Of a stretch of DNA of 64,000 bases, positions 1-64,000 are shown in pieces. The stretch is from contig WION01000151.1 of the NCBI GenBank assembly GCA_015039365.1, positions 1 to 64,000 of the forward strand, written 5' to 3'. The translations under genes were made by a program, and so were the position numbers. The notes beneath the pieces are model-generated. The model was not told where the DNA came from, did not search any database, and saw nothing but the letters and a program-made list of their open reading frames with translations. Source of the DNA: Amanita rubescens (Eukaryota > Basidiomycota > Agaricomycetes > Agaricales > Amanitaceae). Within the stretch, counting starts at the first letter, position 1; each line of letters begins with the position of its first letter.

Positions 1-1478
1 AGGTGATATTCCACAGCCTCGACGTATAAAGGCTGCTGGCGAAGGCGAATTGAGCGGCATATGTCGTATTTGCAACAGAGCTAGGTCTCGGCTATCGCAC
101 TCACGGAAGATCAGCTATGTTAAACGTCAACTCTAGAGATGGAGTGGTATTCCAATCCACGCACAGCTTTCTCCTTCTCTACCGATGTCGTTACTGATCG
201 TGTTTTTGGACGCCTCTTGATTTGGCGGCTTTCATCAGATTGTCCTTGAGCCTTGCCCTCGAGAATAGATGATTTCTGCGCTAATTTTCTGAATGCTCGT
301 GCTCGCTCCATGAAATCTCGAATAACCAATAAATACACTCCTGCTTGGATCTTGGAATAACGTGGATCTCGACAACTATGGACATCGATGAGGTTAGACA
401 AAAACAAAGTGCCAGTTTCACGGTGGCGCACTCCAATACGTTCATACTTGCCGCAATGGAAGACGATAAAAGTGGTATCGTCCATAACGGATCTTGTCCA
501 CGACTGTCAACTTAGTATGGCAGTATAAATACGGAAAACCTTACTTACATGTTTGACGAAGGTTATTATATCGTCTAGGTGAGTGTTAGACTTTTTGACA
601 GTGATTCCCTGGGATGGCGTATTGTTCTGTGATCGTGTGGCCGGCTCATCCTCCCCTTGCTTGAGGGGCTCATCTCGCGCGCTCCACGGCAGAACGGTGC
701 TATCCACGAGCGGCACGAGCGGCAGATCTTGAAGCGGGAAACCAGAAACGGAGTCAGGCCAAGCAGCGACAGACTCTTTGCTACAGATATCGCCCATCTT
801 CTCCAGTACTTCATCGTATTCCGTTGTTGCCGCGTAGAACTGATACGTAACAAGCCGACGAAACCTTGCAGATGCATCGGTAAGGTCCGTACGAGATTCC
901 TCGTTCAAAAATTTCCATACCCCCCTGGGAATGCGCATAGTCCCAGTGTCGCGATCGCGATCGATCTCGATAGAATACTGGTTTGTTATCGCACTACGGC
1001 CTTCGTCGGGTTCCTCGCCAGCCTTATCGAAGCGGAATATGTTTAGCCAGGTATAAGAATGAGGACTTAGACCGAAAGTCGTCCCAACAGGAGAGCAATA
1101 AATGAACGAGACCTCTTCATAGAATCGGGCGACCGAAGAGGCGTCTGTCAGTTTGTTTCCTCGCACGACTCCCCAGTTCCTGCCACGCTTCGTAAATAAC
1201 GCAGACATGTCTTCATCATCCTTGTAATCAATCAGGGGAAGGAGTCCTCCTTCGTCTTTTGTTGTCTGCACCGCGCGATCAATAACCTGAGCGATATCTG
1301 CTGTGAAGGATGGGACGAGAATGACGCGTTTCAAAGACAATCGCGGGTCGATGTGCCGATCAAAGAATGTAAACGGGAGTCGATACGTTGCTGTGTCTTC
1401 GACTTGTTCGACAGCAGGTGGACTGTAGTCGAACAAGTCCTGGAGCTCTCTGCTCCAGGTCTGTTCACGGTCGGACAT
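1..1478 (-). CDS. F1 family kinase-like protein, copy A (runs off the left edge)
   Basis: This is the 5' part of an F1 gene; its kinase domain lies beyond base 1. Exons by GT/AG and by match to copy B are 1478-549, 503-165 and 114 to the edge. The protein starts MSDREQTWSREL, then has the family signature F-D-R-H-x-D-x-R-L. The region aligning with the nuclease motif of the neighbouring F2 family reads T-Y-Q-F-Y (Gln codon at 840-842), so the expected catalytic Glu and Lys are both absent. Exon 2 carries the middle domain (WTRSVMDDTTF, then H-C-G-K-Y-E-R-I-G). Exon 3 starts L-I-F-R-E-C-D as in copy B. A receptor-gene remnant lies just upstream at 1.6-1.8 kb, the same order as at 10-13 kb and 34 kb. 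The biological role is unknown. Confidence 0.7.
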
Positions 1479-1605
1479 GGTCGGGTGTCACGACCGTCAC
1501 GCGTCACGCATACTAGTACAAGCATCACGACCATATACACTGGACTCCGTGATTAAAGTACCACGACTGTCGGCTTCAAGATGAAGTATGTAACATAATC
1601 TTTTG

Positions 1606-1830
1606 TTAATGCTGGCAATTGATCGCCTTGAAAATTTTTCTTTTAACTGCCTGGCATTGGCTATGGAATGATATTGAGGAGCAGCGCTCTTTGAACTGCC
1701 AAATACTAAAAGACAAACCGCTACGTGCTTGGCTTGCTCGTAGGCCCGAATGCGTAAGAATCATGAAATACGCGACAGGGCTTATCAAGGCGGATGAGGA
1801 CGCGGATGAGGACGCGGATGACCTGCTGTC
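1606..1830 (-). pseudogene. Fragment of a 7TM receptor gene (C-terminal end)
   Basis: About 220 bp matches the 3' end of the receptor gene at 34424-35851. Shared stretches include the region around the tract reading tggcaattgatcgc and the loop region near ctcgtaggcccga. Internal deletions remove the sixth and seventh helices, and the frame is broken. It sits 130 bp upstream of F1 copy A, just as a receptor gene or remnant lies upstream of F1 sequences at 12.8 kb and 34.4 kb. It is a relic of the same module. Confidence 0.55.
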
Positions 1831-3128
1831 TTGCGTTCAAACTAGACCCATAATTCCACTTCACACAAAGTCCATAGCAGCTACTTCATTCTCAGTTTTG
1901 AAGAGCGGTTTCACGGGCGCTACCACACGAGCAACGACAGTACGAGACGAAATCGGAAAGAGTAAACGCGAGCGTACTTCGCTTGCTGTCCGAGACCAAT
2001 TGCAACTGGAGGTCCACATTGAATGGTAGATACGCAGAGAACCTGGCACTCTATGCTCTGGAGCGCAACCAAGTCTACATTAACGCCGACCCAAGGATCT
2101 TCCGCCCCAACCCAGTCAACTGAGAAGGGAACGTTCATCTTTCCGACGAGAAGATGGGATCGATGAGAAGCTAAGTACTCATAGCTGAGCCAATTTACTT
2201 GGCTGAATGATAGGATTCAACTGACAAAGATAAACCGTGGAGGTGTGGGAAGCGGGTGGCGTACATGAGAATAAGATTTTCGGGTTTTCTTTCATCTGCC
2301 GTTTGAAGGAGTCATCCTGGAACTCACGGTAGAATTCGGTCATGGTGCATCGGACAAGTTGGTCAGAATAGCTAGAGGGATGTCCCGTCAGCATGGCAGG
2401 CCAGGGATGGAGCGAGGAGCGATAGCGAAGCCGACTTCAAATCAACCGAGGTGATTGAGAAGAGCTTGGAAAACATGAAAAGCAAGCTAAGTGTGGTCGA
2501 AGAAGCGAGTAAGAAAGCAGGGACGAACGCAGGTAGAATGATAAAGTTTAGAAATCAGGCGGAAAAGTATACGCCTTTTAACCTTCTTTTGACTGACCCC
2601 GACAAGAAGGATAACGGGCCATCCTCATGCGCGTAGGTGGCAATTTCCTGTTTTCTCCCCGCATCATTGTCACTGAAATTAGCGGGTAAGTATAGTTCGT
2701 TGAACAGTTCTGTCATATGACGCCGTACCATGTACGATCGGTGTTTCCGTAACACACATTTCAATGTACATACACAATAACATAGTCTCTGATCACAGCT
2801 GCAAAAGGTATGATTTTGTCGATCCGTTTGCTGTCGACTCGACAGCAAACACGTCGTTTTCGGACTTGATGTGCCTGATCATGGCATAATTTTTTATGAC
2901 CGGGAAACGCAAATGTCTCGTTCTCTTTCCGACCCGCGACATGTATTTCCTTAACCTTTAACCGTTCGTGTAAGGCATCGGGGAAATCAGGCATGAGGAT
3001 GTTAATTTAAAAATAAAAAAAAGTTGAATGTAGCGAGTTCAATTAGATGAACTTGAAAATTACAAATATAAAGGGCTATCTACCCATGGTCCAAAAACGG
3101 CGAGACACTATGCGTATAGCACCTTGTA
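1831..3128. other. Stretch without a recognisable gene
   Basis: Only short ORFs without family resemblance or consistent splice sites were seen. Two tandem GAGGACGCGGATGAG-like units occur at about 1795-1820, at the edge of the receptor fragment. The last 130 bp are AT-rich and probably hold the 3' flank of the membrane protein gene at 3129. Confidence 0.4.
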
Positions 3129-5468
3129 TCATCGGTGAGAAAAATGAAAACCTGCCGCCCCACTTCCAGCTTTTATCTCAGTGAGCTCAACTTCCACCTC
3201 CTTGCTGAACACGCCAACGTCCTTGCCATAAGCTGGGAACGAAACAGTATGCACGTTCCCCGAACCACACGCAGTGATGATGTGCATGGTATCCATTGCG
3301 TTAAATGACGCAATGTAGTCTAGGTCTAAATGCCGTGCCTTGTTGAGTGATACTAGAATAATAATGATAGTTGCGATCATGATTGCCATTGGGGAAATCG
3401 CGATAATGAGTCTGAACCGAGGGGCCTGGCCCCAGACAACGGCATGAACGTATGTTGTTGATGCGAATGTTTGAGGCTGAGGACAACCCGACCGATGCTT
3501 GCAACGGAGGTTGGAGCGACCGTACTGCCTAATAGTTAATAAATAGTTATTGCTATGTTGCGAGAACAAGGCGCACCGCCGCTCCATATTCGAACACGCC
3601 CCGAATGTAATCAGCCTTATTAGTAGGATTATCAATGTGGTAAATGACTAGGCAATCTGTGCTTACCATTTTCTTTCTTATGAATTCTTTGTACTGAGAG
3701 TCTGACGCGTGATCAGGGAGCATATGCGGCAGGAGCGAAAAAATGGTATCCCCAATATGATTCTCCGACATCGTTTGTGAATTGGAAAAGTGGTTGCTCA
3801 AAGACGAAACTGTAGACTGTATTATCGATGATGAATTTAAACGAATGTCAGGTAATTTTTGAGTGAGGGGTTCAAGCGTAACAAATCCTTCACGGACGTA
3901 CGTCACGTTGATGTGAAGCCATCGCGGTCTAATTGTGCAGGTTTGAGTCAGTGGACTATTTTGGCCACCGTAATTACTGTTCATGTAAACAGCTACGTTG
4001 GGTGAGTACAATCATCAGACTGAGCAACGGGGTGGACGTCATACTCATGTCATTGTCTGCGTTGCTTATCGGGCAGATAGCAAGAACAAGATATCCATCC
4101 GACTTGCCATAAACAACTTGAAGATGCTTCAGTAGAAAGCAAAGATCCAAACGAGAAATGGTCAACCTGCACTGTCGGTACCTCCAGAATTACAGTTACA
4201 ACACAAAGAAACTTTTATTGTTCCATGTCCTACAGTGGTCTTGTTGAAGCGGATATACGGATCGGAAGCAGACGTCGCTTTGCAATTAACATCCGCTCTG
4301 AGTCCCTGTTGGATTGCTTCTATTCTTGTCCAATTATCGAATGTGGGCGCGATTGGCGAAATGCCTCCTGGACGGGAATTATTTAGAGCGAAACTTCCAT
4401 GAACATGTTAATCTTACTCGGAGAAGTTCGGTTGAGAACGTAATCGTGAAAAGAGAGATATTGCATTGACATGTTAGTCCCTTCCGTTGCTGCGACATAA
4501 CCGCTGACCCATGTTGGTGCCCAATTTCGCGCAACCTCCGACGTCGCAAAATCTTTCACCAGCGCGTCAGTATAGTTGATGTCTTGAAATGAGGTTTGGT
4601 ATGGGATGTCCGTTTCTCTTGGCGTAAGTATTGTTGTCCACCTTCGTCATTCAATCGGACATGTCAGATAGGCGGAAATTTTGGACGAAAAAACACCTTA
4701 CGCTGCTGTTTGAACCGTAAACAGGAGTAAGGAAACGAGTGACATGATTGTCCAAACACGGCGACCTTTACCAAAGTGAAATAGAGTATTCCCGGAACCA
4801 ACCGTGATTCTGGCATAGAGAGAGTACAATGACATGCTTTTTGAGCCTGGACTCCCCAATGACACAACAGTATCAAATCGAGCGGCCTCTGAGAAAGCTC
4901 TATCGGCGGTTCATCAGCAATCAATAACTTGAAACTGAAACCCCGAAACATACTTTGTGCTTAACACCGACAACAAAGATCCGATCAGTGTAATGGCTGT
5001 GGTTGCCCCTTGAGGATGCTGCACGTAGAGGGTTTCCAGGTGTCTTGGAACGATTGGATACGCGATAGATTCAGTTCGTATGATAAACGCTATCAGCATG
5101 ACCAACACGATGAACTGCCATGAACATGCTATCATTGGTCGGATGAAAAGCCGTGGTGAACGAATACTGTGTTTCGCGCGGGGTTGGCTGAGGAGAACGT
5201 CGGTAAATGTATCAACTCAACCGGACATTAAAAGCACATACAAATCATCGTGGTCAAATCTTCGCCTGGAAGACATGCTTGCATTGTATACTTCAGAGAC
5301 GATGTCATTATTCATGGTCGCCGCTGCCCCCTCAGATGGATCGAGGAGCGTTGTAGAATCGTGCACGTCCCCCCCATCTTCCGTTTCATGGATGGCGTTC
5401 AAGTTGTTATAGTCTTGTAACTCATATTCCATCCTGAGGGGCTTCGAGTGTGGAAGGAGGGCAAGCAT
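3129..5468 (-). CDS. Multi-exon membrane protein with a large ectodomain (agaricomycete-type, unnamed)
   Basis: A minus-strand gene starts at ATG 5468 (MLALLPHSKP) and stops at 3129. The first exon is an acidic, Ser-rich cytoplasmic tail. The next (about 5190-4970) carries hydrophobic helices (FIVLVMLIAFII; TTAITLIGSLLSVLST). Further exons near 4880-4690, 4640-4420, 4380-4190, 4130-4040 and 4000-3670 encode an ectodomain with many N-x-S/T sites and a Cys cluster, C-C-N-C-N-S-G. The last exon carries a helix (AIMIATIIIILV) and a short tail. GT/AG junctions checked for the first exons keep frame, for example the joins at about 5250/5190 and 4971/4919. The layout resembles the anonymous membrane proteins expanded in mushrooms. 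No enzymatic motif was seen and the function is unknown. The exact boundaries of middle exons are uncertain. Confidence 0.6.
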
Positions 5469-5539
5469 GGAGCCCGAGGCGATGAGGCCAGGTTTCTATA
5501 CATATTTGTTTAGCGTCAAAAGTACAGCTTTAGTAGAAT

Positions 5540-6355
5540 TCAATTGGGTGCACAGCGTAGCGTCTGGCGGCGCCGTGTAAACCCCCAGGGCCCCACCGTG
5601 AAACCGACTACGACCCTTTTTTTACTGATCGTGAACATCAACAGAAAGGCCGTGCCAATGGTGACTGCCACCCTTCGAGCACCTGTCTCTTCCCTCGCTC
5701 CAACTGGCACCACCAACAAGCGGCCAAATGTTAATGATCCAATGGACGGGGGATCTGACGCCACAGTCATCCCCTGCGCCGAAGCCTGCAAAGAAGTTGG
5801 AGGCTGCCTTGGAGAAATCGGAACCGCACTAGCCCCGAAGGCAATCAGAAAGTTAACCGGCAAGATCTTAAGAGGTATTAAGTAGGCTGACGTTGACGAT
5901 CCATTGCCGACTTGGATGTGTACGCGTGTACGTGTAATGGATTCTCCAATTAGAAGTGCCTGGGAGACCGCTTTCCCGTGGGAATGTCTCGATCACGGGC
6001 GGCATCAGGTCCCGTTTTAGACTCATAGTCCTGAATACAGGCATTTCTGCTGGGCGCTGAACCGCTGACGCTTGAACTCTGTCGAGGTTAGTAGCAGCAT
6101 CTCTCAATGAGCCAAAGAGACTTCTTTTCCCTTTTTCTTTTAGTGACAGTATTATCCCAGTTTCGCGGCATTCTTGTTCTTGCCGAGGTACCCGAGCAAC
6201 GTGGACCGGGAGTCCAGAAACGATGATAAGGACAGGGTAATCACCCCCGAGCTTAACTCAAGACCAATGGCGATGAGGATGAGAAAGGCGCCTGCGAGAT
6301 GGACTTGGAACAGTGACTGGGCTGCACCGACAAAGGTATGAAGTCTTCTGTCCAC
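5540..6355 (-). CDS. Possible small membrane protein gene, structure unresolved
   Basis: Three minus-strand open stretches could be exons of one gene. The first, 6355-6152, starts MDRRLHTFVG and has a helix-like run (FLILIAIGLELSSGVI). The second, 6107-5868, is polar. The third, about 5890-5540, is again hydrophobic (FLIAFGASAVPI; AVTIGTAFLLMFTI). Splice sites joining them were not established, and the plus strand is also open at 5544-5885. No family was recognised. It may be a remnant. Confidence 0.2.
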
Positions 6356-6399
6356 GTCACAATAGCTTAAGCATATACAGAGGCACGGCTGCCGCCTTG

Positions 6400-6830
6400 C
6401 TCCGAGGATGAATGTTTGAATTCTCAGCGTCCATCGGCGTCACGATTACTACAATACAAGATTACATTTCCTTTCGAAGGTCAAGAGCCATGGATACGGC
6501 ATAATATTTGGGTTTACGTTTCTGAACGCACAGCCCTGAAAACAATAACGAGGAAAACGCAAACCGCGCCAGGGTGGCTCGGCCTCGTATCTTGGAAGTT
6601 GGGAATAACTCTACGTCACAACACTTGCCCAATTTATCTGCGTTGTAGTGATTGATGCATCAATGTACAATTCCGAGAACAATGATACCGTTCGGCTATA
6701 TGCCTTGACAACAAGATTACTTATGGACCCACAAACATCCATATGCCTTGGAAGTCGAAAAGGGTAAGCGTCAGATCTAGAAACCGATGGGAGAACAATC
6801 ATTCCCTAGTTTGACGGCCCTTGTGCCACG
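6400..6830 (+). repeat. Dispersed repeat fragment (same family as at 20.0-20.6, 26.5-27.2 and 32.4-32.6 kb)
   Basis: Blocks shared with the other copies are aacaataacgaggaaa followed by a GC-richer stretch ending in ctcggcctc, the gatgcatcaatg tract, and acccacaaacatcca at 6726-6740 followed by the ccttggaagtc and cagatctagaaaccg blocks. The order is the same as in the other copies. It is probably a decayed non-autonomous transposon. No coding capacity was seen. Confidence 0.5.
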
Positions 6831-7059
6831 CCTGCTCTTGCCCCTTTAGTATGCGGCTACGTGGCAGTGAAGGACGAGGCGGGGAATTTGAATTCTTGTT
6901 ACATTTGGCGTAGTTGGGACAAGCCTGGTTACACACTGCTGGAAACAATGTTCGTTTTGGCCTGCCTGCTACGAGGTACAGAAGACCGTACAGACCCGTC
7001 CTCCAATAGATAGATTGTCCGTCACAAAGTTGATATGACCTTTTGCTCCATCTCTACCG

Positions 7060-9550
7060 TCAATCGACTACCATGGGGCCAGAGCTAGCCTGCGAACTCT
7101 CCGCGCTGTCCAAACCGGATGAAGGAGAATGTGCTGGAGAGTACGCTAGCGCGCTGTCCTGCGACTCTTGGTTGAAAAACGTATCGTCGCAATGGATCTC
7201 GCTGAACTCAAGCGGCCGCTTGTTCCATTCGCTTTGAAATTGGGTGACGTGTTCTCCGCTCGAGAACTTGACCACGAGCCACGTCCCAAGTAAGACTTCG
7301 TCCTCTGCTTCCAGTTTTATAGAACAACGCGCTGTTTGAAGCCACGGTTCCTGCGACATCCAATACGTTAACTTATCAAAAGTTATCTTTGCATCTTCAA
7401 CATCGAAGGACACTGGCCCGATTTCAATGGGGTGCAAAGGAGGCGGGCTGGCGTCCTCGACATTTTCCAACAATCCCTTGAGTCTCTTGCGCTCCTTGCG
7501 CCGCTCGCCAGACTTCTTTCTTCGTTTAACCTTAGAAAGATCGGTAAACCAGGCAAGTCCCACTTTTCCGTCAAGTTTATGTCTCAGTTGACTTCCTGGG
7601 CCAACGTCAATATAGATCTTGCTGCGAGAAAGAGCCCCATAAATCAAGCGATTCCTGTGTATAAGCTTTAGGGTTTGCCGAAGAGCAAACCTGTTTTTAT
7701 CATCAATTCCAAACATTACTACAACTTATAAATAACATACTGTTGATGTTGTGTAAGCTTGGAACGCCCCACTGGTTTCCCAACATATTGAAGAAGCAGA
7801 ATAGCATGTACAGCCTTGTTATTATTTATAGCCGCGTCTCCCTTCAACGTGAAGAAGCCATAGGTTTTCGGAATCATGACATCCCGTCCTGGGAGACTGG
7901 ACAAAATCTCGTGTTTGCGATACTCTTTCATAAGTTGTTGAGTGTTTTGCCTTCCATTTGCAACTTTGATGACAACGGGCCACGATGCATAAGAGTGTCC
8001 ATCAGCATACAGCATTCCGACGAGTTCGTTTGAGTCCGTCTTGCCGCTAGTTTCAAGATAAAAGAATTTTTCTTCTTCTGCATCGACGGGTGGATGAATG
8101 CGGTGATATGGCCTATTGCTTTTGTACATGACGTTCCCCGACCCCTTCTTGGTTGACCCTAAGCAAAGTTTCATATATTTATGAACTACATCTTGAAACT
8201 GGGGCCTTGGAGTTCGGATCTATGTAGGACATAAGAGAACAGACATTATATCATAGGAAAATTAACATACTGGATTGAATTTACCGACGTTAAGATCGTA
8301 CGGCGTCATCCACGTATCAGGAAGTATATCCGATCTTCCTCCGAAATCTTCTAGCTGTCGTGCGCGGTTTGTCGCGTCCCGTATTGCTGAGATATATAAT
8401 CCAATGTGGATCTGAAAATACCCAGGACCGCCGGCCGTACCTTGCCCAATACTGTGAGGTTCGACGACGTCGCTAATGTATAAGGTCTGGTTTTGCCTGT
8501 CCCGGAAGAATAACAGTTCGTAATTTCCAGCGTGTAACACGGCATAAGTGGCGTCACACTTAACCATCTCTGCCCATAGCTGTCAAGCAGACGTAAGTCG
8601 ATTGATATAGCATAACAACATAGATAAACAACCTGTTGGATCATATCTCTCCCATGTCCTGTGTACTTCTTACGATCTTTGTCCGACATCGCGTCGTATG
8701 CCTCCTTTGTTTTCCCGTCCCAATCAGATATAATGAGATTGACGGCCGAGGCTATAGCATCAAAACCTCGGGGGTCACCCGTGATGGGCTCGCGACCGAG
8801 CCTTGGACCATGTTCATAAGCACAATATTCGGAGACACAACCCTTCCAAGGGAAGACATCCGCCAAAGTATGCCCAAGTATACAAAGCATGGTGTGATAC
8901 GATCCGCTGGGAAGACTCTTGCATTCAAATGGAATGATGCGCTCAAAGTACTTGGCGGTGATCTTCATATCTTCCAGTATCTGAGAATGTGCCGTCGACA
9001 TGGCCGAGTCGTGCTTGCTGAGATCTATCCTCAAAATGGAGTCTGCGTTTGCATAATTGCTTCTTTTACCCCGGCCAGAATCAGCATTCAGGTGAGCCGA
9101 ATCTGAGGTCGGCATTTCCAAAAACTGCGTTTTCCAGGAAGAAGACGGAAATTGAAGAATAGAGGCAATGGAAGCAATGTTCGAGAACACGTTGTGCTTG
9201 TATGCCGCAACAACGCTGGGTTCGTTGTGGAACCTGTGTTGAGCGTCTTCTTGAATTTTTGCTTCAATGTCTTCCGCCAATTTCCAACCCGATCCATGGG
9301 CAGGCGGGAGAGCCGCTTTCTCCAAGGCGACTTTTGCAGTCATACCCAGTTCCTCCGGAAGATTATGGCAAAACACCGTTTTCTTCAGCAATAGTCCTTT
9401 ACTGAGATGTAGGTCATAAGGAGCGGGTTTTCGTGTCGACTCGGAGCCTTTTCCGAGGCCTGTATAAAATGGTGGAGACAGCCGGAAAATTGCTTCGACA
9501 TTCTGACTAGGATCGGGTCCTTGCCCTTCTCGGGGAATGAACAAAGCCAA
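7060..9550 (-). CDS. F2 family protein: PD...ExK nuclease-like region plus pseudokinase, copy A
   Basis: Exons are about 9550-8633, 8579-8271, 8219-7741 and 7690-7060, joined by introns of 50-53 nt in frame; the start codon was not found and may lie in an upstream exon. The N-terminal region has A-D-S-I-L-R-I-D (Asp codon 9041-9043) and later P-F-E-C-K-S-L (Glu 8924-8926, Lys 8918-8920). This fits the D...ExK core of restriction-endonuclease-fold nucleases. The middle domain starts L-W-A-E-M-V-K. The C-terminal half looks like a kinase N-lobe with a Val-Ile-Lys strand, but the catalytic loop reads L-I-Y-G-A-L-S where active relatives have H-G-D-L-S, and no DFG is seen, so it is a pseudokinase. 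A Ser-rich tail ends the protein. It lies downstream of F1 copy B on the same strand. Nuclease assignment is inference. Confidence 0.65.
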
Positions 9551-10376
9551 GCTACAATGATCATGGGTAACAGCATACCGTCATTTGACGCCGGATTTAC
9601 TATCATGACGTCGGGGTCCATTTCACTTCGCTTGGAAAGGACTCAGACTCACTGCACGAGAATCAGCCCAGAACAACGTGTAAGTTTGAATTCCCTACCG
9701 TTTTTCTTCGAAAATTGAAGTATTTGACGGGATTGAGGTGGAATGGAAACTGAAGCAGGTAGCATCCTTCGCGCAAACCCAACCTTATTATATCTTCATT
9801 CGTAGAGGGCAAAATATCGCTGGTGATGAACAAGAAAGACAGCGCCTTCCAAGTTCGTACGCCGGAACGGCCATGAGTAAGACGGTGAGAGTGCACCCTG
9901 CACTATGCCTTGAATTGGCATAGTTCATTTACAGGAACGATTCAATTGTTGCACCGTGACAGTTCACTTGCCCGATTTGTAAGGTAACTTGACGTCGTCA
10001 AGGAACCTCACCATACTTATATGTACGTTACATGGTTACAATCAAACTCGATCAATCGATTGCGATCGCTTGTGGTGTTTGTGGGCTCCTGTTTTATGTG
10101 TGGAATTCGGCGGGTTGGCGAAAAGGAAATAAAAGCACAAGAGACCTGTGTTCATCTTGTGCTTTTGACTCTCATGCATCTGTACCAGCAAGCACGTGGG
10201 TGGTTAACAATAAATGTATATTGTCTCGGCGACAAAAATACCCACAAAATGTCACTACCAGTGTACAAAGCACGTTGGTATATGGTCTACGTACCGCGTA
10301 GAACCAAATAGAAAAATGAACACATGGAGACAGTGTTACATGGACTTGTTCAAGAGGTACAATTCAATATGAATTA
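9551..10376. other. Spacer between F1-B and F2-A
   Basis: This stretch holds the 3' flank of F1-B and the unresolved 5' end of F2-A. Reading the F2-A frame upstream of 9550 gives an early stop and no in-frame ATG, so the start must lie in an upstream exon that could not be fixed. Nothing else was recognised. Confidence 0.35.
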
Positions 10377-12648
10377 TCAAGGATCTTTCAGGAAATCACT
10401 ATCTGCACGAGAACTTTGCGTCGTAGGGTTGCTTGGAAACTGATTGGGCGGATAATAAGAACCCTGGAGAAGAGAACAGAGGTCATCGAATTCACGTTTC
10501 CGTGAATGCTTTCCTGCGCCCATCTTTGCCATGTCGAAATCGATGATTGTAACTTCCCCCTCGTCGTTGATAAGTAAGTTCATAGGCCGGATATCGTAAT
10601 GCCGAACATCTGCTCTATGTATTTCAGATAGTGCTTGCTTGAATGCTTCTCTGTACATGAGGTATAGATAAAATAATGTAAATGACAATGATCACGTACC
10701 GCTCTTCGCGAGACACAGAAACCTGCTCAACAGATACTTTCCCAGTCCTCTTCAGCTCCCGGTCATGGAGGCTAATGCCAACATCACTCATGATCAACGC
10801 TGACGACCCGTCTCTGACGTCTTCAAACAAGCCAAAAACAATCGCTACACACTCTACCCCCTTTTTAGCCAAGTGCTTGTATACATTGTATTCATGGCGC
10901 AAACGCTCTCTCTGGAAGTCGTGAAAAGCAACCTTAACAATGGCAGGAGAAGACAGTAAGCGTCCGTTTGGTAGGGTCATACGAATAGTCGCCTTGTGAA
11001 CCTGGCCCGTCGCGCCAGAATCAAAATCAGGTTTGAGGAGAACCTCAAAGTATTCGTGGGCTCGGTACTCTTGAGGACGCGGCTCTAACTTCAATTTCCG
11101 TTTTCCGTTATATGTACATGGTGTTCCGGGTGCTATTCCACAACCTTTACGCATAAAAGCTGATGGCGATGGCGAATTGAGTGGCATGTGTCTCATTTGC
11201 AACAATGCTAGGTGTCGCGTATCGCACTCGCGGAAGATCAACTGTGTTAGATGTCATTTCCAAGGATAAAAAGTATTTTAACCCACGCACGAGTTTCTCT
11301 TTCTCTGCCAACGTCGTGACGGATCGCGTTTTTGGACGCTTCTTCGTCTGGCGGTCGTCAGGTTCGGCTTGGGCCTTTCCTTCGGGAGTGAGGGATCCAT
11401 GACCCAATTTTCTGAACACACGCGCTCGCTCCATAGCGTCCCTAATAATCAATAGGTACAACCCAGTCTGGATCTTGCCGTACCCTGGATCTCGACAACT
11501 ATGGACATCAATGAGGTTAGACAGGAACAAGGTGCCCGTTTCACGGTGGCGCACCCCAATACGCTCATATTTACCACAGTGAAAGATGATAAAAGTGCTG
11601 TCATCCATGACGGATCTGGTCCACGCCTGTCATTATTAGTCGAATAAGAAATAATATGATAATATATGCTTACGTGGTTAATAAATGTTGTGACGTCGTC
11701 TACGCTGTCAGTGATCTTCTTGACCATGATCCCTTTAGAATGAGCAGATGAACTATTGTTCTGCGGCGGTTTTGTTAGCGCATTCTTCTCTTGTTCTAAG
11801 GAGACAACGGTTTGCTTCTCCTTAGAGCTATTGCTCCGTTTCGACTCGCGTGGTCCCCACGGCAATATAGTGCTATCCACGAGTGGCGTGAGAGGTAATT
11901 CCTGAGTCGGAAAACCAGAAACATGTTCTGGAATGGAAGGAACGGGTTCTTTTCCACATATCTCGTTCATTTTCTCCAGCAATTCATCGTATTCCGTGGT
12001 CGCCGCGCAGAATTGGTACGTGACCAGTCGGCGAAATCTTGCGAATATCTCGGCAAGGTCCGCACGAGCATCCTCATCGAGGGCATTCCATATCCCCCTT
12101 GGGACCTGCATATTCCCTGTATTATCGTCCCGTCGGATCTCGAGATAGCACTTGTTTGTTGTGGAGCTACGGCCCCCATTGGGTTCTATGCTAGCCCCGT
12201 TGAACCGGAAGATATTTAGCCAGGTATAACAATGGGGATTCAAAGCAAAGGTAGAACCGACAGAAGAGCAATAGAGCACTGAGACCTCTGTATAGAACCG
12301 CGCGACAGATGTAGCGTCCGTAAGTTTGTCTCCCGAATCGCCCCAGCTTCGTCCACTCTTCGAGAAGAACGCCGACCTCTCTTCTCCGTCCTTGTATCTT
12401 ATATCGGGAAGGCACCCCCCTTCATTTTTAGTTTCCAGCACGACGCGATCGATAACCTCGGCGATATCGGCTGTGAACGACGGAACGGAAACGACGCGCC
12501 GCAAAGAAAGTCGCGAATCGAGGTGACGATCAAAAAAGGTAAATGGAAGTCGATAAGGTGTTGAGTCATCTGCCTTCTCTATAGCGGGGGGACTGTAACT
12601 GAACAAATCCTGAAGCTCTCTGGACCAGGTTTGTTCGTGACTGGACAT
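10377..12648 (-). CDS. F1 family kinase-like protein, copy B (complete)
   Basis: ATG at 12648 (MSSHEQTWSREL); exons 12648-11674, 11626-11291, 11241-10700 and 10650-10377; introns of 47-49 nt; predicted 708 aa. The N-terminal region is homologous to the nuclease-like part of F2, but the motif position reads T-Y-Q-F-C (Gln codon 12013-12015), so it should be inactive. The middle domain starts A-W-T-R-S-V-M. The kinase-like C-terminus has a Val-Lys strand (P-A-I-V-K-V-A), a helix-C Glu (R-H-E-Y-N-V-Y), the catalytic loop VRHYDIRPMN and D-F-D in place of DFG, then a very short C-lobe without APE. HxDxxxxN and the metal-binding Asp are kept, so catalysis is possible. The gene lies between a receptor remnant (12.8-13.2 kb) and F2 copy A. 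Confidence 0.75.
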
Positions 12649-12779
12649 GTCGCGCGTCACGCATGTCACGAGAGTATTTTCTCCGTTTTTTTTCTGAAAA
12701 CTGCATATGCTACCTCTGACTAGCTTTTTACCAGTGCCCAAACGTTGACAACGGGTTTGTAGTTAGCACTCTACATCGC

Positions 12780-13230
12780 CAATCTAACGTTCGGCATTGC
12801 CTTCCCGAAGTTCCCAAGCCGTCTGCCTCACCACTGCTTTCCAAGTTCTCACCCTCACCCCCATTGGCCATCACTTGGAATGATTTCACGTTGACGGCCT
12901 GAATTGAAGATTCAGCGACAGGGAGACACGCAGTCGAATCTCTGCAGGGTTCGCAATGAGCGAGACGTGACCTGGCATTCCACATTCGATAATGCCGCTG
13001 AAGGTGGATATCCTTTATATTGACTCGTCAGACTGTAACGCCGAACTAATTAGAAACGTACGAGATAGATGTAGAGTCCGATCTAGTTGGTATTAGTGTT
13101 TATGACCTGTCTTGAGTCAGCAACGTAACGAAAATACATTGGTTTTTCCTTTACCCAACGTCGGTGCAAATCACTCAGTTCCGTATCAGGTGTGACAAAT
13201 GAATGAGACTTACCAACTGCAGGTTCCGGT
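12780..13230 (-). pseudogene. Fragment of a 7TM receptor gene (third loop region)
   Basis: The segment matches 34.85-35.2 kb of the receptor gene in order: ggttcgcaatgagcg, then the gccgctgaaggtggatatcc-like stretch, then gatctagttggtatta, then the exon with the fifth helix. The sequence for the sixth and seventh helices is missing, replaced by the 5' flank of F1-B. It is a truncated gene. Confidence 0.55.
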
Positions 13231-14618
13231 AGGAAGATGGCAATATAAGCGAATAGTGTTACTTAGTTGTTCTATCTGAGTTTTGCCTTTTTTCACAGGT
13301 GCGACCCACTGCGCGCGCAAAAAGACGCTGTGACTTATTCTTAACACAGGATTCCTGGCCTTAGGCGTGAGATGGTATTGTTCGGTGCAGTGAGAGTGTT
13401 GATTTAACTACACGAAATGGATTGCCATTTTCCTAAAGTCCTTGTGATAGCATCTGCGAGAAGAACCAAATGAGGATCCTATTCGCATGCAGAGGGATGA
13501 TTGAATAGAGATACCCAATATCATATCGGACTCGTCTCCTGAAACGTCGGCATGCTGAATCCCGCTTCAGTCTGAGGGTGAGGCGGGCAACGTACAACCA
13601 ATCCGAATGCACGATCCTGTGATAGGGTCTCTTCTGCTGCTGCGCAGCTGCTTCCGTAATCATAGTGCCCTTGGCATTTGAAGGTCAGTTACCGGTCCAG
13701 CTCGCTGTAGACCGGAGGTTGGAGCCGTAGTTGAACTGGTTGCATTTGTGGAGCTGGCGGGCAGGCACGTAGATCGGATCCGTCGTGAATATGGGCGGTC
13801 GTTGAGCATTATCATCCCTAAGGTCCCGGAAGCTCCATTTTCCTTCTCTTTCCCTCTTGCCGCTCCTTTGTCCTCGGTGAAGCTTGATCGGTGCGCGCTG
13901 GAAAGCAATTGCATGTCGTCAGCGTCGTCCATGACTTGAGCATGATGCAGCACTTGACGCCAGGGTTGATCTGCATTATCGAGTCTCCTCTCCTTGCATG
14001 ATACTCGTGCATACTTTTGACACCACTCGCGCTCGCATTAGTGGTGCTAGCAGTGGAGGCAGCACTGTCTGCCATTTACGGGGCAGAAACGGCGTGCTGG
14101 GAAATTTGCGTCTTGAACGTTGACGTCTGCGTTCAACTGGTTCCAGATTTGGCGTTGAAGGCGTCATCGCATCTACGCCTGACGTGGAAGCTGCGCGTAG
14201 GTTGAGGAAGGCGACCAAGACCGCCATCCATCGTCATGACTCATTTCCCGTATCCTGAGAGACGTTGAAGTTAGGTTTTGGAGGTGCTGAAGCGAGTTGG
14301 TAAGCAACAGCAGCAGAGCTGTCGTGTCGAGCATTGTCAGGATCAGACCGTCAGGTGAAAATGGAGCTCACCTCGCCTTTCTATAGCACGCGTTGTTCTG
14401 CGCTGGAAAAGTGGCGTGCATGGCGCAGTGAAAAATTGTTCCGCGTTGCAAGTGCCAGGACACGGGTGGATGGCGTGTTACGTCTGCATTCCAATGCAAG
14501 CGAGCGGCTGAGGTTGTGTGCGAGCTAAGCTTGAAATCTCGTACGTGACAAAGGCGACCGTGACTGGACTTGCTTAGCATGGACTCGATAAGCGCTGAAG
14601 ACCTCCTTCGCATCCAAC
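13231..14618. other. Stretch without a recognisable gene
   Basis: Several overlapping short ORFs lie on both strands between 13.43 and 14.53 kb, rich in Ser, Arg and Ala, with no family resemblance. The last few hundred bases probably contain the promoter of the kinase gene that starts at 14619. Confidence 0.35.
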
Positions 14619-16446
14619 ATGGACCATGGTCCCGGCGCTGGCAGCGGCAACGATACCCTCTCATTACTACTTTCTATGCTCAATAACAAGGAGGTGCGCG
14701 TTATTGCAAAAGTGCGGAACGCACTCTGACGATAGGCCATAGCCTGAATCTTCCATCGCGTCTGTCGTAAACGCAACAACTATCGATCTTCTGTGCAATC
14801 TGTTATACCCTGAAGACTACGTCAACGTTGCCACTCGGATTAGCGAGACCTCAGACGTCCTGAATTTGTTGGATTTTATTCTTCATCTGCTTCGCGATCG
14901 AACAATTCCCAACTTCAACCGGCGGGCAAAACGGTTGATGTTAAAAATTATATCTACAAACCCCGTGATACCACGATCCTTGATTGTGACTGAAGTCGCA
15001 GTACCAGCAAAGCGCAATTACATTGGTGGTGGTGCATACGGGGGTGTTTGCAAGGGCGAATTACGCGGGGAGATCGTTGCGCTAAAAGTATTATACAGAA
15101 CCGGCGACAATGTTGTAAGTCCTTCCCGCCCTTGTTCCGTTCTTATTGTTGACGTTTGTTCTAACAGGCGTTCTGTCGAGAGGCATTGACGTGGGCAACG
15201 CTCAAGCACGAGTTTGTACTGTCATTCCTGGGAATTTATGAACAACAAGAGGAAATGTTCCTTGTCTCGCCTTACATGGAGAACGGCACGCTGGCCCAAT
15301 GGCGGAAGAACGCAAAACCATCTGTTAACGAGACATGGGAACGTGTATGGCTTTTTTTTTTGTTGCTCTTCGTTGATGCTCACCCCCGACAAAGATACTA
15401 GAGGTGGCTCAAGGCATGGAATACATTCATTCAGAAGGTGTTGTTCACGGTGACCTGCGAGGGGTATTCCAACTGAAGCATGATATTTTGAAATGTTGAC
15501 ACCTTTTCAGGACAACGTCCTCTTGGATGCCAATCTCCATGTTCAAATTGCAGATTTCGGATTAACCCGACTCTTGGACGCTACGAATACCCAATCGGGA
15601 GCAAAACATCTCAACTTTTCAGCCCCGGAGTTATTCGGATGCCTCGAGGATGCCGATGACCCCTCAGCTATTGAGCCAGCCAGAACGCAAATGTCAGATG
15701 TCTACTCATTTGGATGTCTTTATTATGAAGTGCGTCATAAAAACATACTGCTACCCTTGCTGATTTGGCCAGATCTATTTTGATAGAATGCCTTTTGCTG
15801 GTAAGCCAGAGGGACAGATCGTGGCCCTTGTTATTCGAGACAAGCGTCCAAATCGACTAGATGAGCCACCTTTGAGTGATGGGGAATGGGAGGTGATTCA
15901 GCAGTGCTGGGTGAGGGAACCAGGGAAACGACCGAGAATGAAAGATGTCATTGAAAGCCTGATTGCTACATCTCGGTCGATGTCTTGCTCATCTTTACTT
16001 TCTTTGATCAACGAGGTACGCGACGTCGCGAAGCGCAAGTGCACTCTATTAACAGGCTTTAGGCCACATCTTCCATGGTGTCTCTCGCAAATATGACAAC
16101 TACTATCAACTGTTTTGACCCATTTCCGAGGGAGACGACGTATCCCCATGTCGCTCCCCACTTGTCTATGCCCGCACCCGGGCCTTCGTTCGAGTCCGGC
16201 AGCAGACGTAGGGTGGGCTCGCTCCTCAACGCAATATGGTTCAATCATCACCCTTCAAAGAGAAAACGGCCAGCAAGCGACGATAGTATTCCTAACAAGT
16301 CGCCTAGGAAGGGCGGGACAGCGGAAGGCGCTAGTGCAAGAAACAACGGTGAAAGAAGGTGCCCGTCAGCATTCATTATCTCGTTTTGCTCACGTCTAAC
16401 CAGTACGACAGGGCTGAACGAGCGTTGTCGCCCTCCGAATCTCTAG
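14619..16446 (+). CDS. TKL-type protein kinase with a degenerate start of a second kinase unit
   Basis: Seven exons with all introns in phase 0: 14619-14693, 14743-15114, 15168-15344, 15395-15463, 15511-15729, 15773-16015, 16063-16446; predicted 512 aa. A Leu-rich N-terminus (S-L-L-L-S-M-L-N) and a helical SVVNATTIDL segment precede the kinase. Motifs seen are a Gly-loop (I-G-G-G-A-Y-G-G-V), VALKVLY, VHGDLRG at the end of exon 4 joined to DNVLLD in exon 5, IADFGLTRL, a S-A-P-E motif and a C-lobe D-V-Y-S-F-G. All core catalytic residues are present, with HGD instead of HRD. Exon 7 begins A-T-S-S-M-V-S-L-A-N, which looks like a decayed copy of the exon-2 start, then becomes a basic tail (K-R-K-R-P). 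It is paralogous to the double kinase at 54.6 kb. The substrate is unknown. Confidence 0.8.
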
Positions 16447-16459
16447 TCTCCGTTACCTC

Positions 16460-16822
16460 TCACGTACATCAAGCTCCCAACTCCAAATTGAATAATCCAC
16501 CATCCTCTGTGTCTCAGGCTCATGCCTATATGGGGTCCGCGCATTTGGGATAGGGTGAGTCGCCATTGGAGCTGCTGGAAGGAACTGGCCCGCCCGGCGA
16601 GATAACATCCTTCCGCCATCAATCATTCCTGAGGACTCTGCGACAGATACCTACGTTCGTACAGGAGATGTTCCGGAGCAGCTTGAACGTGGAGAGCACG
16701 GCAAGCATGAGCAGCGGAATGTTAGGGCTCTCTGTATTAGGTATCGATATCGCCTCTACGTATGATGCAAATAGCTTCAACAAGGAGATTTTGTCCTTTT
16801 TGGGCGTGCTTCAAAGTTACCT
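16460..16822 (+). repeat. Direct repeat, copy 1 (partner 18875-19229)
   Basis: About 350 bp is shared at high identity with 18875-19229, including tatcgatatcgcctctacg and the adjacent tract atgatgcaaatagcttc. Both copies have small frame-changing differences, so any encoded peptide is probably a remnant. Copy 1 overlaps the 3' end of the kinase gene's flank. Confidence 0.7.
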
Positions 16823-16965
16823 TTTTTGGCGACGAAAGTTATGACCTGCCGAATCAATGGGGAAGTTCCCCAAGTTCCCCATCCGTAATGAGTATTCCTA
16901 GATTCACAGCTACGTATATTTTAGTACAGTAAAATGGAATGGTTGGGTAGGGACGTATAGTATCT

Positions 16966-18245
16966 TCTTGTGGGATTTCTCAGCCGCTGTTGCTTATACG
17001 AGAGTCAGATGATCTAGAAGCATGTCTATATATCGATTTGGAACTCTCAACCCGGGATGTGACAGGCAGCCTGACATTAATGAATTTCTGATGTAGATGG
17101 ATGAGATCCGTGATCTCCGGTAGAGAAACAATACATTCACATGTGTGAGCATCGCAATATATGTCGGGTGCCTTCTCGTTATCTGGAACTTCTCAATCGA
17201 ATCGGCCAATCGAAAAGTGTTCTTTTAGCAGCGAAAAAATCCCACAGTGAGCGATGTGCTGATTGAAGATGGCCCGTTGCGGGGAAGGACCGCGTAGCTT
17301 GCGTCTGAATCTCCAGATGTTCGAATGAAAAGCTATAAAGCTGCTTCAATCTGAAGGGATCCAACCAACCAACAACCAACCTGACAGTTTGCGCTCTCTA
17401 CTCTAAGCATTGTATGCCAGCTGCTTGTCTTCGATACTGTCCACTCGCTCACCAGAGTCATCACCATTTCTATGTTATTCAGATGCCGAAGGTCAAAGTT
17501 CTCATTGATAGAGACGCGTTAGAAACACTCGTGGGCCGTGATTTCAATCTCTGCCTCACGAGGGACGTAAAAGCTGGTCCAAAAATACTTAAAGGAAATG
17601 TCGTCTTCGCTATGGTTCCTAACAAGAGTCTCGGGCTCGAGGTGAAACTGGAGTGGGAGGACAAGTATCAAGTCTTCGAAACGATGTCGTACCAGGTCAG
17701 TCTGCACCTATTTAGTCATTAATTGCCTCGCTAAGATGTGCATTTATTATGTAGGAGGGCGCCAAAGTCACGTCTGGCACCAAATTTGCCGACATTAAAT
17801 TAGGCCAGAAGGCCACGTTTGATAATCATGGTGACGGCAGAGTCATTGGTGATGTAGACCAGAATAAGCCACTCGGAGTCCAAAATGATTGGAGGGAGGA
17901 TGCCCGCGTGGGGGTCAGGAGCTTCAACCCCATCACTGACACTTACCATTCTCTCTTCCTATCGTCCAAAATTCTGACTGATATGACGAGCGAGCTTACC
18001 CCGATCAAGAAATTCTCCATCTTCTGGCACCAGTATTTGGTAACCGACACCATCATCGACAACGCTGTCTCCGATCCTTTCGTATTTGAAATGAACAGAG
18101 ATGAGATCACAATTAAATATGCGAAGGAGCAGCCGCACTGGTCGTTCGTGTAGTTGATCGCGATGTTGTATTGTTAGTCTACTGTTGAATAGGCCGATGA
18201 TGCATTTGTAAATTGCGGAATTATAACCTAATAGCAATACAAATC
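16966..18245 (+). repeat. 1.3-kb segmental duplication, copy 1 (partner about 30957-32310)
   Basis: The segment starts with gtgggatttctcagccgctg and ends after the short unknown gene at 17483-18153. The same order, including the 5' flank with the repeated aaccaacaaccaacc tract, is found at 30957-32310. The promoter and gene were copied together. Confidence 0.75.
17483..18153 (+). CDS. Short unknown protein H, copy 1
   Basis: Two exons, 17483-17695 and 17755-18153, with a 59-nt intron; predicted 203 aa. It starts MPKVKVLIDRDALETL. Conserved features in all copies are G-N-V-V-F-A-M-V-P, W-E-D-K-Y-Q-V-F at the end of exon 1, and F-W-H-Q-x-L-V-T-D-T and P-H-W near the C-terminus. The protein is rich in predicted beta strands, with no signal peptide, helix bundle or catalytic motif. 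An upstream ATG at 17414 is in frame but is preceded and followed by leader-like sequence kept in copy 2, so 17483 was chosen. Another copy lies next to an aegerolysin gene. The family was not recognised. Confidence 0.65.
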
Positions 18246-18367
18246 TAACTGTTCATCAGGCTTGAAAGCTTAAGTTACAATCCACACGTTGCAATTCATT
18301 TCATTGCTGCTATTGTAATTGATTACATTGTACAACTTGAAGAGAGCGTCGGCAATGCCACGTCGGC

Positions 18368-18544
18368 CTAATATCTCTTGCTAGTTGACCTAGCCTTTGG
18401 GTCTTTGGCCGGCACCGGCTTCGGTTCCCATTTCGGCGCAGGGGGAGATTCGGCGGCAGCGGCAGCAAGAGTGACTTCGAGATCCTGAGAGACGGATGCT
18501 TGAAGGGTAGCGGGAGCTGGGGTGAGAGATGGGCGGAGTCCCAT
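18368..18544 (-). CDS. Small Ala/Pro-rich ORF, doubtful
   Basis: The ORF encodes 58 aa from ATG 18544 to a stop at 18368, with an A-A-A-A-A-E-S-P-P-A-P core and a basic end. It could be the 3' exon of a longer lost gene. There is no homologue in the window and no other support. Confidence 0.15.
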   Translation of the reverse strand: MGLRPSLTPAPATLQASVSQDLEVTLAAAAAESPPAPKWEPKPVPAKDPKARSTSKRY

Positions 18545-18874
18545 ATCCTAAACTCAACTATATGCGCGTTTTTATTCAAATGGCAGGTATCGAGGATATA
18601 TTACATACCAATTTCGAGATCATACACAGACAGCGCTGTGGGACCTGAATGTGCTACTTATAAGAGAAGTGTTGGGCAGAAAAAATAATTTGATGCGTAC
18701 ACCCTGACCGAGCGCGCACGGTGGCGACTCAGACCTTTATATCGGTTTGCTCATGACTCTGACGGTCCATTGGTGGAGTGAAGACATAATGCGATGCGGT
18801 CGTAGCCATGGGCGATGAGCGTGGGGAGAGACGAGCTAGATGGCAAGAGCAGGGAAGTGAGGGAGGGCACAGCT

Positions 18875-19229
18875 CACGTACGTCAATTTACTATTTGGTA
18901 CTGTTTTCACCGTTTGAATAATCCATCGTCTCGGGCACATGCCTATATGGGCACCGGGACGTCCATGCATTCGGGATAGGGTGAGTCGCCATCGGAGTTG
19001 CTGGAAGGAACTGGCCCGATTGGCGTGATAACATCTTTCCGCCATCAATCATTCCTGAGGACTCTGCGATAGATACCTACGTTCGTACAGGAGATGTTCC
19101 GGAGCAGCTTGAGGCAAGCATGAGCAGCGGAATGAGAGGGCTCTCTGTATCAGGTATCGATATCGCCTCTACGTATGATGCAAATAGCTTCAACAAGGAG
19201 ATTTTGTCCTTTTTGGGCGTACTTAGTTA
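18875..19229 (+). repeat. Direct repeat, copy 2 (partner 16460-16822)
   Basis: This is the second copy of the 350-bp repeat. It lacks about 15 bp found in copy 1 near the ggagcagcttga tract. No intact gene is associated with it. Confidence 0.65.
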
Positions 19230-20010
19230 CTAGATATGCTCCCCCCCCTCCAGCACGCATATATGGGCCATCCTCAATATTCCGAACAGCAACATTGCAA
19301 AGGGAAACTGTCCGGTAAACTATGCCCTAATATCCCAAGAGTGGTGTCAATGTGTCCTGAAGGCGCTTAAATCAGTGCAAGCTGACAACACTTCCATGAG
19401 CATACCTATAAAGAGTGGTTCTTACACTCGTCGAAAAAAGATCGAAATGAATACCCTTGGCTTTCCGATGAAGCCAAGTTCTTAAGAACCGATTAACGTA
19501 TGAATCATCATCAGGAGCGCGTCACGTACCTGTAGTCCAAGGAATGATAAGAGGCCCATTCCCTTTTTCAGTTCGATCGTCCTATCAATGCATGCTTGAA
19601 GTAGTCCTCTGGTGTGTCAATGAATCTTTCCTCATGGGACAATTGGCAATGAGACACTCCTTGATGATACCCTTGTCACCAGCACCGATGGCTCGGTATT
19701 CTTCGATAGCCTTGACTTCACCTAAACGCACATCTTGCAATCGAGGTTTTGCTCGAGGCGCAAGAGATGGCCGATATTAAAGTTCGATCCAGGATAACGG
19801 TCGCCACCAAGAGTTACCGATTCTGGAGCGGAAAGGCTTAATATGACCGAGGGTTGAAGGACCGACGATAAGAACGCCCAATGCCTAGGTTCTCATCTTG
19901 CATATGTCGTTCGAGAACGTCTTGGCGATCAAGGTAATTGTTCTGAGGAGGGGGAAGTCTAGCACTAGAAGTACCAGCGAGGATCAGGAAGTGAACAGTC
20001 TGTTCGACAA
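19230..20010. other. Stretch without a recognisable gene
   Basis: A poly-C tract (about 19242-19249) follows the repeat. Short ORFs at 19544-19780 and 19838-20095 have no recognisable similarity. Confidence 0.3.
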
Positions 20011-20011
20011 A

Positions 20012-20561
20012 TGGATCGAGTACACTAACGCTGGCTTTCTCAGAAGGCTCCTTGACTTTCCCGAAAAAAAAAACGTTTAAACCCGCATGCATCACGGATT
20101 TGACATCATACGTCCATTACAACGCGAGAGAGCGCGGTCGCTTTAGTATTGCAACATTGAAAAGTGAAGAACGTGGGTAGACCCGGTGAAGGATTCCTAG
20201 GTTCACAGCCACGTATACTTTAATACAATAGAATGGAATGGTTAGGGAAGGACGTACGTACTTGCCTAAGTTCGACGGTTCTGTTTCAAAGGCGACACGT
20301 TTGTTTGGTGCGACCAAATAATCCCTCCCAGTGATCACAGACTCGGATCTATCACCTCTTGAACCAGGCTGTGAACCACGGTTTTTGAACACATAGCCGT
20401 AAAACCAATATGATGTAACGAGGAAACCGAGTACCGTTCCACTTACGGCCTCGGAACAGCACTTGCCTGATTTATCAGTGTTGTGGTTATTGATGGACGC
20501 ATCAACGGGCATCAAAACATCTCCAGCCCAAGTTCAATGTCAACGTTTCAACTTCCAAGAT
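20012..20561 (+). repeat. Dispersed repeat, copy next to a MITE
   Basis: Shared with 26525-27180 are the block ctaacgctggctttctcaga at its start, the attcctag-ttcacagccacgta block, the gtttgtttggtgcgacca block and the catcaacgggcatcaaaac block. The order is the same. It ends exactly where the MITE at 20562 begins. Copies at 6.4 and 32.4 kb are shorter. Confidence 0.6.
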
Positions 20562-20995
20562 TATACTTGGGCAAACAACTAGGACAATAAAATACCCATG
20601 GACCCACAAACATCCATGCGCTCGTCTGCCTAGGAAGGCAGCTGTCACGGATCTGGGAGAACAATGCTGGACGGCGGACGCCGGCTGTTGCCTCCTTCGC
20701 ATGCTACATGACATCGGTAAAGAAAAACTACGTAAGAAGGGCGACATAGGCGATGGGAGCGAATCTTTAGAATGTGAGCAGGCTTATTTTACGCCGTCAA
20801 AATCTACAAGTCATTTACTGCGCGCGCCTTCACTACGCATCGTATCTATCTCAAAGGACTGTGCGCCTCATAAAACGGTTCATATCTGTCATGATCACGT
20901 CAAATCGCATCATAGAACTATTGCCCGTGCCAGAAGCCTATGCATCTTTGTGGGTCCATGAGTATTTCTGATGTCTAGTTGTTTGTCCAAGTATA
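20562..20995. mobile_element. MITE-like element with about 55-bp terminal inverted repeats
   Basis: The left end TATACTTGGGCAAACAACTA and the right end, read on the other strand TATACTTGGACAAACAACTA, continue as imperfect inverted repeats for about 55 bp through a CATGGACCCACAAA block. The outer TA pairs fit a Tc1/mariner-type TA target. The 434-bp element has no transposase. The left half recurs at 32540-32835 and, inverted, at 39990-40285; the right part recurs at 40505-40626. The interior overlaps the edge of the F2/F1 duplication at about 20.9 kb. Confidence 0.65.
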
Positions 20996-21296
20996 CCTGA
21001 ATAGTATTGCTGTCCAGTGATCGACGGATGCTATCGTGTTACAAGCCAAAATTAATACAATTTTTGATTAATCAAGCACCAGTGATATTTCAAGGGCTGC
21101 CCCAGAGTGGGTTTCTCGTTTTTGATATTCACGGCTGTGTTGAAAAATGACACGCACACACAGTATCCATGGTTTCGCGATTTGCCCTTCACTTCTGAAG
21201 GTGGAACTAGCTACCCCGGTGCTATTGTGCCTAATCGATGCTGCGAGAAGTATAAAACCTATAATTGGATAATTGTCGCTTTTGACGACTTCCAGC

Positions 21297-23883
21297 ATGC
21301 CCCTGACGTGGTTCATCCTAATTCTCATTTTCGGGAGCATTCATCTATTTGTTCAGATACTCCGGTTCATCCCAATTCTCATTTTCGGGAGCATCCGTCT
21401 ATTTGTTCAGACACTCCGGTCTACGATTGGCCATATTCTCGCGACGAGGAAAGGATTCGTTGACGAGAAAAACCCAAGTTCTGATACGTCGACGCCTCGG
21501 ACAAAGAAAATTGCTACTTCTGGTAAATGCGTAGATCGTAAAAGCAAAGCGGCACCGGGTAAATGACTACATGATGTACGCATGAAATCAGCGCTGAATC
21601 ATCTAACAGGAGTGGTTAACAGATACATTGTGTCTGACGATGACCAGGTTTCGACTCCTGAGCCGGATGACCTTGACAACATACAGAAGATTTTTAGGCT
21701 AGGGTTAGACGGACCCTATAAACGTGCAGTTGATCATTCAAAATGCAGTTCAACTCGCGAACCAGGATCCTATGATAGGCACCTTGACATCAATTTGAGG
21801 CCGACGAAAGTCGCCTATTGCTCCAACATATCAGCGCAGCTCGCAGAAGTGGCAAAAAGGCGCTACGAGGAATACAAAGGGAAATTAGGCATGCCTCCTG
21901 AATGCGAAGAAACCAACTTCAATCATGTGCGCAACTTACTTGAGGGCAAGAAAGTTGTCGGATCAGAGGACGCGATCATCGATGATTATGCGAAGACGAT
22001 GGGAGAAGCGATCCTGCCTATAGTTTCAGCACTTGCGTTTGAAACTCCCTCGTGGAAACCGAGGTATATAGAATGGAAGAAGGATCACAAGCAAGACATG
22101 GCTATTCCGGATGCGAGCATACGCATAAATCTCGGTATCCTGCCACCGGAAGACAGCTCGCACGATTGTCCATATACCAAGATAACGAAAAAGCCATCAG
22201 ACCGAAAGAGAAGACAAAGTGCCCTTCTCGACGGTCTTAGATGTTACATTTGTGACAATCCCTTCCCAGAGAAGTTGAACGATGTCGCGGAGTATTTTGC
22301 CGATATCGTACTTTACGAGTTCAAGAGCCTCGCGTCCGGAACTTTTCAACATTTAACTGCATTACTGGAGCAGACTTGTCATGGCGACTTTTGCTGGAAA
22401 GGATGTGACGAGCGTTGTTCGCATGCCAGGCTCAACACCCCGGTGACGGGTCGCCCAACCGGGTTTGATGCGGAGAATCCTGTCATTCGATTGACCGCCA
22501 GTGATTGGGGAAAGACTGACGTTGGACGTTCACTCGGCACATCCCGGCCGCTTGTCATACACCGCAAAAATCACAAGGAATCAGCCAAGCGTATGATACA
22601 ACAGGTGAAAAGCGCATTAATGCAATAGTTGATCGAACTAACTTGATACGTAGATATGGTCTGAAATGGTGAAGCACGATGCAACATTTCTGGTTCTCAA
22701 CAGCGGAAACTTTGAAATTATTGTTGTTCGTGACCGTGGAAACAGGACGCTTTATCTAAGTGACCTCATTGTCACTGCCGATCCCGGCTATTTTCAGATC
22801 CACGTCGGTCTTTTTATTGCTGCAATTCAAGATGCCATAGATCGCGCGACACGACTGAATGCAAGCAAAGTCGCCAATGACCTCCCTTCCTCATGGACAG
22901 GATATGTAAAACATCGTCGCACCAAGGCTCCTGACGTAGAGATAGGCCCAATTGATATTGAAGAAGTACTATCGAACTGTCGAGAACTCTCCCTGTTCCC
23001 CCGGAAAGGTGCCGATGATCCCGTACCCTACAGGCACTGGAACTTGTACGAGCGTAGTCCAAAAGAGCAACTTGAGGAATCCCATCCTCTGATTATACGG
23101 ACTAGAGCTAGCGATGACTGGAACATTTTTGTGGGCAGCGTGGAATTGTCAGGGAAAGCTTTTGAAGATTGTGTTGTCGTCAAGACTGCGCGCGGAAAGT
23201 ATGCCACACGAATACTTTCAGAGGAGTCCTCTGCATATCGCTCACTCAGCGAAGACCCTCAAGAATGTAAAATTGCTCGTATGTATGGTTTTTTCGTGAG
23301 TTCTCTGGACAAAGATGAGCCACACGCTGTCTTGTTATTGGAATATTTGGGAAAGCCTTGGTATCAATGTTCTGGACAATTGTCAAGTGATCAATGGTAC
23401 GAGGAATGCGATTGTTACGGATGAGGCACTTAGACAAGGAACAGGAAAAGCCTGAACAGAACTAAATATTATATGGACAAGCGACATTATGAATACGGGA
23501 AAATAGACGAGAAAAGTGTTGTAATCGCACGTGGTGGAGATGACATCAAGTCAGATGTCTTTTTGGTGGGGTTAAGCAAATGTGTACGTTCTTCGGCCGA
23601 GAAGACTGAAAAATGCCGTCCAAGAAATTGGGGACCATCGATTCATCTCGGTCCTATTACAAACCCCGTGTCGGCCAGTGCAACTCGAGTATTCAAAGAG
23701 GTCACGGCGTGGACAAAATTCCCGCCAACAGCACGCTGCTTGAGTTGGGTGGATAACTTGCCGGATTGGTTGGAGATTGATATCTCTGGGGAGGATGCAG
23801 AGGAATTCGAAGAGTTATGGAATGGGAATCAGAGACCTGCCTATCTAAGAAAGACTGTATGTATGGTTTATAAGGCAGCATGA
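21297..23883 (+). CDS. F2 family protein: PD...ExK nuclease-like region plus pseudokinase, copy B
   Basis: Exons 21297-21558, 21610-22604, 22654-23396, 23439-23883 join in frame; introns of 51, 49 and 42 nt remove all internal stops. The first ATG (21297) is the best visible choice; exon 1 gives two 18-residue hydrophobic repeats and then a basic linker. The nuclease-like region has A-I-P-D-A-S (Asp 22110-22112) and L-Y-E-F-K-S (Glu 22317-22319, Lys 22323-22325), after W-K-P-R-Y-I-E-W. The middle domain starts I-W-S-E-M-V-K. The kinase-like half keeps V-V-V-K-T-A, a helix-C Glu and a hinge L-L-L-E-Y-L, but the loop reads H-Y-E-Y-G-K-I-D and the DFG site V-G-L-S-K, so no catalytic Asp is left. 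A C-terminal domain follows (W-V-D-N-L-P-D-W-L). F1 copy C starts 136 bp downstream. Nuclease activity is inferred only. Confidence 0.7.
21310..21417 (+). repeat. Two tandem 54-bp units in the F2-B first exon
   Basis: Units 21310-21363 and 21364-21417 each start gttcatcc and contain attctcattttcgggagcat. Each adds 18 codons in frame, giving a hydrophobic repeat (I-L-I-F-G-S-I). The duplicated copy at 41 kb has a single, more diverged unit, so the tandem arose after the segmental duplication or was lost there. Confidence 0.8.
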
Positions 23884-24019
23884 TGATTGCTCGGCGCTGC
23901 TAGTTTAAAATTATCGTTCAACGTTTACGTTTATGACTGTAAGCCTCTGTATGCACTTGTTATGACATTTACTAGTTTCCAACTGATGCACTGATGAGTT
24001 ACACGTCTCAAAAAACGTT

Positions 24020-26322
24020 ATGGCACGCCGGAAGGTCTACGAGGAAATAGCCGCTCTCTTCGATTATAACCCCCCTACGACTACACTTTCAGAGGAATCG
24101 GGTATCACCTTCTCATATCCAAATGTATTCTATGACCGGCACCTGGATCCCCGCCTTTGCCTGAAACATATCAAAGCTGCTCCATCCCTGTCTCTCGAAC
24201 TTTCCAAACTTGTCGAGGACGAGCTGATAACTCTGAAGAGCAGGGGTCAACCCCTTCCCTTTCTCAGAAATGAAGGCTGTTGTTTCGTCACGGAGAATAA
24301 CAGAAAAACTTATCCGCCGCGTACGACGATCTGGGATGCTGAATCCGTTGCTCAGTTTTATTCCCGCGCTTCTTACAAGAACTGCGCTCCTGTTGCTTCA
24401 ACTATCGCATTATACCCTTATGGAGAAGCATGGTATAAAATTCTAGATTTTTGCGAAGGCTCCGAACTCGAACGTGGTCAACATCCTGCGATGATCGACA
24501 ATTATATTTTGCAGATCTCCCATCGTCATGAAACGGGAGAGTTGACGACATCTAAGGCAATCTCGTCGTGCCTCAAGGACGATCTTCGCCAAGACATTCG
24601 GGCGATGTCGGACAGATTTAGAACATTGGCCGCCTTCCAGTTTCACGTTCCGTCGATAAAAGCGGAAGATTTATTCAGAGATATGGGTGTGGTCGCAAAA
24701 TGGAGCAGGTTACCCTTGCTACAATGCCCCACTGTTGGTCTTGTCGTGTCACAGAATGCCCTGCCATACCCACTGCCCGACTCTTTAGCAACTATAAAAT
24801 CACTTCCTTGTATCATGGCACCTTGTGCATCGACGCAAGCGGCCCGTCGCAGTACTCGTCTCAGCTCTCGAAGTGAAGGGCGGTCGGAATCGGTTTCAAG
24901 CACAGGGCGGGAGGGCCAGACGAGTCGAACAAAGGTCAAGGCATGGCCTACGTTAAATGTGAAGCCTACCAAAGTTTCGCGCCCCAACTCTCTTCTGTTT
25001 ATCCAACGTGTAGGTACTGAAATTATGAGTATTACACCTTCTCATGATTAACTGCAGGCCTGGACCCGCGCTGTACAGTATGATGCTACGTTGATTGTCT
25101 TCAATTGTGGAAATTACGAACGCATCGGATTTCGACATCGCGATAGTCAGACACTATATCTTTCGGACTTGATAGACGTTTCTGAATGTTTTGAACCTGG
25201 TTATGGTCAGATACAAATTGGTTTATACATGGCAATCTTACGAGATGCGCTTGATCGAATACGTCACCAAGTTGGACTCGAGGCCGAGAGCACAACAACC
25301 AAAGCTAAAAGGAAGCGATCAAATGACGCGGAATACGCAGATGCGAACCGCGAGTCCAAGAGGCCTAGGACTAGGCTGACGACCTCCGGAAAGCAAATGT
25401 TCCAGGAGTCTCCTGAAGATATGCACTCAGTGACTAATATATTCTATGTCTTTTTAGTAAACCTCTAACCTTTGTATTAGCTAGTACTCTGCGAAACGGA
25501 TTGCAGGGATGTGGTACTCCTCTGGTTCAAATATGGGGTGTTCAATTCTCCGGAGCCCGCTGTCCTACATCGCGTTGGCCGTTCATCAGATGGTCAACCA
25601 CGTTTTACTACTAGAAAGGAGCGAAAATACCGTCCTGAGGACTACTTCCGTTTGACGCTAACGTCAGAAGTGGCAGAAGGAGCGACAGGAAAAGTCCACG
25701 ATGCCAAGATTGAGGTTCAGGCAAGCGATTGTCGCGTTTATAGTTGTGAAGGAGTCGTCAAAATTGCACTTGGGAATAAAGAACGAGAGAAGCTACGTCA
25801 TGAATGCGCTGTATATCGACACATGATGGTCAACAAGGTCAATCACGTCGTCTCTGTATATGGCCTTTTTGAAGATGCAGCGAATGAAGCCACCGTTCTC
25901 GCCATGAGCCACGCAGGGACGAGTTTGGCCGAGCAACCGCACTATATAGAACATGGCCAGGTCAGCTTGACCGAAGAACAAAAGTAGGCATGGAACGTAC
26001 TCTTGCATCTTTTTCACACTCACAATTTGTCAGGGAAGCGTTCATAACAGCGATGAGGGAAATACACCAAGCTGGTGTCCGCCATTACGATATTCGTCCC
26101 AACAATTTGATGATGGACGACCAAGGCCGAGCAACCATAATCGACTTTGACATGGCGAAAGTTAAGGCCGGTAAACGATCTCGTCAGCGAGAGTTTGAGC
26201 ATCTCGGTTATCTTCTCGACGAAAGTTATGACCCGCCGAATCAATGGGAAAGTCCCCCAACTTCCCCATCCGCTAGATTCCCACCAGCGGATGACGACAT
26301 CATTTATGGACGGATTTACTAA
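24020..26322 (+). CDS. F1 family kinase-like protein, copy C (complete)
   Basis: Exons 24020-25009, 25058-25429, 25481-25983 and 26034-26322, introns of 48-51 nt at the same places as in copies A, B and D; predicted 717 aa. The N-terminal region starts MARRKVYEEI and has Y-D-R-H-L-D. At the nuclease motif it reads A-F-Q-F-H-V (Gln codon 24638-24640), so Glu and Lys are lost. The middle domain is A-W-T-R-A-V-Q-Y-D-A-T followed by a Lys/Arg-rich nuclear-localisation-like stretch. The kinase-like end has V-V-K-I-A, R-H-E-C-A-V-Y, VRHYDIRPNN (Asp codon 26089-26091) and I-I-D-F-D-M-A-K, then a short C-lobe. Catalysis is plausible although DFG is DFD. Downstream partner of F2-B on the same strand. 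Confidence 0.8.
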
Positions 26323-26524
26323 TTCAAGTTCGTATTCTATTGCCGCTCTATCTGGCACAAGATACCATGTCGTATATAACTACGTTGCATGTATATATTA
26401 ATATATGTTAGTAATGTACCACACCATATCCAGGGATTCGAAAGCCTGAGCCTGGTGTGGTCTTCGAAAGTTGGCCTTGATCCATGTTTGGCCGCTACGC
26501 CCACCGAATAATCTTGCTCCAGCG

Positions 26525-27180
26525 CCATCCATGGATCGAGTGCGCTAACGCTGGCTTTCTCAGAAGGCTCCTTGACTTTCCCAACGCAAAAAAACGTTTA
26601 AACTTGATACTATCAACGTCCATTTCAACGCAAGAGCGCGCGGCACGGTCTCTATTGTGTGATTACCGTTTTGCAACAAGACTTGGTGAAGGAGTGGGAA
26701 CTGAGTATTCCTAGATTCACAGCCACGTATATTTTAGTACAATAAAATGGTTGGGGAAAGACGTACGTACGTACAAGTTCGACTGAGATGTTCTGTTTCA
26801 ACTTCAAGGCATCTGACTCGGAAAGGCAACGCGTTTGTTTGGTGCGACCAAACATTCCCTCCGATTCGATCTATCATCTCAATCAGGCCGTGACTCAACC
26901 GTACATGGTATACCATTTATCTTTTTGAACGCATAGCCATAAAAACAATAACGAGGAAACCTCGAACCGCTCCAAAATGAGTCGGCCTCCTGAACTTGGG
27001 GAATTTCAAATATGTCACGTCAGTGGCACTTTCCGGCTACCACTACTCCAACTCGTAGGTGCCTGATTTATCAGTGTTGTAGTTGATGATGCATCAATGC
27101 ATCAACGGGCATCAAAACGTCACCAACCCAATTTCAAATTTCATTAATGTCAACGTCAACGTTTCAACTTTTACTTCCAA
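26525..27180 (+). repeat. Dispersed repeat, longest copy
   Basis: It is colinear with 20012-20561 and, at its 3' end, with 32380-32540 and 6540-6660 (block gagtcggcctcct, then tatcagtgttgtagtt, then gcatcaacgggcatcaaaac). It is AT-rich in the middle and has no ORF of note. It lies directly after the segmental duplication. The remaining bases to 27465 hold nothing recognisable. Confidence 0.55.
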
Positions 27181-27465
27181 GAACAGCCTGTCGGCTAACG
27201 CAGGTCGGCGATCAAAAAGACAGGAAGTCCCTATTCTCAGGCTGGCCGCACGCATCTCCATGAAGCCGACTGTCAGTGCTTCCTTGGACCCTACGTTGTG
27301 CAGGGGCGTCAAAGAAGACAGGATTCGTACGTACATCATCGATGAGTACACGGTCACTTCGCTTTCAGTTGTAAAAGTACGTATACTGCACAAAGGAAAA
27401 AATATTATATAAGTACTATGCCATTTCCCGCTAATCGATCCTGTGAACAGGGGACATCATTAGCT

Positions 27466-28146
27466 CTAGGGAGGAGCTTTCGTCCAATGCGGTTTCTCCT
27501 TGCCATATATGAGCTTAGCCATATTGCGATGGTTGATTTCGAAAACGAAAGGGTCGGCGATAGTGTTCAAGTCGGTTATGGTGTCCGTTACCAACTGCTG
27601 GTGCCAGAAGACGGCGAATTTGTTAGTCGGGGTTAGTTTGACCGTCATGTCAGTGAGAATTTCTGGGGATAGGAAAAGGGAATGGTAGGATTCGTCGGTG
27701 GGGTCGAAGTTCCTGACCCCCACACGTGCGCCTTCCTTCCAGTCATTCCTGACGTGGAGTGGCTGTTTTACGTCCTCTCCACCAGTGACATCGGCTCCAC
27801 CTATAACATCGAATGTGGCCTGCTGGCCCAGTTTAATGTCGGCAGTTTCGGTGCCAGCCGTGACTTTCGAGCCCACCTACATAATGATCACCTTCCGGAT
27901 CGATCGGTGAGCGAATAGGTGGAGACTGACCTTATACGACGTCGTTTCGAAGACTTGGTACTTGTCCTCCCATTGGAGGGTCACGCCACGGCGTAGGTCC
28001 TTGAAGGGAACCATAGCAAAGACAACGTTTCCTTTGTACTCCACATCACCAACCTCCACCATCCTAACTATGCAGAGATTGAATTCACTGCCGATGAGGG
28101 TCTCCAAGGCCTCCTTTTGGATGACGACTTGAACGACGGTCGACAT
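27466..28146 (-). CDS. Short unknown protein H, copy 3
   Basis: Exons 28146-27931 and 27876-27466 with a 54-nt intron at the same codon as in copy 1; predicted 208 aa. It starts MSTVVQVVIQKEALETLIG and keeps the G-N-V-V-F-A-M-V-P, W-E-D-K-Y-Q-V-F and F-W-H-Q motifs. It is more diverged than copies 1 and 2, lies on the opposite strand, and is followed on the same strand side by the aegerolysin gene 570 bp away. An in-frame ATG exists at 28218 but its leader is not conserved. The function is unknown. Confidence 0.65.
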
Positions 28147-28479
28147 AATGGTCACAGGATCGGGTCTGTGGACGAACGCTTCAGATGGATTGACTTCTCC
28201 AAAGAAATAAATAATCACCCATGGCGAGAGATCCGATAAGCTTGTGAATTGTTTGCTGATCCCGATTCAAACTTCAGTTCCACGCAGTCATCTGGCCTTC
28301 GCTTCCATTTCATACAACCTAGGACTCAGGGCGCTATCCCATTAATCGCTGTCACGGTCAGTTATGACGGCATCCTGATGAGTTCCACATCGAAATTTTG
28401 AAATTTTGTACCCCATGACCATGACCAGGGACGCCATGGCATCTTCGCGTAGAAGGCACAACTTTCTTCCAAGAACCTC

Positions 28480-28565
28480 GCGCCGTCCACGGTGGGACTC
28501 GAGTGGGAGGACAAGTATCAAGTCCTCGAAACGACGGTGTACGCGGGCGGGCCGCACCTCATCGA
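28480..28565 (+). pseudogene. Fragment of protein H exon 1
   Basis: The tract reading gggactcgagtgggaggaca and the following bases match the W-E-D-K-Y-Q-V end of exon 1 in the other H copies, here on the plus strand and without the rest of the gene. It is a truncated fourth copy between H3 and the aegerolysin gene. Confidence 0.6.
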
Positions 28566-28717
28566 TTCATCACTCATGCACACGACCCATCTAAATATTC
28601 AAATGTGATGGAATGTCATGCAATCGTATTTCTTCAAGATAGCGTAGAAAAAGTAAGACCAGAGACAACAACAGAACTGTAAAATGCCTACGTACTACTC
28701 TAAAATACGGACTCAAC

Positions 28718-29243
28718 TCAGCGCCCCTCAGTAGCCTTGATGGTGATATCACCTAATGCACCAGTCGTCGACGCTCCGTCAGTTTGAATGACCCAATCAG
28801 GGTGATATTCTAAGAGATTATAACGCCAATGAGATAATTATGCGGAGAAAGTCGAAATATATAGGTTCGCACCGCTAATCTTCCAAGTATTCGTGGGCCG
28901 CCAGTATGGACAGTCCCAGTAACAATGACACAGTTTTCCTTTGCCCTTTAGGTAGATGTCGAATGAGCCCTCCGTGCCAGTATCAGAATACTCTCGACCA
29001 GAGGAACTGAATGTGAATTCCTGTTCAACACCAATTTCCTTTCCTTCAATCGCCCCTACACCAATCTCCTTGTCCATGTTACCTGAGTATATACATTAGT
29101 AGCGATGTACGCGAAAAAGTTATATAGCTCCAGTTACCATTCTCATGAATCTTGCCAAACTCCGTACGGAGATTTTTAATAACCAAGGTGAAGAAGTTGC
29201 TCCGGTTGGTGATGGTGAAAACAACCCACTGTGCATAACCCAT
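28718..29243 (-). CDS. Aegerolysin family protein
   Basis: Three exons, 29243-29138, 29082-28873 and 28809-28718, with introns of 55 and 63 nt; predicted 135 aa, the usual size of this family. It starts MGYAQWVVFTI, and the core motif H-C-Y-W-D-C-P-Y-W followed by T-N-T-W is the family hallmark. The C-terminus has G-A-L-G-D-I-T-I. No signal peptide is present, as is typical. Aegerolysins are beta-sandwich proteins that bind particular membrane lipids and, in some mushrooms, act with a MACPF-domain partner to form pores; no MACPF gene is visible in this window. All exons look intact. Lipid specificity cannot be read from the sequence. Confidence 0.85.
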
Positions 29244-29285
29244 GCTTGGACAACAGATGGGAGAGGAAGGTCACAATGTAGAAGT

Positions 29286-30785
29286 GTACGGTAAACGACT
29301 GAGGTGTATACGAGCAAACCACGATGTCAACCGGAAATTAACTTGTATATGTATTAAATTAATTAATTTCCACCAAGCAGGACAACCGAATACGGAAAGT
29401 CGGATCAATCCGACTTTCCCGCGCATGCGCCAAAGCGCCAAATGCTCGCAGAACACCAAATAACTCACTCCGTATATTCCAACACCCCCCCTCTATCCAA
29501 AGCAACTTGAAAAATGCCACGAAATGTTTTCATCAAGAAAATAAACCAAAGTTCCCGTGCAGCGTCCTTCAAGAATTCTTCATCGATTGCGTAGGACCGC
29601 ATCACCGCCCGCTCTAGCTTCGTAGCCCAACTGATAATCAAGCGAATCCCAACGGTCGGTATCCAAACTGATCCAACCCTCAAGGGCATTCACCGCCTCA
29701 GACGGCTTCAACGACTTCTCAACGCCGGTATCAACATGATGACTCGCGCTCGAGTCATTAAGCCACAGGGTTCTTCAGGTACGACGACCTCTTCAGTTTC
29801 TGGTTCAGCGGGGATAACGACCGCTTCCGAATTAGGTCGTTCTTCATTGAATACACGTATGGTGGTACAAGATGAATTCGATGGGAAAACTATGTCACCG
29901 GCAACGTCTTCCACGTCCAGATCATCACATTCCAATTTCCGTCAAGACCTGCACAAAATCAGGCTCATCGACCCGTCAATAGCCTTGTATGTGTATAATT
30001 CGGTGATAGCTGCGATAGCTAATGCAGGCATCACACCAGCATCATTCGAACCTTCTTCCAATGGTCCAGCGCTCATGTCCGGATCCCTCGATCTCGACTT
30101 TAACCTCTCGGAGCTAGTAGTAGAGCCTGAATGGGAACCGCCAGGTGCGTCCCTTTCGCTCTCATCAGATCCCGCTTGTTCGGTTCCAACAGAACCTTCT
30201 TCACCGCTAGCGGCCGTATTTGGACTGGGGCAGGCACCACGGTTGTGCCCTCGACCCCCGCAATTCCAACACACGCCCGGTTTCGGATTTCCCGCGTCTT
30301 CGATATGTACTTCCTTTCGCACTGGGTTCCACGTCAGGAACCACCATCAGGGTAGTACCGACCATAGAACATCACCCATTCGCATCAAGCTTTTCGACGT
30401 CTGTAACAATTGTAGGGGACATGTTTCAATTGCTGTATTGATCTCTCCACGCAATGGGCGCGGGGCCCGTAACCTGTAAGACTAAGTAAGGCTCAGCGCT
30501 CAGTCGTACAGCAAACGACTGTAATGTGTACTAGCTACCTATAGAAGTAGTGACGCGTAACGAGCTAGTACAAGTAAGTAAGCATACGGAAACAGCTATA
30601 ATATAAGTGTAACTCGCCTCAGTCGTGTACGGTAAACGACTGGGTATCCGGCTATACGAGCAAGATGTCAACGGGAAATTAACTATATTAATTTCCGCCA
30701 GGAAGCACAACCGGATATGGAAAGTCAAACTCACTTCGTGACGCGTGATTAATTGATTGCTAGCATATTCCAACGCACAAGGCAG
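29286..30785 (-). mobile_element. Possible non-autonomous LTR element with a gag-like zinc knuckle
   Basis: Direct repeats of about 150-200 bp, starting tgtacggtaaacgactg at 29286 and 30627 and ending near atattccaac, flank about 1.1 kb. Between them the minus strand encodes a CCHC zinc knuckle (see next entry). No reverse transcriptase, integrase or protease is present, and no clear target duplication was found. A hairpin-forming pair, cagtcgt...acgactg, occurs at 30500 and 30618. This fits a small TRIM-like element; the boundaries are approximate. Confidence 0.4.
29942..30322 (-). CDS. Gag-like zinc-knuckle protein fragment
   Basis: A 126-aa reading frame contains C-W-N-C-G-G-R-G-H-N-R-G-A-C, an exact CX2CX4HX4C knuckle as found in retrotransposon Gag proteins and some RNA-binding proteins. 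Ser/Gly/Glu-rich sequence follows. Another open stretch downstream on the same strand (29935-29708, acidic) may continue it in a shifted frame. The plus strand is also open over 29736-30479, but it has no recognisable motif. Probably part of the LTR element. Confidence 0.4.
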   Translation of the reverse strand: MRKEVHIEDAGNPKPGVCWNCGGRGHNRGACPSPNTAASGEEGSVGTEQAGSDESERDAPGGSHSGSTTSSERLKSRSRDPDMSAGPLEEGSNDAGVMPALAIAAITELYTYKAIDGSMSLILCRS

Positions 30786-30956
30786 AAAGACACAGTGTCT
30801 CCTTCCTATTGCTATATTATCAGGGATGATTATATGTGCGTTGGACTGGACTCGGAGTAGTGGGCCGCCCTTAACATCACAGACTCACGAGACATCGAGC
30901 TTCACCATATTGTCACGGATGCGCGAATTTAGGGTGGGTAAAACTTGAAATGACTG

Positions 30957-32310
30957 TGTTTATCTTCTCGTGGGATTTCTCAGCCGCTGTTGCTTATACG
31001 ATGATCTACTATAGAAGCATTTCTATATATCGATTTGGAACTCTCGACCCAGGATGTGAGTCGTGACAGGCTGCCTGACATTAATGAAGCTCTGATGTAG
31101 CCCTAGTACTAGCACTGCCTAGATTGATGAGATCCGTGAGCTCCGGTAGAGAAACAATACATTCAGATATGTGAGCATCGGAGTATGTCGGATATGTGTT
31201 AGGATTCTGGGGTACCTCCTCCTTCTCGTTATCTGGAACTTCTCAATCGAATGGGCCAATCGAAAGTGTTCATTTAGCAGCGAAAAAATCCCACAGTGAG
31301 AGTCCGATATGTCACCTGGCCACAGTGGTATTGGGACAACGTGCAACCCTCACTGGCACGCTTGATGTATCAAGCTTTATGGATTGGACGTTGTGCGGCG
31401 TCTGAATTTCCGGATGATCGAATGAAAAGCTATAAAGCAGCTTCAATCCGAAGAGATCCAACCAACCAACAACCAACCCAACAGTTTGCACTCTCTACTC
31501 TAAGCATTGTATGCCAGCTGCTTGTCTTCGATACTGTCCACTCGCTCACCACCCTTTCTATGTTATCCAGATGACGTCGAAGATCAAAGTTCTCGTTGAC
31601 GGAGACGCGTTAGCAACACTCATGGACAGTGAATTTCAATCTCTGCCTCACGAGGGACGTGAAGGTTGGCACAAAAGTGCTCAAAGGAAATGTCGTCTTC
31701 TCTATGGTTCCTACCAAGAGTCTCGCGCCCGAGGTGGAACTCGAGTGGGAGGACAAGTATCAAGTCTTCGAAACGACGTCGTACAAGGTCAGTCTGCACC
31801 TATTCAGTCATTGATTCCCTTGCTAAGATGTGGATTTATTATGTAGGCGGGCGTCAAAGTCTCGTCTGGCACCAAATTCGTCGACATGAAATTAGGCCAG
31901 AAGGTCACGTTTGACATTCATGGTGCCGGCAAAGCCGTTGGTGAGGGGGACCAGAGTAAGCCACTCGCAGTCCGAAATGATTGGAAGGAGGATGCCCGCG
32001 TGGGGGTCAGGAGCTTCGACCCCATCACCAACACTTACAATGCTCTCTTCCTATCGCCCCAAATTCTGACTGATATGACGAGCGAGCTTACCCCGATCAG
32101 GAAATTCTCCATCTTCTGGCACCAGCATTTGATAACCGACACCATCATCGACGAGACTGTCTCCGATCCTTACGTATTTGAAATGACTGATGATGAGACC
32201 ATAATTAGATATGCGAAGGACAAGCCACACTGGTCGCGCGTGTAGTTGATCGCGGTGTTGTTGTTAGACTACTGAATAGGCCGATGATGTATTTGTAGAT
32301 TGTGAAATTA
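30957..32310 (+). repeat. 1.3-kb segmental duplication, copy 2 (partner 16966-18245)
   Basis: It is colinear with copy 1 from gtgggatttctcagccgctg to the end of the H gene. It differs by small indels, including the frameshift in the H coding region. Confidence 0.75.
31571..32245 (+). pseudogene. Protein H, copy 2, with a one-base frameshift
   Basis: Exon 1 spans 31571-31787 and exon 2 31847-32245. Compared with copy 1, exon 1 has one extra codon and one extra base; the insertion lies at about 31628-31634 (gtgaattt here, gtgattt in copy 1). Before it the frame gives MTSKIKVLVDGDALATL, after it N-L-C-L-T-R-D-V-K-V-G continues in another frame. Exon 2 is fully open and conserved to P-H-W. It is a recent pseudogene unless the base is an assembly error. 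Confidence 0.65.
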
Positions 32311-32539
32311 TTCAGTGGTCTTTGTAAGCACTCTACTGCCTCTACAGTGTGTCAGTGAGCTGCATTCCCCGCAACCACTTCAAAACGAGTCGGCCTCCTA
32401 AACTTGGGCAGATACGTCACAGCATATCAGTGTTCTAGTTATTGATGCGCATCAATGCATCAACGTCAACGGGCATCAAAACATCATTGGCTCAATAAGG
32501 CCCAATGTCGACGTCAACGTTTCAACTTCCAAGAACAAT

Positions 32540-32835
32540 ACCATGACTTGGCTACTTATACTTGGGCAAACAACTAGGACAACAAAATACCCATGGACCC
32601 ACAAACATCCATGTCGCCTTGGAAGTCAGAAAGGGAAGCTGTCACGGATCTAGAAACCGAGGACGCCGGACGCCGGCTGTTGCCTCTTTCGTATGCTACA
32701 TGACACGCGGTAAAGAAAAACTACGTAAGAAGGGCGAAGGAGGCGATGGAAGCGAATCTTTAGAATGTGAGCAGGCTTATCTTACTACGCGGTCAAAATC
32801 TATAAGTCATCTACTGCGCACGCCTTCCTTCAAGT
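32540..32835 (+). mobile_element. MITE, left half
   Basis: It matches the first about 280 bp of the MITE at 20562, starting ttatacttgggcaaacaact and running through gtaagaagggcga to the actgcgcacgcc tract. The right terminal repeat is missing, replaced by the F2 pseudogene. Confidence 0.6.
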
Positions 32836-32839
32836 TACT

Positions 32840-34080
32840 TCAATTCCTCTTTCGACCTTCCTTCATAACAATCTTGCGACGAGAGAGATCCCCGTGAACT
32901 GAGCCTTTATCGTAGATAGCTTGGAGTCTGCTGAAGGACGGTCCTTTACGATATTTATTTCCAAGGTAAGAGCAGTAGTTAAAAGTAACGTACTTTTGAT
33001 ACGATATAAGATCGCTGATGCACGCCACTGGCTTTCCGACATATTCAATGAGCAGGATAGATTCTTGATTGCCTGATTGCCATTTTCCGTTAGGCCGTAG
33101 GTTTTCGGAATCATGACATTCTGCTCTCGCATCTATTCTTTCGAAAAAGCATATGTTTCGAATACTCCTGGTACAATCTTTCACTTTCGCGCTTTGTGCT
33201 AGCAACCCTAACGATCACAGAATATGCATCGTCGTTAATGATAAGAGTTCCGGTCAATTCGTTTCGGGTAGTTTGACCACTGGTTTCAAGGGGGGAGGAT
33301 TTCTTTTTTGCACCAGTGGTGAGGAGAGCGGTGGCATGGTCCTCCTTCGGTGTAGTGGAAGCTTCTTGATTCATTCTTGGCGAGCGCCAAACAGAGTTCT
33401 ATATATTTATATTTCACAGACATCACGGCGGGAAGCGAAAGCTCTGGGGTTGGAGCCCATATAGCACGTAAGACAACAGACATTATAATAACTTACAGGT
33501 TTCCATTTACCACTACGATCGTATGGTCTCGTCCACGTCTCGGGAAGTATATCTTCAGCCCCTCCAAACTCTTTCAGCTGCCGAGCGCGGATTATCACAT
33601 CCCGGATTGCTGACATATAGTCCAATGTAGACCTGGTAGTAGCCTGGACTTCCGGGTATCTCTTTCCCAATACTGTGAGGCTTCATGATGTCGCTGATGT
33701 ACAAAGTCTGGTCTCGGCGGTTCCGGAAGAGCAGAACTGGCATGTAACATGGGATAAGTGGCATCGCACTTAACCATTTGTGCTCATATCTGTCGGACTT
33801 GCATGTAATAATGAGTCAGAGTGGAATAACAGGATGCATAAACAGACCTGCTGCAGCATATCCCGTGCATGCGTTTTAGACTTTGCCTTGTCCTTAATCG
33901 CATTGAGTTGTCCTCTATTCTCCCTATCCCCGGGCTATTCAGAAGGGCGAAGTTGAAACTAGGCAGTACTCGATACCTAGAGGGTCTCCCGTGACTGGCT
34001 TGCGACCTAGCCTTGGACCGACTTCAGAAGCACAGTATCGCGGGTCGGAACAACCTTCCCAAGGGAAATCGTCCTCCGAC
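32840..34080 (-). pseudogene. F2 family pseudogene
   Basis: Pieces of an F2 gene most like copy A lie in the right order but in several frames: the nuclease-region end (tgcgacctagccttgg, 34.0 kb), the middle domain M-V-K-C-D-A-T-Y (33777) broken by frameshifts, the N-lobe near 33.3-33.1 kb, the hinge I-L-L-I-E-Y-V-G-K-P, and the catalytic loop region, which here reads S-V-H-G-D-L-S (32879-32895). That loop is intact, unlike in any intact F2 copy. The C-terminal domain is missing. The nuclease motif region itself is deleted. Confidence 0.65.
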
Positions 34081-34099
34081 GTAGTATCCCAAGCATGGT

Positions 34100-34345
34100 G
34101 TCATATGTTACTGTGTTCCCCAGTACCGTTCCCCAGTTCCTGTCATTCTTCGTGATTCGTGGAAAACGCCGGTAATTTTTGTAGCCAAATCACGGAGAGT
34201 CCTCCTCGTCCTTTATTGCCAGTACCCGGTACCACGCAACCAAGAACCTGAACGATATCGACTGTGTTTCAAGGATATTTGTGGGTCGATGTGCCAGTCA
34301 AAGAACGTAAGTCGATACATCGCGGATATATCAAGTGACACGTGT
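34100..34345 (-). pseudogene. F1 family pseudogene fragment
   Basis: About 240 bp matches 1160-1400 of F1 copy A on the same strand, for example ccccagttcctg, aacctgaacgatatc and gggtcgatgtgcc. Only part of the N-terminal region is left, with frame breaks. It sits between the F2 pseudogene and a receptor gene, so the ancestral module order is kept. Confidence 0.6.
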
Positions 34346-34423
34346 CACGCCAGCTAGCAATTTTTAACTACACCGCTAACACTAGGATCTGGTGATACGA
34401 CATTAGAATATGTAACGTCATAT

Positions 34424-35851
34424 TCATGCCTTGTTACTGGCAATTGATCGCTTTGAAAACTTTTCTCTTAGCTGCCTCTCTACTCTTTCGTTCCAACCAT
34501 AAGTCAACGCGTTCGCTAAACCTACTAGTTGTGAAGTCAACTGCAGAAACTGCATCACAGTGCTTGAATGCCCAGTTGCCTCAATCAACCGATTGGCAAT
34601 GGCAGGAAGCCATAGTATGATATACGCCAATGGGTACGCATTGAGGAGGAGCGCTTTGTGAACTGTCAAATATGGGGTGTCTGCGGACAAATCGCTACCC
34701 GATCGGCTTGCTCGTAGGCCCGATATGCGCGAGAACCAATGAAGCGCGCGACAGGGCTTATTTTGTCGGACCAAGGTAACTGAAGACGTGGATGACTTGT
34801 TGTCTTGCTGTTCGCCCACGTCAACAGCCTGAATTGATGCCTCTGATATAGAAGAACCCAGAGTCGAACCTCCGTAGGGTTCGCAATGAGCGGGGGGAGG
34901 ATCAGGATTCCACGGTGGTATACTCTTTGCCCACATTCCATAGTGCCGCCGAAGATGAACATCCTTTAAATTGAATCATTAAAGATTGTGACGCAAGACA
35001 ACTATTGGAATTCGTACCATATAGATGAAGAATCCAATCTAGTTGGTATTAGCATGGAAGTAGGTCAGCGGTGAACTGAGGCATACCTCCATAATAATAA
35101 ACAAGAAACGCCAGCCGTGAGTCAGCACGTAACGAAGATACTTTGGATTTTCTTTTATCCAACACCTGTCAATACACGCAGACCCCTCAGTTCTGTACCA
35201 CGTAAACGACAAAAGACATTTACCGGCTTCCCGTGACTGGGCCATACCATCCCATCCCTAAGGCCAGGAACCCTGTGGTAAGGAATAAGTTTCAGTATTT
35301 TTCGGTGCGTACAGTGCGTCGTACCTGTGAATAGGGGTAAAGCCCATATAGAACAACTAAGTAACACGATTCGTTCGTATAGCCTTCTTGGTGAGAACGT
35401 TGATTCAACTGTCCCCCTAGTGATTGCATATACTGTAGTTATTGTAATCGCCAGGATAGAGCAATCGGTAGCCTTTCGTCATGTCAGCTCGACCGGCAAA
35501 TTTCCATGTATTGAATTACCTGAGAGGTAACCTGGCCGACAAAGCCATTGAAAACGCACGCACAACCTGGATCTAGATTTGTCCTGTGTACCAGGACGTA
35601 TGAGCTGATAGCAATGTTGTTTACGGCATGAAGAAAGTCTACAATTCTGTCAGCCTAGTCGTGATATAGCAAAGCATGAGAGGACGTCTACCGGTCACTG
35701 TTAGGTTGAGAATCAAGATGTGGCGAAAATGGCCGTCGAATGGTAAGATGGTGTAGCACACCAATATGAATGCAGAGCCGCTGACGGATAAGATGTTCGT
35801 ACTGGCCGTCACTGCTGCCATCGCAATCTGGACCGTTGATGCTTGGGACAT
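34424..35851 (-). CDS. Seven-helix receptor, Git3/cAMP-receptor-like, copy G3
   Basis: Start MSQASTVQIAMAAVTAS at 35851; stop at 34424. Exons encode helices in order: helix 1 (F-I-L-V-C-Y-T-I-L), H-F-R-H-I-L-I-L-N-L for helix 2, then N-G-F-x-x-Q-V-T, a T-D-C-S-I-L-A-I-T-I helix, L-S-C-S-I-W-A-L-P helix 4, H-G-W-R-F-L-F-I helix 5, a long Ser-rich third loop, and Y-P-L-A-Y-I-I-L-W plus G-L-A-N-A-L-T-Y-G-W-N helices 6 and 7. This layout fits fungal G-protein-coupled receptors related to Git3 and the slime-mould cAMP receptors. The ligand is unknown. Exon joins were checked only in part. It lies upstream of F1/F2 pseudogenes on the same strand. Confidence 0.55.
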
Positions 35852-36697
35852 GAATAAATGCCGTTAGCAATGAAATGAATGGAACGTTGAGAAAGAAACT
35901 GGTTAGAAAGCGTAGGGGCAAAAAGGAAAACCCAATCACAGCAGCCCAGTCATCTTCGGGGTTTTCGATACAGCAGCAACTGTGGCAAGTGTTGACAGAC
36001 CCAGACATCAACCACGTTCAGACCTCGTATACCCGCATTGAGGCGCGCCTCGACCATTAACAATGGCCAGAATCACTGCAAAATGAGCTTCTTTTGTATG
36101 CAGCACAATATCGCGAAGCCCAAGATCGACTAAATGCTGTCACGTAGTCTTCCGTAGCATATAGACATGGGCCCATCCACGTAGTTTCTCCCTACAGAAT
36201 ATTGATTAGATACGTTGGCCTAAGGGCAAGGAGCTAACCGCACCGAAGAATTGAACCACATGCCCACGCTTGAAGGTGAGTTGCCAAAATCAGCGTGCAC
36301 AAACACCGGTCAACAGATACAGCGCCGGGTAGGATCGCCGGACTTGCAACAGCTGCTGTGAACGACGACATGCCAAGCCCATTAAGCATGCAATGAAATG
36401 GCCCAGTGTTTATCTCTTCGTCTGACCAGCGGATCTTGATACGTCAGGAGACCAGTAATCCTTTATAACCGCTTGGGAGAACGGAAACAAGACATGATGA
36501 CGTCGAACATAAAATTAGCAGAATAATTAGTCTAAGTATCATCGTCTCCGAAAAAAAGGGCTGGGTATATTTGCGAGGTGCTCTGATACACGTTTTAATA
36601 TTTTCTACATTTAAGTTTAGAGTTTGAAGGAGAGATGTGAGGCGACATTACATAAAAATGTCGTGACATGACGTGTAATCGTCCGTGATAAGCGGAT
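35852..36697. other. Stretch without a recognisable gene
   Basis: A short ORF at 35875-36060 shows no similarity. The rest holds the 5' flank of receptor G3 and the 3' flank of receptor G2, with an AT-rich part near 36.5-36.66 kb. Confidence 0.3.
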
Positions 36698-38137
36698 CTA
36701 TCGGCTTGCAAATTTCTCTTTCAGCAGTTCCGCAACTTTTTCATTCCAGCCGTAGGTCAACGCATTTGCTAACCCAATTAGCTGTGCAGTCACCTGCAAA
36801 AATTGCATCGGGATGCTTGAACTTCCAGTTGCCTCGATTAACCGATTGGCAAGTGCAGGAATCCAGAGTATGATGTACGCCAACGGGTAGGCATTAAGTA
36901 GAAGTGCCCGTTGAACTGCCTGGTGTTGTGTATCTGAAGAGAAAGAGCTAGCTGTTTGGCTTGTTCCCCGTAGCCCCGATATGCGGGAAAACCAATGAAA
37001 CACGCGGCGGGACTTGTTTTGTTCAATTAGGCCTACGTTGGACGCCTCACTGGGACTGGCGGCGTATCTGTCATGTGCCCCGCCCAGCTTTTCACCCGCA
37101 TTGAGAACGTGCATTGAGAATCCGCCGACGGGAGGTCGCATGGCTGACTCACGCCTTGGTTCATCAAAGGCGATACGAGAAGCCATGTTTCGTGATGAAA
37201 TGCTCTCCGACACCATTCGATAGTGCCGTCGAAGGTGGATATCCTTTAGAACAACTCGTCAAAGATAACAACGCTTTCTCATTGTTGAAGATACGAACTA
37301 GATAGATGAAGAGTCCAATCTAGTTCGCGTTAGTGTCGGAGTTAGGCTAGGACCAACTGTAACGTGCCTCGATGAAAATAAACAAGAATCGCCAACCGTG
37401 CATTAGCACGTAACGAAGATAAACTGGCTTGGCTTCCAACCAGCACCTATTGAACCATCGCAAAAATGTCAGGTCTACAACATGTAACCACCAAGATGGC
37501 ACTAACCAACTTCCCGAGACTGGACTGTACCATTCCATCGCCAGGCCCAGGAATCCTAGAGTAAGAATTTGTTTCAGCGTCCTTTGGTATGAGACTTTGA
37601 CCGCACCTGTGAAGATAGGTAATGTCCAAATACTACAGGTGAGCAGCACTATCCATCTCCATTCCCATCGTCCTCCTGACATTGATGATATAGTTGCCCT
37701 CTTAGTAATCGCATATACCGTAGTTATTGTAATCGCTAACACAGCACAATCCGTCGCCTATATATCATGTCAACTTCATTGATAGGGTCAGGACACATTG
37801 AATTACCTGAACGGTAACCTGAGTAGCAAAACCGTTGAAAACGCAGGCAGGGCTACGAGCCAAATCTTTCTTGTGCGAAACGATGTACAGATCGGGGACA
37901 ACGTTGTTTAGGGAATGAAGAAAGTCTGTTCGTCTATTAGCTGGCACAGTAATGGAAATACATTAACGGTCGCCTACCGGATGTTGCGAGATTCAGAATC
38001 AAGACGTGACGAAAATGACGGTCGAACGGTAGAATGGCGTAGCAGACCAAAATGAGTGCCGAGCCAATCAAAGACATGAGGCCCGCACAAGCCGTCACCG
38101 CTGCTATAGCAATCTCGACCTTGGATGCCTGTGCCAT
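36698..38137 (-). CDS. Seven-helix receptor, Git3/cAMP-receptor-like, copy G2
   Basis: Start MAQASKVEIAIAAVTAC at 38137; stop at 36698. The first intron splits the S-A/N codons after L-N-L-A-T-S, giving A-N-R-R-T-D in exon 2. Helix motifs follow the same order as in G3, ending Y-P-L-A-Y-I-I-L-W-I-P and L-T-Y-G-W-N-E-K-V-A. The third loop contains Ser-rich and basic stretches. It lies in tandem with G3. The frames look intact, but the loop exons were not fully resolved. Confidence 0.55.
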
Positions 38138-38710
38138 GATTAAGTGTTGTCCAGAATGGCGGGCGTTGAGTTAGCTGGAAGATATATTGAGCGAACTTGA
38201 GAGAGGGATCTCAGACAGGAGGGAAACGCACAGGTTCCTCGAGGCTCTGAATCATTATAAATTTGGTTTGAACTGTTCCTGCATTTGATGTCTATTTTCA
38301 TTAGTCGTAACGTAGCATTGAGACAGATTCGGACCACATACCGGCATCATGGCATGTTCAAGGGAGGCAAACCCTAACGTCCGATTCTACAAATTTGTAT
38401 AACATATCGCTGCGACTATGGAGTCGAAAAAGCTAACTGGGGAAGAGTGCAAAACAGGGAGGAGCTGGAACGCCCATGATCTCTGATGAATTTGAGAGCT
38501 ATTTTTAAAAAATCATTTAAAACGCGTCAGAGAATAGAAAATTGGCCTACGAATTATGCAGTTGCATCCGACAAGCTCGGGGAGGTTTGAAAAGAGCAAG
38601 AGATACGTGACACTGACAGTGTGACATCCCCTAGTAATGGCCGGGTCAGCTGTTTATTTACGGCCATGCTACGGCAATTCAATACCCACGACATTCAGCC
38701 TAGTGGCGGC
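38138..38710. other. Spacer between receptor G2 and the chimeric pseudogene
   Basis: This is a divergent intergenic region; promoters of both flanking genes would lie here. A 65-aa minus-strand ORF at 38140-38337 has no similarity. No repeat was recognised. Confidence 0.3.
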
Positions 38711-39891
38711 ATGGCGCACCGGAAAGTTTATGAAAAACTAGTCATGCTGATGAACTACAACCCCCCCCCCCCCCTGTCCCTGGATAGAATGTGACAGCCA
38801 GGCTTGCGAGCATGATACGATCGACTTTCGAGTGATGGGCAGCAGAACCGGTTTGATGCTGCAAATCCTATCGTCCAGCTCGAAGCTGCAGATGGGACTA
38901 AACCAGCCGCCCAGTTTCATAGAACGTCTGCCATGCGTATTTTCGAATTGGCTGTCATCTGTATATGGGCTTCGCTGAATTTAGCGCATAGGTATGGTCC
39001 GGGGTGGTTAAGGGCGATGCGGCGTTTCTGGTGCTCAGTTATGGCGGTATCGGCATGGTAGTTGCGCGGGGCCGCGCTGAGAGAATGCTCTATCTGGGCG
39101 GTGCCACTTTTACTACCGAGCCTGGTTATATCGGGATGCTGGTTGGACCGTCTATTGCCTCCGTTCGGAATAAATGTCAGCAACCTGCCTTCGTCTTGGG
39201 CAAATCACACAGGGGATGACCACATCGAGAATGATGAACCGGAGTTGGAGCTTTTGGACTTCAGGCAATGTTAACAGAGTGTCGGGAGCTTCGATTGGTC
39301 CCGAAAAAAAGCAGGGCCTGCAGAAGAGACCTGGAAACTCGTACAAGGGCGTCCAAAACAAGATTCCTATCCGAGCCTGAAAATCAGGATCGAACCCATT
39401 GGCGACGACAAATATCTTTATCGGGTTCGTGAAATGGAAGAAAATGCTCATCGTCAAGGCTGCCCGAGGGGAGCTCGCGCGCGAGTCCTGTATATTCCGT
39501 TCCCTAATGGCCGACCCCGAAAGGTGTAAAATTCCCTTCATGTATGGATTCTTTGTGGATTCATCGAACACCGATGTACCGAGTATGTTGCTTCTGGCGG
39601 TGGAACAAGTTTAAGTGCAAACGCCGACATTCAAACGCAAACTACCCAGCAGATACTTGGCTCGTGGTCAAATTTTCTAGTAGGGGGCAAGTCATCCAAT
39701 TTCAAGAAATATGGATCGATAGGCCGCCTCATCTGGATGAGGTCATATGCGAAGACACGTCTTTCGACCAGAACTCGCGGGAGCGCTCGCAAGCATATTC
39801 TCTGGCATATTCTGGTCTGGACAGCATGGAGGGTTCACAGGCTGAATTTGCCATGGTAGTCGATTGGATGGACGTGTCATATAGATTCTAG
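38711..39891 (+). pseudogene. Chimeric F1/F2 pseudogene
   Basis: It begins with an F1-type start, M-A-H-R-K-V-Y-E-K at 38711, through N-Y-N-P-P, and runs into a 14-base poly-C tract (38761-38774). Directly after it the sequence is F2: R-F-D-A-A-N-P-I-V-Q-L, then the middle domain V-K-G-D-A-A-F-L-V-L-S (39004), then the N-lobe with L-I-V-K-A-A-R-G (39450) and the C-terminal domain D-T-W-L-V-V-K-F-S-S (39650), which matches copy A rather than B or C. Frames shift several times. The nuclease core, the hinge and the catalytic loop are missing. It looks like the product of recombination between an F1 and an F2 gene. Confidence 0.65.
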
Positions 39892-39989
39892 TGTCCGCTT
39901 GTAGATTTGTAACCATGAACTATGAATCGTTTTATTGCAGTATATGAGGCGTACAGTCCCCTGTGATAGTTACGATTCGTATTGAAGGC

Positions 39990-40285
39990 GCGCGCGGTAG
40001 AGATTTTGACCGTGTAGTAAAATAAGCCTACTCACATTCTAAAGATTCGCTTCCATCGCCTCCGTCGCCCTCCTTACGCGGTTTTTCTTTGCCGATGTCA
40101 TATAGCATGTGAAAGAGGCAACAGCCGGCGTCCGGCGTCCAGCATTGTTCTCTCATCGGTTTCTAGATCCATGACAGCTGCCCTTTCTGACTTCCAAGGC
40201 GGACGGGCACCGTGACATGGATGTTTGTGGGTCCATGGGTACTTTGTTGTCCTAGTTGTTTGCCCGTGTAGTATAAGTAGCCAAG
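39990..40285 (-). mobile_element. MITE, left half, inverted
   Basis: The reverse complement matches 32540-32835, for example ggcgtccggcgtccagcatt and the outer tagttgtttgcccg end. With the copy at 32540 it flanks 7 kb in inverted orientation. Confidence 0.6.
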
Positions 40286-41126
40286 TCACGGTAGTAGTGA
40301 AGTGCTGCAAGCGGTGGTTTCTCTGACTGGCTCAGGCTTTGTCACGATCACTCTTTCGATTCAGTGATCAACAACATCCACCCGGCTTGGCGATTTCGTT
40401 CAACCCAAGTTCAACCACAGAATTGATCAGTACGGGAAGTCATGTCTAGATTTTTTCAACGAGCGGCATCCTAAGCGTCTCCTGTTTGCTAGACAGTGAC
40501 GAGTTGTCATCATGTCAAATCGCATAATAGAACTATTGTTCGTGCCGGCATGGCATCCGAATTTGGCAGCATGTGAATATTTGTGGGTCCACGAGTATTT
40601 CTGTTGTCTAGTTATTTGTCCAAGTATAGCTGAATATTGTTGTCCGGATGCTATCATGTTGATGCGAGGTTACCGGCGAAAAATCCAACGTTTGATTGAT
40701 CAGGCACTTGTGTTATACCTACACATTCCTTAATAGGTTGCGATATTTCAAGGCCTGCCAAAGAGCGGGTTTCTCGTTTTTGTTGTTCACAGCTGCGTTG
40801 TAAATGGCACGCTCACACAGTATCCATGGTTTCACGATTTCTCCCTCACCTGGAAAGTAGAACTAGCCATCCCGGTACTATTGTGCCTAATCGATGCTGC
40901 GTGCACGTATAAAACATAAAACTCGATCATTGTCACTTTTGGTGACCTCGTGCGTGCCTTTAGCTTCACTGACACTATTCATCCTAATTCTCAACCCCAG
41001 AATCATTCATATATTTGCTCGGACAGTCTGGGGCTACGATTGGCAATAACTCCACATATTCATCGTGAGTAATATTATTTTTTCGACGAGAAAGAATTCA
41101 CTGACGAGAAAAATCCAAGTCCTGAA

Positions 41127-43522
41127 ATGCCGACGCCGCGGAAAAAGAAAAATTCTGCTTCTGTTAAAGGCGTAGGTCACAAAAGCAAAGCAGCGCTGGG
41201 TAAATAATTACGTGTTGAATGCGTGAAACGGCGCTCAATGTAATACAACAGATGTAGTTAAAACCTACTCTGTACCGGACGCTAGCAAAGTTTCGACTCT
41301 TGAGCCGGATGACGATGACGACATTCGAAAGATTTTCAGGCTAGGCTTCGGTAGACGTGAAGGCGCAGAGGACCATACCAAATCAAGTTCAACTCGCAAG
41401 CCAGGGGTTTACGATAAACACCTTGACGCCAATCTGAGGCCGATGAAAGTCGCCTATTGTCCTGGCATACCAGCACAGCTTGCAGAGGTGGCAAACAGTC
41501 GCTACGAGGAACATAAAGAAAAATTTGGCCCGCCTTATAAATCCAAAGATACTGATTTTGACGTTATACGCCCGGTATTGCAGGCCGATAAAGTTGTCAG
41601 ATCAGAGAAAGGGATCCTGGATGGTTATGCGAATACGATGGGAGCAACGATCCTGCCTATAGTTTCGGCACTTGCGTTTGAGACGCCCTCATGGAAACAA
41701 CGATATATAGAATGGACGACGGAACAAAAGCAAGACAAGGCCATTCCAGATGGGGCCTTACGCATAAATCACGGTATTTTTCCACAGGATGACACCCCGC
41801 ATGATTGCCCCTATCGCAAGATAGCCGAGAAACCATCAGGACGAAAGAGTCTCATTGTTGATGATCTTAAATGTTGTATTTGCGACAACCCCTACTCAGA
41901 GAAGTTGAAGAACGCCGCTCAGTATTTTCTCGATATTGTGCTTTACGAGATCAAAAGCCTCAAGTCCGGAACTCTGGAACACTTGACTGCGGTGCTGGAG
42001 CAGACGTGTCACGACAACGTTTTCTGGTCAGAATGTGACGAGAATTGTTCGCATCCCAGGATCTGCCCACCAGTGAGCGGCAGCCCAACCGGCTTCGATG
42101 CGGAGAATCCTCTCGTTCGACTGACGGCCAGTGACTGGGGAGAGACTGAAGTTGGGCGTTCAACAGGCACACCTCATGTACACCACAGGGTATCGGCCGA
42201 ACATATGATACAGCAGGTGAAAAGTTCGTTAATACGACCGTTGATCTGACTAACCGTATTAGTAGATATGGTCTGAAATGGTAAAGAACGATGCAACGTA
42301 TCTGGTTCTCAATAGCGGAAACTTTGAAATTATCGCTCTCCGTAATCGTAAAAGCAGAACGCTCTACCTCAGTGATATCATTGTCACTGCCGATCCCGGC
42401 TATGTTCAGGTACACGTCGGCCTTTTTATTGCTGCAATCCAAGACGTCATAGATCGTGCGGCGCAATTGAACGCAAGCAAAGCAGCCAACGCCCTCCCTT
42501 CATCATGGACAAAATATGTAGGACATCGTCGTATCAAGGTTCCAGATATCGTGATGGGCCCAATAGATATGGAAGAAGTACTACCGAACTGTCGACAGCT
42601 CTGCTTGGTGCCCACGAAAGGCGCCGATTCCGTACCCTACAGACGCTGGAACTTGTACGAGCGTTGCCCAAAAGAGAAACTTGAGGGATCGAGTTTGATT
42701 ATACGGACTAGGGCTAGCGATGACTGGAACATCTTTGTGGGTACCGTGGAACTGTCAGGAAAAACCTTCGAAGACTGTGTTATTGTCAAGACCGCCCGTG
42801 GAAAGTACGCCACCCAAATGCTTTCAAAGGAGTCCTCTGTATATCATTCGCTCAGTGGAAACCCTCAAGAGTGTAAAATTGCTGGTATGTATGGCTTCTT
42901 CGTAGATTTCTCGGACAAAGATGAGCCACACGCTATCTTGTTGCTGGAGCATTTGGGGAAGCCTTGGTATCAATATTCTCGGCGATTGTCCAGTGATCAG
43001 CAGTATGGGAGATATTTTTCTTACGGATCAGGTGCTGAGACAGAAAATAGGGAAAGCCTGAATAAAACCAGAGATTATATGCGCAAGCGAAGCTATGAAT
43101 ACGGAAGAATAGACGAAAAAAGTGTTGTAATCGCACCCGGTGAAAACGACTTCAAATCGGATGTCTTTTTGGTGGGGTTGAGCAAATGCGTACGGTCTTC
43201 AGCAGATGACACTGCTGAGCAACGCCCTGCGAAACGCCCAAGAAAGAGGGGGGCATCAATTCGTCTCGGCCCTATTTCAAGTCCCAAGTCGACTGCGACT
43301 CGAGTGTTCAAAGAAATCACGACGTGGACAAAGAATATAAATGGAGTATCGGTCCCGCCGACAGCACGTTGCTTAGGCTGGGTCGATAATTTGCCGGATT
43401 GGTTGGAGATTGAAGCCTCTGAAGAGGATGTAAAGAAATTCGAAGAGTTATGGAGTCGGAGACCTGGTTATACCGATCTGAGGAAAATCAACTGCATGCC
43501 AATGGTTGGATATTTAGATTAG
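41127..43522 (+). CDS. F2 family protein: PD...ExK nuclease-like region plus pseudokinase, copy C
   Basis: Exons about 41127-41199, 41252-42216 and 42266-43522. The start is uncertain: the ATG at 41127 is the first one in frame with exon 2, and the hydrophobic leader of copy B is interrupted here by a stop. Nuclease-like motifs are A-I-P-D-G-A (Asp 41749-41751) and L-Y-E-I-K-S (Glu 41947-41949, Lys 41953-41955). The middle domain starts I-W-S-E-M-V-K-N-D-A-T. The kinase-like half keeps V-I-V-K-T-A and L-L-L-E-H-L, while the loop is S-Y-E-Y-G-R-I-D and DFG is V-G-L-S-K. The segment equal to the third intron of copy B (43003-43044) is open here and is probably translated as 14 extra residues. 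F1-D follows 126 bp downstream. Confidence 0.7.
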
Positions 43523-43648
43523 TCAGCGGTGTTTATTATTATGGGCCTCTGTATATGCTTGCTATGACATGGACTAGTTTTGCAACTTCTTTGTCCAAGC
43601 GCTGCACATCTGGGCTTGCAAGACGTCGACGACGGCTCGAAAAACCTT

Positions 43649-45954
43649 ATGGCGCGCCAGAAGGTCTACGAGGAAATAGCTGCTCTCATCGATTATAACC
43701 CCCCTCTGGCTACGCTTTCAGAGGAGTCGGGTATTGCATTCTCATATCCAAACATGTTCTATGACCGGCACCTGGATTCCCGTCTTTGTCTGAAGCATAT
43801 CGAAGCCGCCCCATCCCTAACTCTCGAACTTTCCGAGCTTGTCATTGACGAGCTAAAATCTCTGAAGAGCAGCGGCCAACCCCTTCCTTTGCTACATAAT
43901 GAAGACTCCTGTTTTGTCACGGAGGATGGCCGAAAACGTTATCCGCCACGCACCACAATCTGGGACGCTGAATCAGTCGCTCACTTCTATTCCAGAGCTG
44001 CTTACCAGAATTGCGCACCAGTCGCTTCAACTATTGCGTTATACCCTCATGGAGAAGCATGGGACTCAATTCTAAATTTCTGCGAAGGCCGCGAACACGA
44101 GCGCGGTCAACGTCCCGCGACGATCGACAACTATATTCTGGAGGTCTCTCATCATCACAAAACGAGAGAGTTGAAGATCTCTAGGGCAATTTCGTCGTGT
44201 CTCGGCGACGAGCTTCGCCAAGACATTCGCGCAATGTTGGGCAGATTTAGCTCATTGGCTACCTTCCAGTTTCATGTTCCTTCAACAAAAGCTGAACGTT
44301 TATTCAGAGACATGGGTGCGGTTGCAAAACGGAGCAGGATATTCTCGCTTCAATGCCCCACTGTTGGTCTTGTCGCATCGGAGAATGTCGCGCCAATCAC
44401 ACTTCCCGACTCACCGGCAACTATGAAATCCCTTCCTTGTATCATGGCACGCTGTCCCTCGACGCAAACGGTCCGTCGTAGTATTCGTCTTAGCTCTCGA
44501 AAGGAAACGAGGTCGGAATCGCTTTCAAGCACGCAACTGAAAGGCCAGACGAGTCGAACAAGGGTTAAATCATGGCCTCCGTTAAATGTGAAGTCAACTA
44601 GAGCATTACGCCTCGACTCTCTTCTATTTATCCAACATGTACGTACCAAAAGCATGAATATTACCCCTTTTCATGGACTGGTTGTAGGCGTGGACTCGCG
44701 CAGTACAATCTGATGCTACGTTGATTATCTTCAATTGCGGCAGTTACGAACGCATAGGATTTCGGCATCGTGATAGTCAGACATTGTTTCTTTCAGACTT
44801 GACAAACGTTTCTGAATGTTTTGATCCCGGCTACGGTCAGATACAAATTGGTCTGTACATGGCAATCTTACGAGATGCGCTTGACCGGATACGTCACATC
44901 AAAGCCGGACTCGAGCCAGAGGGCAAAACAACTAAAGCTAAAAGGAAGCAATCGAATGACAAGGAATACGTAGATGCGAACCGCGAATCCAAGAGGCCCA
45001 GGACTAGGTCTACGACCTCCAGAGAGCCCAGATCTAAAGAGCCGGCCGAAGATGTGCAATCAGTGACAAATATATTTTTATTCCTTTTTAGCAGACTACT
45101 AACCTTCGTATTATTAGATAGTACGCCGCGAAACGGATTGCAGGGATCTGGTGCTACTCTCGTTTAAATATGGGGTGTTCAACTCTCCGGCGCCCGCTAC
45201 ACTACATCGCGTTGGCCGTTTATCAGATGGTGAACCACGTCACACCACTAGAAAGGAGCGAAAATGCCGTCCCGAGGAGTATTTCCGTTTGACGCTAACA
45301 TCGGAAATAGCAGAAGGAGCTACGGGGAAGGTTCACGATGCTAGAATTGAGGTTCAGACAAGCGATTGTCGCGTTTATAGTTGCGAAGGAGTCGTCAAAA
45401 TTGCGCTTGGAAATAAAGAGCGAGAGAAGCTACGCCATGAATACGCTGTATATCGATTCCTGGCGCTCAAGAAGGTCAAATGCGTCGCGTCTGTATATGG
45501 CCTTTTTGAAGATGCAGCGAATGAAGCTACTGTTCTTGCCATGAGCCACGTAGGGACTAGCTTGGTCAAGCAGCCACACTATAGGGAACATGGAAAGGTC
45601 AGCTTGACTGAAGTACAGAAGTAAGCATGGAATATACTCGTATTATATTCACACTGAAGATCTGTCAGGGAAGGGTTCAAGACAGCGATGAGGGAAATAC
45701 ATGAGGCTGGTGTTCGCCATTATGATATTCGTCCTGAGAATTTGATGATGGACGACGAAGGTCAAGCAACCATAATTGACTTTGACATGGCGAAGGTTAA
45801 GGCAGGTAGACGATCTCGCCAGCGAGAGTTCAAGCATCTCTGCTATCTTCTTGACGGAATTTATGACCCACCGAATCAATGGGAAAGTCCCGCAACTTCC
45901 CCATCAGCTGGGTTTCCACCAGCGGACGACGACATCATTCATGGACGGATTTAA
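43649..45954 (+). CDS. F1 family kinase-like protein, copy D (complete)
   Basis: Exons 43649-44638, 44688-45062, 45118-45620 and 45669-45954; predicted 717 aa, the same as copy C. Start MARQKVYEEI; an in-frame ATG upstream would add residues not found in copy C. Motif position of the lost nuclease reads T-F-Q-F-H-V (Gln 44267-44269). The middle domain is A-W-T-R-A-V-Q-S-D-A-T and a basic stretch follows. Kinase motifs: V-V-K-I-A, R-H-E-Y-A-V-Y, VRHYDIRPEN, I-I-D-F-D-M-A-K. Conservation of kinase motifs in all three complete F1 copies, against loss of nuclease motifs in all four, suggests selection on the kinase half only. Confidence 0.8.
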
Positions 45955-46345
45955 TTCAAGTTCATATTTTATTGTTGCTCTGTCACAAGATACCATGTCG
46001 TATATACCTACGTTGCATGTATATTAATATACGTTAGTAATGTACTATCTTCACCTTCTGACCTGATCCTGATGATGACTTTGAGAGTGCTTGACATGAT
46101 AGCTTTGCTGCCTACACCTCCGAAACCTAACATCAACGTCCCCCAGGATACGGGAGATCATGGCGATGCATGGTGGTCTTGATCGTCTTCCTCAATGTCT
46201 CGCGCAGATGCGATGACGTCCTCGACGCCACACGCAATCGTGGAGCAATATGTGGGAATCCGGCCGTCAGATGAACCTTCACAAAACCAATAGTGAGCAG
46301 CGGATAATGACTTACAGATGAAGCGATGCTAATTATTTTACTACA

Positions 46346-46850
46346 GAAATGGCCTTGTAAAGACCTTAGAATACGTGGGCGAGAGGGGCTACAAATACGA
46401 TGTCAAGAAACTAAGGGTAGTAATCGGAACCAGTAAGGATAGCGATAACGGCGAAGCGGAACTTTATTTGGTGGGCTTGAACAAATTGAAAAACCGTTAC
46501 TAGATGCTCCAGGATCCGAGGACGATGAAGATACAGGTTTGCTTTCCAAGCTGGATCGTGAATTCAAGCGTCGAAAGACGCGTGATCTATCCCTCTACCT
46601 CGGCCCTATCCATATCTCGGCCAACAGAGTTCCCCCAGGCCGAGCGTTCGACCAAATCGCGATATGGTCGTGGAAGTCACCAGGTCAAATCACATTCCCA
46701 ACAACTCGTTGTATAGGCTGGGTTGACAGCTTGTCGGATTGGTTGGAAATTGGAACTCTTCCGACAGATGCAGATAAATTCGAGGAGTCGTGGAATATGA
46801 GACCCGACGCTCAGAGAGACATCGTGTGCATGAAGATGGGAGCGTGGTGA
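46346..46850 (+). pseudogene. Orphan last exon of an F2-like gene
   Basis: After an acceptor-like tttactacag the sequence encodes G-Y-K-Y-D-V-K and L-Y-L-V-G-L-N-K, equal to the degenerate catalytic loop and DFG site of F2 copies, then stops at 46503; about 40 bp later another frame gives the C-terminal domain (C-I-G-W-V-D-S-L-S-D-W-L) to a stop at 46850. The nuclease and N-lobe exons are absent. It could be a frameshifted relic, or an exon with an unseen intron. Confidence 0.55.
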
Positions 46851-47144
46851 CTTGACCAAATAGCATATGCGACTGGTAGCTTTCAGAGTTATACCAACGG
46901 CGTGTAGTTCCCATATATTGTCCAAATACACGGTTTACAATAGTCGGATCATTACTACGCTTATTATTGTTAGAGTCTGGCCTCGGATAAAATAAGCAGA
47001 AACGAACTAAATATACAAAGATACCATAACCCCCGCGCCTCACGTATCAGTTACACATGCCAACCGTCAAATCCCTAACATACAGTCCGTGAACATCGTT
47101 GAATGAAAGCGTCGCATAGCAAGTCCGTCCATCCCATGATGCAT

Positions 47145-48584
47145 TTACCGTTTTAAAAATCGTTTTCTTAATTGTGTCGCCACTTTCTCATTCCACCCAT
47201 ACGTCAGCGCATTCGCCAACCCCACAAGTTGCGTTGTCGCCTGCAGAAACTGCGTCACCGTGCTCTGATGCCCAGTAGCCTCTATCAACCGATTAACAAT
47301 GCCAGGAATCCAGAGGATGATGTATGCCAAAGGATACGCATTGAGCAGTAACGCTCGTTGAATCGCTTGATATTGGGCATCGGCGGAGAAAGCGCCCTTC
47401 GTCTGACTCGTCCCTCGAAGGCCAGTAAGGCGCGACCAGAATGTGCTGCGCGGCTTGTTTTGTGGAAGTAACCCAGTAGTGGACTTTTGGCTCAGATTTG
47501 GGGAGTATACCGATGCCGTAGCGGTGCCTTTTTCTCCCGCGTCGATGGTCGTTGCTGAGACTTGACCATAAGAAGGGCTCGAACTCGACTCTTGGCGAGG
47601 TCCGGTTTGTGTAGAACGCGAGCCTATGCCGCCCGGTGGTGATATAACCTGAGCCACTGCTCGGTAGTGTCGTCGAAGGTAGATATTCTTAGAGTCACAG
47701 TCAACGCCCATCAAGACTATCCAACCGATCAGGGTTGCATACCAGATAGATGTAAAGCGAGATCTAGTCGGCTTTAGTATCGATTCAGACTGCTAAAAAT
47801 AAACCATACCTCAATGATGATAAACAGGAATCGCCAACCATGCGTGAGTACGTAACGAATATAAACTGGCTTGGCTTCTAACCAGCACCTGTCAAATAAC
47901 CGTAATGTCACCAAACATGCGGCCACCGGGTTACTAGAAGGTACCTACCAATCGCCGCTGGCCGGGGCATACCATCCCTTTCCCAATGCTAGAAACCCTG
48001 ATAGAAAGCATCAACGTCTATCTACGGGCATCGAGATCAGTATACCGCACCTGTGAAAAAGGGAAAGGCCCAAATAGCGCAAGTAAGAAGCACCGCTCGT
48101 TTGTGTTGCCATCGCCCTTCCGGAACTGCCGATATATGCCTCCCGGCGATCGTGTACACGGTAGTTATAGCAATAACCAATATAGCACAATCGGTGGCCT
48201 TTGCATTGACTCGCGTCAACTTAATCGATCGATCATCATGAACTAACTTACCTGCACGGTAACCTGTCCAACAAAACCGTTGAAAACGCATGCGCGTCCA
48301 GGGTCTATACCTTTCTTGTGAGCCAGAATGTACAATCCGCCCACAGTGTTGTTCAAGGAGTTTAGGAAATCTAAAGTTTTCTGAGCCTTATATTGATACG
48401 AGGAACGAATCAGTGGTCGCGTACCGGACGTTGCAAGGTTCAAAATCAATATATGACGGAAATGGTGGTCGAGCGGTAGGATGGCGTAGCAGAGCAATAT
48501 GAACCCCGAACCGATCAAGGATAAAAGGCTTGCAGCAGCGGTCACTGCGGTTATGGCAATTCCAACGCTTGTCATGCCTCCCAT
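47145..48584 (-). CDS. Seven-helix receptor, Git3/cAMP-receptor-like, copy G1
   Basis: Start MGGMTSVGIAITAVTAAA at 48584; stop at 47145. Exons give F-I-L-L-C-Y-A-I-L (helix 1), H-F-R-H-I-L-I-L-N-L (helix 2), N-G-F-V-G-Q-V-T-V-Q spliced to A-T-D-C-A-I-L-V-I-A-I-T-T-V-Y (helix 3), L-L-T-C-A-I-W-A-F-P-F-F (helix 4), G-K-G-W-Y-A-P-A-S-G-D-W, H-G-W-R-F-L-F-I-I-I-E (helix 5), a loop with S-P-P-G-G and Ser-rich sequence, and helices 6 and 7 as in G2 and G3. The first intron of G2 corresponds here to 39 in-frame bases that may be retained. Likely a membrane receptor coupling to a G protein; the ligand is unknown. Confidence 0.6.
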
Positions 48585-49719
48585 GGTTGACTGTCCACCG
48601 GACTGGCGAGCGTTTGCTTAGAACGGTAGTGTCCGTGAGGAAGGAGAGAGTAAGGAGGTGTACCACCACTTTGAGGCCGGATTACGATACTGCAGCGTGT
48701 CCCCCATGATATCTATACTCGTGATGTGAGAAAAGAACGGGGCATAGGGTATATTAGAACCACACCTAATTCATGACAATTGACATACTCCACGCGCGCC
48801 TAACCCTATTTCCAGTGAGACTAGCTTTGTATGGAATAGATCCATATCATTCTATAACACATGTCGATTAGCCAGGGACTCGGGAATGGAACGTTGCAGT
48901 TGGCGATGATATGTTGAATTGACGTTCTCATATACTGGTAAGAGAATAGCACTCCCTGTGAAAGAGGGTTCATATAAACAATATATTGATAACGATTAGA
49001 GCCAACGTTGAACCGAACATCACTTGGTACCGAGTGAATTTGACGTGTAACTTTTAAGTTTCGAGGGTCGTGATGTTGGATACGAGAAATGCGGACGTAG
49101 AACGTTCATGATATAGATCATATATAGATATGTTCATCGGAGAAGATGGATGACAGGAGAAATGATAGTGACGTGATAAACTGTGGCATCGTGTGACCAT
49201 CCAACTTGTCGAGCATGGTGACAGACCCTGCTGTACGTTTATGAACGACTTTCTATTTCCGGGCTCGAAGTGCGTGAGCGCAACGTCACTATCCATCGCT
49301 TTCAAAATCACGTTTTTGCTCCCCGCATAGAGAATGAGCAACCGCAATTCGAGGTATGTATGTTCGTTTTTCCCAACTGGGACAAGATCGAAGCAAACAT
49401 TATATCCTTTCAGGTTTCGTCAAGGCGCTTTTGGACCGACCCTCGTGGCTTTTCATCTCTTCTGGCAGGTCGAGCGCTAGTGAGGACTCGGATATCTGCG
49501 GCGTTCTGCGAGTTAGCAGGTCACAAATTTGGAACGTAGAGATAAACTGCGCAACGTCGAGTCTTGTTCATGAAAAACGAAATAAAGAGCAAGCTCTCTT
49601 AATATATTCAAGATTATGACGCATAAAATGGATTGGCAGCTATGGACCTCTTCATTATCATAAGCTCGCTTCTGGCGTTTCACTTTAAATTGCTCGCGGG
49701 CTTTGAACGCGCGACGGTC
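48585..49719. other. Stretch without a recognisable gene
   Basis: It contains the receptor G1 5' flank. Overlapping ORFs at 49270-49619 on the plus strand have no similarity to known families, and no splice pattern was convincing. Confidence 0.3.
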
Positions 49720-50251
49720 TTATTCCGTCCTGTTTCCGCCCGCTAGCATGAGTTGGAATAGTTCGGTAGCGCTTTTAGTGCACCTTTGGTGTGATAAGGG
49801 TTTTTCGAATGCTGCTTTCAGGCGTTTTTTTCGGGGTTTGATCAGCGACGACGGCATTTCGTGACTAGAAGAGTTTAGAATGGAAGTGACATTGAAAACG
49901 TTGTTGGACTCACGGGGACCGCAAAGTTCCTTCACCACAGATTCGATGCCCTCAGACATGACGGAGCACACGGGCGACAGTCACTGCGCGCGTCTGGGTA
50001 TGGTCAGTGAACTGAGATAAGAGGAATGTTATGAACGCACTTGCATATTTACGCTTGAGATTGTCAGATTTGGACGGATAAGATTTGTTTAAATAATCTT
50101 TCCAGCCCGCGGCGCTCAGAACGTGTGCATATAAGGCCGGTTGTGGACTAGTTGTCGGGTGGGTGTCTGGAGGGACATTGAGGCTTGGGGCAGACTGAGC
50201 GACAAAGGGCGCTAGCTGGCGGGTTTTCGGCAATTTCCGCTCCGTTACCAA
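49720..50251 (-). CDS. Unknown small gene divergent from the Crinkler-kinase locus
   Basis: Two minus-strand open stretches could be exons: 50251-49952 starts MVTERKLPKTRQLAPF and has S-A-A-G-W-K-D-Y-L-N-K; 49971-49720 has a basic K-P-R-K-K-R-L-K region. A candidate intron (donor gtgcgttc near 50042, acceptor near 49984) does not restore a shared frame, so the model is incomplete. The first 60 bp share similarity with 59790-59850 at the second Crinkler copy. No family was recognised. Confidence 0.25.
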
Positions 50252-50484
50252 ACAACGCTTTGGCCGCTCCGCTCCCGCCTGGCAATATCGGCTTTGACCT
50301 CTTTCGCGTCGAAGTTATGGTTATGGCCTTGGAACTGTTGGAGGCTGCACGCTCATGGCCAAGTAGCTACTAGAACACAGCGCCAAATAGAGCGCAATAT
50401 GTCTAAGAGTAAGACATTATGCATTAAGGGGCCAGGCTGCTATCGGTATGCCTCCTCTTAATTACGCTCCGCCTTGCCTCCGTT

Positions 50485-52625
50485 ATGTTTTTCAATACGG
50501 TGCAATCAGGACTGGCCTCATCTCTGCAGGCTATACTTGGTACCCCACTGGTCCACGGCTCTCGCCGGCTTAATTGTCTTATCGAAGGCGAATCTATCGT
50601 CTTTTACCCTGACGCACGATTGTGTGGTTGGCGAGTTCAAGGAAGTTATACAAAGCAAGCGTGCACCAGATACCTTAAAGGATGTTGGTCCTCACACTCT
50701 AGAATTGTGGAAGGTGAGCGCCATTGATGACCCACGATGTGAATTGACATTCCTTTTCTCAGCCCAAGGACTCCAACCCTATCGCTGCGACGCCGGCCGA
50801 CACTCTAGCTAAACGTATCGGGTCCCTGGGAAATACACTCTCGAAATTTGCGGACAAATTAGAGCCCACGGATAGTCTCTTCAGTATCTTTTCAATGCAG
50901 CCTCCTAGCGACGACGTTCACATAATTGTAAAGGCTCCAGCCACTGTTGATAAATATCCACGGTCAAGCGTTATTGAGCAGACAGTAGCGAAAAGAAAAC
51001 ACGATGACCCTAGTTAGTCCTCTTCTGATGCAGCCTAAACCAAGTACTAATCACGCCATAGTTGACATATCGGACAATTTATTCTATATATGGGCGATAC
51101 CGGTCAAGCAGGATCTCGAGCACCTGAAAGGATACCTTGAGGAGCCTCTCGATCCAGACTGGAAGATACCGTTGTCCCGCGTCGAGTGGAGGAAACTCTT
51201 GTTCAGAGGAGTTCATGACCATGCATGCTACGACCAAGATCTCGAATTGCTGTTTACACAATCCGAAGATGAAACTGCTAATGAGATTCAGCATGACTTG
51301 AAGACGGCAATTATGAATGGTCCACTAGAACCGGATGGTACTGATAAATCTCTACGTGGATTCTGGGTTGACAACATCCAAAAAATCCTCTCTTCATGCT
51401 TGTCTGCTAAGAATGTTTGGTGTGACAGCGAGGGTAAAGAACCTGGACAGTTCCGACCTGGCTTTGGTCTCCTACTCGACGACGTTTGCGTATTTCGTGG
51501 CGAAGAAAGTAGCAGGACCTTCACGGGGAAGCATCCTAAAGATGAACTCAAAGACAAGACCTGATGGGTGTATGATCCGGCCCCTTATATTCTCGGTTGG
51601 TAGTCGTTCGTGCCTGAGTAGGTTCTTAGTCATTCACTTTTTCGTGGTCTAGGTTATTACGCCATTGGGGTCAGTGTCACCATCGTGGCTATATTGCCGC
51701 AAGGTGGAAGCCTTCGGGTTGTGGATCTAATAACGGCTGATCTTTCGTCACGACGTGAACGTATCAAGAATGCCACAAGGATGATCAAGACGTGCGGCAT
51801 TCTTCGATCGCTTCAGCAGACAATCGGAAAAGGCAAAGATGAAGATATGTTTGTGAATCGCCTGTGGGCATGTTTCTTCTATTGCCATCTGTATATTGAC
51901 TCTAAGCTCAGTAAGGGTGGCAAGACTATTGAATATTTTTTATCACATGTGCGCAAGACGTATGGATTTGCGGTTCGGGTCGAAGATAGGGATGCGGTCG
52001 ATCGCAAAGAGCGCGTCAAACACCTACAGGCGATCTATGCGTCCTTGGTTTCTAAGGGTGTTCCTAACGTGGACCGGCTTAGGAAAGCCGAAATTCAGCA
52101 CTGTATGCGTGGCACATACGTCGATCTGGAGCCAGTAGGCATTAGCGAAGAACCTAAAACATTCTTGGATGTTCGAAATGCTGTAGTGTGCATCCTCGAA
52201 GCTCTCAAGGTAGTCTCGATTTCCTTTTACTTCATTAACTAAAGCTCCAGTGACCCAGTCAGGTAGCCCACGCTGATCCGCCAGTATTTCACCGCGATAT
52301 CCATTGGTCGAATATCATGCAAAGCCGTGAAGATTCTTCCAAGTGGTTTCTGATCGACTGGGAAGATGCTTCGTTTGCCCCAACGAAAGCAGTACGATAC
52401 TTGAGCCGTGACTCACATTCATCAAAGGTATATGAAGATAATCATGGTGCAGAAGTGGATATATGGGCAGTTGGGCGGCTTATATTTACTGCAATTACTG
52501 CATTTACTGCGGGACTACCGACTCGGGATCTGGCTCTCGAGGGCCTTGGTGAGAGGATGATGGACGGCCATGTTTTGAATGCCGAGCAGGGACTGAAAGA
52601 AATATGTGACCTCCCCCAATTATGA
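50485..52625 (+). pseudogene. Crinkler-type (CRN) effector with C-terminal kinase domain, decayed
   Basis: The N-terminus shows a CRN header: L-N-C-L-I-E-G-E, then H-D-C-V-V-G-E-F-K-E-V-I and L-E-L-W-K. After an intron (about 50717-50763) comes the usual header end, with D-S-L-F-S-I-F and P-P-S-D-D-V-H-I-I-V. The body continues (N-H-A-I-V-D-I-S) to a kinase domain with F-H-R-D-I-H-W-S-N-I-M and F-L-I-D-W-E-D-A-S, where DFG is DWE, and a C-lobe with V-D-I-W-A-V-G. Lesions: a frameshift at about 50600, a stop at 51014-51016, a frame change near 51035 and a TGA at 51562-51564 inside the conserved W-V-Y-D-P-A-P-Y region. Crinklers are intracellular effectors known from oomycetes and fungi. A longer coding form cannot be excluded, but four breaks make it unlikely. 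Confidence 0.65.
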
Positions 52626-52850
52626 TTCTATTTTGTATTTATAAAGCTGTCATATAATGGAACGGCCCCACGTTACACCAGCGCATCCAAGAAAACCACT
52701 CTAAACCTGCTGCACGCCACTTCCCCGGATCCGGAGTTGCCTCTTATACCTTGTTTGTATCTGTTTGTTGTGATCAACGGATCAACACTCGAGTCAACCA
52801 ACCGTTACGGTAACCTCGTCCCTTCCTCCAGGCTCCCATTTCTTGATATT

Positions 52851-54209
52851 ATGAGGCCTGCATTGATCCTCGTAGATTTGCAGAACGACTTTCTTCATCC
52901 GGACTTTCTCCTTGGAAAGACTCGAGGAGACTTTGCCACTACGCACCCACACCTTCTCCCTAATCTGCACTCAAGTGTCATTTCTTTCAGGCGCCGACAG
53001 CTTCCCATCGTCTGGATTCGTTCCGAATACCAGGCTGTAGATAACCCTCTTCCTCCAAAGCATTTGACGCGCCCAGATGGTGATAAATACATCAATGTGC
53101 CTCTAAACAGCGCCCACCTAGCTGGTTCGCATCATGGCCCGAAGCGGTTCTGTCACCCTGGATCTCCAGGCGCAGAGTTCCATCCAGATATACAGCTGCT
53201 TATTTGCCCAAATGATACGGTCATAACGAAGACCTACTACTCGGGCTTCACAGATACAGCTCTGCACGAAACTCTCCAAGCTCTGAACGTCGATACCTTA
53301 TTCTTTGCGGGTGTAACAGCCACGACCTGTGTTCGCGCTACAGTTACAGACGCCTTCTTTCACGAATACACCATTAACGTAATCAAGTCTGCAGTCGCCC
53401 CCACCTCCTCCACCGCTGGTAATTCCGCGCTGGACGCTATCTCAACGCACTACGGCTCCCTCATTCACCATCGCGACCTCGATGAAGTTCTCTTCGACTC
53501 TACTCTACCGACATTGTACTATGTCAACGGCTCCATTCCGTCATGGCGCGTCCAGCTTCTCTTAGCCGAGAAACGCATCGCGTACAACCCTCGTCGGCTC
53601 CGCGTCATGACCGACCCGAAAGAGACTCGCCTCCCCGCATTCGCCGCTATCAATCCGCGCTGCAAGACGCCCACATTCGTCGATTCGGATGGGACCACCA
53701 TCATCGAGTCCATCGCCATCCTGCAGTACCTCGACACGTACTACCCCAACCCCTTCATGCCGTGTGCCAAAGACAAGATGGAGTATACAAAGTGCATTCA
53801 ACGTGTGCAGGAAAGCGAGAACCTGCATAACGTCTGTGAAGGGCTCGAGTATCTCTTCTTGGAGGATCACTCTGCTTATGAGCGGGAGATCGTGGAGTCC
53901 CTCGAGGGCACCATGCGAGAGCTGAAGTTTTGGGAGACCTACACGCGGGAGCATGAATATGTTGCAGGGGATGCGTTTACAGTTGCGGATTGTGCGCTCT
54001 GGCCGGTCTTGGGCTATTTAGAGCATCGAGGTTTGACACTCGAAGGAGATGAGTGGGTGGGACTGCGTGCATACGCGGAACGTATTAATGCAAAAGCGAG
54101 TGAAAGCGAAGCGAAGCCATTAGGATGGCAAAGGAAAGGGAAGGTCTCGTTGTTTCACGGTGCTATACAGATTCAAAGTCGCAGAAATACCACTGAGCAG
54201 TATTCCTAG
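52851..54209 (+). CDS. Isochorismatase-like hydrolase fused to a glutathione S-transferase
   Basis: A single exon of 452 aa from ATG 52851 (MRPALILVDLQNDF). Residues 1-220 are a cysteine hydrolase of the isochorismatase family: catalytic Asp in L-V-D-L-Q-N-D, Lys in V-I-T-K-T-Y-Y-S-G-F, and Cys in T-A-T-T-C-V-R-A-T-V. From about residue 222 a complete GST follows: thioredoxin-like T-L-Y-Y-V-N-G-S-I-P-S-W-R-V, then F-V-D-S-D-G-T-T-I-I-E-S-I-A-I with the cis-Pro/ESxA glutathione site, then an all-helical half with F-T-V-A-D-C-A-L-W. The two domains are joined without a stop or intron, and both keep their active residues. A role in detoxification or in turnover of nicotinamide- or pyrimidine-like amides can be imagined, but the substrate is not evident. 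Upstream in-frame sequence lacks an ATG. Confidence 0.85.
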   Translation: MRPALILVDLQNDFLHPDFLLGKTRGDFATTHPHLLPNLHSSVISFRRRQLPIVWIRSEYQAVDNPLPPKHLTRPDGDKYINVPLNSAHLAGSHHGPKRFCHPGSPGAEFHPDIQLLICPNDTVITKTYYSGFTDTALHETLQALNVDTLFFAGVTATTCVRATVTDAFFHEYTINVIKSAVAPTSSTAGNSALDAISTHYGSLIHHRDLDEVLFDSTLPTLYYVNGSIPSWRVQLLLAEKRIAYNPRRLRVMTDPKETRLPAFAAINPRCKTPTFVDSDGTTIIESIAILQYLDTYYPNPFMPCAKDKMEYTKCIQRVQESENLHNVCEGLEYLFLEDHSAYEREIVESLEGTMRELKFWETYTREHEYVAGDAFTVADCALWPVLGYLEHRGLTLEGDEWVGLRAYAERINAKASESEAKPLGWQRKGKVSLFHGAIQIQSRRNTTEQYS

Positions 54210-54636
54210 CATAATTCAGACTACATACTATCGACGAGGCTGGTAGTGCTCATTGTTGGGGTGGGCGTCGGGAGAGAGGCTTGGGGATAATCATAAAGGG
54301 GAGCAGGGCTGCTGAGTTGTGCTCATATAGCTAGTCCATTGGATCTAATCCCAAGTTGCATTAGCAGGCTACGTCAACCCCTACAATTATGCAACGATTT
54401 ACCGCTGGTGTCGAAAAATTAGCTTTAATGAGAAAGGCTCAAAATCGGTGAACCGGCCCGTGAACCGATCGTCCAAACAATATTGGGTTCATGTTTATCG
54501 CCTTCACCACCATCTATATGTCCGTGTATTCACACGATCAAGCGCCGAGAACCTCTCCGAGCACGTCGCGCTTCGAGAATAACTCGAGCTTTCTCCTTGG
54601 AATCCGTCGCACTGTTTGACTCTGGTCAGTTCGACA

Positions 54637-57574
54637 ATGGATGATCCCCTCAGCGGCGCTCCTGCGGCGATTACGGGGACGTATAGGGATGTGCTAAGAG
54701 AACGAGAATTTATGGGCGCATTGGACTCGGAAGAAGCAAAGGAAGGACTGACTGACGGAAATGAAAGTTGGAGCGGCAGTTACAATATTCTTGAGAGCGA
54801 TCCGCTCCCATCGCTTCTCTCTATACTCAATGCTAAGAAGGTGATTAGCATTTCTAAGTGCAAGTTCACTCTGCTCAAGGCCTGGTAGCCCGGATCCTCT
54901 ATCACGTCTGTCGTAAATGCAAACACTACTGATCTCATGTGCAAGCTGTTATCTGGGGAAGACTACCTCAGCGGCGCGGGCAAGTTGGATCGTATCTCGG
55001 ACTCCCAAATTCTGCTCGATTTCATACTTCACATGCTTCGCTATCGTCTCTTACCAAATTATCAGGATGAGTCGGTCGACTTCCACAGGCGAGGACGGCG
55101 ATTCATGTTTAAAATCATATCAAAGACGCCGGTCATACCATTGTCCTTAATCGTGACGGGAGTCAACAAGCCTTCAGAGGAAGATTATATTGGCGGTGGT
55201 GGGTTTGGGCGCGTTTACAGGAGCGAACTAAAGGGAGAAGCCGTTGCGTTGAAAGTATTGTACAAGTCTGATAATAATGCTGTAAGTCCAACGTGTCGTT
55301 CTTATAACGCAACCTTTTATTTCGGTTCCAGCTGGCCATTTGTCGAGAGGCGTTGATGTGGGGATTGCTCAAGCACAAATTCGTGTTGCCATTCCTGGGA
55401 ATCGGTGAACACGAAGGTGGAACTGCCTTTCTCATCTCTCCCTATATGGAGAAGGGCACGCTAGCTCAGTGGCGGAAGCAAGCAAATCCATCACTATCCG
55501 AGATAGAAGAACGCGTATGTATTTTCTTTAACTGACTCACCGTTGATCTCACCCTTCCGGAAGATACTAGAGGTGGCTCTGGGCATCGAATATATTCATT
55601 CAGAAGGCATATTTCACGGTGATCTGCGTGGGGTACTCCACCTGGAAACGTGCTATTTTGAGATACTGATCATTTTCTTTAGGAGAACGTCCTCCTTGAT
55701 GCCAATCTTCATGTTCAAATTGCGGATTTTGGGTTAACCAGACTCTCAGATGCGACAAATACGCGGTCTGGAATGAAACATACGCGCTTTGCAGCCCCGG
55801 AGTTGTTTGGACGCCTCGAGGACGGCGAAGACCCTTCAGCAGCTGATGATTCAGCCAGGACCCAAATGTCGGACATCTATGCGTTTGGATGTCTCTATTA
55901 CGAAGTAGGTTATGATTAATATGTAGATTCTCTTGCTGAATTATGCAGATCCATTATGACAGCATGCCTTTTGCCGGTAAACAGGACTTAAAAGTCATGG
56001 CCCTTGTCTCTCAAGGCATACGTCCGCCTCGCCTGCATGACCCGCCCTTGAAAGATGAAGCATGGGAGTTGATCGGATTGTGCTGGGCGAGGATGCCGTC
56101 AGAACGACCAGCAATAAGAGATATCGCTGAAAGGATGATGTCTGATCCAGACCGCCATCCCCTCCTATCTCTGTTTTTCATTCTTAAGGATTGGAAGGTA
56201 TGGCAACATCAGAAAGTGCACCCATATAGTACTAAAGAGCTCCTAGCCCGGCTCTTGCATCACATCCGTCGTCAATGCATCCATCATCGATCTCGTGTGT
56301 AGAATCCTATCCAGAGAGGACTATCTCAGTGTTGCGGAACAGCTAAGCCAGGCCCCAGACGTCCAGAACTTGTTGGACTTATTGCTTCACCTGCTTCGCG
56401 ACCGTCGCTTGTCCAATTCGGATCCAACCATAGACAACAATGAGCGAGCTAGACGATTGATGTTCAAACTTAACTCAAAGATGCCTATTATACCCCCGTC
56501 TTTGATTGTAACAGGGGTCAGCATGGCGACCGAGCGCGAATACATTGGCAGTGGGGGATTCGGGCGCGTTTTCGTTGGCGAACTACAGGGGGCAGCCGTA
56601 GCGCTGAAAGTGTTGTACAAGTCTGACAACGACGTTGTAGGTCGTTCGCGTTGCCGTTGTCACGAGTCCATTCTTGATGTTCGCATAACAGGCCTTTTGT
56701 CGAGAGGCGTTGATGTGGGGCTCTCTCAAGCACAAGTTCGTGCTGCCGTTTCATGGAATCTATGAATTTGGCAGTGGAAGAACAACCCAATTTTTCCTTA
56801 TCTCGCCCTATATGACGAACGGTACTCTGGCCCAATGGCGGAAGAAAACAAATCCATCAGTTGCCCAGATCGAAGAGCGTGTATGGCCTTTCTACCTTTG
56901 GCACTTCATTGACACTTACTTTCCTCAAAGATACTGGAAGTGGCCCAGGGCATTGAATATATTCATTCCGTAGGCGCGGTTCACGGCGACCTTCGCGGGG
57001 TATTTTGCTTGAGAAGCGCGCTGGAGAAATGCTAAATATATCTTTTAGGACAATATTCTCTTGGATTCAAATATTCGTGTTCAAATCGCTGACTTTGGAT
57101 TGACGCGGCTCTCGGACGCTACGACCACGCAAACAGGAGCAAAACACCTCAACTTCGCAGCCCCCGAGTTATTCGGAAACTTTGATGAAGTCGATTCCGA
57201 TGACTCGGATACTCCTGCAAGGACACAAATGTCGGACATCTACGCGTTTGGATGTCTTTTTTACGAAGTGAGTCACAATAGATACATTGGTACACTTCTG
57301 AATTCTGTAGATACATTATGATAGTATACCATTTGCCGGTAGAACGGATTTACAAATTGTAGGCCTCCACTTCCGAGGAGAACATCCGCCTCGACTCAAT
57401 GACCCCCCTTTGAGCGAGAGCGCATGGAGCATGATTCAGCGCTGCTGGGAGAGGGAGGCGTTGAGACGGCCACGAATGAAGGATGTCACGAAAAACATGA
57501 TAGTTTCATCTCAAGGTCCAACCACCGAGGAAGTTCGAAACGTGAGATGCACCGAGTTTTTCTATGAACAATAA
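54637..57574 (+). CDS. Tandem double protein kinase (two complete TKL-type kinase domains)
   Basis: Eleven exons, all introns in phase 0: 54637-54840, 54889-55281, 55332-55514, 55564-55632, 55683-55904, 55949-56197, 56247-56636, 56692-56880, 56931-56999, 57049-57267, 57311-57574; predicted 816 aa. Each unit has a Leu-rich lead (S-L-L-S-I-L-N; S-L-F-F-I-L-K), a P-G-S-x-I-T-S-V-V-N-A segment, a helical part and a kinase. Unit 1: G-G-G-G-F-G-R-V, VALKVLY, FHGDLRG joined to ENVLLD, IADFGLTRL, F-A-A-P-E-L-F-G. Unit 2: G-S-G-G-F-G-R-V, VALKVLY, VHGDLRG joined to DNILLD, IADFGLTRL, F-A-A-P-E-L-F-G. A 49-nt intron (56198-56246) joins the units in frame, and unit 2 has no start codon of its own at the matching place. 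Two separate genes remain possible if that intron is not used; in that case unit 1 would end at 56302. Confidence 0.75.
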
Positions 57575-57764
57575 TTTACTAATGTTTCCCATTGCCTGTT
57601 AGCTTATTCCATCAAGTGTGCGCGTTTTTTTACTGATGCCATTAAAATTATGTTTCACTTATATATTCCAGCGACCCATCCACACTGGAGTGGTGATGAG
57701 CTTTCGAGGTGGTGGGCGTTATTCACAAATCTGAACGAAAAGTCACCGATTATTTCCTTTAAGG

Positions 57765-58026
57765 CGGATTTCCCGGCGACAATGTGGACTTGAACGTTGA
57801 AGATGACGAAAATTTGGACGGGGTCGGGGGACTTTCGGAAGGACTAGGGTCTACTGAAAGCACGGATGAAGAAACTGATGATGACGAGACAGACGAGGAA
57901 AGTAATTCAGAAATTAATGACGAAGACGAGGAAGCAGACTTGGATGCTGAGGACGATGGTTTAGATGATGGTTTAGATGATGGTTTCGATGGTGATTTCG
58001 ATGGTGGGTACGCGGACAGCGAGTGA
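57765..58026 (+). CDS. Asp/Glu-rich ORF, possibly a 3' exon
   Basis: After a polypyrimidine tract and an ag (about 57763) a frame of some 85 codons runs to TGA at 58024-58026. Nearly half its residues are Asp or Glu, ending in repeated D-D-G-L and D-G-D-F units made by the tandem repeat ggtttagatgat. It has no ATG of its own near the start. It could be the tail of the upstream kinase gene, but a direct join from 57541 is out of frame, so another exon would be needed. The opposite strand is open as well, as poly-Ser, which is expected from this composition. Confidence 0.3.
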
Positions 58027-58300
58027 TATTTCGCCAGCGAAGATCTTACTTGCACTGCGCTGTTGTATGATCTTGCTATCGAAAATACGCTTACCCACAA
58101 AAAAGCACTCTGTATATTGCAATTCGTTACAACCGACACCACAACACATTGAAATGTTTTACTTAAACTTTTGAGTAGCATTCTTCCCCCGTTTCAATAC
58201 GCGTACGTCGCTATGGCTTACTACACTGAACGCTATCCATCCCCGCTTGCTCGCCTGCACTCCAATTAATCACCAGTCACCCTCCCCAGCGCCAGAGCTA

Positions 58301-59255
58301 CAGTCGGCATCCCAATAATGCATATGCTCATGATGCATAACCGTGATAATGCATAGGATTTGCCGGGTCCCATGTTGGGGCGCGCACAAAAGCTAGAATT
58401 TTTGCATATTGCATAATGCATAGACAAATAGTGACAAATATGCATTATGAGGGAAGCTCCGGCCGCCGGCACTCGGTGTTCTAGGCTTAAGCGCTTATGT
58501 GGCATGCTCGTGTCCAAATTTTACTGTACATATTTAAGTGATCAAAGCAGCGTGATATGGGCATCTTTGAATGTCAATCCCTACTGCCAAGGGGCCACTG
58601 GCCACTATCGGCAGCAATCTTCTCAAACGGAAAGCCACAGACAAGTCCACTGAGGCTCGACCGGCCAAAAAGCCGAGGGTTCCGAAACCTAAGAACCCAC
58701 CGGCCACATCTGTGCTGCCACCGATAAATGATAAACGCCGAAATCTTACTCTTGCAGATTGGATGACGGTGTTCGCTTACATTGACTCCCATCCCGATGC
58801 AAATCAGACTGAAATTGTCAACTACTTTCGCACACACCCATCTGGACGGCTTATCTTTGACCAATCTACCCTATCACGGAAGTTACGAGATCGATCAAAA
58901 CTGGAAGCGCATAGTACATACCCATAGTCATCCAAATGCATTATCATTAACGGCTTACAAGCTGACAAGCTGTTATCACGCACATCACTCATATCTCTTT
59001 GTACGGAGATCCAGGCATCTTGCCTTCAATATGGTGACCCTCAGCTGGCCTTTGAGTTGTCCGAGAATATTCGCAGATATCGGGCGCAGCTATGCAGAGA
59101 GGAAACCAGGAATGCGAAGCAGACGACGATCGATAATTACTTTGCGCGATAGCCGTTACACTTGTCACTTTTGTCACATATCCGTTACTGCATATCCCCT
59201 ATAATGCATAGACTTTTCCGGGTCCCGACCGTATGCATTATTGGGATGTCGACTG
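58301..59255 (+). mobile_element. Internally deleted pogo-like DNA transposon
   Basis: Terminal inverted repeats start CAGTCGGCATCCCAATAATG at 58301 and end with the complement of CAGTCGACATCCCAATAATG at 59255. TA is present on both sides (58299-58300 and 59256-59257), the target duplication of pogo/Tc1-mariner elements. Several ATGCATA motifs lie inside each end. The inside encodes the start and the end of a transposase but not its catalytic DDE core. Confidence 0.8.
58571..58927 (+). pseudogene. Pogo-like transposase, N-terminal DNA-binding part plus a C-terminal remnant
   Basis: From ATG 58571 a 118-aa frame has a basic start and a CENP-B-type helix-turn-helix: L-T-L-A-D-W-M-T-V-F-A-Y-I-D-S-H-P, T-E-I-V-N-Y-F, L-I-F-D-Q-S-T-L-S-R-K-L. 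It stops at 58927. About 100 bp later a shifted frame encodes the transposase end, with Y-G-D-P-Q-L-A-F-E-L and K-Q-T-T-I-D-N-Y-F. The whole DDE catalytic domain is missing, so the element cannot move itself. Confidence 0.7.
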
Positions 59256-59569
59256 TATAAGCATTCATGGCGCTGGCTGGTGACAAATGCGGCTACAGTA
59301 AGCATTCGGCCATTTCCGCTCCGGCCGCTTGCCACTTTTGCCGGCCGCCCCGGCGAATCTCCCTCCCGCTCTAACAATATCGTTGGCTTGAGGGATGCTG
59401 TACGCAGCGTAGTAGTGACAATATGTGTAAGACATTGCTGCTCTCACCCTCATTCACTGTGCCTCACAAGTTCTTCTCCTACGATCCGCCCTTGCCTCTG
59501 GCGCACTTTCCCTACTTTATTTTCAACACGATCAGAACCGACCTTCTCTCCACAGGTTATGCTTCATAC

Positions 59570-59770
59570 AGCAGTGAAAAGAAAACGTGATGAGTTAGTC
59601 TTCTTCTTCTGATGCGGCCCAAACTAAGTGCTAATCACGCTATAGTTGACATAACGCGAAAATTATTCGATCTATGGACAACACCAGTCAAGCAGGATCT
59701 CAAGCTCCTAAAAGAATATCTCGAGAAGCCTCTTGATCCAGATTGGAAGATCCCGTTGTCGCACTTCGTG
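59570..59770 (+). pseudogene. Crinkler-kinase copy 2, front fragment
   Basis: It matches 50985-51180 of the first copy: aaaagaaaacgtgatgag, then N-H-A-I-V-D-I, K-Q-D-L-K-L-L-K, L-D-P-D-W-K-I-P-L-S. The CRN header itself (50525-50985 in copy 1) is deleted. It breaks off at about 59765 where unrelated sequence starts; the rest of the copy resumes at 62618. Confidence 0.65.
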
Positions 59771-60192
59771 CCTATGAGGCCGATTGTGGGCTGGTTGTCG
59801 GGGTGGGCGTCGGGGGAGACATGAGGGTTTGGGACAGACAGAGCCATAGTGGGATCGCAGCTAGTCCCGGTCTATAAGTAATTGAAGGAGTTACAAAATC
59901 ATCCGCGCGAGCACAAATATAGATTATTGAATGATAAAGCGTCCCCTCTAATCCCGCCATCGGAGCCATTCCATTTGGCATTGGCAACGGCGATTGCTTT
60001 GTCCCACGTTTCCAAAACGCCCGTTCGGAGATGTGTGCATTCTGAGTCTTGACACCCTATGATGCATCCCAGCACACGTTTCGCGCTGGTGTTTCAACGC
60101 CGGTGCAGGGACGAGCGCCAGTTAGTTTCCGTAACTGAAAATATTGGATATTCGCACTCAAGCCTTGCTGGCTCTCCGCCATTCCAATCTCC
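59771..60192. other. Inserted flank, no gene seen
   Basis: The first 100 bp (tggttgtcggggtgggcgtc) resemble 50146-50200 near the first Crinkler copy. The rest is the 3' flank of the gene at 60193-62245. No reading frame of note. Confidence 0.3.
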
Positions 60193-62245
60193 TTAAGCGA
60201 AGGCACGACCGGTCGTGTCTTTGAACCATTGCGCAACGAGAACGCCGGGGTGGGGAAGGGGAGGATCGAGTGCGGCCTGATGCTCCTCGAAGTTGGCGAT
60301 GAACTGCTCGCCGATTGCGATCATGGCTTGGAGCAACGGCTTGCCGACCTTGTTGCGGACGAACGAATCGGCGGAATCGATGATGTCGCGGTAGCCGCTG
60401 CGATCCTGATATTGGAGCGTCTCGTTGTCATGGGTCAGTCCATGCGAGGCGACCATGCACTCGTCGTAGGTATGCTGCTGGTTGAACCCGATCAAAGCGG
60501 CGAGCAAGGTAACGCGAAGCTGCTCGAGCGTGGGGTGGTCGGCAGAGGCACAGCCCTCCGGAGCGACGCTGTCGAGGAAGATGCGGGAATAGCTGAGCAT
60601 GTGGCCGCTGGTGCCGGTGTAAATGGGGCGGTGGTTTGAAATCGCGCAGGCATGCCAGTCGCGGGCAGCTTCGGCGGCTTGGTTGATGACGGCATCGATC
60701 TTGTCAGCGAGGTCGGCAGTGCGGGGATAGGCTTCAATGTTGGCAAAGAGTTCGTCCAATTGGCCTTCGCTGAGGCGCTGGAGCTTGCGACGATAATCGG
60801 CGCCGGCAGTCTCGGGAGTAAGGATGAAATTGGCCTTACGACCGACGACCTGAGGATAATAGTGCGCGAGATTGAGAGTGAGGAGAGCGGGGCGGTCGGC
60901 AGGGATCCTGGGGTCTTTGACGTCGTTGTCCTTGAGGTGGGCGAGATCGTAATCGATAGGGGTGCCAACGTTACGATGCTTCCTAGCCCGTCCTTCGTAG
61001 ACTTCGGCGAATGGGTTCTCCTCCTTGCTGAGAGGCGTGTTCGACCAGGTGAGGCCAAGGAAGAGCGTGTAGAATGCCTTTCGCTTCGTCTCGTCGTTGG
61101 TCAAGACGGCGATGATGCGGGGAAGGGTGAGGATGTGGAGGCCGCAGTCGCTGAGAGTGAGGTTGCCGCCAAGGAAGTGGCCAGCGGCGCTTCGAAGACC
61201 TGCACCAGCTACAAACAAATAGGATTCAAAAAAGAGAAAGCTTACCTGCGATTTCAGCGGACACGAAGTCGGTCTTGATACGATTGAGCTCAACGACGCG
61301 AGCGGCATCCTTTGGATCCCATTCCAACAAGGTGCAAAGACCATGCCACTTCTTTCCGGCGACATCGAGGCGAAGAACTTCGACGAGCTTGCGCTCAATG
61401 TAGTTGATACCGAAGATCGGCATCTGTTGGGGGCCGAACTCGTCATAACCGTAAGAGTAGGAGAATTGGTTGTTCCAGGAGCCCGGGAAGGTTGCGTCGG
61501 TGAGGTAGTGGGTCATCGCCTTGGGGGCCTTGAACTTGTGGAGACGATCTGGGCGACGCAACTTCATCTGGATCAAGTACATATGGAACTCGAAGTCGTG
61601 GGCCATGTCTGCGGCGAGCTCGAGTGAGCCGTTGTAGTAGCCGACCTGACCGAGAAGGCATTCACGCAGCTTGTACGTGTAGCGGATCTTGCGGAAGAGC
61701 AGGGCGAGGGGGGTAGGCATGGGATTGGCAGCGGTGTAGCGGGCAGCGATCTTGTTAAGGATGTCTTGGCGGGTGCGTGCCTTGCCGAGAGAGAGGTCAT
61801 GATCAGCGAGATGCTCCTTCTCGACGTCCCTGGTCTGCAAGGCGTAGTCACGCTCGAGGTCAATGTCCTCAAGCATGGCGTGGAGATCGGCCTCGGTACC
61901 GACGGGCGTAGCGTCCTCACCAGGGACGGTATCGGGGACATAGAGCGCGTCGAAGGTGAAGTCGTAGATCTGCTGCCAGTCGGTGTAGCCCGGGATCTCA
62001 CCGGCAATATGCTTGGCCCAGGTGAGGATCTGGTCGCGAAGAGCTTTGGCGGTTGCAGGCTTTACCGCAACGCGGTCAATGTCGAAGCCGAACCTGAGGA
62101 TCTTGGAGAGGGCGTCTTCGACGGTGTCGTTGAGGTGCAAGAGACGCCAGTCGTCACGCTGGTAGGCTTTTCGAGCGGCGATGGTATGGCTCTGGTTAGG
62201 CGAGGTGGCCTGGTCAGGCGGGATGTCGACGGCGAGAGAAGCCAT
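60193..62245 (-). CDS. Unknown two-exon protein, GC-rich codon use, inside a broken Crinkler-kinase copy
   Basis: Exon 1 runs 62245-61246 (MASLAVDIPPDQ) and exon 2 from 61199 (or 61208) to 60193; the intron is 46 nt (or 37 nt), both in frame; about 668 aa. An in-frame ATG upstream exists, but the tct-gcag acceptor-like sequence before 62245 and the shift in base composition favour 62245. The sequence is uniformly alpha-helical in look, with no signal peptide or membrane helix. Recurrent motifs are H-T-Y-D-E-C-M, Y-T-G-T-S-G-H-M-L-S-Y-S-R, Y-S-Y-G-Y-D-E-F-G. It is not recognised. Third codon positions are rich in C and G, giving long open antisense frames, unlike the AT-richer neighbours. This suggests strong expression or a different origin. 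The reading frame is intact. Confidence 0.75.
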
Positions 62246-62617
62246 TGCTGTCTGTGTACGGTTAGTTTTGTCTTCCGAGGCCGAAACGAACCCGAGACGC
62301 GGATTACCACGCTGAACCAAACATACGGGTATTTGATTAGCCGATGCTCAACGACGTTCGCTTGAAGACCAGCTTGGCATGGTATTCCCTTCTTCGTTTT
62401 TTTTTGCTTAATATTTCTGATAGCATTCATATGAGCTTTCGTCAACACTCAAGACCTCTTTTGCAGAGCCATTCCCGCTTCGTTGCACAGCAAGAAATGA
62501 GAGGAAGTCAATGCGGCCACGTGAGGGCAGCCTAGGACCCTGAGTCAGCTGCTCGACCCGAGGCACTTTCAGCACTTTTGAAAGTGCCGAAACTAGACCC
62601 GGCCGAAAACCTGATCA

Positions 62618-63203
62618 GTGTGGCATGTTGACTCTAAGCTCAGCGAGGGTGGCAAGACTATTGAATATTTTTTATCACATGTGCGCAAGAGGTATAGATT
62701 AGCGGTTCCGGAATTCAAGCATGCGGTCGATGGCGAAGAGCGCGTCAAACATCTACAGGCGATCTATGCGACATTGGTTTCGAAGGATGTTCCTAACGTG
62801 GACCGACTTAAGAAAGCCGAAATCCTGCGCCGTTTACGTGTCACATAGTACGTCGATCTGGAGCCAGTAGGGATTAGCGAAGGTCCTAAATCACCCTTGG
62901 ATGATCGAAATGCTGTAGTGTGCATCATTAATTAATGCTCAAGCCAGGTAGCCCACGCTGATCCGCCAGTATTTCATGGGGATATCCGTTGGCCGGATAT
63001 CATGCAAAGCCGTGAATGAAGACAATCGTGGTGCAGAAGTGCATATATGGGCAGTTGGGCGACTCGTATCCATTGTAGAACAATTCAATGCACTGTGGAC
63101 TCGGGAACCGGCTCTCAAGGGCCTTGGACAAAGGATGATGGACGGCCATGTTTTGAATGCTGAGCAGGGACTGAAAGAAATGTATGATCTTCCCCAATTA
63201 TGA
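62618..63203 (+). pseudogene. Crinkler-kinase copy 2, rear fragment
   Basis: It matches 51890-52625 of the first copy: G-K-T-I-E-Y-F-L-S-H-V-R-K, R-V-K-H-L-Q-A-I-Y-A, N-V-D-R-L-K-K-A-E. A TAG at 62846-62848 ends the frame. The kinase loop region reads F-H-G-D-I-R-W-P-D-I-M in an equivalent frame, with Asn replaced by Asp, and about 100 bp covering the D-W-E site are deleted. The C-lobe end (E-Q-G-L-K-E-M-Y-D-L-P-Q-L) remains. Confidence 0.65.
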
Positions 63204-63299
63204 TTCTATGTTATCCATATTTATAAAGCTGTCTGAATTTCAAAGAGTTCAATTTTACACCGGCGCGCATCCAAGAAAACCATAACTATTCATCCCACT

Positions 63300-64000
63300 C
63301 TAAACCTCCTCACCTTCCCCTTCCTCCTCTTCCTTCTCCCTCTGCACCTCAGTCTCCATCACCGCCTTAATCATCTCACTCCCAACCTTCACCCCCTCCT
63401 CAAACCTACTCTCCAAAAACGCTCTAGTCTGCATAAACCTCCTCTTATACACCTCAAAATTACCAAAACCGACAGCCTGACTCCACCCCCTGGCAGCAAC
63501 AACGAACTCGAGGTCGTCCGCCCTATGCCAAGTATCGTACAGCGCCGAATGGAGAGAAGCGCGAAGGAGGGAGGGGTTGAGGAAGAGGTGTTCGGCTACG
63601 CCGAGGAAGAGACGGAAGAGGGGGGTTGCGGCGAGGGAGAGGTGGGTGTATGGATTGATTTTGAGGTGGGCCCAGGAGTCGACCATGGCGAGGAGGGCGA
63701 GGTGGGAGTTGGGTCTGTAGCGGGTTGGAACGCCGGTGGACGCTCGGCGGGTCGTTTTGGGATCAGTAGATGTAGAGGGTGTGGTTTCTTCCGACGCACA
63801 GGATTCGGTGGAGGCGAATGGAGGGTTGGTGAAGCCTATGGGTGGACTTAATAGGGGTATGGAAGTGGGGTTGTAGGTCAATTTGCCTAGACTGAATTTG
63901 TCTAGGACGCTTTCGGAAAGTAAGATTGGACGGCGTTTTTTCTTCTTTTTCTGGGTGTCTCCGTTTGCGTTGGTACTAGTCGGTGATGATGCGGGAGAGG
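63300..64000 (-). CDS. Unknown protein, C-terminal part (runs off the right edge)
   Basis: The frame is open from the window edge to a stop at 63300, about 230 codons. It starts with a Ser/Thr-rich part, then K-K-K-K-K-R-R-P-I-L-L, a likely nuclear localisation signal, then L-D-K-F-S-L-G-K-L, a helical part (H-L-A-L-L-A-M-V-D-S-W-A-H-L) and an acidic end (E-K-E-E-E-E-G-E-G-E-E). No family was recognised. GC-rich codons resemble those of the gene at 60193-62245. Confidence 0.55.
   Translation of the reverse strand, partial: SPASSPTSTNANGDTQKKKKKRRPILLSESVLDKFSLGKLTYNPTSIPLLSPPIGFTNPPFASTESCASEETTPSTSTDPKTTRRASTGVPTRYRPNSHLALLAMVDSWAHLKINPYTHLSLAATPLFRLFLGVAEHLFLNPSLLRASLHSALYDTWHRADDLEFVVAARGWSQAVGFGNFEVYKRRFMQTRAFLESRFEEGVKVGSEMIKAVMETEVQREKEEEEGEGEEV

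Follow-up and report, generated by a model that had tools for sequence, protein, structure and literature searches.

The 64,000-nucleotide window of the Amanita rubescens genome analyzed here (part of the contig labeled C59 among the 786 contigs of the 75.7 Mb assembly that was searched) carries repeated copies of two neighboring genes, F2 and F1, which lie together on one strand. The features of the window are given below by position, with strand and description.

183-1487, minus strand: F1_D, truncated by the contig end.
12648-10377, then 9621-7060, minus strand: pair C, F1_C followed by F2_C, open frames.
20894-26419: duplication unit with only F2 and F1 inside; copy at 40509-46045, 77.6% identical (self-BLASTN).
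21297-23883, plus strand: F2_A gene, exons 21297-21558, 21610-22604, 22654-23396 and 23439-23883; 814 aa, GT-AG introns, open frame.
22110-22325, plus strand: F2_A nuclease site, Asp 22110, Glu 22317, Lys 22323 (PDASIRIN ... LYEFKSL).
22595-22675, plus strand: Q-W motif (MIQQ/IWSEM) of F2_A, straddling a conserved intron; same place in F1 and F3.
23485-23577, plus strand: F2_A pseudokinase, with YGK for HxD and LVGL for DFG.
24020-26322, plus strand: F1_A gene, exons 24020-25009, 25058-25429, 25481-25983 and 26034-26322; 717 aa, GT-AG introns, open frame.
24626-24652, plus strand: F1_A degenerate nuclease site LAAFQFHVP, Gln (24638) for Glu and His (24644) for Lys.
26080-26151, plus strand: F1_A kinase, catalytic loop RHYDIRPNN and DFD; Pfam Pkinase E 4.2e-9.
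38711-39596, plus strand: remnant, the start of F1_E and then F2_E-like pieces with stops; broken.
41127-43522, then 43649-45954, plus strand: pair B, F2_B followed by F1_B, open frames.
46449-46847, plus strand: remnant, the 3' end of F2_E.

A further remnant lies at 33.5 kb. The gene models are computational predictions, and in F2_A the 5' exon and the last splice are best guesses; the annotated protein P0002, from the allelic contig C770, has the same start methionine, 5' exon included. F2_B is identical to the annotated protein P0001 except for one intron, and the truncated F1_D has an adjoining F2 partner on contigs C179 (read as L069), C195 and C770. The original prediction set the unit at 20895..26322; its start was right to within one base, at 20894, and its end lies 97 bases further on, at 26419.

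F1 and F2 were predicted to have the same domain order, and they are indeed paralogues homologous over their full length, with 538 columns aligned in a profile-profile comparison (E 1.6e-28). One intron follows the Q-W motif and another precedes the catalytic loop of the kinase; both stand at positions common to F1 and F2, and also, as judged by frame changes, to a third group of genes, F3, considered below. The claim that the pair had lost catalytic residues in complementary fashion also held, and the letters were confirmed in both genes. F2_A has the D...ExK residues of the nuclease site at 22110, 22317 and 22323, and in the places of its kinase loop and DFG motif it reads YGKIDEKS, from 23494, and LVGL, at 23563-23574. 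F1_A has Gln in place of the nuclease Glu and no Lys, and it keeps the catalytic loop HYDIRPNN, from 26083, and DFD, at 26143-26151. The same complementary pattern was seen again in pairs B and C of the window.

These states extend well beyond the window. Asp, Glu and Lys are all kept in 20 of 20 F2 rows, comprising four models and 16 database proteins (among which P0001 represents the F2_B gene and P0002 the F2_A gene, with P0004 and P0005, which are without the nuclease half, left out). The kinase half of F2 keeps the VVK Lys and the alphaC Glu, and in the alignment the HxD place reads YGK, YGR, YGA or YDK; the HxD Asp and the first Asp of DFG are absent from all five F2 groups, A to E, with F2_D reading HGA and LTD at the two places. 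Among 23 F1 rows, counted with gaps left out, the nuclease Lys is found in 0 of 21 scorable rows, from Mycena to Amanita, and the Glu in 2 of 22; the Glu place holds Gln in window copies A and B, and Asn, Ile, Ala or Glu elsewhere. All 22 F1 rows that could be scored for them retain both the HxD Asp and the DFD Asp. The catalytic residues that define PD-(D/E)xK nucleases, D...(D/E)xK, are thus all present in F2 (20/20) and not in F1, and F1 has the attributes of the protein kinase superfamily, namely the VAIK Lys, the alphaC Glu, HxD, a DFG-type Asp and the kinase fold, the last seen in the model of P0006.

P0006, an F1 of A. rubescens, was modeled with a pLDDT of 78.9, and F2 with a pLDDT of 35, too low to be of use. 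Structure prediction and fold search agree on a kinase fold in the P0006 model, which also has strands and helices in an order compatible with the alpha-beta-beta-beta-alpha-beta core of PD-(D/E)xK nucleases. Apart from a few viral ones, the fold matches listed for this model are all kinases or proteins that contain a kinase, with no PD-(D/E)xK chain among them; as the matches center on the kinase, they barely test the rest of the protein. A Pandoravirus DUF5898 protein aligns with the F1 model over 443 columns in the fold search. Sequence searches against solved structures gave only chance-level matches for the F2 profile (E 0.31) and for the nuclease exons of F3 (E 0.14 and worse), and the best 60 of the 831 matches for F1 were protein kinases. 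From the motifs, their conservation and the succession of secondary-structure elements predicted for F1, we infer that the nuclease domain is of the PD-(D/E)xK type.

Family searches likewise place the kinase. F1 scores above the cut-off for Pfam Kdo, its Pfam matches being mainly kinase-type families, and its kinase part matches the PD-T4-6, Mad6, PglW, Kdo and Bud32 models, among others, of PADLOC and NCBIfam, the NCBIfam matches lying below their cut-offs. No Pfam family and no PADLOC or NCBIfam model matched F2. Membership in the FunK1 family was considered and rejected: the last exon of F1_A reaches 18.7 of the 24.1 bits required for PF17667, and the full-length F1 and F2 proteins are without a match. 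Profile-profile comparison with FunK1, a weak test with a two-sequence profile, also gave no link.

The original prediction described the two genes as decayed in opposite halves. Here it did not hold, as both genes are open, with GT-AG introns at shared positions, and dN/dS (NG86) is below 0.5 in every stretch compared, on the strength of one paralogue pair, A versus B. For F2 the values are 0.43 in the nuclease exon, 0.27 in the stretch from QQ to the kinase and 0.40 in the tail, with 0.16 in the N-lobe and 0.28 in the C-lobe of the pseudokinase; for F1 they are 0.32 in the dead nuclease, 0.48 in the linker, 0.30 in exon 2 and 0.20 in the kinase. With all stretches at 0.16-0.48, the degenerate halves of F1 and F2 therefore look kept.

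The linkage and co-duplication of the two genes were borne out across the whole assembly. A same-strand F1 adjoins F2 at 15 of 15 F2 places (a count that leaves out two remnants in C59), with 0.14-1.4 kb between the search matches. Several haplotypes of a single region seem to be represented among the contigs, so the 15 places correspond to about five independent pairs, A to E. The window pairs A, B and C were checked for intactness, and F2_E of C179 was judged from its annotation; the copy of F2_A on C770 may be broken, as a break of about 320 bases interrupts its match and the P0002 annotation ends at 496 aa, and F1 still adjoins it. F1 was found at 20 places: 15 with an F2 partner, one at a contig end, and four without a partner (C545, C438, C319 and C331). 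Of these four genes, that of C545 reads intact; a deletion of 10 bases and an insertion of 17 disrupt C438, and C319 and C331 have stops.

Self-BLASTN shows F2 and F1 copied as one unit between A and B, 5.5 kb long, starting about 400 bases before F2 and ending about 100 after F1. F2 precedes F1 in pairs A and B, and F1 precedes F2 in C, D and E. Protein distances of F1 and F2 among pairs A to E correlate with r 0.93, a value reached by 3 of the 120 possible label orders, counting the true one; the F1 and F2 parts of the tree described below agree on pairs A, B, C and E, which is weak support, as the agreement is on one of three possible quartets. At the place where C59 has pair B between E remnants, contigs C179, C143 and C770 have pair E, and alternative pairs thus occupy one locus on different contigs.

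The F1 query also found ten solo loci in the same genome, several of which look allelic to each other, and these constitute F3. They run from a nuclease exon, in which D is joined by SEFK, NEFK or WEMK, through a Q-W exon to a kinase with HGD and DF[GS]. The nuclease exon of F3 is related to the nuclease half of F2 (profile-profile E 3.9e-13). ExK is complete in seven of the nine loci that cover that place, with Gly for Glu in C340 and C1; the Asp could be read in eight loci and is replaced by Gly in C650; and both D and ExK are present in five of the eight loci reading both (C190, C60, C112, C35 and C299). HGD is present in 10/10 loci, as is DF[GS], and the catalytic loop of C35 contains a small gap. 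Since single F3 genes hold both sites, the F1/F2 pair divides two activities of one protein, and, judged by sequence, F1 and F2 would be the two halves of a protein that elsewhere is a single nuclease-kinase. In a 26-row tree F1, F2 and F3 each fall on their own side of a branch, with bootstrap values of 99-100; as the tree is unrooted, the ancestral state was taken from the active sites. The F3 alleles of C340, C1 and C650 are without a nuclease site and yet unpaired, an observation that counts against the poison-antidote reading of F1 and F2 given below.

Relatives of F1 occur in Amanita phalloides and in Hypsizygus, Mycena, Sphagnurus, Termitomyces, Tephrocybe, Tricholomella and Tricholoma, the protein search having returned 18 matches, one of them from A. 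rubescens. Protein searches in which 8000 candidates were scored found F2 in no named species beyond A. rubescens, and so detected none to accompany the two F1s of A. phalloides or those of the seven other genera. In the tree the F1s of A. phalloides fall within the A. rubescens F1s, which means that F2 has been lost in that species, was missed, or is not obligatory. F1 must have another role too, as it occurs without a detected F2. The loss of the F1 nuclease is therefore old, and F2 must be young or restricted, have been lost, or evolve too quickly for the search to see. The absence of the nuclease Lys from all 21 scorable F1 rows, from Mycena to Amanita, indicates that F1 lost it before this pair arose; a fresh duplicate in which each copy lost one half is ruled out by that older loss.

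The motif states, linkage, co-duplication, constraint and bifunctional relatives observed here lead us to infer, tentatively and with somewhat less than an even chance of being right, a SPOK-like action for F1 and F2, in which a poison-antidote protein has been split so that F2 would be the nuclease poison and F1 the kinase antidote. F2 would damage the DNA or RNA of any nucleus exposed to it, and F1 would neutralize F2 in trans, by phosphorylating either F2 or its target. The dead nuclease fold of F1 and the pseudokinase fold of F2 might then dock the two proteins together. Tight linkage would hold poison and antidote together, a lone F1 being a harmless resistance locus and a lone F2 not being tolerated, and in the long-lived dikaryon the pair could persist by acting as a selfish element or as one of incompatibility. 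The pattern so expected, with the poison never without the antidote and the antidote sometimes alone, holds in this genome, its second part by one intact locus (C545). Weighing against this reading are the F1s of A. phalloides and seven other genera, for which no F2 was detected, the F2_A copy of C770, perhaps broken beside a surviving F1, the missing SPOK cysteine cluster, and the small number of independent pairs. More doubtful is the fuller proposal of a basidiomycete killer element, in which a SPOK-like protein would have been partitioned into a killer-only F2 and an antidote-only F1, with the dead domains docking, the haplotypes segregating and F3 surviving.

The original prediction had suggested that the two proteins work together, for instance as a heteromeric effector or defense complex; the complementary loss, linkage and co-duplication on which it drew all stand, and its view of the losses as decay does not. 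A heteromeric effector is possible. In the cooperative form of this explanation, which we consider rather unlikely, the subunit with the kinase would activate or direct the one with the nuclease, in defense against viruses or transposons, or as an effector, much as in Ire1 and RNase L a kinase-like domain activates or targets the nuclease. Such a complex predicts no special asymmetry between its subunits, yet F1 occurs alone, both at C545 and in other genera, and no F2 place is without F1. That F2 is never seen without F1 makes a poison and its antidote the better fit, although with only one intact unpaired F1 the argument from asymmetry is thinned.

It is unlikely, too, that F1 and F2 are tandem paralogues with separate jobs, each working alone and kept together only through duplication of the block. 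Passive linkage can last, the pairs stem from few events, and other Agaricales have F1 without a detected F2, all of which would be in keeping with such independence; however, the linkage has been kept through up to about 70% residue divergence and a change of gene order, and such F2 fragments as lie elsewhere in the window are incomplete or disrupted. Decaying genes of an effector or kinase family with no function left are very improbable and have been largely refuted. Individual copies can fall into decay, as is plain from the remnants at 33.5, 38.7 and 46.5 kb, and the solo F1s of C438, C319 and C331 are broken and the F2_A copy of C770 may be. Against such decay of F1/F2 speak the open frames and splice sites of A, B and C, the dN/dS values and the active-site residues kept in all F2 rows.

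Several known systems join a nuclease to a kinase. In RNase L and Ire1 a kinase or pseudokinase is fused to a nuclease, which is of another fold, and each is one chain. FunK1 proteins (PF17667, Pkinase_fungal) of this same genome have a PD-(D/E)xK-like motif, KPDIV...APFEFKT...QLARYAL, N-terminal to the kinase; they differ in that F1 lies below the Pfam cut-off and F2 is unmatched. Among CR proteins, REase-kinase forms, with a REase-superfamily domain and a protein kinase, are reported to make up about 1/6 of the C-termini (Zhang et al. 2016, in PMC5289972), and the likeness of F1/F2 to these lies in the REase-kinase coupling, at the level of motifs only. No Crinkler header was found among Pfam matches to E 1 on P0001, P0003, P0006, P0010, P0012 and P0019, or on the exons of F1_A and F2_A (the F2_A 5' exon left out). 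F2, moreover, has no Pfam match, and in F1/F2 the activities are split into a complementary pair.

The closest parallel is with the SPOK proteins of Podospora and Fusarium, which combine on a single chain a PD-(D/E)XK nuclease and, after it, a Kdo/ELK-like kinase (PMC6660238, PMC9972908, PMC12693581), the kinase being likened to Kdo-type kinases (PMC6660238). According to PMC6660238, the K240A mutant of Spok3 keeps resistance and does not kill, and the D667A mutant is toxic and is rescued by the wild type in co-transformation. F1 corresponds to the K240A, resistance-only state and F2 to the D667A, killing-only state, and the two residues by which killing and resistance can be told apart in SPOK are missing here, the nuclease Lys from F1 and the kinase Asp from F2; F3, with nuclease and kinase sites in one protein, corresponds at the motif level to SPOK itself. 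SPOK copies are also described there as varying among strains, as the F1/F2 pairs vary among contigs. The systems differ in that SPOK is one ascomycete protein and F1/F2 are two linked basidiomycete genes, known here from sequence. The SPOK cysteine cluster C-x3-C-x13-C-x5-H-x7-H, which in SPOK lies upstream of the kinase, was searched for as a relaxed pattern and matched none of 55 sequences, fragments among them; F1 and F2 are therefore not classed as SPOK but likened to it by motifs and published descriptions.

A literature search over titles and the starts of abstracts, in terms not worded for a split pair, returned no split SPOK-like pair. What is new here is the presence of both sites in F3, the constant company of F2 with F1, a copied unit that is just the pair, and the occurrence of different pairs at one locus. 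Many other systems are said to use separate linked genes or isoforms for poison and antidote, and how SPOK can be both at once is counted among the greater mysteries of these genes (PMC12693581); another paper speaks of spore killers in ascomycetes (PMC9972908). If the poison-antidote reading of F1 and F2 is true, it would suggest a killer element in a mushroom, and a natural pair with the two activities on separate proteins, together with a bifunctional relative, would allow the target of the kinase and the docking of the two proteins to be studied directly. Even if that reading fails, a co-inherited nuclease-pseudokinase and kinase-dead nuclease, both under constraint, represent an unusual division of labor.

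Among the F3 genes, the single genes elsewhere in the same genome that carry both nuclease and kinase sites, several alleles depart from the full set of residues at one place. The nuclease Glu is replaced by Gly in L076 (contig C340) and L078 (C1), the nuclease Asp by Gly in L077 (C650), and part of the kinase loop is missing from L073 (C35), with the remainder kept in all of these. Alleles lacking one nuclease residue or part of the kinase loop are possibly resistance-only states of the single-gene form.

The region of the window was found on four contigs of the assembly (C59, C179, C195 and C770), more than the two haplotypes expected for a dikaryon, and the scores of the C and D pairs vary among these contigs. 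The 5' exon of F2_A (21297-21558), the member of pair A that keeps the nuclease motif, encodes a hydrophobic stretch that is a short tandem repeat, MPLTWFILILIFGSIHLFVQILRFIPILIFGSIRLFVQ; the exon is contained in the annotated A. rubescens protein P0002, and the F2_B model has no such exon.

Self-BLASTN and Pfam searches placed the following features in the window:

17301-18224, 27532-28101, 31398-32311: gene family around the F2/F1 pairs, three copies, one inverted (self-BLASTN)
14651-15974, 54798-56139, 56244-57512: second gene family, three copies, DNA ~68-69% identical (self-BLASTN)
34427-34975, 36701-37258, 47148-47792, minus strand: repeated frames with DNA-level kinship (self-BLASTN)
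20588-20970, also near 6707-6799, 32425-32827, 39943-40293: repeated element of ~390 bp adjoining F2/F1 pairs (self-BLASTN)
52626-54206: single open frame encoding an isochorismatase domain and, after it, both the N- and the C-terminal domain of glutathione S-transferase (Pfam)

Pfam searches gave no match for the tested frames of the first family or for two frames from the second, and the frames at 34427-34975 and 47148-47792 score slightly below the cut-off for the fungal glucose-sensing GPCR C-terminal domain. The ~390-bp element looks MITE-like; read by eye, its termini resemble inverted repeats, ATACCCATGGACCCACAAA and a near reverse complement. The joining of isochorismatase and glutathione S-transferase in one frame is an unusual fusion.

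A text search of the paper on FunK1 (PF17667), an expanded fungal kinase family, found the word 'nuclease' absent from its text (PMC3203195). Reading of the canonical FunK1 genes L010, L021 and L027 of this genome revealed KPDIV...APFEFKT...QLARYAL upstream of the kinase, a segment whose pattern is likewise PD-(D/E)xK-like.

Follow-up and report, generated by a model that had tools for sequence, protein, structure and literature searches.

In the genome of Amanita rubescens, linked gene pairs encode two homologous proteins, F2 and F1, which share a nuclease half and a kinase half and show opposite losses: F2 keeps the nuclease motif and F1 the kinase motifs. As far as the aligned sequences can tell, this distribution of motifs between F1 and F2 exceeds chance. 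We propose that F2 and F1 form a killer/antidote pair, a reading whose chances, judged from the genes analysed here, we consider evenly balanced.

Gene models in the window

The window, i.e. the whole stretch of DNA that was analysed, comprises positions 1–64,000 of contig C59 (121,561 bases) of A. rubescens; the assembly amounts to 75.7 Mb in 786 contigs. Spliced gene models of F1 and F2 were built with a purpose-made aligner. Table 1 gives an overview of the features found in the window, whose second pair is pair B (41227-45954, forward strand). An earlier note on this DNA had let the first gene pair (pair A) begin at 20895, but F2 starts at the ATG at 21582 and ends at 23883.

Both in-frame stop codons of F2 pair A are located inside a 48-nt GT-AG intron and the gene is therefore not cut short. 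In pair B this intron is free of stops and the public model P0034 treats it as coding sequence, while in pair G it is skipped by the public model P0037 and by our model alike. The possibility that F2 is a pseudogene was rejected for the window copies, since the stops sit in an intron that the other copies have as well.

The 15 F2 copies of the assembly are alleles and duplicates of eight distinct F2 genes (pairs A, B, C, D, E, F179, F195 and G) with their partners and do not represent independent events. Twelve of the 15 F2 models are uninterrupted. On contig C195 a single frameshift occurs in F2 of pair A and likewise in F2 of pair F. F2 of pair A on C770 carries an additional interruption or insert of some 350 bp, at which the public protein P0038 terminates. 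The 15 partner F1 models are all free of frameshifts; that of pair D contains one stop codon, within sequence resembling an unspliced intron.

Table 1 Features of the F2/F1 pairs and their flanks (positions on C59 unless another contig is named)
Feature	Position	Strand	Description
F1 pair D	1..1487	-	5′ part only, truncated by contig start
F2 pair C	7060..9691	-	Exons 8633-9519, 8289-8579, 7741-8219, 7060-7690; exon 9643-9691 doubtful
F2 pair C motifs			E-x-K and DLS kept, HxD Asp absent
F1 pair C	10389..12688	-	5′ end doubtful
F2 pair A	21582..23883	+	Exons 21582-22604, 22654-23396, 23445-23883
F2 pair A nuclease motif			D 22110-22112, E 22317-22319, K 22323-22325
F2 pair A kinase, predicted dead			YEYGKID in place of HxD, VGL in place of DFG
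F2 pair A intron	23397..23444	+	48 nt, GT-AG, encloses TGA 23422 and TAG 23431
F1 pair A	24020..26322	+	Exons 24020-25009, 25058-25429, 25481-25983, 26034-26322
F1 pair A nuclease E-x-K site	24638-24646		Q-F-H instead; Q 24638, H 24644
F1 pair A kinase			K 25760, HYD (catalytic D of HYDIRP) 26089, D of DFD 26143
Left flank common to pair G locus on C770	34356..38769	+	97% identity; ends inside start of F1 pair G
Decayed F2 fragment	38777..39581	+	68% identical to F2 pair G; directly after common flank
F2 pair B (public model P0034)	41227..43522	+	Exons 41227-42216, 42266-43002, 43051-43522; upstream first exon(s) outside model
F2 pair B nuclease motif			D 41749, E 41947, K 41953
F1 pair B	43649..45954	+	Exons 43649-44638, 44688-45062, 45118-45620, 45669 to stop near 45954
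Block matching C770 77158-78677	46241..47782	+	87% identity; the C770 segment begins inside F2 pair G
Pair D, complete copy	C770: F1 151211-153405, F2 154219-156637		

Opposite motif losses

The nuclease E-x-K is present in all 15 F2 copies and in none of the 12 F1 copies compared. All 12 F1 copies have the kinase motifs HYD (as HYDIRPxN) and DFD, and each of the features of an active kinase (glycine-rich loop, VAIK Lys, HxD Asp, DFG-type Asp) is found in 12/12. In the alignment of the F2 kinase half the VAIK Lys is kept in 15/15 copies and the glycine-rich loop in 0/15. The HxD Asp is restricted to pair D (1/15, absent in 14/15), and the three F2 copies of pair G have an Asp one residue away from this position. 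A DFG-type Asp occurs in six of the 15 copies, as DLS or DLG in pairs C, E and F, and is absent in nine. Since no F2 (0/15) has both the HxD and the DFG-type Asp, at least one catalytic Asp is missing from every F2, but not always the same one. Inactivity of the F2 kinase is predicted rather than certain, because the DFG-type Asp is kept in three pairs and the HxD Asp in another.

For pair A these results agree with the earlier reading, which had placed the Asp, Glu and Lys of the F2 nuclease at 22110, 22317 and 22323, where exactly these residues are encoded. The Gln that F1 has instead of the Glu (24638), the missing Lys (His at 24644) and the retained HYDIRPxN and DFD (Asp at 26089 and 26143) were likewise recovered. 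The statement that the kinase loop and DFG of F2 are destroyed is correct for pair A and too general for the other pairs, as pair D keeps the HxD Asp and pairs C, E and F keep DLS or DLG.

Domain folds

The C-terminal half of the proteins has a kinase fold. F1 of pair A matches Pkinase with an E value of 4.2e-9 over 25888-26319. The kinase piece of F1 scored 18.7 bits against Pkinase_fungal / FunK1 (PF17667), below the family cut-off of 24.1 bits, which none of the ten proteins scanned reached. A nuclease match was not obtained in the Pfam scan of the proteins.

Structure prediction and fold search had been suggested in the earlier note as a check on the nuclease half. In the predicted models the Asp is followed by a strand, and E-x-K is found on the next long strand or at its end, with helices on both sides. 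As judged from these models, the strand order and the placement of D and ExK would fit the core of a PD-(D/E)xK domain. The matches shown by the fold searches were kinases or kinase-domain proteins (RNase L, IRE1 and similar); as these filled the results, no PD-(D/E)xK fold was matched for the nuclease half.

Homologues and ancestry

F1, F2 and a third, solo family can be aligned with each other over the greater part of their sequence (hhalign E 2e-26, 1.8e-39 and 1.8e-71), which bears out the earlier view that F1 and F2 have the same layout. Most members of the solo family carry both motifs in one protein. Solo genes are located elsewhere in the A. rubescens genome (C112, C60, C190, C244, C299 and others), and relatives outside this species occur in other Amanita species, Phlegmacium, Piloderma, Hydnum and Laccaria. 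The three solo genes of A. rubescens in our motif table all keep both sites with all four positions. Of the 17 database proteins P0001-P0017, 14 keep the nuclease Lys (exceptions are P0003, P0008 and P0017), 16/16 in which the region is present keep HxD, and 8 of the 15 that could be evaluated keep all four positions. The A. rubescens genome contains many related kinases and solo copies.

F1-type proteins are also present in Amanita phalloides, and F1 relatives were found in nine other genera (Lyophyllum, Hypsizygus, Mycena, Sphagnurus, Termitomyces, Tephrocybe, Collybia, Pleurotus and Psilocybe). In the F1 relatives P0039-P0062 the nuclease Lys is absent from all 23 aligned proteins (one gap) and the Glu remains in six, while HxD is kept in 21 of the 22 containing that part. 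The protein searches, in which only the roughly 8000 candidates with most words in common with the query were scored, detected no F2 alongside the F1 relatives of the nine genera and, apart from two ENA fragments, no F2 outside A. rubescens.

In a tree of 49 proteins F2 forms one clade (support 100/100), and F1 together with its relatives another (100/99). The solo proteins are placed between F1 and F2, but they are only weakly united (42/22). The tree is arbitrarily rooted and places some F1 relatives on long branches; its F2 entries are earlier models with the 48-nt intron taken as coding or as a frameshift. On the simplest reading of the sequences, F2 and F1 likely descend from one nuclease-kinase protein through two opposite losses.

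Linkage, lone copies and alternative pairs at one site

Each of the 15 F2 copies has an F1 on the same strand at a distance of 129-1340 bp, and the earlier observation that intact pairs are neighbours on one strand holds for every copy found in the assembly. Linkage, joint duplication and opposite losses extend to several pairs and are broader than had been claimed. F2 comes first in pairs A and B and F1 in pairs C to G. No F2 without F1 was found among the 15 copies of this one assembly, the searches scoring the best candidates only. F1 without a detected F2 is present on C545 (where one query gives an open frame and another query a single frameshift), on C438 (two frameshifts) and on C319/C331 (stops and frameshifts). 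With three of 15 F2 copies interrupted, F2 seems to be losable while F1 stays; an antidote model allows for this, and so does relaxed selection.

The block downstream of pair B is a remnant of the 3′ end of F2 pair G and its flank, which indicates that pair B occupies a site held by pair G on other contigs. The left flank of pair B on C59 is 97% identical to C770 and 94% to C143 (last 1.6 kb: 93% and 90%), and the right flank is 95% identical to both C770 and C179 (first 1.5 kb: 87% and 86%). At its edges pair B is bordered by the decayed F2 piece, whose protein match contains three TGA codons, and by the 3′ end of F2 pair G. Residue identity between pairs B and G is 55% for F1 and 46% for F2. 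Pair C (on C59 and C770) adjoins a flank that borders pair E on C179 and C195 (87% and 85%), and pair D adjoins a flank bordering pair F on C195 (96.7%). Haplotype contigs carry very different pairs at the same sites, and copy number and content differ sharply between contigs. As C59, C770 and C179 have differing sets of pairs, the assembly seems to be a mix of at least three haplotypes; some contigs may be paralogous segments rather than alleles.

Selection and co-divergence

Omega was calculated with a Nei-Gojobori script for 13 comparisons of copies, which are not independent. Whole-gene omega was below 1 in all comparisons (0.15-0.62 for F1, 0.16-0.44 for F2). The kinase half of F1 evolved more slowly than its dead nuclease half in 13/13 comparisons, and the nuclease half of F2 more slowly than its broken kinase half in 9/13, the exceptions being A-B, E179-E195, E179-F179 and the alleles of pair G, which are almost identical. 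The synonymous distances of the partner genes increase in parallel (Spearman 0.91). Protein distances of F1 and F2 are in agreement when all 8 pairs are included (Mantel r 0.95, a value reached by 81 of 40320 permutations). For pairs C-F by themselves, strict co-divergence of the partners found no support (Mantel r 0.15, 38 of 120 permutations).

Discussion

A study on SPOK3 reports that K240, the nuclease Lys, is required for killing and D667, the kinase Asp, for resistance, the Asp mutant being toxic and the Lys mutant protecting without killing (PMC6660238). Kinase-dead SPOK1 is described in another study as toxic to E. coli and yeast via DNA damage (PMC9972908). As F2 resembles the kinase-dead and F1 the nuclease-dead state, F2 would be the poison and F1 the antidote. 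F2 might act as a toxic nuclease that damages DNA, like the kinase-dead SPOK mutants, which kill, and F1 as a non-toxic kinase, like the nuclease-dead SPOK mutant, which is protective only. F1 could hold F2 in check by phosphorylation, acting either on F2 itself or on the target of F2. The pair would be kept because loss of F1 exposes the nucleus or spore to F2, and the possible gain would lie in spore killing, in killing after mating or in another conflict. The lack of a lone F2, the presence of lone F1 copies and the foreign pairs at one site are consistent with such a killer/antidote pair and do not prove it.

A joint function of F1 and F2, as proposed in the earlier note, is probable; the two-subunit defence complex which that note envisaged fits less well in view of the SPOK parallel. 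In a heteromeric complex that targets invaders or foreign nucleic acid such as transposons and viruses, cutting would be the task of one subunit and signalling or regulation that of the other, and neither would be a selfish poison. Complementary losses, the common fold and tight linkage speak for such a complex, conservation of the dead halves at omega below 1 would fit a role in binding, and the nuclease-kinase architecture is described as widely distributed and as serving in many kinds of biological conflict (PMC12693581, with reference to Zhang et al. 2016). Nevertheless, F1 is widespread without a detected F2 and also occurs alone in this genome, which is unexpected for an obligate heteromer, and replacement by a foreign pair at one site is more typical of rival alleles. 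Given that in SPOK the nuclease Lys is needed to kill and the kinase Asp to resist, a killer and its antidote account for the pair better than cooperating subunits of a defence complex, which we regard as rather unlikely; F1 and F2 may or may not associate physically. A division of labour after duplication, with F2 as nuclease and F1 as kinase in ordinary cell functions, would involve no antagonism and would make the linkage a mere result of tandem duplication. Both clades are old and constrained and related kinases and solo copies abound in the genome, which speaks for this reading, but the linkage persists despite the different gene order in A/B and C-G, and copy number and content vary between contigs in a way unlike that of housekeeping genes, so that this explanation appears improbable.

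Two further explanations carry far less weight. A. rubescens is ectomycorrhizal, and Zhang and colleagues are said to have described nuclease-kinase fusions in 2016 as an architecture of Crinkler (CR)-type effectors; with this lifestyle and this architecture, the proteins could have their targets in the plant partner and not in the fungal cell. Basic patches like nuclear signals, seen as a sequence pattern only, in many copies speak against this, and opposite losses in linked pairs would be left unexplained, which makes effectors of this type very improbable. Functionless decay of a duplicated pair, each copy degrading at random, might be read from the stops and frameshifts of the lone F1 on C319/C331, the F2 relic at 38777-39581 and the three of 15 F2 models that look interrupted. 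Random decay would not keep the same half in every copy, nor leave 12 of 15 F2 and all partner F1 models without frameshifts, nor yield the omega values obtained in all 13 comparisons (0.15-0.62 for F1, 0.16-0.44 for F2), and we consider it scarcely credible.

The killer/antidote reading can be extended, as a tentative possibility, to a selfish mushroom killer locus in which a SPOK-like protein has been split into the poison F2 and the antidote F1, and mutually foreign pairs occupy the same sites on different nuclei. If true, this would be the first case of a two-gene killer system that arose from one ancestral protein with both functions, and agarics would gain their first candidate for a spore killer. 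The findings suggest a locus of the killer type in a fungus that is dikaryotic, with two nuclei per cell, and a possible antidote role for a group of unannotated agaric kinases. In SPOK, killing has so far been uncoupled from resistance by mutations made in the laboratory and by a single resistant allele found in nature. A. rubescens apparently possesses each of the two single-function states as a natural gene, linked to the other, in the same genome as the two-function form. The way in which the kinase protects against the nuclease would then become testable with wild-type proteins.

Comparison with known systems

A linked nuclease/kinase pair with complementary losses did not turn up among the papers listed in searches of the open-licence PMC literature, which also yielded no paper on a Spok toxin-antidote system in basidiomycetes. 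A search of it for Spok and Agaricomycetes gave none on Spok genes, judged by title, and in the review PMC12941216 the strings ‘basidiomyc’ and ‘mushroom’ are absent.

The proteins resemble SPOK (Podospora Spok1-4 and ascomycete homologs) in having an N-terminal domain, a putative PD-(D/E)xK-type nuclease and a kinase in the same order, and would likewise depend on two separable active sites. The key residues are at similar places in the chain (K240 and D667 in SPOK3, K ~200 and D ~620 in solo proteins), and the kinase pieces match Kdo-type kinases, as reported for SPOK. The whole SPOK layout is found in the solo family, the comparison being one of layout and motif. In contrast to SPOK, where both sites reside in one polypeptide, they are divided here over the linked genes F2 and F1; neither F1 nor F2 has both sites intact, whereas in the solo family the three A. 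rubescens genes and 8 of the 15 evaluable database proteins have them by motif. Furthermore, the host is a basidiomycete, and a killing role is predicted here from the genes alone. The SPOK cysteine cluster C-x3-C-x13-C-x5-H-x7-H was found, as exact or relaxed pattern, in 0/77 sequences (62 database proteins and 15 F2 models), and no Spok-named match appeared among the roughly 8000 candidates, those with most words in common with the query, that were scored in the protein searches. As the cluster is absent and the likeness is one of layout and motif, we do not file these genes as SPOK members.

The solo family, with nuclease and kinase in one chain, also resembles REase-kinase conflict proteins and Crinkler-type effectors, and the agaricomycete expansions of Pkinase_fungal / FunK1 (PF17667) are comparable as expanded fungal kinases, the F1 score being sub-threshold. 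Killer and protector are encoded by separate, linked genes in Neurospora Sk-2 (rfk-1 and rsk) and in peel-1/zeel-1, an arrangement shared with F2 and F1. The killer and protector of those systems are unrelated proteins, whereas F1 and F2 are homologs with opposite losses.

A cysteine segment accompanies the nuclease motif

A W-x-x-C...C segment is located downstream of the E-x-K lysine in F2 (nuclease motif kept, kinase motif broken) and in most of the listed proteins of the solo family, a related family of single proteins mostly carrying both motifs. Comparison with these sequences revealed that F1, which has lost the nuclease motif but kept the kinase HYD and DFD, is devoid of the segment. 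The W-x-x-C...C segment is thus, as judged from sequence, an additional feature lost or kept together with the predicted nuclease site.

Arrangement of the region and repeated elements

Within the A. rubescens assembly at least three arrangements of one region exist (contigs C59, the contig of the window, C770, C179, C195 and C143), in which the F1/F2 pairs differ. In contrast, pair A is near-identical across four contigs. Direct repeats flank pair A, inverted repeats lie upstream of pairs A and B, and an open frame recurs in the window, two copies of which are 89% identical. A Pfam scan of two pieces of this frame gave no match. The G+C content of positions 60001-62000 (0.578) is above that of the remainder of the window.

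Repeated elements in the window
Feature	Position	Strand	Remark
Repeated open frame	17541-18060	+	copy
Repeated open frame	27571-27885	-	copy
Repeated open frame	31633-32152	+	copy
Direct repeat, old, 66%	20011-20441 and 26531-26974		flanks pair A on both sides
Inverted repeats, 91%	20654-20792 and 40017-40155		upstream of pairs A and B

Other kinase-like genes and domain matches

Repeated kinase-like genes with HGDLRG loops, belonging to a family distinct from F1/F2, are present at 14900-15700 and 55100-57200. Pieces of Pkinase_fungal (PF17667) gave at least 130 matches in the whole genome (107 of 238 candidates scored). P0010, a solo protein from Piloderma, matched TCAD9 (ternary complex associated domain) weakly (24.6 bits versus a cut-off of 40), the match lying across the kinase loop.
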